This document shows, in pieces, positions 1 to 64,000 of a stretch of DNA of 64,000 nt. A program made the translations under genes and the position numbers. Position 1 is the first letter of the stretch. Each line of letters begins with the position of its first letter. The DNA comes from Tubiluchus corallicola. Lineage: Eukaryota; Priapulida; Priapulimorpha; Priapulimorphida; Tubiluchidae. The DNA is taken from the NCBI GenBank assembly GCA_030141605.1, contig JAQGDQ010000025.1, forward strand, positions 478,907 through 542,906. Direction: 5' to 3'. The notes beneath the pieces are model-generated. The model did no database searches, was not told the origin of the DNA, and worked only from the letters and a program-made list of their open reading frames with translations.

Positions 1-1565
1 CGCATCATTACCGCAAGAAACGCAGTCAAAGGCGTCAGTACCGTAAAAGTGCAAACAACACGTCATTACTGCTGCGCCATTCGTTACCATTTCAACTTCA
101 GAAAGCAAAATGCTTCTTCCTTACCATATCGCAAAGAAACGGCAGTAGCAATTTCAGCTGACAACACGGCCACAGCGATTAACACCGTCACCTGCCGTAT
201 AGTTAAGAACTACAGTTCAGTGACGGTAATTATGTAAAATGCGACTCGGCTCAATTCCCAACGACTCTGCTACCATAGAAACCCCGCCAATGTTCTAAGC
301 TCATGAGAGAAGCATGCTACAAACTCTACATCGATAAATCACACGTAGAGAGCACACCTTAATACTGTTTTTCTCCAAGCAAGCATCACATGACAAGCAC
401 ACGGATAAACAACTACGCGCATCAAGGCTCGTCAAACGTAGGGAGAAATAATAAAGATGTTGTTTACTCAGCGAAACTAATTGCTCTGTCATTAGTAAAC
501 AAATCAATACTTGTTCAAACATGAGCAGCAGGACTGAAAACAAGCAATTAGTATAATAGGCAGTAACCAAGTCTCTATGAGGTAAACCTATTAAAATGCA
601 TTATAATGCTTCAGTGCTTATAGATTGAGACAGGGTTTGTAAAAAAAATAATGGCACTGAAACACCACTATTGGTAGACTAATTTGCCAATACAAGTTTA
701 TTTTGAGAAACAAACAATTAAACAAATGAAAAGCAATTTATTTATTTTCTAGCTTTCCTGGTTTATCCTAATTTACAGCTGGTTAAACGGGAAACTTATT
801 CACTAACAATATGCCAATGAAAAGTAGTTAAAGTGTAATATGCACAATAACATTTATTACAAATTCCCCTTAAGCCCCAATCATACTTATATAAAAAAAT
901 AAGTGTGGATAGATAAATAAATTTCTATCAATAATTGATAAGCTTGACAATTAAGATTATGAACAAATAAAAATAAGCATAATCAATAAACATGGACTTA
1001 TCAATGGCTGTTACAATCTGTACCCTTTTCCTTTAAATTAAACATTGTACTAAAATTCATACGTTTTTCTGTAATTCTGTACATGCTCTTTAAATATGAA
1101 TTTAATGTTTCTGATAATGTTATTAAAGCGACATTAGCTTTGTCAGTTAGTTCAGTAGCACTTTTGGTAGATGGCAACACCAACTTAAAACAGAAGTGTG
1201 TTTTAAATTGTAATTCTGAATTTAAGGCAAAACTTAGTTTCCTACAGAAGGCTTGAAAGCGAGAAAATAAATGTGTGACAGTTAAAACAATACGCATTTT
1301 GACAACTTTGTTCTTTGCAGTAATAGGCTACATGGTGGCAGCATTCTAAGCACTGCAAACTGATAATGAACGTCACACAACGAAATAAATTTTATCATTA
1401 CTAAATATTTAATTAGCAATTTTAATTTGAATTTCTAAATACTTTCCCCCATCATAACATGACAGGGCAGCTTCACACTGCCACTTGAATTCTACAGTTT
1501 ATTGCAAATAAATAGTACAAACGAGAAATGAGGCATTATAGTCTTAACAGGTTATCTAAGCAGCA

Positions 1566-1715
1566 ATTAATCAACCAATGAGACAAATCAATTAACCAAT
1601 CACCAACCAACTAGACAATAAACCAATAAACTGGCTGGCTAACTAACTAACCAACTAGCACTAACCCACTGACCAACAGGCTAACTAACTAACCAACTAA
1701 TAAACCAATCAACTT
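1566..1715. repeat. Degenerate AACT/CCAA-type simple repeat
   Basis: About 150 bases consist of imperfect copies of words such as CTAACTAAC, ACCAACTA and CAATAAAC. This is a decayed tetranucleotide-like simple repeat with no open reading frame of interest. Confidence 0.7.
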
Positions 1716-2441
1716 GTCAGGCCTGCTAGCCAAGTTATGATCTACAACCCCTCAGGACTGGGTCATTCAGTTACAACCAGCTACTTTCCACAAGTTATTT
1801 GGCTGAGGCGTATGCAGAGACGAGATGGCTTATACTGCAAGACTTGGGCAAAAACTTCTTTCCTCAAAACAGTTTTAGGCCATTAAACAAGCCTGGTTAG
1901 AAGGTCTCTGTTCAGAAACAGCACAACTGAATTAACTCTTGCGATAGTGTGGCTCGAACTTGCAGCCTCCGAATACACTACCAAAGAATTATTACACACA
2001 TTTACACATATCACACTCTATCATTTAACTAGTTGTGATCAGTAGTATGTGATGTATATATGGAAAGTTCCTTTTACTTATTTGAAAAACATTCTAATGC
2101 CATCACAGGTGATAAACACCAACGTGATTTGGCTTATTGGCTGCTAATAAACAGGAACTCTTCTATATCCGTACATTTTCCCTAAGCAACAATAAGTAAA
2201 CTGTGCCTGTCTCTTTTTGCATACAGTATGAGCATTTACCCACGAAGTGTGTAAACCCAAAAAGACATAAGGCAAAGTATCTTTAACTTAACCACTTTTA
2301 TTTTGAACTACGTAAACAAATTTGACACATAATCTTGAAACAAAAAGCATTAAAAATGCAGTAAAATGGCTACAGGCGGTGCCTAATAAAGCCATCACAG
2401 TAAAGACAACTAAAAAACCATCTTTTCTATTTTTGACTGAA

Positions 2442-2447
2442 TTTATT
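2442..2447 (-). promoter_or_regulatory. Candidate polyadenylation signal (AATAAA on minus strand)
   Basis: TTTATT on the plus strand reads AATAAA on the minus strand, about 300 bases after the FKBP stop codon. Other TTTATT words occur nearby (for example around 2296-2302), so the one in use cannot be decided from sequence alone. Confidence 0.3.
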
Positions 2448-2746
2448 TCATGGCACTCATTTTTAACACTTACAGTAAAGCACAAGGCTCCACACTGTAA
2501 AGAAAATTATTAGAGCAAAATTTAACCAAAATGTCAAATTTCAGTTCAAGTTTTGCATGCAGCATATGACGAATCATATGAGACTACTTCACAAAGCAAA
2601 ACAGTAATTCATTATCAGTAATTCAGTGATAATATCAGTGATAATAAGAGTAATTGGTGCACTAAAGATGTATTTAATAAAATTCGTTAAGTGGTATTTT
2701 TTTGTACATTATTAGCAATGTATGCAACAATTTAAAGCTTCAAAAT

Positions 2747-5700
2747 TCAGCTGACAGCTTTCAGTTCAACATCAAAGAGGAGCACACTGTTAGGAGGTAT
2801 TGGTCCTTGTGCAGTTGAACCATATCTGAAAATAAAAAAAGTTAAAGATTATCAATTTACGAAACCGAACCTGCAACGTCAACCTCCCAAAAAGCAGAAC
2901 TCTGAACAAAAAATTCATTTGAAGATGCTTTTGTATCTGCATTTTTAGCAGTTTTATAATTTTGTCTGCATAGTTTACTCTGGCAGGTAATAAAATATCA
3001 TTACTGCAACTTATGTGAAAATTTGGTATCCCAACCACATAAATCTAGCTGTTTTGTCCTGCCTTTCATGTCAAGGTAATTGGGTAAAAGTGGGATAGTC
3101 TATAATTCGAATGCAAGTTTGTCAACTAAAGTCCACTATAAACTCCAAACAGGAGTAGCAGGATTGCATTATTTACGCAATAATTGCTTATATGGTGATA
3201 AACAGTAAGTGTCTGGTCATTATTGTGTGGTCATTTATTTGTGTGGTCACTGCACAGTCTCTCGGCATTTAGTGCGGCCCAAAAGCCAGAAGACAGTTTT
3301 GCTGGTAAAAATTATGTCAAAACATGTCAAACAAATTATGTAGCTAAGGTGAAGCAATAATGGAGTACTAATAGAATGTCTCAGATACTATAATTTAATT
3401 TTTACAATGATGACCTTTCATAATATGATTGAAATGCAAAGTATCCAATAATTTGAATTCACGAGTATTATGCATATGTAAGACCTGAAAATCCCAACTC
3501 TTTTAAATACTGCAGTGTTTCCTATACAGTATTTAAATACTATAATTTTTTCTAAATAGTGCTAAAACTGCTACGGCTGCAGCTACTACAGCTACTGTTG
3601 TCGGTACTTACCCAAGTTTTGATGGTACTTTTATAGTTCGTTTACCTCCAACCTGCATACCTGAAAATATTTAAAAAGCACATGAAGTCAACTACAGTAA
3701 TGAACGAGCATTTGTAAAAAGATGCATAGGCTACATCAACAAGCAGTTGCACAGACATTTTAAAGCCACATCGAATATGGACGCAATGAAGTAAAATAAT
3801 ATTAAATGCGACAGTAATTCGAATAGCATCCTTAAGCTCTGCAGCCATACCATAGTTGATACAGTAATTTAAAAAGCTTGAATAGCTAGCTTAATACTGT
3901 ACTTAAAAGCCCAGAGACTACAGTCAAACCTCTTTATACCACCTACTTTGTGAATGCAAAAAAAAAGTTTGGCATTATAACAAGATGCATTAACATGTGC
4001 TTGTCTGCGCAAATATAGACATTTTGCTTTGCTAAAAATATGGGCATTAAGTGAAGTTGGCATTTTAAGGGGGGGGGGGGCATTACAGCCAGGCTTAATT
4101 GCAGTTCCTATAAACAGTGGCACTAGTGTCAAAAACAATTAATTCCAAATCTAAATTAGCAGTATTAATCTTGCTTACATAAGCACTAATTGATTTAGAT
4201 AAAACAGCTCTCGACATCAACATTTTTCTCTAATATATAAGCAGCCGTTTTTACCTGCGATGCCCATATCCCAGCCTCTGATAACCTCGCCACTACCAAG
4301 TCTGAACCGGAATGGTTTTCCTTTGGTACACGAATCAAATTCCTTGTTGCTTTGTGCAAGTTGCCCCGTATAGTAGACATAGATCTATTGATAAATCAGC
4401 ATTAATGATTACTCCAGACAGCATCACGACAGTAATATTGGAAATGTTTTTTATTTGCCAAGCATCAAACTAAAAATATGTGGTTCTAGGTTTGGATGGT
4501 CAACTTACATATTTTCCAGCTTTTGCCAAGGGGCCGTTGCCTTTCTTTATGTCTTTAATGGTCAAACCACCAGGTAAAACAACCACATTCTGATCAGTCT
4601 TTTTACTCTCTTCGTGTGCTGAAAGCTAGGAAATAAAAAAGTAAGCGACTGGCTTAATACTATGGCAATATATTTAAATGGAATCAAATGGGCTTTCATA
4701 TACTTCAACATGCTACAACATGCTTAATCCACAATATGGCAGATACAAGGTACAGTATTACAGTATACGAGGTGTAAGGTGACCATTAGGCGTGACTATC
4801 TAACTATCAGCAGTTTTCTAAACGAATCACTTCTCCACATGTCAGCAGTGATAAGTACAGCTACCATTATGCATATTTATCTCTTACAGGAATTCCCAAA
4901 ACAACATGTAAATTCATGAAATGGCTCTTAAATATCCATTTTTAATTCGAAAAACTAGAAGATCAGCAAAATTCTAGCAATAAATAACAACTTTATTCTT
5001 ATTAAACTAATAAGAGTAAAATTCAAGTGTTTTTTGACGGCCGACAGTTTAAAAGAGCCTAAAGTGTCTAGAAGGTTAAGACTAGTTATGAAGGCCAGAT
5101 ATAAGTAAACGTACAAAGGCTATGATAAAATAATCTTTTGTTACTTTTTAATACCCAGGTGATATTGTTGTGCTTTCTACATATCACGCAACATTAGACT
5201 TCCATAATTAGTTTTAATTTGTTGTAAGCTCTGAGGTTACATGAACTAATGAATTTCAAAAAAAGAAAAAAATAGTTATTCCACTAATGACTGCAGTAGC
5301 AGCTAAAGCTTTGTCTTTCACCGATAATAACAATAAAATGTTGTATTATTTTTTTTCATTATTTCATGGCAGTAATTTTAAAAACTATTGTATAGATCAA
5401 AGGCTTGATTAAAGTGGAAAAATTATAAAAATTATTAATTGTTACATATTATTAAAAGCAAGAAATTACTAGTCAGGTTACTACTAAGTACATTTTGGTA
5501 AAATTAAGTTTTGAAATTTTAAATGCGAAAGAGGAAATTTCTATGCTGACAGTGTTAACTGCAATAACCAAAATGCTAAATTGTTAATTGGTCTAACTAA
5601 TGACCGAGTTTAAAATTTAAAATCATATAAAATCCGTCATTTAATTCACTGGGTTTAAAACCTTTCTATGTAGGAGTTAGAAGGCCTTATAGATGATGTT

Positions 5701-8700
5701 AACACTGAGATAATAGTCAAAAATATGGAGCAAGCTGCAAGCTATGCACACTGTAAATGTTAGCAACTTAAATGTTTGGTGCAAATGTTTTATACTTTCT
5801 CAATCGTGGTTTTGGACACAGCAGTTGTAGCAAGCACGTATTTACCTCTGCGAAGGACGGTAAACCATTTGAAAAGCAAAAGGCCTTCTCTGTCATTCCA
5901 CCAAGAAGCAAAATATTAATAGAAAAAAAAACAATCTTAGCCCATAAAAATCCTCGGGTCTACCTTATTTGCCTGAATCTGCTCTTTTTTCAATCTGTTC
6001 TTTTCTTTCCGCTTTTCTTTTTTGCTCATTTTAACACTGCTTTTTTGTTTGTCCTCAATTCCGTTGATGCTTGTCCTCTTTTCTTCAAGATTCTTGTTTG
6101 TTTTTTTGCTACCTGCATCTATAATGTATTACAGAAATGAGAAACTCAAAATGTAAAATTGCTTTAGCGTAAAACTGAGATAAACTGAAATAATACAATC
6201 CAGGACTCAGTAAAAGCAGGCATGTTATCAGCAAACAGTTTCTTATGCACTATGTATACATTTTTAGACATCTAATGTTTTCACTTGATGAACATAGTAA
6301 CTATACAATGATAAAATACCAATGGCATCTGTAAATTTTAGTAGGAGTTAATTACATTATGATAGGGGTTATATATCAATGATGCTAGTCTTATTTAATA
6401 TCTTTTTAGGTTTCTACATGTACTACACCCTAGTCAGTAGGGATGGCTGCAATTTACTATTCAGTGACTTGGTTTCTTCCTGCATATTTTGGGAAGTGAT
6501 CTTAGTTTGGGTCAACTCTCGACTTGATCCTACTTTGAGTTTCCAAAACAATCCTGCCATTCTAGTACTACGCTGCACACCTTATATTTTGCCAATGCAT
6601 GTTTCAGACTATGACCTTTTGAAAACTTTTTACGTTGACTTTCATCATATCATGAAGCCATTGATGAATTCTTGATGTTCATTTATTTGTTATACTTCAG
6701 TCAGATATCTTCTACATAATTGTCCTTATAGGCGACTGTGATCCCACTGACCCAAGATCTATTATTTCCTATTACAGAAGTATTCAAGCAGTCAATAATT
6801 TGTTGAAAATGGGCCTTAAATTTTAAAAATTATTTTTACAAGTTCTAAGACTTTTAAAAATAGTCCTGACAAGTGCTTGCAATTAGCCAACAAATTACGC
6901 TTCAGCAGAATGGTTTGCGAAATTTCAACTTCAACTTTGATTAATCAGAACTGAAACAAGGATAAAAAATTTCATGTACTATTAGCACTGTACAAAATAG
7001 TATGATCACAGAACAGCTACAGCAATCACCATGCTCTACCTCATCTCTTTTTGAAAACATTTATTATCATCAACATCATCATCATTGTTGACATCATCAT
7101 CATCATCATCGTCATCCCTTGGCTTTATACTACCAATGACATCATAATTGTAGCTAATGCTAGCCACCAACCATCATTGCTAATGTGCAAAATTACTGGC
7201 TAAATTACTGCAATAAGACAAAATGCTTTATTTAGTAAGATTTGTAACTTCATCTTCTAGATAGTAACTCTTAAGAGCAAATATCATTAATTGGAAAAGA
7301 AAAAAGTGTTGACAGAGAAACTTGACAGCAGCAACCATTAAGCTACTGCTGGCTCTAGCTGATAATGCTACTAACACATTACTGTTGTATACAATATTTA
7401 TACCTTTCTTTGCAATATTGGTCTTGGATATACTGGCAGCTAAACCTGTAGGCTCTCCGCTCTTAAAAAAATGAACATCATATTAAGAAGATGTCATATT
7501 AGTACCGATGAACCATTACAAACATTTGCAACAACCTTCAATACTATGTCTAATAAACGTAGTACAAAAGTAAAATACACTAATAGGGTATACCAGGGTG
7601 TCATTCTCTTTTAGTTTTTCCCAGTTGCTCATCTGAAGAACTATCTTCACAGATGATTTTCTGATCATATCAGTTTTCAAACGGATTTAATACTATAAAT
7701 TGCAATTCACATCATAAAATTTAAAACTATAGATATAACACGCAACTTAACTGCATCCTTAACATAGTTTAGCTTTAGTTACATCTATGTAAATTTTAGT
7801 ATACGACAGCATGTAAACAGTGCTACTATTAGTACATTACGTATGTGGCGATATCTATTGACAAGAAGGATAAAGGATTATAAGCTAATCTAAGCAATTT
7901 AATAAGACTAGTAGCTTCATACGGTTCATCTGTCATGGTACCAAGGTAATCAACAAGGTCTTCAGGCCCACTGAGTTTTCTGTATTTAACCTTAACTTTC
8001 AAGTGTTTTCATATCTTCGTAAGATCGAAGGTTTGCATTGATGTTTTTAAACCACATAAACTGCACACATTTATAAACTGAACAAACACGACACAAATAA
8101 AAAAACAGATTTTTAGGCATGTTTAATATACATTGTGGCATTCTGCAAGTCATTACCCAGCACTCTGTGGCACATTCTATTGTAGATGTTTATTGTAGAA
8201 TCAAAACCTAATACACTATCACTTATAATCTGGAGGAACAAAAAAGTTGATGGAACACTCAATTAATTAAATTTTCATAACAACTTTGAAAAACAGGAAT
8301 GTGAAAAAGTTGTAATTCAGGCTGGATTTGAACCATGGACCTTCTACTTACAAGGCATATACCCTACCCCACTCGGCCACTGCAGCTCTCAGTAGTCAAA
8401 GCAGTCCAAAGTTCATCCATTATAGCTAGCCAACTGAATTTAGCAGTTCCAATGTTATTTCATTAAAAATAATCTTGACATTAAGAATATAATAACTGAT
8501 TATGTTGTACAACACCAGCAATAAAAATCTACTTATCAAAATACAAACTAGAAAGCTCATTCTTCAAATCATACGTAAGTTTCTCTATTATTTTTACTCT
8601 TCGTCTAGACAGCAACATCCATTCACTGATTAGGTCAATCATGCAAAAGTGATTTACACAAATTGATGACAATTTACAAGAAACCAGTTCAAGCTCACTT

Positions 8701-11700
8701 AGCATTATCCATTCTAATTTAATTTCTTACTATAAATAAATGGGTGCAGTATAGAATTACCAACCTCACCAGTTTGCATTTGTCGTTTCTTCAATTTCTT
8801 TTTCTTCTTTTCGCCCGTGCTAGTGAGAGGCGATTTACTAGCACCGGGCGTCAAAGAAGCTGATGTGTCGCCCTTGGAACTCGGCTTATAGCTGCCTAAA
8901 AAATTGTATAATTCCCAGATGGCTTACTAAGCAAAATACTTTTCACGAAGGCAAATGCTTTGTTAGTATTCTAATCATACAGGCATTTCAAGGTAAATAA
9001 CCTTCAAGGCATAAAATAAATTTCATAAATGCATGTTAGGTATCAGGCTAAGTTTTGTGATAGTTACAAAACTGGGTGAGTTAGGGTGGATAAGCGCAAA
9101 AGATGATTTTTAGTAAAAAAGACTTTTTAACAAATCAAGATAACTGGTGATATTTTGGGAAGAAATGGCATTGCTAACTTTTTTGTGGCATCAAACGTAA
9201 TGTGCATTCCACAGATTTTTGACCTATCATTGTTACATCAAACATGTGAATCACACATGCGCACGCATCTTAATAAAATTTTAAACTAAGTAATAGAAAG
9301 TATAAAGCTGAAGTTAGAAAAAGACACAAACTCAGCAGAATTTAATACATTTTAATACAGACTGTTAACTATTTCACAACCGCCAACATTTAAATTGAGA
9401 ACGAGTGCATGCGCTCAGATATTTTGCTAGGAAGTTCATACTATGCATGATCCTATAAACAAGTAAAATGTAAGATACCATACCTGTAGTATCATTGGCA
9501 TCAAAACTAGAAGAAAAGTCTAATCGTTTACCCACAACCGAATCTAAAATAATAATCTAAATCAGTTAATTGCCAACAAACGTCAAGACACATGCATGTT
9601 AACTTTCTAGAATTCGGTTTTGCAAATTTTTACAACTAGTGACACCCTATCGAAATCAAGATACAATGTTACAAACAAAAGATGAGCAAGTATAAATGAC
9701 ACGAGTTTGTTAAAACAATTTGCTATGGACCCATGTACAAATTTACAAAGCCATCATTAAAAATTTTTAAAACTACTTGAAGAACAAATACGTAACAAAC
9801 GTGTTGGGTTACAATTAACACGACTGTACTTCCTAAAATCAAACACGGTCCTCTGGAACTATCCACAATGAATTTAAACAACTGTAAACTGTAACTACAT
9901 CTGAATGCATGTTGGTATAGTTCTGCCTGTACAGACACTAGCAAGTGCAGAAAATTGTTTGAGAACAGACTGCCAGTAAAACTGAATACTGATAATTACT
10001 TATTTGATCGCTCACAGACTAGGCAAAATATCTATAAAGCATTTTCATGGCTTATAACTCGTATTTCCAAAAAAAAGCCTGACTAACGCCTGCAATATTT
10101 GATAATCTTATTTAAAAACATCCCTAAATAAACAAAAAATGAGGTAGACAATAGTTCACAGCTTCTCTTACGTACCATCAGCAATATTATCCATTTCACC
10201 TTCACTACTTGTTGGTAAAGATGACTCTTCTCCCTATATTAAACAAATAAATATATAAACAAAAATTAGCATCCAATATATATAATGTAGTACATTATAT
10301 TGCCTTATATTATTATATATAATATAATATAATATAATATAATATAATATAATATAATATAATATAATATAATATAATATAATATAATATAATATAATAT
10401 AATATAATATAATATAATATAATATAATATAATATAATATAATATAATATAATATAATATAATATAATATAATATAATATAATATAATATAATATAATAT
10501 AATATAATATAATATAATATAATATCATATATAATAATATAATATACTATATTATATATATATATATATTGGATGCTAATTTTTGTTTACATATTACATA
10601 ATCTATCAAAAGTGGATATAAAACAAACAATGCCAACAACACGAATTTTTCTTCCACCAGTTTTTGTCCACGTATCGTGGTGTTTCATAAATGTCGAGTT
10701 TACTGTATCGTTCTTTTCGAAAATTTCCAAAGACAAAAGGCTACAAAAACTCGATAGATGTGTTGCTTTAATTTCTATTCTCAAAAGTGAAACTCAACAT
10801 TTACACAGATTTGGTATTAATGGCAGCTGTTCTACTGTTAACTATTCTAAGCTTGAAATAGTATAAGCAATGTCATTATTGATGGATATTGCCACAGACT
10901 TACTGAAATTTGACATAGACATTATTCAACTTTAGTCATGAAGCACACACCATAACCACTCAACTATTCCTTACACTAGTATTTCTGTAGTTGTATTTCA
11001 CCCTAAATTCTATGCTGATATCCATCACCAGAGAATTATCATTACTTCATTATTTATCAAGTAAGTCTGAAACTTTTTGTTTGCTGCAAACAAACTGTGC
11101 ATCTCCAGAAGTAGTACATTTTGATTTGATAAAAAGATATGTTAAAACCCATGAAGCTCTGGACTCTGGATATTAAATGTTCAAAAAATATGAAACTTCC
11201 CATTCATTCTAACCTAGTATTTTCCACGATGAATGTAATGGTGATAATGACATAGACAATGACCAGGACAATGCGAATGAAAATAACAAATACATCATTG
11301 TTTTCTGATCTTTCACATTGCATTCAAGGAAAAAAGTTTGGTTTTCAACAACATACTTTCTATTTAAGCTTGTTACAGGTAAGAAGAACGACAATAATGA
11401 CAGTGATCAAGTCGGGACGATGACGAAGACAACGACACAGATCATAAGAATGATAATTGTCAATGTAAATACTATTACCTCATCATCACTGTCTTCAAAG
11501 TTGTCTTCTAGATCTGCAAATAAAAATAGATATCAAAAACATGAGGCTTATACATAAAACAAACCTTCAAGTGTAAAACATGCAGCAGTGTTCGTTTAAT
11601 ATTCCTATGAAAAATAAGCTATTTGCCTAAAGTTAGCAAATAATTTATCATCGTACCGCTAATTAATAGCTCAGCTGGAGCCATCAGAAAAGTTAATGAA

Positions 11701-12163
11701 ACCAAGGAGTCTGATAACTTTTATTTAACTATAATTTTCTTTTTTCTTGTAACTAGTTGCACTGCCACACGACCAAAGTTAATACAGAATAAAAAGAACA
11801 CAAATGAACAAATAAAAAAGGGTTTCGCCCACCTTTTTTCAACCTTTTAGCAGATTTCTTTGAGGAATCAAACATATCTCCCCCGCTTCTTTTCTTCTGC
11901 GGTGCTAAACAATAAAGATACCCGTACTAATTGACACAACATAATACTAAATGTCACTAAATATCACCTGCTAACTTTAGATAAAATCTATTATCAGGAC
12001 TATGTATGGAATGGCAGAGTTGAAGACAAATACTCGAGTTACTTGATTGTTTCTGGTATGTGAGTGTGAAACCACACTTCGGTACTCAACAACAACAAAA
12101 TATATGTATGAGTATTTGCATATAAATAACAATCTATATTCACAATTAGAATAATAAAGTCAT

Positions 12164-12194
<31 letters not shown>

Positions 12195-15100
12195 ACAACA
12201 AACAGTTAGTTGCAAGTTTTAGTAACAATGATATCATTTCTTCGCTAGTAAAGCTGGGTATATGAAATTCACTGCAAGAAGTTCGAGGGTAAGTGGCATT
12301 AATCAATAAAAGATATTGAATAAGAGATTAAACGATGGGAAGAAATATTAAAATGGGATCCAGGAAATTTACAAAATACAAACTGTTGATGCTCCCATGT
12401 TGCAGACTAGGCAAACATTATTTTTTACATTTGTGCAACATTTACCACATCTGTTTAAAGCAAAACAACATCTCTTGTTGTGTTACCTATGATATCAGAT
12501 ATTCATACTTTTCAACGTTCTTCATAGGAATGATAAACAATAATACAAATAATATTCAGGATATACCAATATACAAATAATCGGCCAATTTGTGCACATT
12601 TCAAACCCAAAATAAATAAATGGCGACAAAACAACAATAACAATAATGAACTCACTATGCAATTCACCAGACTGTTTCCGCTTCTTCTTCGAACTGGCAG
12701 CTTTGAGACTGGAAAGTTTCTCAGACTGTTTGTCATCTTCTTCTGTTTGCTGAGTTACTTGTTCTTCATTAGTCATTCTAGTTAGCAACTGGTGCAGCTT
12801 TGGTGCTTCTGAAACACGGCAACAAGCAACTATTTTTATTTTTTTTAATATTTTATGGGCTGTACATATTTTAACATATTTTGTAGTGTGTTTTTAATTT
12901 TAAGTGTGCTTTGTAATTCTTGAATTTATGTGCCAACAAAGTCGATTTATATATGTATAAGTAACATAGGAACAAGCTCACGTTACTATAACAAAAATTT
13001 CTTTTTCTGAACAATGTTTTATTCGTTGGGGTATTGTAGCCCTTCTGGTAGTAATAACTTAATCTTACTGTCTTTATATTAGTCGTTCAATTAGTCATTA
13101 GTTCATCTGTTCATAGTTGTAACACTATTGCCAAAAACCAGGTATTATACAATATTACTGCATTGTACTACTATATTGTATTACCTTGTATTACTACAAA
13201 TGTAAATCATGCCAGATTTAAATCATCTAAATCATGAAAAATTAACAAAAAGCTCCAAGAGCAAAACTGCAAATTTTGAAGACATTCAAAAATATTCTTA
13301 AATTAATTGAAAACTGTTAACTTTTTCCAGTTTTAGTTGTCATGTATTAACAAATTATTTGCAATGGAGGTTTTCTATGCTACCAACTAAATTTTTAACT
13401 AATATTCCAATTATGGAAATCCACTGTTGTTGAAAGTTTTCAGCAAAAACTAGGAAATTAAGAAAAAAGAACATACAAAAAATTTGTGCCATGTTTTTGA
13501 TGTTATTGAAAGGTTGTCTCTCAATGTGTAAATCTACAGATTACATGCTGTTACAACTGTTACTACAGAGTCTTGTCTTTCCTTACCATTTTCAATCTCG
13601 AGCTCCTGCATATTATCATCGTCAGTAATAAACCCAGTTAAATGCACTGTACCTAAGAGAAAACAAAACCAGTCTAATTTCTGAAACAACATTCATTTGT
13701 AAATAACAGTAAATAACACAAATGTAAACAACAGTTTAAGAACTGGAAACCAATTTACGATACAGTGCAATTCTTTTGAAGCCTGATGCACCAGTAAATC
13801 TAGTTATCAAAGTTTAGCGAAGTTTGTCAAGTAAATTTTGAAAGCATTTTACAGGCAAGTTTATTAGAAACATGTTTATGATGTTGTGCACTCATCTGTG
13901 TTAGTTCGTCAGTTTTTGGGAAAACAGCCAAAATTGGCAAAATTAAGCGACTTGTACTGTTGTTTGAACTTGAAATTTGAACCCATTGTAATATTTTGAA
14001 AACAGATATATCGGCTGAATGACAGTATCATATTGCGACTAGTTTTTCAATTCCACTAATATACTGCGCTTACCAATCCATTGTGGCAACTACAAAGTTA
14101 TTAAAATAATGCAAAATTCAAGATATGTTGAGACTTCACATTCTCATTCCTATGGCCATATATTTACTCAAGTTTATCTACCCGCCCACCGCACACGTAA
14201 AATTTCAAGAAACCATCAAAGTAGTTTGCTAGCTAGTGTTCTGTTAAGTTGTGTAAAGTGGAATCAATTATGACACCACGCTTTGAGACGAGACAAAGAT
14301 CCATACCACATGCACAAAGCCAAGTGCACTACCGGCTGAATCTCATGAGACCGAGACCTAGACAAATGCAGTTTACAGTGGCACATCTCTGAACGGAGCA
14401 TTTTTATCAAGCAAAATCAACTGCGAATTTAGTGAATCACATCTCGAGTGATTTAGAACATCTGCACAGTAGAATTACAGTTATTCAAACAGATAGGTTA
14501 GTAAGTCATTCATCTTACTCTTACCTTCACCTTCCAAGAAAAATGTAATGTTTTCGTTCTCATCAAAATGCACGTCTAGAATTTGCTGGTACATTTGTCC
14601 ATGGATCAATGTACATAAAAGAAACTCAGTGCCTTGATGATGCACCATCACCGACACCACAGCAGCCCGTTTTAGAGATACCTGCTCTTTTCGTGAGATA
14701 GCTATAATAACAAAATGCAGTTACATTTAGTAGCAATAGTCGATACATCTTCGTAAGCATCATGGTACAGAAGTAAAGCCAATAAACGACTTTCCATAAA
14801 AAACATGATAACAAATTAAAGTGGTCTTATAAAATGCATTATATAATACATTATACAGTTCTGTTGAATAATACAATTACTGTAATAAAATACAAACAAG
14901 TATCATTAGAATTAGTAGGAAAATTTCACCTTTTCCACCAATAAGTCTTTTTAATGAACAATCAAGTTCAAAAAAATCATTTAATGAATCTACGAGCACA
15001 AATTTTGACAAAATTATATTACAACATGAAGCTGAATTTTAAAATTAATATTAATAAAGAGGGATAGTTCAATTTGATTAATACTACAGTCAAACCTCAT

Positions 15101-16580
15101 TATAACACCCCCTTTGTAACGTCAACCTTGCTTAACGCCTAAATCTTTAGCGAAACAAAATTTCCATAATTCATGGACACACGTATTAATGTGCCTCGTT
15201 ATAATACCAAACTTGCTCAATGCCAACTTTTTTCCAGTCAGAAAGTGGGCAATACAAGGAGGTTTGACTGTAGCTACAACAGTAAAGCGGCGTTTACCGA
15301 AAATCTGGAATGTATTATCCATTACTGCACAAAAATCAATTAATATTGTTCACAATGACATTGTTCACAATGAGTTGTTACATTACACATAATTCACAGA
15401 GTTATTTACTTATGTTATGTATCACTCACATAATGCATTTACAGAGGTATTTCAGAATTTATCTCATGAGTTCGGGAACATAACAATTGGAAAGTTTAGT
15501 TTCATGGTTGACAAACTTGGGTACTTTTGTACTTGGGTACAAAATCTGCAAGTTTTTGAAAGCAATGATCTTCTAAGGACGGGTGCTAAATAAACCCTAA
15601 AGCGCTAATAAAAATGTCACAGTTGACGCATTCAAAAACTTTGTTTTAAACTGCATTTAGTATGAATCAAAATTAAATTCGCATTGTAAAAATTCCGTTA
15701 GTTTAATAAAGGCTGGCAAAGACAACATTGACTGATGGACCTTTAAGTTAAGGTGTACTTTAACGTCTAAAGGTCACAAGTGGACAAGTATGCAAGAACA
15801 ATTAAGTATAACATTACCATTGATAGCTAAAACTAGACTACATACACAAAACATACATTGTAAAATCGATTCATTGAATTCCAAAGATGCCATGGAAACA
15901 TGAAAGGCATTTTTCACAGTCTGATTGTAGCGCTTTCCTGCTTCCAAAATAACCCCTGTAAAATAAACAATAAAAATAAATATATTACCAATCATTGCCA
16001 AACTTACTAATGAGTGTGACAGCACTTCAATAATTTTTTATGAAAAATATATAGGCTTAGGTCAGCAGCTATAAGCAGATATGAAAACTATCGGACCATA
16101 TTTGCATGTCACACCTTTAAATAATGTGTCTTTCAGTCTTCAAGAAATTCACAAGAAACCACGTATTTCAACATTTTTCATCTGTCAGGGTCAGACTGTC
16201 TACATCTAAGAGTTTTAAGAGCTAGCTGAAGTTATTATTGATTCATTATTATGGATCGGCAGTGGAAGGAAGCCATACACCAATCTTTAAGAAAGGCAAG
16301 AAAGACAGCCCATGCAACTATAGTCTCATCACGTCAGCGTTACAAATATCTACTGCAAAGTTATGGAGTCCCTTCACTCCCTGGTTTGGGATTCATTGCT
16401 CCTACTGTAGTGACAGCAGCAACTTTATTTTCTGAAAATATTCCTCAGTTGGAAAATTGGCAGTGAAGATGTTAATTTAAGCTAAAAAAAGTTGCCTTTC
16501 TGTGGTACAGCCATACCGGTATGTCCTTTAAATAATAAATTTATAAGTCAGACATGCACAGAATACACACCCCAAAACAT
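2747..16580 (-). CDS. Nuclear FKBP-type peptidyl-prolyl isomerase with nucleoplasmin-like N-terminus (FKBP39/FKBP46 type)
   Basis: Seventeen coding exons, 5' to 3' on the minus strand: 16580-16571, 15955-15857, 14701-14525, 13652-13587, 12808-12656, 11904-11833, 11513-11479, 10233-10176, 9543-9484, 8895-8770, 7640-7594 (tentative microexon), 7461-7404, 6118-5964, 4625-4509, 4384-4255, 3660-3612, 2825-2747. The total is 1491 nt, giving 496 aa. The first exon supplies ATG plus seven bases, so the protein begins [13 protein letters not shown], the classic start of nucleoplasmin-like FKBPs. Residues 1 to about 117 form the nucleoplasmin-like (NPL) domain, including VHLTGF. Residues about 118-372 are a low-complexity linker with Lys-rich ([17 protein letters not shown]) and acidic ([11 protein letters not shown]) patches, typical of histone-binding and nucleolar targeting. 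Residues 373-496 are one FKBP domain. FKBP12 pocket residues are kept: Y416 (=Y26), F427/D428 (=F36/D37), F436 (=F46), E444/V445/I446 and W449 (=W59), Y472 (=Y82), F488 (=F99). An active isomerase and histone chaperone at chromatin is expected from the family. The 47-nt microexon has a weak acceptor and is the least certain part. Confidence 0.9.
3921..4105 (-). mobile_element. Tigger/pogo-like MITE, copy 1 (3' end decayed)
   Basis: It starts CAGTCAAACCTCTTTATA next to TA. It aligns along its whole length with the reverse complement of the copy at 37947-38144, including the GTTTGGCATTATAA-like segment and a poly-G run (4070-4080) matching the poly-C run of that copy. The far terminus is degraded. 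It lies in an intron of the FKBP gene. The CAGTCAAACCTC terminus and TA flank suggest the Tc1/mariner superfamily, pogo/Tigger type (inference). No coding capacity. Confidence 0.75.
7065..7116. repeat. (CAT)n microsatellite
   Basis: Imperfect CAT/ATC trinucleotide run interrupted by a TTGTTGA segment, inside an FKBP intron. Confidence 0.8.
8281..8392 (-). repeat. tRNA-derived SINE-like copy A
   Basis: On the minus strand there is an A-box-like TGGCCGAGTGG, then about 45 bases later a clear B-box GGTTCAAATCC (plus-strand positions 8324-8334), followed by a body with TTTTTCACATTCCT and TTTTCAA. The same body follows the B-box in the copies at 17146-17260 and 47710-47830. The cloverleaf is degraded, so this is a dispersed repeat and not a working tRNA gene. 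Confidence 0.65.
10250..10595. repeat. (AATAT)41 microsatellite enclosed by a 35-bp near-perfect inverted repeat
   Basis: Bases 10321-10525 are 41 uninterrupted AATAT units (205 bp). The block is flanked by inverted arms 10250-10284 and 10561-10595, which contain TTAGCATCCAATATATATA and its complement and match at 34 of 35 positions. The whole segment can fold as one long hairpin or cruciform. It sits in an FKBP intron. On the transcribed minus strand the left arm ends only 17 nt before the acceptor of exon 10233-10176, and the arm contains TGCTAAT, a good branch-point candidate. Confidence 0.9.
12163..12189. repeat. (AT)n microsatellite
   Basis: About 13 AT dinucleotides in an FKBP intron. 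Confidence 0.9.
15087..15270 (+). mobile_element. Tigger/pogo-like MITE, copy 2 (intact ends)
   Basis: This is a 184-bp element with terminal inverted repeats CAGTCAAACCTC and GAGGTTTGACTG, flanked on both sides by TA (15085-15086 and 15271-15272), the target duplication of the Tc1/mariner superfamily. The interior matches the copies at 3921-4105 and 37947-38144. It is non-autonomous, with no transposase frame, and lies in an FKBP intron. Confidence 0.85.
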
Positions 16581-17145
16581 TTTAGAGTAAACAAGCAAAT
16601 GCTAGGGTTTTAAGGTAACATAAAATTAATTCGCCGCGCTAAAAATTAAAACAATGAATACAAGCAAACTAGCGAGTTCGTTGCAGTGAATGAAGCATGG
16701 TACGTAAATCACGTGTCAAAATACGACGTTCTTTGCGCCACCTGCTGAGTATTTTAATCATTATTTTATCGGTCTTAACTGTATTTATATTACTTTATTA
16801 CATGTATATTATGCCCAGGTCTTCTGCTTATTTGTAGTGATAATTATAAAAATTAGCAATCTCTCTGAAACGTGCAAAAAAGGTAAATTTGCACTAAACG
16901 CAAGCTAATATATCCAACTATTTTCAATAACTCTGCTTTTTTACCTAAAAATTATTAACACTCATGTCCAGTTATGCATATAAAGAATATATATTTAGCA
17001 GAAATTCGCAGGATGCAAAATCGCGAAAATGCATAAAATGAATTTAATTGGTATGTAATTACTCTAGAATGATAATATTTGGGAATGTTCATCTGGTAGC
17101 AAACTTTGGTCATAATAAAATAAATATATGATAAGATAATAAGGG

Positions 17146-17260
17146 CTTGTGTGGTACTGTTTTCAAGGCATTGTAATCCAAAGGTTTCTGGTTCAAATCC
17201 AGACTAGTCGTATATTTTTCACATTTCCTTCTTTTCAATCAAGTTTGATCTAAAAGCTTT
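17146..17260 (+). repeat. tRNA-derived SINE-like copy B
   Basis: A B-box GGTTCAAATCC lies at 17190-17200, preceded by an eroded A-box region and followed by TTTTTCACATTTCCTTC and TTTTCAATCAAG, the same body as copies A and C. Confidence 0.6.
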
Positions 17261-17415
17261 ATAGTTTGGGATTCCTTGCATTTTAATGGATCACCTTGAA
17301 TTAATTTTAGACATTAAAATTAATCATAAGTTACTGATAAATTTTGATACCAGAATTAGTTGGTCAGGTCTTTGCATCAAACCTACAATCTCTAGATTTT
17401 CCTTTTGAAGGTATT

Positions 17416-17442
17416 CTTGTCTGTCTGTCTGTCTGTCTGTCC
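17416..17442. repeat. (GTCT)n microsatellite
   Basis: Roughly six consecutive CTGT/GTCT units in the spacer 5' of the FKBP gene. Confidence 0.9.
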
Positions 17443-17606
17443 GTACAATAAAATCAAAAACGAATGTTGCTATAATTGTGTCTGTACCCTCAAACCTAGA
17501 ACATAGGGACAGAAGCTGGCAATCCATTCGTTTGGGGTTCGAAAGGTTAAAAGCAAAAGCTACAAGCTCAACAAATGAAAAACACTTAAAAAACTAAAAT
17601 GGATGA

Positions 17607-17610
<4 letters not shown>

Positions 17611-17639
<29 letters not shown>
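17611..17639. repeat. (AT)n microsatellite
   Basis: About 14 AT dinucleotides in the same spacer. Confidence 0.9.
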
Positions 17640-17641
<2 letters not shown>

Positions 17642-18624
17642 CGTAAAACTATGCTGGGCGCAGCGATTGGTCTGGGTTACACCAGAAATCCCATTGCTTT
17701 TTATTCAGAACCTCAAAGGTCAAAGCCACTATACAAAAAATTATCAAAATAATTTTTTGCCCATAATAATTCGTGACAGCGCGTGGATCTTCAACTCCAT
17801 TGAGTCCTGCGCGGTATGGGTACTAATAGACATTGCTCAGCTTACACATTTCAACTGTTTGTTATGCTACGAATATGTTTTGTTTAGAATTTTATTAGAC
17901 GTCAGCCTTCATACTAATATAGATGGCTTTGGCGAGGCAAAAAAAACTAAGGTCTATAGTTACGGACGATATGACTCAAATTAAAATTAGAACTTTCAAA
18001 ATAATTTTTCCTGGTTATAATTGTAATTTAAAAATTATTCCGTGGAAAATTTTTTTGGCATATATACTATGTTGAAAACGGTAAATATAATTTTCATAAG
18101 GCCTATGTACGAGTATTCGGTTACGTTCTCGCAAAACTTCTGGATATAGGCCTATTTTTAAGTAAAAAAAGGCAGAAAATATACTGCTGCATATTTTCTC
18201 TGGCTAATTTTCTCCTCAAGTTAACTCGCCACGTAACTCGCAAGGAAGTTCAGCGTAGATAGTGACAGTAACTCGCAAAACAGCTCACATTTGCTGGTTT
18301 GCTGTCAGAGAAGACTCGCTACTCTGAAAGCGCCGTAAGACTTATAACCAACAGCTATAGATAGTGTGTATGTATAATTCCTACGTACAAACAGATATTT
18401 TATTTTAAGAAAGTTTACAACAATGAACATTCGATGTATAACGAATCAAAATAAATCCTGTCATACGCTACGTCCTAATAAGTAAACAATAAACAGACGC
18501 GAATTAATGAGATCAGTAACCCAACGACGCTTGTTAGTCAGCGTAAGCGTAAATGTATTTAAAAATTTGTTTATATAAGCCTTGTTTCATCACTTCAAGA
18601 TTTTCGCGCATGTAATTTTTATGT

Positions 18625-18826
18625 AATACGTGGTGTTTTCCTAGCATCCGGCATTATGCGTTATTCACCTGCGGAATAAAAAAGCAATAAAAAATAGTTG
18701 CAGAAAAAAACGCATAACGCAGGTCCTATAAATGGGTGCACTGAACACAATATAAACCGATTTCATCTATTCCGCACCCCATAACGCATGCGCATTCCGG
18801 ATGCTAGATAAACGCTACTCTATATT
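18625..18826. mobile_element. MITE-like element with about 40-bp CpG-containing inverted termini
   Basis: The left end (CCTAGCATCCGG ... TTATGCGTTAT) and the right end (ATAACGCATGCGCATTCCGG then ATGCTAG) are inverted copies of each other over about 40 bp with a few mismatches. Further inverted words (GGAATAA / TATTCC, and ACGCATAACGC) lie inside. The total is about 200 bp with no coding frame. I could not define a target-site duplication with certainty, so the superfamily is open. Confidence 0.65.
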
Positions 18827-19397
18827 TTAAAAATGTTGCAGTTGCAGACGGCAAAACGGGATAAGGACTAACTACACGTCTATACTTAAAGCGATTATGA
18901 CGCAGCCTTAGGCGCCTTTTAATGTAGCTGAAGTACCATAAACTTGACGGCCTTGAGTCTCTGAGCGAAGTGTGAAGCCTTGGAAAAATAATCAAGTCTA
19001 ATTAACAGCAGCTTTTTACGCGTAGATAAATTAACATAGGTTTCACATGTAATTCTGCGACTTACATCGGCACTTACAACGACACTTGTGACGTTTTATT
19101 TCAGTTTTGTCGTGTTTCGTCAAAAATTATTAATTTGGTGCAGAAAAATTAGCAAAATAGGCGTATTGGCTTAGCTAGGATAAGTCCTTGGATAAGCCAA
19201 GCATACAGGCGACCTGGAAGTATATGTAACAGAAACAATTAAACGCCACGAGGCATTGACTCAACCACATAACTAAAGAATGTTATTAATAACAAATTTA
19301 GTTTATTAACGGTTAGAATAACTGTTTCTGGAAGACGCTTGTGAGAAGACAATAGGAAAACGTATGGCGCTCAAGTTTTACAAGCAAATGGCTGCAT

Positions 19398-19740
19398 TAG
19401 TGATTGCGGTTAGACCTATGTGATTGCGGTTAGACCTACACTGCAGCACCTCTGTGACTTGATAAAGGAAACTTTACTTCACAAAATTAGTAGCTGTGAT
19501 GGTAGTGGTATTATTAGCATAGCAGCAGCAACAACAGCACGCACAGTAAGCAGTAGTAACATAGTTTCAGTAGCCTTAGTGATTGGGGTTAGACCTACAC
19601 TGCAGCACCTCTGTGACTTGATAAAGGAAACTTTACTTCGCAAATTAGTAGCTGTGATGGTAATGGGTTGTGGTATTATTAGAAGCAGCAGCAGCAACAA
19701 CAGCACGCACAGTATGCAGTAGTAACATAGTTTCAGTAGC
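19398..19740. repeat. Tandem duplication of a roughly 160-bp unit plus a short partial copy
   Basis: The unit at 19421-19579 is repeated at 19580-19740 with few differences. Both contain GGTTAGACCTACACTGCAGC, CACCTCTGTGACTTGATAAA and a CAG/CAA-rich run ending GCACGCACAGTA. A 23-base partial copy of the unit start precedes them at 19398-19420. The function is unknown. Confidence 0.9.
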
Positions 19741-20653
19741 AATACATGTACATTGGTTGTAGCATAATGGTATGACTATAAAATACATATATGGAAGATT
19801 GGAAACTGGAAGATTAACTTTGTGAATAGATAACAGTAATTTTCCCAGGCTAGAATCGAGATGTGAACCTTTTGTGAAGCTTGACACTCATCGCTGGACG
19901 ATTACAGTTTTTTTTAATGCACATGTAAATATAGTGTGGAGCATAATGGAATATTCCATTTACTGTAACACAAATTTTTTCACAGTACTTTTATAAAGAG
20001 ATTTGATAAAAATTTGTTTTTGTCGTTTTTTTGTTGTACTAAGTCCAAAATGTGTATGTGTACATGCAGTACTTCAGTCGCACAGGTATGTACACTAGCT
20101 AAGCTATATGCAGCCACACACAGATGGATATTATTAACATTTTTCACACGTACATTTAATTGAATTTACGCGTAGTTGAAAAATGACTGTCTAGTGGCCT
20201 TTAATTAATTATTAATCACACACTAGATTCTGTAAACTTATAAGTTTAGTAGATAGCGTTGCAAACATCACGACAGCAAGCGTATGTAACATGCATGGGG
20301 ACCTTGCATCTTACCATTCTTGTAATTTACTATTTATCAATGAACTACTTAGAAAATAAAGCATAAAGTTGTCAGAAAAAAGAAAAGATGAACCAAATCA
20401 TTGCCCAGCTCTTCTCCCGGGGCACGAGAGTTTGATCCCTATCAGCTTTTACGCATCTTTACACAGGTATTTATACCTGCATATAATCTTAAAGGTAAAA
20501 TGCAAAGAAAAACTCCACAAGAAAATCTGAATCTTGTGAGAATGAGAACAAGTTTAAAGACGTGTTGAGCAGTGCACGATCTAAACACGTGTAAAGCCAA
20601 ATGAAAATGCGTTAAGATAAACCAATACACACTTAATCAGGGCCCCACTTGGT

Positions 20654-21101
20654 CAGGGTCGGATTATCCTGTAGGCTAGTACAGGCTGCGGCTTAGGGCC
20701 CCTCAAACTTGGGGAGCCACAAGCTTGACAGGCACTCTTCAAAGACTTTCAAATTATATATAATTTTTTTTGGAAAAAGCAGTATGTTTTAATTTTTACT
20801 GAATAATTTACTGAATAATTCATTTAACTGAAAAAAATTTCAACTTCGAAAAAGGAGGACCAAAAATCTGAATACCCCATTTTAAAAAGTCGCCCTTCTT
20901 TGTGGTCCCTTCGTTTGAGATAAACAGTCCGTGTATGAGGCCTTTTACTTGAGATAAGTGGCTCCACTTACGGGCCCTAGTTGCAAATCATGAGGCCTAG
21001 TCGATGTTTATCATTTTACGGGCGAGTTAGAGAGTGGCTCCATCTGAGGGGGCGCATAATTTCACTAGCCTAGTGGTCCCAAAACGTCATAATCCGACCT
21101 G
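20654..21101. mobile_element. hAT-like non-autonomous DNA element 1, with 8-bp target-site duplication
   Basis: The left terminus CAGGGTCGGATTAT (20654-20667) is matched by an inverted right terminus ATAATCCGACCTG (21089-21101, one base missing). Both sides carry the identical 8-mer CACTTGGT (20646-20653 and 21102-21109). Short termini with an 8-bp duplication are the hallmark of hAT elements. The 448-bp interior has no transposase frame. Confidence 0.88.
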
Positions 21102-21563
21102 CACTTGGTAGGAAAGTAAACCATTGATATAAACTACACAAAGAAAATGTAGGAAATATAAAACGGGAGGTAATTATACAATTACACTAATAAATCTCAG
21201 TTCTCTATAATCATCTTCGTACAATTTCTGCTTTTTTTGTTCAACCTAACGTGTTTATAGGGCTCCCCATTCATAAGTCATGTAAAAACAATATTTGAAC
21301 ACAGTGAGAAGCACTCTATAAACAAAAGCTTTTGAACTACATGCCGCCATTCACATTGTCTCTAATACAATATGCATTCATCATTAATTTCAATTATTAA
21401 TACTTTCATAACAAACTCATAGTATAAACTGAGAAGATACGTCAATAGCACATCAAAAACTAATTAATCATAGTCTGACAGTTTGAAATCACAACTTTAC
21501 GGTGGTACAGCAGTTACAATGGTAATAATTTCTGTCTAATGAAGAAGATTACTATGTTGTAAC

Positions 21564-22165
21564 CAGTGGCGGCTCGTAGCCAAAATTAGTGGGTCTGCTG
21601 CTTCAGAAAATTATTGGCCATTGTTTTAATACTGTGTAAAACGTAACAAACATATGTAATTTTAATGTTGTAGTTATATTTGAAGATCGAGTGCTGAACG
21701 GCCTCTTAACTGCAACTTTCTCATGGACAGAGAACTGTGAAGATTTAAGCTGTTGTAATTCACTTGCAGTCACAGAACATATTTCCTGGGGATGCAAGGC
21801 GTCCATTATTAAATAATTTCTGTTTTAAGCGCACATGCTAAGTTTACATTTCATCACATCCAAGAATATGACGGTGCATGGTAAGCACGTGGCAATTGTT
21901 AATGTGAATAGACACAGTACTTTTCTATCTAGCAGCAGACGATACCATACAATGTGTTATCTAAGACATGAGTGCATGGCCGCATGGGCACAATAGCCAA
22001 AAACCATGTTGTTTAGGCTGTGAAGCAAACAGTACTTCCCTAAAGTGCTCTGGTTATGTACAAGTATAAAAAAAACTAAAGAAAAAAGACGTATTATATT
22101 GATATTATCGATAATAATGAATGAAAACAGGAGGTGCTGCAGTACCAATACACGAGCCGCCACTG
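21564..22165. mobile_element. hAT-like non-autonomous DNA element 2, with 8-bp target-site duplication
   Basis: Terminal inverted repeats are CAGTGGCGGCTCGT (21564-21577) and ACGAGCCGCCACTG (22152-22165), a perfect 14-bp match. The flanks are GTTGTAAC (left) and GTTGCAAC (right), an 8-bp duplication with one later substitution. The element is 602 bp with no transposase frame. It was inserted about 0.5 kb from element 1. Confidence 0.88.
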
Positions 22166-23748
22166 GTTGCAACACTCATTTTGCTAAAGTGTGCGAACAT
22201 TACATTACAGAGTAAATGCAGTACAAAATAAAGCAATCAATACTTGGAATACAAAACAAATATCAGAAAAATCATTATCAAATCCTATATACACTGTATT
22301 GATACTATTAATGAAATTCATCTATTATACAACAACATTTTTCTTGAATCAACTAAAATCAAATAAGCCATGAACATTTTACATGCTGGTCGTAATAGCA
22401 AAGATATTTTTGGTCAGGCGCAAATAATGATGTCGTCTAAACCAATTTTGGCCAACTTTTTTGACAACTTTGACTTGCCCACCATTTGTGTTCATGCAAC
22501 AAGGTTAAGAATGTGAACTTACTACCATATATAGCATTTACAAAACGTGTTTATAATAGTCAAGGCTGTTTTTATGAATTCTTCAATGAGTAGTATTACG
22601 ACCAACCTGTAAGTTCAACCATCCTGACTTATAACTTCCAAATGACAAAGGATTGTATTTCAACTTACATTACAAATTTTTCACGAGCAACATTTTAACA
22701 TATATTGTAAAGGTAGACAAATATTTAGACACACTCTATTGAACTTCAATACTATAGAAAAAATTCCTATTTTAATTTGCCAAGGTATTAAAATTAACTT
22801 TTAGCCACTTAAGATTAAAGTTACGCAGCCTTGTTTCGAAGGTTAAACCGAGGTCAACTCACCTAAAACTGACATGGCATTCGGCGATCTACCACTGTAA
22901 CTATTATACAAGTGTACAAATGCTAAATAAAACACAATGTTTTGGAAAAAGCGGTCTTTCTGTATCACTGTTCGAATTCATGTTGTCCCATCCATACCGT
23001 TTTCTGAAACAATAGTTAATAATTTATAAGAGAAAATGGAAATTAACACAAAATGTTACAATATCGACAATTTGGAGAAGCTGTAACACTGCAAAAACAG
23101 TTAATGGAATATCACTACAATACTATCTGTCAATTAAGACAAAGCAACCAACTTCTTTCAAAGACAAAGTAAGAGAATAATGACTAAACTGTTAATACGA
23201 GTAATTTCTAGCAGTAAGACATGGTAAAATGAAAGTATAAGAAAGTCTGTACGATCTTCATCTTGATTTGTCTTACAATGAGGTGACAAACTGCACAAAA
23301 TACACCACACATTTCTAAATCGTCTGCTGTGTACCTTTCTAGTAACATGTTTGGAGGAATGTTAATTTTGCGTCAAATTCTGATACATTCGCTATAGCGT
23401 AACATACAATTACAATAATACGCAGAAAAGGCTCAGTTAGCGTACAACAATCTATTATTGATGATAATTTGCACTCATTTAGCTACGATCACAAACAAAC
23501 AGCAGTAATATCTGCATAAATGCACCTCTTTGGAGAACTATGTGTAATGGTTACATTACAATAACAATAGCTTACAAATACTTGTTCAGACTAACATGCT
23601 GCTTAATCTAAACATCTTGCTTAAAACCACGTGATCTCACTACCTGACCTTTCCATCTTGAAATATAAAAACCAAACAACTATATGTTATTGCGACAAGA
23701 GCTAATAATCAATAAAGCAGTTAGTGATAAAAGTCTACCTGCACGGTA

Positions 23749-26700
23749 CTAATAAAATGGTTGCCTTGGGGGTCGCCGACCCCAACCGCGGGAAAAGTGC
23801 TTTGGTGGAGCATTGCGATACTCATTGAATTGATTGTAGTCTCTATTTTCGTATCTACTACCTGGCTCGTACCAGTCTCTAGGGTGACCACCATATGAGC
23901 CATCATTACCGTATGGCCTGTCAACGTATGTATCCCTATTGTAGTCATTACGATGATCATAAAACCTATGACTGGGCAATGGTGGAGGCGCTGTCCGACT
24001 GTCACCATGCGCTGAAGCATGAGGCAATGGTATTTCAGCACGCACATTCGCTTGCATATCACCTGTGGGTCTGGTTCCACCACCTTGCAGCCAACTGTCT
24101 TTTGGTGGAGGTACACCCGGCCTGCTGTTGAACGGCGTGGTCACTGACCACTCCGGTTCGACAACACCTTCGTCAACTTGCCAATTTTGCTCCGGTGAGG
24201 AAATTTTCGTAAAAAATTCTTCAGATTTGTTACTATTACTGGACTGGTTCCAGTTCTGTTCAATGTCGGGTTTGACGGGAGGAGCACCCGACTTCGACTT
24301 TTGCTTCAATTTTTCCAAGAATGCTTCATGTTCATCCATCACTGGTTTAGGAGGGGGATGATGAGGGGGTGGTGGACCAGCAGGCCTTGCTGGTGGCGGT
24401 ATGGGAGGAGGCTTGGGCACATGCAAAGGTGGAGGTTCAAGCAGCATCCCCTGAGGGGTGACCACATTCGTGATGACAGAAATGGGCGAAGGTGGTTCAT
24501 CTTCTGTGGGAGTTAAAGCACTGGCACTGGACTCTGTGTATTGTTGAGTATATGGAGGCATTGCTGAAGCAGCTTGGGTTTCAGGAGGTGGTGGTGGGGG
24601 CTGTGATACTGCAGGGTGTGGTGGCGGAGGTTGTGATATTACGGGATACGGATTGGGGGGCATAGGTGTGGGATTACCGTAAGGACTGATTAATAAGTTG
24701 GGATCTGGAGTTTGTTTTACAACTGGTATAGGGGGTGGCACCGTGGGTGGTAGGGAGTGTTTTGCCACTCCAGCAGGAACCTGATTTGTACGATCGCTTC
24801 CAATACCAGCGTCTGAAAATTCATTGAAGCCTGGGTCTAGAAAGGTCGATTCGCTTTCGGCTGCACTCTTTTCCAGATTAGTTTTTGCTGCATGAGTCAA
24901 TTGTTGCAAATTATGCAGGAAGTTGTCAGTACCCTGACTCTTCCCTTTTGCAGAATTAACGATTCCCGTTAGAAAGTCCATTGGGTTTTGAGACGAAGGG
25001 TGTGCAACCTCCTCGGGTAGGCTCATATCATCTTCCATCGGCTCGTCTCGCACAGGTGTACTAGCTTCTGCCTCATCTACTGAAACTGCCCAGTCAGGCT
25101 GTAAAACAGGTGGTGCTGCCGGTGCAGCTTCATTTGGTGCATCTGTCCGCTCCATATAGAACCCAGATACCTAAAAATAACACAAATCTTGAAAGATTGC
25201 ATAAAGTTAAATATCTCAATGTCAGCATCTTGGCAATATCTGTGTAAACACGCTTTCGGAGACAGAATTTAGAAATGAATGAACAAAAAAAACTAATAAT
25301 ATTATTCATGCAACTGACGTATAGATATTCCCACCTGTGGTGGTGCCCCCATGTTTAAACCTCCACTGGCTACAACACTCGACTGAAACTCCTCAAGTCT
25401 TTTTTCCAAACTATCAGTGTGTCCTAAACAAGAAAAAGCTCAATTAGTCAAAGCTGGTTTGTTGCACAGTTTGATGCTCTGCAAGTTGATGTTTGGCCCT
25501 CAATGACAGATTCTTTTAATGTAGATGTTGAAGAAGGATCAGAAATTAGCTCATTACCCAAGGGTAATCCAGTAAGAGAAAGTATTGAAATGGCAAATGT
25601 GTCAGATACACTAGAGTAAAGTTGGCCAAAAGCACTTTCCAAAGGCCACTCATTCAGTCACTAATTAGATTTAGTATTGTTTAATTTTAGTCACCGTAAA
25701 TGCACAGTGACAACTCGGCTTTTCATTAAGGGAGAAGGCACACAGAAACATAATGATAGGGAGGCACACAAATGTAAGAATAAAATGAGCTATAATTTGC
25801 TTTAATTTATAGTAAACACATTTAATTTAATTATGACTTTCTTGAGAGCACATGAATTACTCGAGATTATTATTAATATGAGAGCACGTACTAATGGAAC
25901 ACAATAATTATTCAAGTTGTATGAACAAGCAACAGTTATGTGGAAATGGGGAAAAATTCTTGAGGTAGTCCATAATTTACATTTATAACAGTCAGGAGAC
26001 ATCATGTCAAATTAATATTTAACGTAAAGCTAGGAAAGTAATATAAACACACAGTGACAGAATAGGTAACGCTGTGTAAGTTGATATTAATGTCATCTGT
26101 ATGTCTAATCTGGCTTTGACGATACAGCTCCACGCAAGTAGTCATATTAGACAAATAACATAAGTCAGAGCAAAGTGATAACACATCTAAGTTTCAATAG
26201 AGAAAATTTTAAAGTAAAAACAACCTATATGTATTAGGTCTGATATACTGCTTGTTATACGTTCACATAAATGTACAGAATCTGTCAGCTTTCCTATTTA
26301 TTATATTAGTTCATTATCTGACCAATACTTGAGAACTGATTGTTTATTGCACACATTACTAATAACTCTTACAATAATTTTTGATAGTGAGAATATCCCA
26401 AGTTTTTCAACAAAAATAGGATTATTTAACTTGAAACAGCATAAAGGCAAAGCAGTATGTGACATAATAGTCTGCATAGCTGATTTGCTATTATGATACA
26501 GAAGATATGATTTCGAGCCCCACAACCTCATTGGAAAAATAAAGAAATTGAGGCTTTCGGTTACTTAAAGTATTTCACTTGCACTCAGCTATAAGTTTGC
26601 ATAGGATGGGTAAAAATTATTGAAACTATTCAGCCTTAAAACAAACCAAGTAGGCTTATCATTTGACACGTGAACTTTTATAATCAAATGTTATTTTCAT

Positions 26701-29700
26701 ACATAAAAAATACTAAACAAAGCAAAAATAATCACGACATTGAACCTATATGTTATTTTCTATTTATATACGCAAAATATTTGTTTTGAGCTTGCAGTAG
26801 AATCTTTCTAATATCAACAATAATCAAAAACACTGACTAAGACAACTAGTTGGTCAAGGCTATTTTCTCTCACTGCCAATCACTGAGCAAATCCCAAACT
26901 CCAAATTGCAATTTCCATGTATCAAAAATCACGCCTTACCTGAAGACAACTGACGAGTCAGTTCCGATACCGATAAATCCTTCGGTGAAAGATTTAAATC
27001 AATCGGCGATCCCTCTGGTGAAGGAGGTGATGGTACTGGGGAAATACTAAATGGATCCTCCACCTTACCCGACACTAAAATAAACAATATTAAAAGAACA
27101 AGGCGCTTGTTAGTTGGGAAATTAAAACAAGAAAGTGTTTTTTAATAAATGATATTTTTGAGCGAGTTCGAACTATGCTTGTTTGCGAGCATAAGTGAAC
27201 AAACTTTACCTTTGCTTAGTGAATTACTTATAAAGCAAAAATGCAAAAAGATTAACAAAGAAAAGGTGGATAAATTCTATTTATTCAAGTTTACGAGAAT
27301 CTGAAGAACAAAGAATAACCATTTGCTAAAAAGCTTAGAAAATTACAATTTCTACAACATTTTATGAGTGCAGAAGAAATATAAATGGCAACTTCAACAG
27401 AGTTATCCTGTGAATTTTAACTTGTGGAACGTTTGTTCTTCAGAGAAATCTAAACTTCATTCATATTAAAAGGAATTTTGTCCGACTTGTCCAAGATTCA
27501 TTTTAATTCAGAAAAACTTCAACTTTAATAAATTTATGTGCTATTAAAAAATTTTGATTTTTGAAACTGAACAAATTTTTCACTTAGGAAAACTGGCCTA
27601 ATATCATATTTTTAACATACAATGTAATGTATACTGTGAACAATTACTAAGAGCTCATAATAGTTATCTCAAGAAATAGCAATAATTTACCTAACACAGG
27701 CACTTGCTTAGGTGACAGCGGTATTGTTGGTACTGAAGGTGCAGGAGCATTCACAGTGACTGACTGAAAGGATGATGTTCGTACAGGCTTTGCAGCTAAG
27801 AAGCAACAGTATTTTTTAATTTAAAGAGCATTTTAATTACATTACAATACTTGATACAAATGCCATTACAAAAAGGTGCACCATGACGAAAGCATGTGTA
27901 GCGCAGCGGTTTAATTATTTTGCTTCCTACAGCACTTGTTGCCAGTTTCAAAAAGTCCTTAATAAAGTCGCTAATCACAATAGTAAGGTTTTATAAGAAG
28001 TCCAGTCTATGGACAAAATATTTGATCTGACTATATTAGCAGTACACATACACACTTTTAGAATGATATCATGCCTAAATGGCTTAATAATTACACACAC
28101 TGAAAATTTGTATACTTCAAACCAGAGCCTTGTGCTTTCAGGATGCATGCTCTACCAATTGAGCCACTGACTCAACATAGCAAATCTGGCAAACAAATCT
28201 GACCTAAGATCTCATTCTAGCTAGACACATTCATTCAGAGCTACCTATCCTGTACTAGTGATATATCAATAACTAGTGAGGCATTGACTTTTGTGGCGTC
28301 GATGCTGTTACTTTGTTAAAGTGAATTCATCATAATTATGGGCATCAATGTGAATGAACGCTGGTGTGAATATGCAAACTGTCATGACTCAAGGTGAAGT
28401 TTTAAGTACTTCACGTCATGATCAAATGATTGTGTGAACTCCGTATTAGAAGGGACGTGACAGTTGTGCAAGAGCTGATGACATGTGCACAGAAATGAAA
28501 ATGAAAACTAAATAGCAACAAAAGAGAAAAATGAAGCAAATTCCAAAATCTATTACATACCTGATACTGATCCAACGTTTTCTTCTGTATCATCTAATTC
28601 CATATCTTCATCAACTCTTACAGCACCGTACAGATCATCAGTTGTTGGCGTGTTACCCGGGGAGGGGGCATCGGCACTGGGAGATGGTACTGGACTACTT
28701 GGATCTGGTAAAGTCTTCGTAAGTTCCACCAATTTTCTTTTTAGGTGAAGAACTCTGGTGCCAAAATTTTTGTAAGCCTACAAAATTATTGTGCCAAGAG
28801 TCATTCCATGTTCAAAAAAAGCAATTCAAAAATTAAAGCTGGTTATATTTATCTTTGCTTAAGTGAAGTTTTTACAAGGTGAATAAATTGTATGAATTAG
28901 GTGAAATGCTGGCTATGTAGTTATGAATCCTAGCTCAGTCTGCGAGCTGTAATATGACATTTAATATGTGGTACATGGGAGATATATGGCCCATGTGGCA
29001 GTTTTCAATTTTGCTGTCTGCATCTCCCAACATAAGCTTAAACAATACATATATAAAAATAAAAGTATAAGCTAAATAAGTGTAAAGTATAAGTTTGTGA
29101 AACAGATTTAATATTAATGTTTTTGTACAGCAACAAATTTTAAATAGACAGACTTCAATAACTTAATCTTCACGAAGCTTTGCACCAATTCATTAAGTAC
29201 ACAGATTAATTTATTTGATAGTACATGAAGGGCTCTAGTGTCACCTAAGTCAGCAGAATTTCTTCTGTCGAAAATAATTAAACATAGATGCATTTGAACA
29301 GTTACTTATTAATTTTGACATTCAATTCAATTCACTAATTGGTAACTAGTTACAAAAGGGAGGATGCACAATGAAAAATTGGCCACCAATAACAGCTTCA
29401 GCAATACTACACCTTAATATTTTACTTATATAAGAGTGTTAGTTATGCAAAACTAGCAATAATATCACACATCAATGTGAATTACTGGTGAAGCTGTTTT
29501 AGGTAGCCAGATGAAAAATCAGCTTAATAATAAAACTTCATTTGTAAACATAACAAGTATAAATAAAGCAAAAAACGAATGAATAGGAGACTTACATTTG
29601 CTACAATTTTTGCTTCACTAAGCTGCGTGTCATAGAAAATGTGACCTTGCTCTAGCAACTCGATCATTTGTGTTTGATGAGCAATTTGTTTCTCTAATAG

Positions 29701-32700
29701 AGTCATGTATACTGACAATTTCTTTCCTGTGTCTTCAAACTCTTGTATAAATGTTTTTCCTTCACTGCGATCTAAAATATCAGATTTTAGTTAAACAAAC
29801 GCGCATAATTAAGGTTGTGCCAATTTGATAAAATTTATACTGAATATATTGCACGAATAAAAAACACACTAAAATAGAAATAGATAATAACAGGTCAGAA
29901 ATGCATAAAAAAGCACTTTATTTTCAAACTCACTAATCCTCACAGTCACCCAAAACGAATGTAATTTTGCAACTTTTAGTTGAAAGAAGTTTAATGAAAA
30001 ACTAGCCATTATCTATGAAAAACCACTGAACCAATGAACTACAAAGAGACTGGTACTTTGATTAATTCTAGACACTTAAGAAGTCCAATGCTGAATGTTT
30101 CCATGCAGCTGCAAAATATGGGAGAGTGGTCTATAGAACAAGAAAAAGTCTGACTGATTGACAAAGTTTAAAACAGAGGATGACAGATCATTACATCATT
30201 TAGATCATTACATTAGTGAAGTTTATTGTTCTTGGGACAATAAAGGCTTAATGTAAACTTCAAGATAAGGTAACCATGGAGCAATGAACACTGGGTTATT
30301 TGAATCCACAAAAGAATGTGGAAAGGTTAAATAGCCGGAAAAATTCATTTCGAGAAAGTTAATTACCTTTTAATTCCTTCAGAATTTCGTCATGAGTTGC
30401 ATCTATGCGCAGTGTTGCCAGCTGCTTCCTCTTCAGCTCTTCTTCAGCTTCCATTCGATGGTACAATGCCAGGGATTCAATCAGCTGCTTGGGCTACAAA
30501 ATAATCAAAGTAAAGCACTTAGCACTGTACAATCAATGATTTAATTTGTATAACAAACTCAAGATCATCCAGAGTAAATGATGTCAATAGTTGTGTTTTA
30601 TATACGCGTGTATGCTGGTAATCGATATTTTCCCAAAAAACATGCATCTACAAGGCCAGTGTAAAACTTTCCATGGAATCCGATAAACGGCAGCACCTGC
30701 ACAACATTGGCAATTTCCACGTTCTGATCGAGTGCTCCGTCGCTAATTTATTTACCGGTAATATGTAAATTTTAACTTATTTCACATACCAGTACGTTAA
30801 AATAAATTACAGTAATATTTGTTAATTTTGTGAAGTAAAGTCAAGGTGCGAACATTCTCTGATGTGAAGTATCACAGTATGAGTGTTTGTTCAGTCCTGT
30901 GTATAATGAAGGATCATTTCTTTACATATTCGTATTGTAGACGACTCTTTAGCGACATCTCCCAAAAACATATCGTAAGTATAAGTCGACCCCAAAAATT
31001 TCACCTTAAGATTGCTTCCCAAAAATTCGACTTGTACATAAGTATATACGGTATATTGTAAGTACAATAACAGAAAAACATCCAACTTGAATCAATTACT
31101 CACTTTTTTGTATACAAGCTTGTTATTTTAAATGTAATGCAACCAACATCACCACAGACAAGTCTACAGTTTTATGCTTTAGAATGCATGTACATGTAAA
31201 GATGAAGTTATATTATTGCATATTCCTCAACCAGCTGTTTACAGTAATTTTACACTTTACAGAAAAGCAAATTACCTGAAATTCTGCAAGAATCTTTGGA
31301 TTGACAGCTGGCATAGCAGCTTTTTTCACTGCAAATAGAAAAACGATATCATTTTTATCAATGTGCAAAGAAAATAAACATATAATATTAATTAATTAGT
31401 TAGATGACTATGATTGCCATTCAATATTAACCTTAGCCTTATTTTATCAAATACTTTGTCATTCAACAGTTTAACCTGATTAACAGAAATTTTAGTCCAT
31501 GAAAGGAGCAGCTTTTCTTACAAATGACTGTTAATGGTGAAGTGGAACTTACACAATATTCCTCGCATCTCTTGCACAGCATCACCATCAACAACGTTTC
31601 TCTCGTCCCAGATGCGCAGAATCCTTTCTATTTTAGGTCTTAAAGAAGCATCTCTATAAATAATTATGTAAATATATCACAAATTGTCTCCCAAGACTTT
31701 AGATAGTATGAAAACGATGAAATGAATCATTAGTCCTAGGCTGAATACTGCACAATCTAAGTAATTGAAAAAATGCCCTCTCTGGCAATTACCTGATCTT
31801 GACATGTATAATAATTTTAATTCTGAGATATTTACACAACAATAAGTTCAGCTTTAATACACAAACAAGAAAAAAAGGATAGAGGTGCGAGTCAGTAAAA
31901 TAGTACTCCAAGCATTAAAGGTTTACTACTAAACTCAGCAGATTGTCTTTTTCAATTCACTGTTGATTATTACACTAATCTTCACAAAATAATGGGAGCT
32001 GTCATTTGCTGAAGTTTCTCAGCCAAAAATTCTGTAAAACTCTACTTCTAAGTCAGGTTCACAGACATATTTGTTAATCATGTTTTCTATTGATTTTAAA
32101 GGTACAAGACCAATCAAAGTGACAACATACCTGACGAATACGATTGCGTCTTTGATCACAGGTATAAACGCTGCTTTGAATTGCGGAGCTTTCTTCTTTT
32201 TACAGTTTTGTATAACATCGTTAGCAACGTAGAAAAGAGTGAGTCTGTGTTGAAGTTTTGCTACGATAGGAATGAATGAAAAACAACAATGTTGTCAGCG
32301 TTAGTTCTAATAAGTTAAGCATCACGAACAGCCAAATAAACAGGTAATGATAACATTAATTCTTTTTAATATTTTAAAAAAAATGACCACTAATTTAAAT
32401 TTTTGTCAGAAATGATGAAATGCTTGTTAATAGATAACCACCAGTACTTTGTCAAATAAGCTAACATTGGTGATCGACCTATCAGTCGCACGTGATCCAC
32501 AAGTGATTACCACAGCCTATTTACTAAGGTACCAACTCACAGTAGCAAAGTCAAAAATGCATAATGTACTGATGCTTTAAAACAAAAGCTCTTAAAAAGT
32601 TTAAATACTCCACATATAAACTTTAAAAATGGAATAAAACTAACGGAAAGTAGAATTTAGGAAAAAGGAAAATTTGTTTTTAATGAGCAAATAGGATAAA

Positions 32701-33207
32701 TTTTCAAGTCAGATAATTTTCATCAAATAGCAAAACCTGTTCTGGGTTCAGTGGGCAAGTGGTATAAACTGCAGATTTAAGATATACTTAGTGGCTGCAG
32801 TCTTGGGTTCAAGAACAACGGGCCAGGGCCTATACTCTACATGTTATTCATTATTTGCGTGTTGAACCTTTATCCGCATCACTGTTAAATATAAGTTGTT
32901 AATGTTGTCTGGTAAATGAGACAGCACACACACATTGTTTCTGTCTTTTTTCCTTTCAATCAGTTATCAACTTCATAGCTTTTATTATTTCAAGATCACA
33001 ATTAACTATAAGACTAGCCTTGTAGCTCAACAAATAGCTGTAATATAACTCACCCTTTTTCAGGACTTTAAGCCAAATATTAGGAATTTGCTCGGAATTG
33101 CCCCTGTGATGAAGAATCCATAAAGAAAGTGTTTGTACGCTATCTTGCGTGTTTGTAACGCTCATCAATTTCTTAACTAAACTGTCCTCATTTAGCTTCT
33201 TTGCCAT
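23749..33207 (-). CDS. RPRD2: RPRD2-like RNA polymerase II CTD-interacting protein (CID domain)
   Basis: Eleven coding exons on the minus strand: 33207-33054, 32260-32131, 31653-31553, 31328-31276, 30493-30367, 29771-29596, 28777-28561, 27795-27691, 27074-26940, 25423-25335, 25170-23749. The total is 2709 nt, giving 902 aa, with all phases consistent. Residues 1 to about 135 are a CTD-interacting domain: SVQTLSLWILHHRG, then KLQHRLTLFYVANDVIQNCK, then RILRIWDERNV, the conserved helices that grip the phosphorylated RNA polymerase II CTD. Residues about 150-270 form the RPRD coiled-coil region, followed by LVELTKTLPDPSSPVPSPS and DAPSPG, closely like vertebrate RPRD2. The large last exon (residues 430-902) is Pro-rich low complexity and ends in a Tyr/Arg/Gly/Asn-rich tail (GWGRRPPRQPFY). 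Known RPRD proteins recruit CTD phosphatase activity (RPAP2) and dampen transcription. The length is shorter than the very long vertebrate RPRD2; RPRD1 is much shorter and lacks the Pro-rich tail, so RPRD2 is the better assignment. Confidence 0.92.
28107..28178 (-). repeat. tRNA-like relic or SINE head
   Basis: On the minus strand an A-box TGGCTCAATTGGTAGAGCA is followed at tRNA spacing by a B-box-like GGTTTGAAGTA (plus 28113-28123). The anticodon and acceptor stems do not pair properly. I read it as a tRNA-derived repeat in an RPRD2-like intron, not an active tRNA gene. Confidence 0.55.
32750..32830 (+). repeat. tRNA-like relic with long variable region
   Basis: TGGGCAAGTGG resembles an A-box and GGGTTCAAGAA a B-box, about 43 bases apart. 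Stems are poor and the downstream body differs from the other SINE-like copies. A decayed tRNA-derived sequence is the likeliest reading. Confidence 0.4.
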
Positions 33208-34331
33208 GTTGCATTAGCCTGCTGATGCCGTAAAAAACAAATAAGAAAATTAAGCTGCTTCTTTTAGTTTGGGGGTTGTGGACAGATGGAATGTTCAATC
33301 TGACAGAAAATGTGGTTTCTGCAATATTCAAAGCTTCTTTTGAAAGCAAAGCAAATGACATTAGGTAATACAGAACGATACAAGTACAGGTCTTCTCATG
33401 CTGAAATTCATCTATAGAATTTCTTACTGGAAGAAGTCATAGGCCTAGAAACAATTCAAAAATGTACTAGACAAATATTTCTGCACTAACGGTCTCCTAT
33501 ATTAATATCTTTGAGGTTGATTGGTGGCAGAGCACGTTATTGTAAATATCTATCCAAGAAGAGCATAATGAATTGCCGATTATTTATGTGAGGAAAACTG
33601 CCTTGTTATACACAAATATCACAACGTGCTCACCATTACGGTAAGCACATACGATACGTGGGAGAACTACCGATGCTGCATCAAAGCTGTGCCAACAAAT
33701 TAGGATTTTAATGTGTTAGATAGTTATGATTGGTCAACAGGCAGAGATATGGCTAACCCAAGACTGAATGAATATGATGTTATGTTAACTGGCTGTTTTG
33801 TTAGGCACTGCACCTAACACAGTCCATTACTAGGCATTAGTATGATTTTTAAATTTTTACTAAATTTTAGTGTCATTTGATATCCTGTATTGTAAGTACT
33901 ACTGCCAGTACCGGTTTCAAGTACCGAAGTAAGTAAAAAGTACAATAAATTACTTTTATCAAGTCTTATTAGTCTTTTCTGCTTAATGAAATAGACAACA
34001 TTAATATTATTAACATGTTTCTGAGAATTCCGGATGAAAGACTTGTGTCAACATATTTTTTCAAGACAGACAGTTCTATCCAAGACAAACCATAATTTAA
34101 TAACCAAAAATCTTACCTTTGCTAACAAACATTTGTCTACTCACTTTTGCATGTATAAACTGTGACAGATTTTCACAAACTATCTAACTGGAAAATGTTT
34201 AACTTTCAGGTGCGCGTAAGGGTGCAAATTTCTGCATTCTGGTCGCGGCCATTTTGTAATTTAGAAAATTAGGTGTTTTTCTTACGACTAGAGCGCCAAA
34301 AACGGTGAGTAGCTGAGTGCATACTGCATAG

Positions 34332-34691
34332 TAGGGGTGAATAGTCTCTACTACAAATCGAATCGAATTTGTGACTTTCTGACTCGAATCGAACCGAAAT
34401 TCAGTATTTCGAATTCCAATTGAGATCGAAAGATTTTCGAACCACCTGTAAAATGAGTCTTATGAAAATGATACATGTTACTCGATTTTGTTCTGCAGTA
34501 AAACCACTAATAATTTGTTTAAAATTGTGCACAGAATTCATAGCTAAATTATGGTAACTGCATGATGTTTCAGTCGTTTTAATGATAAAGAACGTATATG
34601 ATTGAAGTGCTAATTATTCGAATCTATAGTTTTAAGTTCGAATCAAATTCGAACTAAAAAAACTCGTTCGAATCGAATTCGAACGTTCCTA
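34332..34691. mobile_element. hAT-like non-autonomous DNA element 3
   Basis: Flanks CTGCATAG (34324-34331) and CTGCGTAG (34692-34699) form an 8-bp duplication with one substitution. The ends begin TAGGGGTG and finish CGTTCCTA, only partly complementary. Just inside each end are clusters of TCGAATCGAATT and related words that are self-complementary. The 360-bp interior has no coding frame. The hAT label rests mainly on the duplication length. Confidence 0.7.
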
Positions 34692-35113
34692 CTGCGTAGT
34701 GCATACTATTTGTTCAATATTGTCAACAATTTACCAAAGTGTTAGGCTCTATAATGTGAAAGTGGTGATAATGATCTTTTAATTACTTTTAGTTTAGATT
34801 TTAATACAATGCGCTACACTAAATTGCACAAAATAGTCTATTATAACATTAAAGGAAAGGACAACACTAGTGACGTGTTCGGTTTAATTTAATGTTGTAG
34901 CTAAAAAAATTGAAATTTGTACTACCAAAAACTTGTCCTCCCTTTAATGTAGATAACGAGCATTCACACAACTTCTCTGCGTCATCCCAAGTGCCCAGTC
35001 CTTTTGACCTCACATGAGTATTACTTACTAAGCTACGAAACAATAAAAACAAAAGCAGTAATGACAACAACAACAATAATAGCTCTTCAAACCTAACCCA
35101 ACATTAACTCACC

Positions 35114-35820
35114 CAAAGATAGTCCGCAGTGGTGACAGAAACATTGGGTGTTCTCTCTTTTTGTGGGATTTCTGTTATTTCAATTGCTAATATTTTGCAT
35201 GTTGACATTGTTGTGATTTTTGTATTTTTTCCGTTCTTACTGCAAAAGTCATTGTAATTAGTTATGGTCATTGCTGTTGTAGTTGTTGCTATGGAATGTA
35301 GATAAAACTGGTACAAGAAAAATGGCACATTAAAAATGGCAAAAGTGTCAAAGTAGGTAAAAATGGCATAGGAAAAAAATGGCACAAATGGAAAAGTAGG
35401 TAAAATGGCACTGGAAAAATGGCACATTTAGTGAAATATATGTTTAGGGTTACGTTACAGTAGGGTAAGTTTAGGGTTGTTCAGCTTTGGCATAGATCTG
35501 CTTCCTACTGAACACATTCCAGTTTTATTGTAGAAATCAACTGTATCATAATAACATTTGTGCCATTTTTCCTACTTTTCCATTTGTACCATTTTTACAT
35601 GGGACATTTTTTCCTATGCCATTTCACCTATATTCCACAACAATGACTGCAAGAGCAATGACCATAACAATATTAACAATGACTTTAGCAACAAGAACTG
35701 ACACAATACAAAAATCACAACAACGTCAACATGCAAAACATCAACAATTGAAATAACAAAAAACATCCCCACAAGAAGAGGAAACGCATGCTGTTTCTGT
35801 CACCACTGTGAACTTTCTTG
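35114..35820. repeat. Foldback element: long inverted repeat with arms of about 260-310 bp
   Basis: The left arm (about 35114-35430) and right arm (about 35560-35820) are inverted copies. GCAGTGGTGACAGAAAC at the left end is answered by GTTTCTGTCACCACTGTG near the right end. GTTATTTCAATTGCTAATATTTTGCATGTTGAC, given here only by its position 35175-35207, is mirrored at 35727-35759. AATGGCACAAATGGAAAAG is mirrored by CTTTTCCATTTGTACCATT. The arms diverge by perhaps 15-25%. A loop of roughly 130 bp contains two TTTAGGGTT words. No transposase and no clear target duplication were seen. Confidence 0.85.
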
Positions 35821-36924
35821 ATATTAGGTGCTTTCCTTTCTTTGAGTTCGATGTTAGTCTTGTGACACTAGACAGATTACAATATTGTTTCTAATGGCAA
35901 CAATAAAACTAAAATAAACATAATCCAGACAGGGGGCTCTCAGTTCCCGAACTTTTTGCTATCTGGAAACTTTTAAAATAAATATGGAAAAAAGCAGTTT
36001 ATATATTTCTAAGCAGATCCTGAAAAGCGGAACAAATTATTGTTCTTATTTAGGTCGGCCAAAGTACAGATTACTCAGAATCAGAACTGTCTTTCCAAAG
36101 AATGACACCACATAGGTAAGCTTTCTAGTATCTGCCAACCAAGCATTATGCAACTATGCTATAGATATTATTAAAAAGTGCAGGTTAAAAACTTTTTTGT
36201 CTCTAATTACATGGAAACTTGACACTTTAATGCACAAACGACTCAAATTCTTTGACATTTATTACTTGTCTATAGCATGCATGATTTTCGACAGCTGAAT
36301 GCATAACTAGCATAGTGTGAGTTTCAAAAGCTGACATAACATGTCTCTCAGACGTATATAATATATAGAATTTAAAGTAATGGAATGTATATGGGTGTTC
36401 TTAGGATGAACTTGGAATTTTATCTGGTCCCTAATCTCTCTAGCCATTTATAACCATTAAATATTTTTCTGTTTTTATCATTCGAGCCCATGCCGACTAC
36501 GTTTCTCTAGTATAGTAAAATGTACTCTGCTCAGTCTCTTGTTCTATGCACGTTCGCTATATACGCAAGATCTAAGAGTGGTGAGAAGAAACAGCACCGC
36601 AATGATTGCGTCGACGCCAATAATTGGCAACCTGTTTAGCGAGGCTAGTGAGAAAGAAACTCAAAATGACTCGACTACCGTTATAATTGTATTTTTGGTT
36701 TGGGATGTCCCTCATTGGGACTTTCACAGTGTGTTCATACGTCATGTTACTTATTTTGCGGTTTGTGTAGAATGCTTAACTGTTGCATAACGCGAGTTTT
36801 CAATGTTTTTTACACTCGATTTGTTAAATTTTGTGATCGTGAAGAGTTTGGAGTTTTATACCTAAAAAGTTAAATGCTGTTTTCCACCGGCCTGTTACCC
36901 TGTTCTCAGCTTAATTTGGCCCCG

Positions 36925-36989
36925 GTAGGTGTACAAATTACTACAATATAATAGTAATATAACTATGATATATGTTCTATTTTTTGCAG
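36925..36989 (+). other. Probable 65-bp intron in the CHSY 5' UTR
   Basis: GGCCCCG|GTAGGTGT at 36924/36925 is a good donor. A pyrimidine-rich TTCTATTTTTTGCAG ends at 36989 as acceptor. Splicing would remove the upstream in-frame ATGs and leave the ATG at 37043 as the first that gives a type II membrane start. This is predicted only. Confidence 0.45.
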
Positions 36990-37042
36990 ATCTTTGGTTA
37001 GTCACATTTAGCAGGATATTAAATTACTCAGATGACGTCATT

Positions 37043-38687
37043 ATGCAGATTTGGACAATTCTGACATTCATCATTTTCCTTGGATGTGGTTATTACATTG
37101 GTGTCAATTTACGTCGTAACGTATCCTGCCCAAAGAATAATGTACTGCCCAGTGTCAAGCCTGCACCTACGTATGAGAACCTGCCAAGTGAAAAAAGGTT
37201 ACTGTTTGTTGGTGTCATGACAGCAGCCAAATTTCTAGACACTAGGGCAGCAACAGTATATAAAACATGGGGACAGACAATTCCTGGAAAAGTGGCTTTT
37301 TTCTCGAGTGAAACATCTGTGACCTCATTCGACATTCCCGTGGTGGCACTGAAGGGCGTCACCGACACGTACCCTCCCCAGAAGAAGTCGTTTATGATGC
37401 TTAAGTTCATGTATGACAATTATATAGACAAGTTTGAATGGTTTATGCGTGCAGATGACGATGTATACATTCGCGGTGACAAAATGGAGACTTTTCTGCG
37501 GTCCATAAATAGTAGCAAGCCATTGTTCATGGGCCAGTCGGGTCTTGGCAAGAAGGAGGAACTTGGAAAGTTAGGTATGAACATTGCCTCAGATGCCTAA
37601 CATTATCAGTGGGGCCTTTTGACAATTTGTTTTGAAAATTAATAAGAGTAATAGTGATAACATACAATGGCACATTCATTTTAGATTGCACAACTACAGT
37701 TGATACAACTAAATTTGTGCTTGTGATATGTTTATTCATTTGTCATTTATGAAATTCGTAATTAAAAATGGTGATTGTAAACTAGCATTTGCATTCTAAA
37801 GGTGATTAATCTACAATTTGCAACAGCACTAGCAGTGAAGCTGTTTTAACTGAAGACTAACTGGTAGTCAAGAGGAACTAACATATCAAAGCATTTAATA
37901 ACAATTACAGTACCACTTCTTAAAATGAGCTAAAATTATATTTATACAGACATACCTCGTTACCTCGTTATAACCCCCCCCCCCCATTTATAATGCAACC
38001 TTGCTTCATGCCCAAATTTTTATCAGTGTCTCTATTTGCACAGACATGACATGTATTTATTAATGCACCTTGCTATAATGGCAAATTTGCTTAACACCAA
38101 CTTTTTTGCAGTCCCAAAGTAGGCGGTATAAAGAGGTTTGACTGTAGTTAGAATTTGTTGATTTTGTTATTAACATAATTATGGCTGTGTTTTTGGTATT
38201 ACGACTAAGGTTTGGCAGCTGATGAAAATTTCTGCATGGGAGGCCCAGGAATGATATTCAGTAGGGAAACACTAAGACGAATGGCTCCTCACATTCAACA
38301 CTGCCTTACTCATCTTTATTCTTTTCACGAGGATGTGGAAATTGGACGTTGCGTGCGACAGTTTGCCAATGTGTCATGTACTTGGACGTATGAGGTGTGC
38401 ATACATAGTTATCTCTTAGAACATTCTGTTAAAACTAGAATTTGAAACTTGATTCAGGGGTGGGATTCTAATATCTGTATAACTTTGATTAGCTAGTCTA
38501 AATGCAATGGTAAAAGTTCATCTTGTACTCAAAAAAGCTTTCGTCTCTTTTCTGGGTCATATTTGAGTCATGCAGGTTTGACTCTTCATCTAGATGTAAG
38601 GGTTTATTGATTTATGTTTGCTCAGTGATACAAGCTTCAAAGTTTTTCTTTTTTGATCTCAAAGCAAACTTTAAATAATGACTTTTA

Positions 38688-38764
<77 letters not shown>

Positions 38765-41328
38765 CACTCTTGTACATTGTATTTTTACATGCTTGTGCCG
38801 TTTAGCGACTACACTGTGCAAATAAATCTGCTGTAAATTGCACAAATACTGTATAGCTGATAAGAATGATTACTTTGTCGTAAAGTGAAATGTGATGCAT
38901 TTGTACTTGAATTTAGCTAAAATAACTGCCATGTTTGCAAAAAAGATTGACAGCTTTTAATTCTGATGAAGCCTGAGGCATTTATAGTGATCTTATATTG
39001 ATTTTCTAGCTCATTCAAATGGCTAGCCATATAATAAAATTCAAGGATTCATTTGTAGGCATTAACATAACTGTGCAAAAACAGAAATAATTACCTGTTT
39101 TATTTGTGCTGTTTTTTTATGTAGATGCTGAATATTTTACACCACAACACAAGCGACAAGGCACATGAGAAAGAATCGTACATTGGAAATTTGTACCTGC
39201 CCGATGTAGTGCAAGCTACGACATTGCATCCATTTAAGGTTATTCTTGCATGTTTTTTACAGTGTTATTATTAGTGTAATAGTGTTCAACATTTTTTCTT
39301 GAATGTTTTACAGTGCTTCTACTACCATTTCGTGTTGAAAGTAACACTAATTGTTTAACTGCCGGAAGAACAACCATGTCAGACAAATCTTATTGTGGAC
39401 AGTCTTGGCAAGACCAGCACATTCATCAAAGCTAATCTTGTCGGACTAGACATGAGACACTGGATTGGCAGAGGTGTCTTTGCCACATTTTGGATGTGAA
39501 TGTATCCTCCCTCTACCAGGTAAATCCCCATAATCAGTATGGCAGATGAAATCATCCAGACCAAATATGGAACTGACCCTGGCAGTCATTAATCCATTCA
39601 CTGATCAGCTTTGGTGCTTAAGTTTGGTTGCTAAGCACATACTGTGACCACTGTTCTAATTATTCTAACAAAAAATTAGTTTATTCAGGATTATAGCAAC
39701 TGCAACTTAATATTTGTTTTAGGTGTTTGCATTGTTTTATTTGCTATTAACTTTACCATTGTGTAACGAAATGCCAAAAATATATTCCTAGGCTGAGTTC
39801 ATATAAACCATTGTTTGTTGATCTGTAGGTTACGCCGCACATGTTCCGAGCACACGCTTTTTTCTATGCATTACAAACTCGTGAATTACGTTTCAAAACA
39901 CTTCAACTAATGCGTGAGGTTAGAGATATGAACATGTTGCTTAAAGAGAATGACAGAAGCGTCAGTCATGCAATGGGCTTGCGACCAGAATTGAACAAAT
40001 CGCCAACAGACCATGTCAAAGATTTGATTTCATGGGATTTCATCAGCCGTAGCATATTCAGTGAAAAAGACCCCAATCCAAAACGTGGTTTAGAGGTACA
40101 ACTTAAACTTGTATTAGAGGACATTATAATGCAGTTTATGTTCGGTATTAATAAGGTATCTCGTGAACGCGGTCGTGTAATAGATTTCAAGGAAATATTG
40201 TATGGGTATCATCGGCACAATCCACTGCACGGTTCGGATTGGATTCTTGATATACTAATGACCTATAAGAAATACCAAGGTCGAAAAATGACTGTGCCAG
40301 TGAGAAAACATGCTTATTTGCAGCAGACTTTCACTAAAATAGAGTTCATGGAAGAAACGGGTAGTGATGAGAAAGCAGGCAAAATGAAAAGTTCCACTCC
40401 AAAATCGAAAGTCTTGCAGCTTTTAGAAGATAATATAGGCTGGAACAATGTGGATAGTGAAAGCTCTGTATCGTTTGTGTCCCACTCTTATGGGAATAAA
40501 GTTGCTAGTAAAATTGTGCATTTCATTCTCCCACTGGCCGGGCGGTTTAAGGTCTTCCAACGCTTCATGCAAAATTTTGAGAAAGTGTGTCTGAAAACAG
40601 ATGATCCTGTGAAACTTGTCGTGATTCTTTTCTTTCACAGCACTGATGATAAAACAGATGAAACGATAAAATTAGTGAAAAATTTGGGTGCTAAATATTC
40701 AAATCACGATCTCAAAGTGGTTCAAGCAAAGGGTCCATTTTCGCGAGCTTTAGCACTAGAAATAGGTGCTAGGTATTATCCAAACAATGCTCTACTGTTC
40801 TTTGTAGACGTTGACATGTATTTCACTCAGGCATTCGTCCAAAGAGTACGACTTAACACTATTCAGCATCGTCAAGTTTATTATCCCATTGTGTTCTCCC
40901 AGTTTGATCCAGTGACTGTTTACGGTAATGCCGAATTGAGTGTGCCATCCAACTATCTCGACGTCACTCGTGACAGTGGCTATTGGCGTCAGTTTGGTTA
41001 CGGTATAGCCAGCCTTTACAACAGCGATTTGAGATTAGTCGGCGGGATGGACACGGGTATCATTGGCTGGGGTAAAGAGGATGTAGACTTATTTAACAAA
41101 TTTGTGAATAGCAATATAACGATATTCCGCGCGCCTGATCCAGGTATAGTTCATGTCTTTCATACTATCGATTGTGATCCTGCCTTAGAGCAAGCTCAAC
41201 TTGAAATGTGTCGCGGTACAAGAGCTTCCACATACGGTTCCACTTGGGTGGTAGCCGAGCAGCTTTATGCAAACTCCAAACTGCTGAACTCTGAACTTAG
41301 TGCAAAAACAGAGCCACCGGAAAGGTGA
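37043..41328 (+). CDS. CHSY1: Chondroitin sulfate synthase (CHSY1/CHSY3 family)
   Basis: Four coding exons: 37043-37574, 38210-38394, 39125-39238, 39829-41328, giving 2331 nt and 776 aa (human CHSY1 has 802). The chosen ATG gives MQIWTILTFIIFLGCGYYIG, a type II Golgi signal anchor, followed by a lumenal stem. The enzyme alternately adds GlcA and GalNAc to polymerise chondroitin. The N-terminal beta1,3-glucuronyltransferase-like domain has the metal-binding D138-D139-D140 in MRADDDVYIRGD, then ENFCMGGPGMIFSRETLRRM and HEDVEIGRCVR. The C-terminal beta1,4-GalNAc-transferase domain has D604-V-D606 in FFVDVDMYFTQAF and G690-W-G-K-E-D-V-D-L, then RASTYGST as in vertebrate CHSYs. Both catalytic motifs are intact, so an active bifunctional polymerase is expected. 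An earlier in-frame ATG exists at 36929 but would bury the anchor behind an extra hydrophobic leader. A Tigger-like MITE ends 65 bp before exon 2. The symbol marks the family; CHSY1 versus CHSY3 cannot be told apart in an invertebrate. Confidence 0.95.
37947..38144 (+). mobile_element. Tigger/pogo-like MITE, copy 3
   Basis: This 198-bp element begins CAGACATACCTCGTTA and ends GAGGTTTGACTG, with TA on both sides (37945-37946, 38145-38146). It has a poly-C run at about 37974-37985. It lies in CHSY intron 1, ending 65 bp upstream of the exon 2 acceptor. The left terminus is diverged from the other copies and resembles the Tigger terminus. Confidence 0.85.
38691..38761. repeat. (TA)35 microsatellite
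   Basis: A pure TA run of 71 bases in CHSY intron 2. Confidence 0.95.
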
Positions 41329-43520
41329 TGATCATAGTGGAGTAGTCAAATAGACCTAGAAATTTGTAAACAACGAGATTTGTATCTAGTAAGTCCAAAT
41401 TCCAAAGACATTTCTGAGGCAGGTCTGGAGCTTGTCCTTCATTTCAAATCAGTATTTTCTTCCAAATGTTAAATCCCTTGGATCAACTTTAACATCTGTT
41501 TAAGATGTTACATACGCTAGGAAGAATTCAAGAAATGGCAGCAGCGATTGTTGCTCCATTGAGATTTCTGTTGTGACATCTTGTATCTGCTCACATGTCT
41601 GACTGTTGCCATCTTTACCAACCTAAATTTCCCTCTGGATGAGACAAGTAAAGCAAAGTATGTGCCTACAAGCAATGTGCCTCATTACTATTATTATGAC
41701 TAGCCATAAAATCATTAACTGCTTATCAGTTGTGTACAGTGGTGTTTGTCTGTGTTAGCATAGACTAAACATGCCTGCAGCCAAAACAAATAGCTTTGGA
41801 AATGCTTCCAGACATCAGTTTAAATGCACAAACAGTTCTCCCTTGAATTCTCCACAGAGCCTTATGCTAATATTCAATTATGTTATGAAGGTTGTGGTTT
41901 TTGTGTAATTCCTACTTAGATAGAAATAATGTGCTTTGACACTTCTTTAAAATTATTTATTTAATACTTATTAATATGCCAATACACAGGAAAAATAAGA
42001 GCTTTTCCCATTATGAAAATTGCTAAAATTTTACGTTGGCTTGTGTCTGTCTGTTTTTGGGTCTTCGTGCATTTACCACACAAACATTTCTGGGAAGCTG
42101 GTCTCGTGAATGAATACTCTTCTATATTAATGTACATTGTGTACTAGGGTGTAAAGGGATATAGTTGTATATTTTACTGCACAAACAGGATCCTGTTAGA
42201 ATTGTTTATTGGTTTCCTAATCTCTCTATTTATAGACAAAACAAGGATATTACTAGTTTTCATGGTTGTGTTGTTATTGCAGTACCTGTCATCAATGTTG
42301 TATGTTTCTCTGAGTAATAGAATTGTAAATTATCAATTGTGCACAAGAGCCATTGTACAAATATGTTTATGTTTGGAATTTGTTAGGGAAGGACAAATCA
42401 GTGCTCTAAGAAATGTGTAAACAGATTATGCACACGAGTGTTTTTTGTTGTTTGGTGAAAGAATTGCCACTCCATCGTTTACATTTAGGCGTAGACATTT
42501 TAGTCTTACGTATGTAAAGTGACAGTTATTTATTAAATTGCTTTTATCCAGATAGTGAATTCACACAGCTGCCAAATTATCGACTGTCGTTGTATTGACA
42601 CTGTTGTCACAGTTTTAGTGTTTGATACAGAAGCTCAGTCCATTTAATGTAAGTTATCATGTTGAAATATTGACGCTAGAATTTGTACTGATATACAAGT
42701 GGTAGCATTACCGATTAATGTGTCTTGATTGCCAAAGATTTATTGATTTTATACACCAAAGCTTAATATGTATTATCTCCAGCCAGGTTTACAATTTTCA
42801 CTGAATCATTTTCTGCAAGCCAACCTGTGATACAACGTGCCAAATATTACAAGTGCATTAATGCAGAATAATTTTATAGATTTTTCTATCACCGTTTAAG
42901 TTGTCATTTGTTAAGGGACAGTTACAGCAGGAATTAACACGTGTTTTCAAGCAGTTGTGTGCTGTTGAGATGATTCCGTACCCTCAAAAATCAAACTCAC
43001 TTTAAGGTCTGGTATTCCTGATGTTTTTTGTGATTTTTTTAATCAACTTTACAAACCTCCCCTGTAATTTCAAGAAGCCAAATGCTGTTAGTTGACATGT
43101 TGTTACAAAATTTCAAAATTAGAGCGAAAAGTGATGTACTTGTCCTTTAACTGTTTCTGGTGCTAAAGTATATGCCTACATACAGTTCATATCATGTTTT
43201 ATATGTATAACAAAATTTTGTAATGATACGTAATTAGTAGAATAGTTACTGCTTTTATAATTTTATTAAATCAATTTGTAGCCTTTACATAGCAGTCACT
43301 ATTTATAAAATTGTATTAGTAATTATTGGCAAAATTACCATGTGTAAAAGAAAATATTTTGTTATCTGCATAATCAAAAGTTACAGGGTTTTTACAATTG
43401 AACAAGTGTAAAAACGTGTGCAGTTTTATTTATTGTATTTTATTGTTACAATCGTGCCAAATGTTCCATTTCTGTGTACAGAATGTGTACTTTAAAATAA
43501 ATGTTATTGTAATTTTCTGT
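41329..43520 (+). other. Probable CHSY 3' UTR
   Basis: About 2.2 kb of non-coding sequence runs from the stop codon to a canonical AATAAA at 43496-43501. Long 3' UTRs are common in this gene family. The small frame at 42202-42420 has no recognisable features and I do not call it a gene. Confidence 0.5.
43496..43501 (+). promoter_or_regulatory. Polyadenylation signal AATAAA (CHSY)
   Basis: Canonical hexamer followed by a T/G-rich stretch (TGTTATTGTAATTTTCTGT), as expected for cleavage-factor binding. No comparably good signal with such a downstream element was noted closer to the stop codon. Confidence 0.5.
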
Positions 43521-45885
43521 ACTTTAAATCACTATTTAGACGTTAGCATACTAATTATATGACATGATCAACAATTAAGAAGACAAGTTCATTTTACCAT
43601 TTAATCACTGCATGTCATACATGACAATTATAAGATACCTGCTTCACTAATCTAATTGGTATATTGCATTAACATTACTATTATTCATTTCTCGAAACTG
43701 CATTACATTCGGAAAGCTAGTCAACCATCAGCAAGTTGCTATGTTTACATATTGATTGATCATTTAATGACAGCTACCATTCAGCACAATTTGGCACACA
43801 CTACGATTTCTTGTGATAATACTGATAGTTTAAAGTTAGGTCTACTCTGACCCACCTAGCTAAGTAAATAAAACAAGCCTTGGAATAACACACAATCCTT
43901 TGACGTTACGAGTACGACAATCACGTAAATTATTTGCGAACACCAAAAATGTCATACTTATCATTATTATATATGCTAATTATCACAGAAAGCCCGAGGA
44001 AATAATGTATTATTGAGATATTTTTATTACATGAGTATAATTAAATACTCCTTATTGTACCTTACTCTATTGTACAAATGTACATATTCAAAAACATTTA
44101 AAATTTCACTTTTGCAACTGAACAGATAGCTATACGGGGTAGATAATTTTGTATTTACAAGATGATTTAGATCTTGTAATGTTTTACATAATGATTACAC
44201 ATTGGAGTTCAGATATAGAACCAGGCAAGTAAGATACATAAAGCTACAGTTTATTTTGACTAGATATGATGAATTTGTATGCTCCAGGGAGTACATAGCA
44301 AACTTAACTAAGTGGCAATTACAATATTTGCAATGAATTTTCAAAGGCAATGATTTGAAGACAATTTCAAATTTATAACACACATGACATAAAAAAAAGA
44401 CAGCAAAAGTCAACCCCAAGTTTGAAGTTAAAATCATTTAACAGAAAAGCACACAACAAAGACGTAATTTTTTAAGTGCAGAAATGAGATAGATGAACGC
44501 CAATGCAATTGCGTTGTACAATATGCAAGTACATATTTATCATCAATTGAACAATTTCTAAGTTACAAACTCCAATGTGAGTCATGTTTAAATTTTAAAT
44601 ATATTGAAAAATAGTTCAAAAGCCTCTACCTAAAGTGAAGAAAATGTACAATAAGAAGACTGGAGGATTATCTTATAGTTAAAAGGTATGCAGGCACATC
44701 TTGTTATTTTTTCAATTTGAACTACTATTCGATGCAGCATGATTTGTAGTGATAGTCATGTTTGTCAAAGCAGAAATGATTGTTGTTGAGTTAAAATCAT
44801 TTTACTTTTCATTACAAATATTAAGTAAGATTATAACGTGGCTGTATTAACAAAGATGAAATTACAATATTTTTAAATAAAAGGAATTTAATTATAAAAG
44901 CCACATAGACACACAGTTACAAATTATTTATTTTTACGTAACCCCTTTGTTACATACGAGACTTTTCGCGATAATATGACCTCTGCACCAACCATTCATA
45001 AAACTTCCATCTGTCTGTCTCTTCTCTAAAAACAGAGTTATTGAAAAAAATCAATCGTGTTTTTTAAACAGTTTGTTGCATTTGTTACACTATTCTAAGT
45101 AACTTAACTATATGTATGTATGTGTTTAATACACGATCTTGAAATTCTGGCGATTTCCATTTGTCTGAGAGTAACACTGGAAAATAGAATTCTTGTACAA
45201 ACATAGTCGCAAAATACTTATGAATACTTGGGCACTTACATCTTTTAGGCTCTAAGCTACTAGGCTACAAATATTTATATCTTTTCCTGTTAAGGTCAGA
45301 TATCTTCACTGGATATCTAATTCCACAGAGTCAGTGGTTACAATCAGTATTTTGCACCATAAAACAGAACCGAATTTACCAGGAGCCAAAATGCGGTGTG
45401 CCATAATTCAGGAAAGGTGTGTGTAAAAACAAGCAGAACATTGATTGCATGAACAGATATGCACATGTTGCAAAGTTTTAAAGCAAGTAGGCAATAACAC
45501 AGCACACACACTATGCAAAATAATCTGTCTGCAACAGCTTGTCCAAAATAGATTTTTGCTCATCTACCAGCTCGATAAATGCTATGTTACCAACACTGTT
45601 GTACAACATATTTAATTTGCTGTCTCAGACAAACTGATCCTGCTCTCGTGTGCCAGCTAGAAACAAACATTTATATTAGACCGATCATGCATTGATTTCA
45701 GTCATGAGGTTTTTCATCGTGTCCGACTAGTATAAAAAATGAGGATAAATGCAATGTCTCATGTACGAATACGCAAATCTGTCAAATGAAAAATCTGTGA
45801 TTAATTGGGAGGTGCTCCATATTTTTCTGATACCATAAATGAAGGCTAGGAATAGCAAGAAACACTTTGCAAATGCAGGGAATCC
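43521..45885. other. Spacer and probable 3' UTR of the CCPG1-like gene
   Basis: AT-rich sequence between two convergent genes. TTTATT words (AATAAA on the minus strand) occur at about 44024 and 44930 and could end the minus-strand transcript. No coding exon is supported. Confidence 0.5.
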
Positions 45886-48800
45886 CTACCTGAGTTTTTT
45901 CCGTTCTTCTGCTCTAGCAAACAGCCAATTATCACCTTTGTGCCGTTGCGCTACTCTGTCCTGTGCTCGTTCAAACACCCATTCACCGCCATGATGGAAA
46001 TCACCAGAATCTCTCTACATCAATAAAAACGGTTGGTTTTGTACAACTGATTGAGAAGAAAATGAAGAAAAATCTATCAGTAAGGTCACATAGCATTATC
46101 ACTTAGTGAGGCATAGCAGACTATGCAGCGAAATTTAACACGTTACCATTCATCGCTAACCTTTTCAGTAGCTTTAGTAAAGGTTTGCCTTCGTTTTTCA
46201 GGTGTAGCAACAAAAAAAAATTAAAACTAACATTGTTTTATACTGACAACTTATTAATACATGTAGTTTCTCATTATAATTTACATACAGTGACACGAGA
46301 AATACTGTACCTCTTGTGCATAAAACTTTAATTACTGTTATCTTTTATTCATCAGAGTGTCACCTATGATCTTGCTGATCTCGTGTAAGCTAGTAGTGTT
46401 TAAAACACAGTTGTAAAAAGTCTTAGCTAACAAACATATCAGCATAGGTATTCTGATTCTCACAAAACTATTTATATTTATATTTCTGATGTGTAAAGTG
46501 ATGAAAAAATTCCATAAAGAGAACCAGTTTTAAACTCGAGGCAGCTTGTTTCAAAAAATGAAGCGTTTGGTTTTTCCCTGTATTAGCTAGAAACTGCTTC
46601 TGAGTGGTTTTATTTACATATTTACCTCAGGATGTTTACCATATTCAGAAAGGATGTATAAATAACATGTGTGTCCAAACACGACTATGACATCTCTACT
46701 GGTTCAACGCCTTAAAGAATTTTCCTAAGTTCCAGTCCCGCCATAAGCACCTACATTGAGTAGGTACTACCAATGAATGTTGGATCCTGAGTAGCAGACT
46801 ACTAAATCATATAAAAGTAAATTGGGCTATACTGACTAAAATAACTTACCTTGTACAGGTAAGATACCTTTAGAGATAAGACACCTGTCAAGTAACTATT
46901 AAGATGTAGAGTAACATATGTATGAACTTACATATAATTGCTGCCAATCTAGAAAACCACCTTTCAGCTGCTTTAGCTGCCATTTGTAGAGATAGTGTTT
47001 GCATCCACATAGTGGCAATGGTACAGTATCAGGGCAATTCCACCACCTTTTCTGGCAGGCCACCCAAGCGTAATCCTGTGGATAACTTGGAAGTCTACCA
47101 TCATTCGCAAACTTTCGTAAAGAGGTCAGATGACTATTGAAATGCTTTCTGGCACTCTTTCTGTGTGACGTGCTCCACTCCAACGAAGCAATCCGGTCGG
47201 TTAAAATACGAATGTGTTTCTTTGCATCAAGCTCAATCTCAGTGGTATTAATGTAGATTGCTTGCTGGTTTTTCCTGCATCTAAAAAATAATGGGGCAGG
47301 AGAAGGTCCTACAAATTCCGTTTTCAGCCTCTGTTCTTGTTTACGCTTTCTGGGATGAAGATGCTCTCTTCTTGAGGTTCTAGCAGTGGCAGCGCCATTT
47401 TGCGGGTGAGCATTTTCACGTTCATTTTTCGCACTTTGTGAGTTACTAAAACTATCCCAGGTAAAGTCAAATTCATCAAAGTCCCATTGCTTAATGTTTT
47501 CCCAACTGGTTTCTAAATCAGCAGAAACCTGAAATTAAAATTACAGTGAATTCAATACAAAAAGCAAAAGCACAAAACACCCGCAAAAACATTTAAAAAT
47601 AGTTATATAAAGATATCCTATTTCTAGATGTCCTATAACAATTGATACAGAATTTGTATACGAACAGTAACGTTAAACCAAATAATTATTTATAGCCTTA
47701 ATTTCAAAACTGTTGGTCTATGGTTATGACATTGGAACTTCAAACATGTGACATATGAAATTCAAACATTCCCAGTTCAAATTTAGTCTCAGTTTTTCAT
47801 ATATCCTTTTTTTTGATTAAGTTTAAATAAAAAAAATGCAAAATTTAAAGTTCAATCCAATGTAAGCTTATGTCTAGTACTACAAAAGCTTTTCAAAGCT
47901 ATTAAATTAAGCTATCAAACATGCTGCACTAAATTTTAAATTAGGCATCTCACAAAAATTTAACATCAAATCTCTGGCAATTTTCTACTTTAATCAACAG
48001 CTGCTTATTCATTGATCATTTAAAAACAAAGTTTGCTGATTAATTATTTAAAAACAAAAAAGAACAGTGAACTACAACCATTCGAACATATCCAAAAAGC
48101 TACCAAAACTTCCTGATTACTCTAAATTGAGGTAATAAATATTAAAATGAGGGATTATGCTAAAAAAATACCTTTTTTAGTTTTTCTTTCATCTTGTCAA
48201 TGTAATGCTGATGATTGTCCTTGAGATTTTGTCCTACTGCAGAAACCTGCGACCAGGCTGAACGTAGATGACCCATGACACTTTCAGCAAACCCCTGGCC
48301 AGCTAAAACAGTAAAATGTACAATGATTAGCCAAGACATGGCAACTTTTTAGACATTCTAGCATTACTTGGTTCAACCTTAGCACACAAAACAGTTCAAT
48401 ATTATGGTATAGCATGTAGAAGATGTGCCATTAAAAGCAATTACTTTTAAAAACCATTAAAAGGAACAAAATAACTAAAATACACACAAAACCAAACTTC
48501 CGGAAAGTAGCAAAATTTTTAGTAACATGAAAAAATAAAGGAATTTAAACAAACACAGAAACCCTCTCTACTAAAGCAGAAACAATAGCACAAAGCAAAA
48601 TTTATGCTGACTTAACAAGCATCCTATAGAGTCAATGCCTTAGACCAGTACAAATATCACCTTTTACGATACTAAAACCTTTTATTCATAATTAAACACT
48701 TACAAAACTCTAAGTCATCTAAATTTTCGAGTTGATCTTTCAGAAGTTGCTGGACGCTACGAAGCATGCTTGTAAAGTGAGCAACATTTTCTAAGATGTT

Positions 48801-51800
48801 TTCCTGCCACTCCGATTCTCTGATCGACTGCCAGATGCTGGACAAGCTCTCTACTGTGACATTCTGCAACTGTGAAAGGTGCGACCAGAATTTATCTATC
48901 ATATCGTCTGTGCCATTACACGCTCTTGACGTGCTAAATGAATACCTGAAATGATGACAACTCATATGAATTAAAGGTGGCAACAACACTGTAGTGCAGT
49001 GATGCAGTGACACATACCACTATATCTACTGCTGTGACGTCATTTTTTCTACTTTTTAGACGATCCAAACAAAATCACTGGGCCCTAAAATCTACAATAA
49101 CAAAGCCACCTTAGTGCAACTGAAAAGAATGTATGTAAGGTGCAACAATACAAACTCTGTTGAGGATCTACCGTGTTGTAGAGGAAATTAAATATCTCGG
49201 AGAAAAACAGAAACCTGGTTTAGGTGAAACATCCGCCTGACATTACTTCTGTAATCATAAAGCAGCAAAATTTTTGTGTACTTGGTTTGCCTATATATGA
49301 TACCGATACTTCACTTTTGCATAAGTTGCTAAAATCAACGATGGTTCAAAGTCATGCTTGGCCAAAAAAGGCTGGTTTTTAAGTAGTGCAATGCAATGGA
49401 AGCACTGGTCTCAATGTAACAGTCTGGCTGTAAATTAACAGTTTTTGTAGCAATAATGATAGGATATTATTCCCACTCAAAATAATCAAAGCAATTATTT
49501 TCTGCTTACATTTGCCCCAAGATAAGCAGTTTTTTCGGTCTTTGTAAAAACCTTTCCATTCGGTCTCCGGACACCATGTAATCAAGGCAGGTGGAACAGT
49601 TGACATCTTTTAGTGATAACTCCGCTACAGTCAATGATGGCTGGGATGAGCCATATATGTGTTCCTCCTTTATTAGTCCCCACACCTCTTCCTCTAGTAG
49701 AACGGTCTTTGCAAGTTTCACGCACAGTCTCAAGCATTTTCTCTCGCACTCACTCAGCTTCCCTGAAAGGAAAATGATTACAACCCATGAAAAAGCTAAA
49801 CATAAATTACAATTTAATCTAAAATTTATTAGTGAAGCAAAATTAAATCATAGTATCATAAAAGTAAAAAAAAGTGGAGTGCTAATAGGATTGTGAGTAA
49901 AACCAATTCAATTGCTAAAAAACAGCAAAAGGCTGCAAAATTTCTAACAGTTTTAACACTCTGTGTGAATTTTGCTGAAAAAGAAAACTCTAGTTCACAT
50001 TCGAATAATTTTTTCAAAAATAGTTTTAAAAGTTGGCCTTCAAAAAGCTAACTGTTAGATGACTATGACATGGCTACAATTTTATTGCAAGACAAGAGTG
50101 AGTAATGTCATAATATGTCATACATGTATTTATATAAATGAGAATTACACAAACATTTGAAAAACAGCAACACAGTAACTACAGCACTGTGAATGGATAC
50201 CGACTGCTGTCGCACCTAGCAAGCAGTTTCCAAGCCCACTAACAGTAGTTTTGTTTCTATCATATTTGTTCAGTTCTTATCGAGTATTCTTTTGTGTATT
50301 TGCTCAGCACCATTTGGTGATGCACCGTGGACATAGCAAAAAATCGCATAACATATGAAAGAGATGGATACGTGGCATCATTTTGTGAGATTTACATATG
50401 TACTAGCACAAACATGCTCTATGTTGAAGGATTTTACTGTTAATTGTGTGATTTACCTTTTTTAAATGCTTGACTCTCCAGTTTGGCATTGAAATCAGTA
50501 GCTTTAGTTTTTAAGTCATCTTTTGCATCTGGTACTGAATAGTCATCATCATTGTCCTCATCCTCCTCTTCATCATCGTCCTCATCCTCATCATCATCAT
50601 CATCGTCACTGACCTCGTCTTCAAAAGAATGATTAGTTACTAGATCAAAGTCAATGTCCTCATCGTCATCATCATCATCACTTTCATCATAACTGTTGTC
50701 TTTGTCATCAAACCGAGTACCTGTCAGAGGGTCAAAGGCAAATCTGTCGTCTTGTGAGACCATCTGATTACCATGTACATCATCACTGTCATGAAGCAGA
50801 GAATCAGTTAGCAGATTAAAATCAGAGACATCAATTTTCAATAGCGAGTCAGGTTGCTTGTCAACCATTTTGTCTTCAATGTCCTCATCATCAAAAAGAG
50901 GATCAAGCAGAGGATCAAAACCAGGTACATCATTTTTCAACAGGAAGTCAGGCTCCTTTTCATCCAAATTATTGTCTAATTCCTCAACATCAAAGAGGGG
51001 ATCGGTTAGAGGATTAAAACTGGACACATCACTTTTCAGCAGGACATCAGACGCTTTGTCATCCAAATTAATGTCTAAGTAGTCCTCAATATCAAAAAGG
51101 GGGTCAGTTAAAGGGTCGAAATAAGAAAAGTCACTTTTCAAATCAAAATCAGATTCTTGTTTAAGAAAGCTGGCACTGGAATCTTCACCAAAAACTATCC
51201 CCTTGCCCACTGTACAGTCTGAAACATGTGGATGTTCAAAAAGATGAACACTTTGGTCTTCACTAATGTCTTCATCTTTATCAACAAATAAAGACTCCAT
51301 TGAAGCATCAGAATAAATGTTACCTTCTTTTTTCAGAGTATCTGGTACTCCAACAGCCAGTTCTTCGTTGATGTTTACGAGTTTGTCGCCATCTGTCACT
51401 GGTGCACTACAATCAGTATCACTGGTTCTTACCAAAGGATTGATTACATTACCATATGTACTTTCTGTGTCGTCTTTGACACATTTCTGATCATCCAGAT
51501 AAACATTCGAGCTGTCTAATCGAGTTTTCAATAAAGTAACATCAGCATCAGAACTAACGTGATCGCCTGCATTTTCCAATGGCACAAAACTAGTTCCTAT
51601 GCCTGAGGCTTTTTCATTGCTGTCAAGATCAACGCCATTACTGGCAACATGGCCAGTACGAGTAGCAATCTCTTCAAACACGTTAGTTTCATCTACATCT
51701 GGTAAAGTGTCCGAATTAACTGTCGGATTTTTCACCAATTTTTCTTGAATCAAAACATTCAATTTCTTCACTTCTTCAGTCAAGATATTTCTCAACTGTT

Positions 51801-54800
51801 GATTTTCGACTTTTACATCTTGCAGATTGTTCCTAATCTTATTTACCATGTTTCTCTGTTTCCTAATCTGCCTACTTTGTTGTTTGTCACGCTGTTGAAA
51901 AGCGGCTATCTTGTCTTCAACTTTTCCTGCGTGCGATAACAACAGTTCCTGATATTCGAGCTGCATTTTCATCAATTTTAATCTTTCTTTTTCTATTTCC
52001 AAGCTGACACTCTTATCAAGTTCATGTGAGACATCTTCCGGTGATGATTTCCCATGTTGTAAACTTTTTTCCAACAAAGACCACTCATAGCTAGTCAAAT
52101 CTAAAAATAAAATACAACAAAAACACCCTGTTAAATCATAGCATAATAAAATTATAAATTCATGATTTGGGCAGTGAGCAAGAATAGTTCTGTAGAACAT
52201 ACTTTAAGAAACAATGGAGACACAATGCACAATGCTCCACAAGGTACAAAACGTGTGCCTTGTCCTTTAATTACTCTAAGATTACATACAAACTACCCAA
52301 ACGATTATAAACGGAATCATAGATGTTTAATAATGTTTTCATTCTCTTATTAATAGATAATTCCGTCTATAACCTTTGTTTCATTAGCATTTACATACAA
52401 ACATCTCTTATTTATACCAAGTACAAGTTGCCATAACTTCAAATTGTTTATTGCCATAATTATATAGTTTATTACAATAAATGTAGTTTAAATGAGAAAA
52501 CAAAATAATAATTGTAGTATTTAGTCATCACGCTTACAATTACTTACCAATTAATTTAACTATAATTTGCGTCAAAACAGCTGCTGCTCCAAACAATATA
52601 AGAAGTGCGGTAATAAGCACACAAAGCAAGACTAGGATATTGAACATTCGACTTCTTTGGGTCGTACTTCTTCTCGACTTGTTACCTAAAAATTAATCAA
52701 AAATTTTTGCCTAGATTTAAATTGCTGTTTAATGTAGTAAAGTCCTTGTTCTGAAAGTGTAACCATTTGAAATTTTAAACTAATCTATTTAAGTAATCCT
52801 ACCTTGTTGGGTGTTGCTGTCACTTTCATCTGGTGCTGCCCTCTGAGAGGGCACTTCAGCAGATGTCTGCCTATGATGTAGTAACGACTCTTCTAAGTTT
52901 TCAGCAGCATCAGGAATCTCGTGATCATGACATCTAGAGTCGTCAGCTGTCACTTCTTTCGGTGCATTCTCTACCATGGGTTCGTCGTTAATTTCAAAGC
53001 TGGAACTGCTGCTGCCAGCGTCACTTTCCACATCAGCATCTTGGCTCTCATTAACAAAACCTGCAAGAAAATGTTATAGCAATGACGATAACCAACAACT
53101 GTACAAAACCAACTAATTAAAATGAGGGTGCAATAATACCACCCAATCATTTATAACAAATACAACTACAATGACAGTATCTCAAAAAATGGCATTGTGT
53201 TTACATTCAAATAGATTTTAATAATTTTGAATACCTACGAAGTGGAAAACTTCATTACAAAGGAAGATTGAAAAAATGTTCTGCAATTATAGGAACTTAT
53301 TAAGGCAACACCATGAATTCTCGATACAAACAGATGGGTAACTGCCTCTCTGCTTGCAATGTGTGTACATCCAGCTTGATATATTCTTATTGTGGTAATT
53401 TTGAAAAATAAACGAAACTAAACTAAACGAACAAAAGAGTTATTAAAAGGAGAACTGTGCAAATATTAAGCCTGAAAGGAGCAAAGTTTATTACAAAATT
53501 ATGCGACATATTTCTGCAAAACACTAACAACTAAGTTGTCAATAGTATGTCTTTCACGTGTTCAAGTAATTCTTTTAGTTGATGGATTGATCAGATTCAA
53601 AGCAGGGTTCCCACAGAATTATAAAATAAATTTCCCTGACCAATATTGATTTTCCGTGACCAAGAAAAGCAAAAATTGCATTACCAGTATTGATATTCAA
53701 ACCTTTTTGTGCATGGACATTCATACGTATACTGATATATAATGTGTCGGCCAATCATTATTTTTGGAACAGAAATCAAAACTGGGAGCCTGCCATAGCA
53801 AAATTTTATTTGAACACGAATCACTAAAAAATGTTTGGAAAAATATTGGTTCATGTCGATTATTTTTGAAACACTTTCCAATTCCCCTGACTTTCACCCC
53901 ATTTTCATCGTTTTCCCTGACTTTTTACCAAATTATCTTTTTCTTTGACATTTTCATGACTATCCAGGATAGTCTGTATTTTCAAGGATTTTCCAAGATT
54001 TTCCCTGACCCTGGAAACCCTGCAAAGGATTTTTTGTAGTTTTTTTTCACATGAAAAGCAAATCCTAGTGACTTTATTTACACAATTATTAAAAAATTTC
54101 CAAGAACACGTCACACAAATTCTTTCCTTCAAAACAATTACAGCAAGCTAAAAGACATTATATATTACTAGACTTGCAATACAATTTATTCTTCAACTGA
54201 AATTAAATAATTTGTTATTAAATTAAACTTTTTAAAAATTGGCTAAACCATCTATCCTAGAGGTATGGCTGAAGGAATGCTTGACTGGACTCCACAAATA
54301 ATTATTAATTTAACAGTGTAATTGGTCCAACCCTGTAATACAGCACATCAAAGCTTCCTCAACTTGTGTGAATATAGGAAGTTAATCTGTAAGTTCAATA
54401 TATTCCTCTTAGGAGCATTCCAATCCTAGTAAGCACTTTAGGAACTAAAATATTCTCAATAAAAACAAAACTTATCCTGTGTCACTAACAGTGTATTTAA
54501 AACTAATTAACCAAAACTGTACAGTGAAAAAATAAAGCATACTTTGTTAGATACCTAGAAACTATGAAATGCCATAATTATAATGCAATAGTTTGAATTC
54601 TGACATTATTTTAATATTTTGTTTTGAACTTGATGACCTTGCATCATTAAAGTAAAACATTCTTCACATGCAGTAGCAATACTATCAATAACACTTTAAC
54701 TGTGAGTACATAACCTTCATGAAATAATGAGCTAATTCTCCCATAGATGGCAGCAGGAGCTAACACACTAAGGAATAGTTAGTTCATTCATTTTTATCAG

Positions 54801-57800
54801 CGTTCATAGCTTATGGGAAAGAAATCTACATCTTGCAACAAAGAAAAACATTTGTAAAAAGTAAAAGTTTGTCAGATTTATCTTTAATTTACAAAACACA
54901 ATTTAAAACATGTACATTACTAACACACCACAAGTTCTTACTGCTCATATAGTTAAGTTATATAAACGTAAGAGAGGGTAACTACATCGGTGCCTATCTA
55001 CTTGCTTTCGGAGCTACGTAAAAGACCAGTGTGTCTTCCTCGCTCTGGGAAAAGTCCCCGGATCCAGGGTAGAAAGTACCGAGCTGTAACTGGCTTCAGC
55101 TTGATTAAAGAGCTGCTTAAGGCTGTGAAGCCCTTTTCCTGAGGGCAGAGCTGCAGCGTAGTCAGGTGTTCATCAAAGCACAGTTATGCAAGTGGCACAT
55201 TAAGTGCTAACATGATGGGGCTTATTCAAAAGACACCAAACTTTTGAACAACTGCAAAGTGGCAAGTGTGAACATATGAACAGGTAGGGCAGAAACAAAT
55301 TGATGTTTCAAACGTAAAACAAACTATATTTTGCAGGAATCTAATCCAAATACCAAAACTAATGCATTATGGGATCATATCAGCTACACGGAATGCATTA
55401 TTCCTAGTGAGCTTTTTATCAAACAGTCAAAGTACGGATCTGTAAGTGAAACTAGAAATGACCTAATAGTATTTCTGTAGTAAGCACAAGATTGCAGAAT
55501 TAGGCTAAATCAATAAGAAGCTAATTATAAATAAGCTATTTTTATATTAAAGTTGCCAAAACAGATAAACTCTTTTTAGTAAATCCAAGAGGGATTAGTT
55601 ACAAATACTAACAACATGCAAATATTTAGTAGATCATTTCTGGTTCTGCTGAAAGATCTGTACACTGACTGACTGATAATAAATATAGTAAGACTTATTC
55701 TTCCATATCGCTGGCCGTAAATGATAATATTGTGGTAATACTGAAAGTAAACCATTTAAAACAAGAATATATTCACTTTTAAAATCTCTCAAGTAACTTC
55801 ACTATTATTATTATTAATATTATTAATAAAAGTGATTTTTTTAAAAGCAATTGCAATAAAGACACCTGCAATTGAAAATGTTTAAATGAAGAAAAACCAA
55901 TCACTTAAAACTGGAAATCAGTTTAAAAAAGCTAGATGTCTGTAGTTGTTTAATTATTGTAAATAAAAAAACAATTATCAATGCTGTACAAAGGTGTATT
56001 ACAACAGTTTTTTGTTTCCTGCTGAAATAGGCAACTACTTTAATAACATTTAACAGTACTTTTCTTGTGAATCACAATTTGAGTGCAGGTGGTGTGTAAT
56101 TTGTGTCTATTGTCTAAGATGTGTTTCTCATGTATGTTGCTACTACCATTGTACAACTTTATTGCACGAACTGCACTAACTAAGAGCACTATTTGAGAAG
56201 AAATCTACATTAGTTCAATGACAAAAGCAAAATGATGCAACTCACCAGCGGTTGACGGTGCAGAATTTGTCAAGAAGCTATACTGGGAGCCTGAAGCTGA
56301 GGAAGACGCTAACAATACATCAACTGATTCTCCACAATCCAGTCTGTTCTCAGGCGTAAGCTTTACAAAATCCGATTCTATCAAACAAGCAAATTTCTGT
56401 TTAAATTTTGAAAATAAAAAAGGTTTATTTTCACGTCAAAATTTATTGCTCACACATGTCATTATAATTGCATGCACATTTTGCTTTTCTTTACAGCAAA
56501 GGAAAACACTTAATAAATAAAGCTTAAAAAAATTCGTCTTGAAATTTTGTATCACTTAAATACTGTCTTATTGCATAAAGATGTTGTGTCAGCAGTAAAT
56601 TTAAACTCCTGCGACGATCATTAGGCGCAGCCATTTTAACAGCAAGTCACTTAAAACAAGTTTAGATAACATTGAGCAAAGTTTGAAAAATAACCAGAGC
56701 ACCAGTTCCACATTCATCATTAACTAAGCAAAAGTTTAAATTTTTAAATTACTGTATATCGTCAGCCAATATTATTAAAATGAATAAGATGAGAAATATG
56801 ATCAATAATGCATTTCTTGGTGAATCAGTGGTGCACACTGGGATCGGCAAGGCAGTGCCGTTTTATCAGGTGGCATGTACATTTTAAATTATTAAGAATT
56901 ATCTGTTTCGATTACATAAGTCTTTCAAACAGTTAGGCGTAAAGCTAAGTTATCTTACTTTGTATGGAAGTGCTTTAGCATATACCTTAAAATTCCTTTT
57001 CTTTCCCTTTTTGTGTTATTTTGTAAAACTGAGGCAAAAACATATAATGCATATATAAATTCAAATGTATCACATGCTTTTATCGGGCCATAATAACATT
57101 TTTAAATCACAATTACTACCAGTATTTTTAGAGTTGGCACACTATGCCGACAAAAACTAATAATATGATGGTTATTCTAAATAAAAACTTGATAAGCAAA
57201 CGTGTTGATGACCACCCGGAAAATCTCTGAGCGATTTTATTTACCATACTGCTCCTGGCTATTTACCTTATTGGAGGAGGATGTACACACATCCATACTT
57301 GACTAAGACACCTCTGCTGGTTCAGTGTCTCATCTTAGTCCTAAAATGATCATTAGAAATGAGCTAGGCCAAGGTCTTGCCACAACAATCTGCCAGCCCG
57401 CTAAATGCCAGATGTTGGCTAGCAGGTGCAAACTAGTACAACAGATAAATGAACAAAAAAATTATAATTGTGAATCTGGACTTACTGTTTGGTACCAGCG
57501 GTTGATAATCTGCATCATTGGTTACGATTTTATCTATAATTACTATTACTACTACGTGTCTCATCACTATCATGTGAACAGTAAATTACAGAAAAAATCT
57601 TCGAGTCCAGCCTGAACTAGGAGGCCTAATAAATGCTAAAACTACCACAAAATGGCACATATGCTCGAACTGCACGTAATGAACATGTACATAATATTAT
57701 TACTTATAATTATTAAGGCAATTATACACATTGCAGCCCTTCAGATAAACATCTTTTATAACCACACGTTTTTTAGTAGCATATTTAGATATAATAGGTA

Positions 57801-59275
57801 GCTAGATTTTTAATTCTAGGTATTTAAGAAAATTACCTCCCGATTCACTATCACCAGTTTCTTCGGCTGCAATGTCAGCTTTTGTTTCACCACTATTAGT
57901 TGTTTCTGTGGGTGTCATTTGTGTTATATCTTCATCACAAAGGCTCTCTCCTAAACTCAGAACAATGTAGAATCAACCATACAGTCCTTTACATGTTGCC
58001 CTTATTCTAATATTAAACTTTATAATATACTGCAGTTTTACAGTGTACACAAATAACTATGATAATATAGTGCAAAAATTCAATGAAGACGTGCAGAAAT
58101 TGCAAACGTTCTATACTTAGAATTGTGAATACCTCTATAAAGACATAATAAAATGAATAGTAGTAAGCTATAAAGGTGCATGTAAACTTACTGTTTACCA
58201 ATTTGGTTACAGGATGACTGTATCTTACTATAAACAATTTTAAAGTATAAGAAATATATATATATATATATATATATATATCTTATAATTTAAAGTGTTT
58301 ATATATATATACTTTTGCATGCTATATATATATACTCAAATGATACTATATGGGTAATACTATAATTGTTTGAGTAAGTATAATTATGGCGAATTTCACT
58401 AAGCTTTACAACATATTAAATATGTTGTTAAATGAAGACATACTTGTAAAAACCAAAATGCATAATGCAAAAATACTAAACAGCATATGTGAACTTTCTT
58501 TGGATAATAGTAAATATTTGGATACCTGTAACTGCCTGAAAATTGACTAGTTCAGCTTCACGTGACATGGGTTCCTGTGACAATGAGCCTGAAAAACAAG
58601 GTACAGATTGCATGGTTCCACTTCCTGCTTTGCTTTCATTCCCACTTTTTTCACCCTGAAAAAATAACATTTAAGCTTAACTGGCTATGCCTATTCTGTA
58701 TTAACGTAAACATTTAAACTTGTAGTAGCTTGCAATGCCTAGCACAAGGGCACAATTAGCTTTGGAGCTCCCAAGTGCTGACTGGTCTACATGCTTTACT
58801 AGTAAAATGATACATGTAACGACTGCCTAGCAGCAACACACATCTGCAAAGAAATTCGCTAGTTTTGCAAATGCTGTGTAAAACCAACATGTGAAAATTA
58901 ATAGCTATTTGAAATAATATGAATTAATTTGCTAACTTTTATGTGCTTTCAAGTGTAAGACAAGTTAAGGAAAGCATTTTAGATTTGAGAACTCTTGCCT
59001 AAAGTTTTTACGCAAAAATATTCTTTAGATAAGCAAAGGGTAGTTCACAATCTCGATTATCAGATATAGTATTACAAAGTCAGAGATCACAAAAATCTTA
59101 CGTTAGACTCCTCAACGAGAACCCATTCACCATGTGAATTTTTGTCAGAAGAGTATTTCACTACACCAAGTGGATCAAGGTGAATGGAATCTGTGACATC
59201 CTCCCTGTCTGCATCATCTGGCTGAGAAAAAGGGTCGAGAGTTTGCAAGCAAACGAACTCTTCTTGTTTATCCAT
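45886..59275 (-). CDS. CCPG1: CCPG1/PBXIP1-family single-pass ER membrane protein, candidate ER-phagy receptor
   Basis: Twelve coding exons on the minus strand: 59275-59102, 58655-58526, 57950-57837, 56377-56246, 53060-52803, 52685-52548, 52100-50457, 49762-49510, 48945-48704, 48302-48172, 47528-46932, 46014-45886. The total is 3942 nt, giving 1313 aa, with phases closing exactly. The N-terminal half is acidic and Ser-rich, predicted cytosolic. It has W51-V-L-V54 in GEWVLVEES (LIR candidate, compare GWTVIS in human CCPG1 and SWVLAGS in PBXIP1), DEDITQMTP (D109-M113) and ESDFVKLTPE (D142-L146), both like the FIP200-binding FIR of CCPG1 (DSDIVTLEPP), and GSQYSF (170-174, human SSQYTF). A basic patch (NKSRRSTTQRSR) precedes one transmembrane helix at about 286-312. 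The predicted lumenal half has a coiled coil (about 330-405), F-[DN]-P-L-x-D-P-L-F repeats (about 636-780), an Asp/Glu tract (about 786-840), helical exons with Cys and Trp, and a C-terminus carrying two W-x-F-x-R-A motifs. By analogy it would tether ER to the autophagy machinery; the lumenal half has no clear vertebrate counterpart, so PBXIP1-like is the alternative. Confidence 0.78.
47710..47830 (+). repeat. tRNA-derived SINE-like copy C
   Basis: A degenerate B-box AGTTCAAATTT (47774-47784) is followed by AGTCTCAGTTTTTCATATATCC and a TTTTGATTAAGTTTAA body, matching copy B at 17146-17260. It lies in an intron of the CCPG1-like gene. Confidence 0.5.
53603..54022. mobile_element. CAGGGTT-terminus DNA element
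   Basis: It begins CAGGGTTCCCA and ends CTGGAAACCCTG, short inverted termini. CAAAG occurs on both sides (53598-53602 and 54023-54027), a possible 5-bp duplication. The interior repeats TTCCCTGACTTT-type words several times. It is 420 bp and non-coding, in the large intron between CCPG1-like exons 4 and 5. The superfamily is undecided. Confidence 0.6.
54975..55190. other. G+C-rich island inside a CCPG1-like intron, nature unknown
   Basis: About 200 bases near 50% G+C stand in a roughly 33% background. On the minus strand a 60-codon frame without ATG is open (ending GLLRSSESK and stop). On either strand short stems are possible, for instance GGCTTCA with TGAAGCC. It could be an unannotated exon, a structured RNA, or the remnant of an inserted gene. 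I cannot choose between them. Confidence 0.4.
56525..57003 (+). repeat. Dispersed repeat, copy 1 (pairs with 63261-63715)
   Basis: It shares CGTCTTGAAATTTTGTATCAC, CTGTCTTATTGCA, AAGTTTAGATAAC and the CTATCAGGTGGCA-like segment in the same order with the copy near the window end. Identity is moderate. It has no coding frame and no clear termini, so the class is unknown. Confidence 0.7.
58254..58281. repeat. (AT)n microsatellite
   Basis: About 14 AT dinucleotides in an intron of the CCPG1-like gene, with further short TATATA runs up to 58333. Confidence 0.9.
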
Positions 59276-62200
59276 GTTCCCTGCCCTATTTCAAATACAA
59301 TGAAAAATGAGAGTAAGAGTGATCACAAAAAATAATAAAATGAAACGTTCACAGTTTAATTCCATTTAAGTTCAGTAGTCAACTTCTCTCCACAGCCGTA
59401 ATCAAATAAAGTTACGATTACAAAATACCAAGTTAACTGACACAAATTGATTTGACCTACCCTACAAATTGCATAATGTACGAGTTTGCATACATGTCGA
59501 CTTGTTCTAATAAATTGCTAGGGTAGTCCTCAGTCAGTTTATAGAATAATTATGAACTCATATATAAAAACATTATGCTAAGACAACAGTTTTCTTGTCA
59601 AAGCTTACCATAGAAGTAAATAATTCAGTTAAGCCAAAACACAATGCATCAACCCCATCAACCAAAATCAGTCACTGTTCTCTTCTCATCTGACACCCTT
59701 GGGCTGTTGCCAAGGCTTGACGTGTCATTATAAAGCTGTTAGCCGTAAATCTGTTTCAACCAAAATAAATTTTGAACAAATTACAAAGTAGCTGCAAAAT
59801 TCGCCTTAACAGCTTCTTTAGTTTCCTGTATGTATTGAAAGGAATTTTCTTTTTACGTTGAAATTTGTAAACAAAACGGATTTCTTTGCACAATTATTAC
59901 GCTACCAGACGTCAGTATGACATTTTGACGTAAATATTTACACGTGCACGTGCTTTCCAATCAGCCTATAAGCAAGTGACCAGTATGGGAATGTTCAAAA
60001 TTTCGTGACTGTGCAAGCATAAAGCTTAGAAAGGTGATTTTTCCCACAACTCTTAAGTAGAAGTTCGCGCTAGACGAAAGAAGATGCACGTGTTACGTAC
60101 CCCTAACTTAAGATAGCTTAACTAATGATAATAATATGCATTAGTATTGATTGGTGGTGCGAAAGGGAGTTAAAAAATGAAACTGTTGCGATGCCAATGA
60201 ACACAATAATATAAATTATTGTTAAACATTTGCTCTGAACTTAACTGAGTCACTGCTAGAGTCGCAACTCCTGAAACCTTGCACCGATGCTACTGTTAGA
60301 AATGACATGACACTAAAGTTCTTTAACTTTGAAAAAAATATTTGAAGTTGAGCTTTTTTCATAATTAAATAAACCTAGATTAATTTATGACGATACGATT
60401 CATTTCTAGCGTCAATTATACTATTTTTAATAGGGTTTGAATATTATGACAACATTAATATCTGTTATGTAGCAAGGCTTTGTAGGAAGATCTGGTGCTT
60501 AAGATAAGCAGTCACAGTAAATATAATAATTTACATACTCAATAATAGTATGTGTGTATATGAACTAATGCATACATCATATGCCATAAGTGTCGCTTAG
60601 CTTGAACAGCTATGCATGCTTTAACCAGGTATTCATCAAGCTAATGACTGTATCGTACTTTATCATAGTCATGCTATTAATCGTGCTTTGTTAACTTATT
60701 GCACCAATTAATCTACAAACTTGTAATGTGCTTTCATAACAATGACCAACAAAGCAGCACTAACAGGCTAAAGGTTTGTAACTTCCTGCATTGATACATT
60801 ATAATTTTAACTGCTATAGGTGCCTGAAATCTCTATTGGATAGCAGTGTTATGTAAATGGTGCTGGTTAATGGCATTAAACTGCTGCTGATGTCACATAC
60901 GCTTGTGTATAAACACCAAAATTTTCCATAATTCCTTATATTTTTCCAAAGATACAGAGGTCTGAAAGTAACAAGTCAAAAAAATAAATAAATACAGGAA
61001 AAAAAAATTGTGTCACTATTGTTAACATTTACAGAAAATTTATCTGGTCCCAGAATTCGACAATTTTTATTAAATTAGTTTTTTTTACATCAAACGATTC
61101 TGTACTGTACGACTGCCATATACTTGCTCTGGAATATAAGATACCGTAGTTTATATGATTAAATTCCATTTTTTTCTTGAAATTAAATCTTTAGCAGTGC
61201 TTTATTTTCTAGACCATCATGTAAGCAGATTGATTTCTTTATTGTTTTGCTGCCACGTATTGAGTACTTTTATACGCCGATTGGTTATTTTTCAAGTGAT
61301 TAGCTGACATTGTTCCGGCATTTAACTTTTTAACATGCAAAATATTTCTGCCATAACTAAAAAATTAATAAAACTATAAACTTGTAATTTTCACAGCCAA
61401 AAGTCAATGTAGTATGTTATCATGCTGATGAATTTCCATTTTATAGAGCAATTCTCAAGTTATTTATTATAATCTAAACTTTGGCACATTTTTTCTACTT
61501 CAACCAGATATATTGACTACTTTGGGTAATTTAAATTACTTTATTTTGTTGTAATTTTTGGTTAGGCGGTTATCAGTCAAGCTACAATTATCCATAAATA
61601 ATAATAATAATATTATGTAGTTATACTGATGTAGATAGATTTATGTTAATTTATTAAAATCTAACCATTGTTTTTCTTTTGATGATTACTATCTTGTTTT
61701 TATACTAGCCCATATCTGTTAACCAATCAGTTTTTGAGTCATTACATTTGCATTTATTATTAATGTATATGTGATTGTAAATGTTTTCTTCAAATAAATG
61801 TTGTTAAAACTAACATGCTTTTATTATAAAGCTAGAATAATCATAAATTATGTAAACCTCTCACAAACTGCTACTACACCTTTTCGTAAAGCATTGTTAA
61901 ATATGCACTATTAATTTACTGAGATAAACTATAGACTTTATTTTTACACAATGTATTTCAAAAGGTTAACAATGAATTTTATTTTTGTACAATATATTTC
62001 AAAAGATTAACGATGTATTTCAAAACTTTGAATACTCTGGAAAATGGTGTAGTGTTGCTCAATTAGATGTTACTGTATTTAAATTATTAGGAATGCTTAT
62101 TATAAGTGTGGCTGCCACGTGACTGCTATGTGGTCTTTCATGATCCCATCTCATTGCAGTTGTAGTAATTTGTGCACAGTATATTGTTTTATATATAAGT

Positions 62201-62290
62201 ATGTGGAATGAGACAAACAAATTAAATCAAACCTAATATAATCTAATGTTCTTTTTACTGCTTTAGTAAATTACCGTATTTTTTTGACAG
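59276..62290. other. Spacer between the divergent CCPG1-like gene and the unknown plus-strand gene
   Basis: AT-rich, with no supported exon. The 700 bases next to 59275 should contain the CCPG1-like 5' UTR and promoter; CACGTGCACGTGC at about 59941-59953 and ACGTGTTACGT near 60089 are E-box-like or CRE-like words that could be regulatory, but this is not testable here. The 5' end of the plus-strand gene is not visible. Confidence 0.5.
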
Positions 62291-62297
62291 AAAGAAT

Positions 62298-63926
62298 ATG
62301 AAGTCATCTAAGCCAGAGTTTGACACAAACAAACGGAAACCAGCATATAAAGACTTTCTCAGATCATATAAGATACCGAAACTTAGCACACAGTGTGATA
62401 GTAAATCTGGAACACCTCCTTTGAGTAGCGTAGCAACAGATGCTGATGGAGCGAAAACAAAACTCTTACCAGTTGATGATGCAAAATTGACAGCTGATCA
62501 TGACAGCGAAATTGCGTTGTCAGATGATTCCAGCGAAGATGAGTTGGATGATATTGACATTACTTCACTGATGTCTTCAGTGTAAGTTTTCTTTAGCTTT
62601 TCGATGCTTGATTGCCTAAGTGTTAACACTGATTACTTGATAGCCTAAACACATTAAATTGTTAAATAATTAACAAGTTGCATTTTAATAGTTTAATGCA
62701 TATTATGAAGGAAACTACAATAAGTGATTTGCTTGTAGAAGGCTGTGGTTACAACTCTTCACATCTGAGTGTTTTGTTACATACTGTTTCTTTGTCAAAC
62801 ACGTGAAATTATCAACAAGAAAATGGGGTTATAATGAGCTACCTACCCTGTTGCTAGTCAAATTTTTTTATGCTGGGGGGTAAGAATATTGCACATACAG
62901 ATGGCTATAGTTGTCTTGTTTTAACAAAAAACGGGAGCCCATTTTGGGGAAAAATTGAGTTATTGCTATCAAGGCATTGGTAACACCGTGATGCATCTTA
63001 TCACTAAATTATTTTATGTTCTAAGATTATTAAACGAGTTAATAACAAATTAAAACACCTAATAAGCCCATTTTTTGCTAAACATTTTTAGGCACACCTA
63101 ATAAGTTCAGTAAACGTCTGTTTCAGCCAATCACCAGGCGCGTTGCAGTTATACAATCAAGATACGAAAACATCTGGATAAGCTACTCTATGCTTTGCTG
63201 GTGGTGGGTTAATATATGTAGCCCTATAATCACACCAGTTCATGCTGCTCTTGCAAAGCTAAAAAACATCGTCTTGAAATTTTGTATCACCTACAAGCTG
63301 TCTTATTGCACACAGAATTTGTATTAGCAGCAGCACTGTATAAAACTTTAAAATTTAAACTCTTTTGATGACCGTTACACGAGGTCGGTTCGAAAAAAGT
63401 TTAGATAACGTTGCATAAAGATTTAAAAAATGATCAGAACATTTGTAACATGCTTTTCACTAACTAAACAAAAGTATGAAATACTGATTGTTATCAACAA
63501 GATATTGTCAATATCATGATTTTTGGTGTGCCATTTTTAACACAAGCGGGAATCATGAGCCAGTGGTGTTCTATCAGGTGGCACAAGCATTTTAAGTTAC
63601 CAAAAGTTTTCTTTTCCGGTACATGTTCTTTAGGTATGCTTTTCAAACAAGAAATGCTAAGTAATATTACTTTGTAAGAAAAGTTTTTTGGGACATTCTT
63701 AAGAATCATTCCTCTTTAAATTACTTTTGGCTACTACAGTGTGAAAGAAAACCCAATATGAAGAAATATGCAAACTGCTTCAATTAAACACAAAACGTTA
63801 ATCAGTTTTTGCTTTTTTTAGTAACAGGCCTATCCCTCGCACACCAGAAAGAGTCAGGTCTATTCCAGAAGATGTCTCGTTACCAGTGGTGAATGTGACA
63901 GAGTTTTCTCCAAGAAAGACAAAAAG
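62298..63926 (+). CDS. First coding exons of an unrecognised acidic protein, continuing beyond the window
   Basis: Exon A (acceptor ending at 62290, ATG at 62298, donor after 62581) and exon B (63822-63926, donor after 63926) join in phase. The start is MKSSKPEFDTNKRKPAYKDF, followed by RSYKIPKLS, a basic stretch. Exon A then becomes acidic: SDDSSEDELDDIDITSLM, a run with casein-kinase-2-like sites and a SUMO-interaction-like hydrophobic core. Exon B reads RPIPRTPERVRSIPEDVSLP then VVNVTEFSPRKTKR, with proline-directed TP/SP sites next to basic residues. This composition suggests a nuclear, phosphorylated, largely disordered N-terminus. I do not recognise the family. Splicing upstream of 62291 means the true start could lie in an earlier exon. 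Confidence 0.65.
62582..63821. other. Intron of the unknown gene
   Basis: It is bounded by GTAAGT at 62582 and TTTTTTTAG ending at 63821. It contains the second copy of a dispersed repeat. Confidence 0.6.
63261..63715 (+). repeat. Dispersed repeat, copy 2 (pairs with 56525-57003)
   Basis: Colinear with the copy at 56525-57003 over about 450 bp, in the same orientation. It lies in the intron of the unknown gene. Confidence 0.7.
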
Positions 63927-64000
63927 GTATTACTATTGCACTAGAAATGTTGAGTTTTTTTATTTGCTATTGATAATTGCTGAAAATTGCCATCATGTTG

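Follow-up and report, generated by a model that had tools for sequence, protein, structure and literature searches.

The analysed window, a stretch of 64,000 nucleotides from Tubiluchus corallicola, carries on its minus strand a gene of 13 exons that runs from 59275 to 44950 and encodes a protein of 1337 amino acids (Table 1). In this predicted model, built from the DNA, 12 of 12 introns show GT-AG borders and all exons join in one frame; an in-frame stop lies 18 bases upstream of the ATG at 59275. The interval given in the original prediction, 56246-59275, covers exons 1-4 only and leaves out the transmembrane helix encoded in exon 6. The length of 1313 residues given there probably stems from reading through the last donor to an overlapping TAG, while splicing at this donor leads to 1337 residues; both ends of the gene product are possible.

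Table 1. Exons and protein features of the CCPG1-like gene; positions refer to the window.
Feature	Position	Strand	Basis or remark
Exon 1 (aa 1-58)	59102..59275	-	open frame, upstream in-frame stop, GT donor
LIR-like GEWVLVEES (W51, V54), aa 49-57, exon 1	59105..59131	-	fits acidic-W-x-x-V
Exon 2 (aa 59-102)	58526..58655	-	GT-AG, frame maintained
Exon 3 (aa 102-140), phase 1-1	57837..57950	-	gene model
FIR-like DEDITQMTP (I110), aa 107-115, exon 3	57910..57936	-	Met at last hydrophobic position
Exon 4 (aa 140-184), phase 1-1	56246..56377	-	gene model
FIR2-like ESDFVKLTPE (D142, F143, L146), aa 140-149, exon 4	56349..56377	-	first base of the E codon in exon 3
GSQYSF, aa 169-174, exon 4, counterpart of SSQYTF	56274..56291	-	
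Exon 5 (aa 184-270), acidic, Ser-rich	52803..53060	-	gene model
Exon 6 (aa 270-316), basic flank RRSTTQRSR and transmembrane helix	52548..52685	-	gene model, hydropathy
Predicted transmembrane helix, aa about 283-311	52561..52647	-	sole strong hydropathy peak, 3.06 over 19 residues
Exon 7 (aa 316-864), acidic repeats preceded by a coiled-coil-like stretch (by reading)	50457..52100	-	gene model
Five FDPLTDPLFD-type acidic repeats of about 33 aa (aa 643 to about 783), followed by a D/E run	50698..51120	-	
Exon 8 (aa 864-948)	49510..49762	-	gene model
Exon 9 (aa 948-1029)	48704..48945	-	gene model
Exon 10 (aa 1029-1072), opens CCPG1-resembling stretch	48172..48302	-	gene model, shuffles, decoys
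Exon 11 (aa 1073-1271)	46932..47528	-	gene model
Exon 12 (aa 1272-1313)	45890..46014	-	gene model
Exon 13 (aa 1313-1337) and stop	44950..45025	-	gene model

Exons 3 and 4 share the same phase, both start with Gly-Glu-Ser (Gly and Glu split with the preceding exon) and carry DEDITQMTP and ESDFVKLTP, respectively, near their starts. Copying of an exon would be a natural reading of this part of the gene.

Genomic neighbourhood

Intron 4 harbours, in antisense orientation, a full-length match to RNase MRP RNA (54988-55237, plus strand; Rfam RF00030, 113 bits, model positions 1-266). Upstream of the start codon, three CACGTG boxes are present at 59941, 59947 and 60087, that is at a distance of 0.67-0.81 kb, compared with a window average of about 0.3 per 1.5 kb; we take them to resemble core sites of the TFEB/MITF type. 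Among elements of the unfolded protein response, the upstream region contains a single GACGTG core and neither ERSE, ERSE-II nor a full UPRE.

Pfam matches were obtained for nine of 20 neighbouring open reading frames picked by eye, which by reading represent seven genes: RASGRF-type (two frames), ankyrin/FEM1-like (two frames), CHSY-type, CID/RPRD-like, PARG, FMN reductase and OSBPL1-like. The RPRD2 and FEM1 labels are tentative. The human RASGRF, CHSY, RPRD2 and FEM1 genes, corresponding to four of the seven neighbours, reside on 1q/5q/15q/19p, like CCPG1 (15q) and PBXIP1 (1q), a pattern from which PARG and OSBPL1A depart; synteny with CCPG1/PBXIP1 is therefore a lead only. The chondroitin synthase gene occupies 36929-41328 on the plus strand (Pfam CHGN, E 2e-144, for the frame 39829-41325, to which an upstream frame was joined by reading). 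The RPRD2-like gene, likewise recognized by reading, spans 23749-32294 on the minus strand and combines a CID frame (32019-32294) with a proline-rich frame lacking a Pfam match (23749-25170). The OSBPL1-like gene is an intronless plus-strand frame of 1009 codons (L030:9854-10000 and L031:1-2880); the 960 residues scanned contain ankyrin repeats together with a PH and an oxysterol-binding domain.

Predicted topology and protein layout

The N-terminal region (aa 1-282) is acidic, with 21% D+E against 7% K+R, and S, E, D and T together make up 43% of its residues. It is followed by a basic stretch, the transmembrane helix, a coiled-coil-like stretch recognized by reading, the acidic repeats, a run of D/E and approximately 470 further residues. 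According to the positive-inside rule, the charges flanking the helix predict a type II protein with cytosolic N-terminus and luminal C-terminus. Hydropathy and flank charges thus point to the single-pass layout of CCPG1, in which an acidic cytosolic N-terminus precedes a long luminal C-terminal part. The repeats, starting at residues 643, 677, 710, 743 and 771, would face the lumen, and the portion C-terminal of the helix contains 14 cysteines and five N-glycosylation sequons. The AlphaFold2 single-sequence model of exon 11 reached a mean pLDDT of 44 and was therefore too poor for a fold search.

LIR, FIR and SGSQYSF motifs

All four peptides on which the original prediction was founded are indeed present: they are read from the minus strand, and the open exons that encode them have GT-AG borders. 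By sequence, EWVLV (aa 50-54) is a canonical W-type LIR, located upstream of the FIR-like motifs. ESDFVKL (aa 140-146) agrees at every position with the published FIR consensus (PMC7946963, PMC7615515), and DEDITQM (aa 107-113) departs from it only at the last position, where Met replaces L/I/V. SGSQYSF (aa 168-174) matches SSSQYTF of CCPG1, a motif that in the human protein follows FIR2 and precedes the transmembrane helix. FIR2 of human CCPG1 (SDIVTL) is its major FIP200 site. The distance between LIR and FIR2 is 92 residues in both proteins (W51-F143 here, W14-I106 in human CCPG1). PMC7946963 also describes phosphorylation of human CCPG1 at Ser104 as strengthening FIR2; Ser141, immediately before Asp142, holds the position of human Ser104, so that the same phospho-switch may exist in Tubiluchus.

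The claim that the motifs follow each other in the same order as in CCPG1 holds for LIR, FIR2-like motif and SGSQYSF, but not for the first FIR-like motif, whose equivalence to FIR1 is not supported. DEDITQM is separated from the LIR by 59 residues instead of 10, ends in Met, ranks third as a match for published FIR1, whose best match lies elsewhere, and is not the site at which the profile alignment places FIR1. Its assignment as FIR1 was consequently rejected; within about 10 residues past the LIR there is no FIR-like motif. DEDITQM is tied as the second-best site for the human FIR2 13-mer, and in sequence terms it reads better as a diverged copy of FIR2 than as FIR1.

Short motifs such as these may arise fortuitously where a disordered stretch is long, acidic and rich in Ser/Thr; the protein could then be unrelated to autophagy. 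The composition of the N-terminal region given above favours such motifs, which were moreover chosen post hoc, and both the published LIR hexamer CGWTVI and FIR1 miss the claimed sites, the best match of the former not lying at W51. The bare FIR core, too, occurs at chance level in the N-terminus (four seen against 2.8 expected, P 0.30, 5000 shuffles). Against chance stand the shuffle tests and decoys. For a W-LIR with two stricter FIRs downstream, Met being permitted, P is 0.0006 (5000 shuffles); when only L/I/V are permitted, the state observed is a W-LIR with one or more stricter FIRs downstream, and P is 0.0026 (20000 shuffles). The published FIR2 13-mer of human CCPG1 matches best at aa 138-150 (P 0.023, 1500 shuffles) and SSSQYTF at aa 168-174, with a score of 27 that was reached in none of 1500 shuffles, and 0 of 35 decoy chunks scored as high as either match. 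These P values are optimistic because the motifs were chosen after the sequence had been seen. The SGSQYSF match is beyond chance and the FIR2 match modestly so, and we consider a purely fortuitous resemblance highly improbable.

Relationship to CCPG1 and PBXIP1

In whole-protein comparison with human CCPG1 and PBXIP1, neither blastp nor phmmer nor hhalign yielded a significant match. The C-terminal luminal domain common to CCPG1 and PBXIP1 is not detectable in the Tubiluchus protein. A stretch at about aa 1041-1134 resembles about residues 486-575 of CCPG1 (score attained in 1 of 300 shuffles and 0 of 35 decoys), yet hhalign assigns it a probability of 3%. In Pfam, which may lack a CCPG1 model, the whole protein gave two matches with E about 0.06, both below the cut-off. 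Sequence searches of the PDB returned no match for the N-terminal motif stretch and one for the C-terminus (E 0.53), taken as chance, and a search of viral contigs with exon 11 found no relative.

Among known proteins, vertebrate CCPG1 shares the predicted type II arrangement, the acidic disordered N-terminus, the order of W-LIR, FIR2 and SSQYTF and a long luminal domain. In contrast to CCPG1, the Tubiluchus protein has no FIR1 beside the LIR, adds a FIR-like motif in an exon of its own and five luminal acidic repeats, and shows no recognizable counterpart of the CCPG1 C-terminal domain. PBXIP1/HPIP likewise is a membrane protein that combines a coiled coil with a W close to its N-terminus; however, when N-terminus, lumen and C-terminus were compared, none of these three segments gave a match beyond shuffles, and PBXIP1 was rejected as a nearer match than CCPG1. 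Atg39 of budding yeast can be set beside the protein by description, a functional likeness only: according to a review (PMC9126229), its cytosolic N-terminus carries a LIR and an Atg11-binding motif and its C-terminus is luminal.

The lack of significant whole-protein similarity and of the shared C-terminal domain would also be expected of an unrelated protostome type II coiled-coil protein of the ER or Golgi that gained LIR and FIR independently and works in the same manner in spite of a separate origin. LIR and FIR are short and arise easily, as illustrated by the chance-level occurrence of the bare FIR core. Convergence on these two motifs nevertheless leaves three features unexplained, namely SGSQYSF, the equal spacing of 92 residues and the helical similarity in the lumen, and we regard an independent origin as unlikely. 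Homology to CCPG1/PBXIP1 is probable on the basis of the sequence, albeit not provable.

Host partners, copy number and lineage

The partners expected of an ER-phagy receptor of this type, FIP200 (Claw domain) and ATG8, are present in the host. In the assembly (343.5 Mb, 2344 contigs) the Claw was first picked up as two Pfam matches below the cut-off on one contig; three joined exons then matched human RB1CC1 in the PDB (E 3.2e-34), with 55 of 89 residues identical to human. PMC7946963 names four FIR-docking residues as belonging to the set required for binding of FIRs, and all four are kept. Exons of the ATG8 family exceeded the cut-off on six contigs (10 of 13 matches).

PBXIP1 is not known to be an ER-phagy receptor, and the Tubiluchus protein could similarly be a CCPG1/PBXIP1 homologue with an ancestral role as scaffold or in trafficking, its motifs being degenerate and non-binding. 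The Met-ended, displaced first FIR-like motif is in line with such a role, which is difficult to reconcile with a W-LIR and a FIR2-like motif that keep all consensus positions and a Claw that keeps its four docking residues; we judge it quite improbable.

A second copy of the gene was not found in the assembly: all seven matches to aa 1-441 and all six to aa 864-1337, the two regions covered by the search, were the gene's own exons, although weak paralogues could escape such a search. The apparent presence as a single copy fits a gene that predates the duplication into CCPG1 and PBXIP1. One match above cut-off was found for let-7 (57 of 56891 candidates scored) and seven on two contigs for mir-2 (60 of 81612 candidates scored), both numbers being lower bounds. 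The presence of the two microRNAs fits a protostome host, and the degree of identity of the Claw to that of human argues against a vertebrate one. A protostome host would make the dating of the dual-binding design to before the vertebrates stronger than in the original prediction.

Proposed function and evolutionary implications

Taken together, the sequence suggests that the gene encodes a CCPG1-like protein and probably an ER-phagy receptor. The reading as a receptor equipped with LIR and FIR is partly supported, by predicted topology, motif order, W-LIR, FIR2-like motif, SGSQYSF, apparent single copy and host partners, but not with regard to the first FIR as FIR1. We assign a probability of roughly 0.6 to a type II ER protein that works like CCPG1 and in all likelihood corresponds, in protostomes, to the CCPG1/PBXIP1 ancestor. 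Following the model for CCPG1, in which FIP200 and ATG8 are recruited and luminal cargo is bound (PMC5791736; PMC12005454), the acidic disordered cytosolic N-terminus would bind ATG8 through the LIR around W51, and its FIR2-like motif (residues 140-149), possibly aided by the weaker copy at 107-115, would engage the FIP200 Claw. On the other side of the membrane, luminal cargo would be held by the coiled-coil stretch, the repeats and the helical tail, and the ER pieces holding it would be delivered to autophagosomes. Much of the luminal part would have diverged from that of the CCPG1/PBXIP1 ancestor, and one may speculate that the acidic repeats bind calcium or basic luminal cargo.

A review describes CCPG1 as vertebrate-specific (PMC9126229). 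Among the matches listed in a literature search that excluded most subscription journals, no paper dealt with an invertebrate CCPG1; some invertebrate proteins may already bear this name through automatic annotation. An apparently single-copy protostome gene with most of the CCPG1 motifs indicates that the receptor design may predate the vertebrates. Rather tentatively, at somewhat less than even odds, we propose that a CCPG1-type receptor with LIR and FIR2 goes back to the ancestor shared by protostomes and deuterostomes, that the number of FIRs changed later, an exon of phase 1-1 being copied in the lineage studied here and FIR1 being gained beside the LIR in vertebrates, and that acidic repeats were introduced as the luminal side was rebuilt into a cargo holder specific to this lineage.

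If this is true, the coupling of ER cargo to FIP200 and ATG8 goes back to the bilaterian ancestor, and animals without the redundancy of CCPG1 and PBXIP1 would become available for genetics. Constrained parts of the receptor (LIR, FIR2, SQYTF) could be distinguished from those that are not (FIR1, C-terminal domain), and SQYTF, to which the literature consulted ascribes no function, would gain the status of a candidate functional site.
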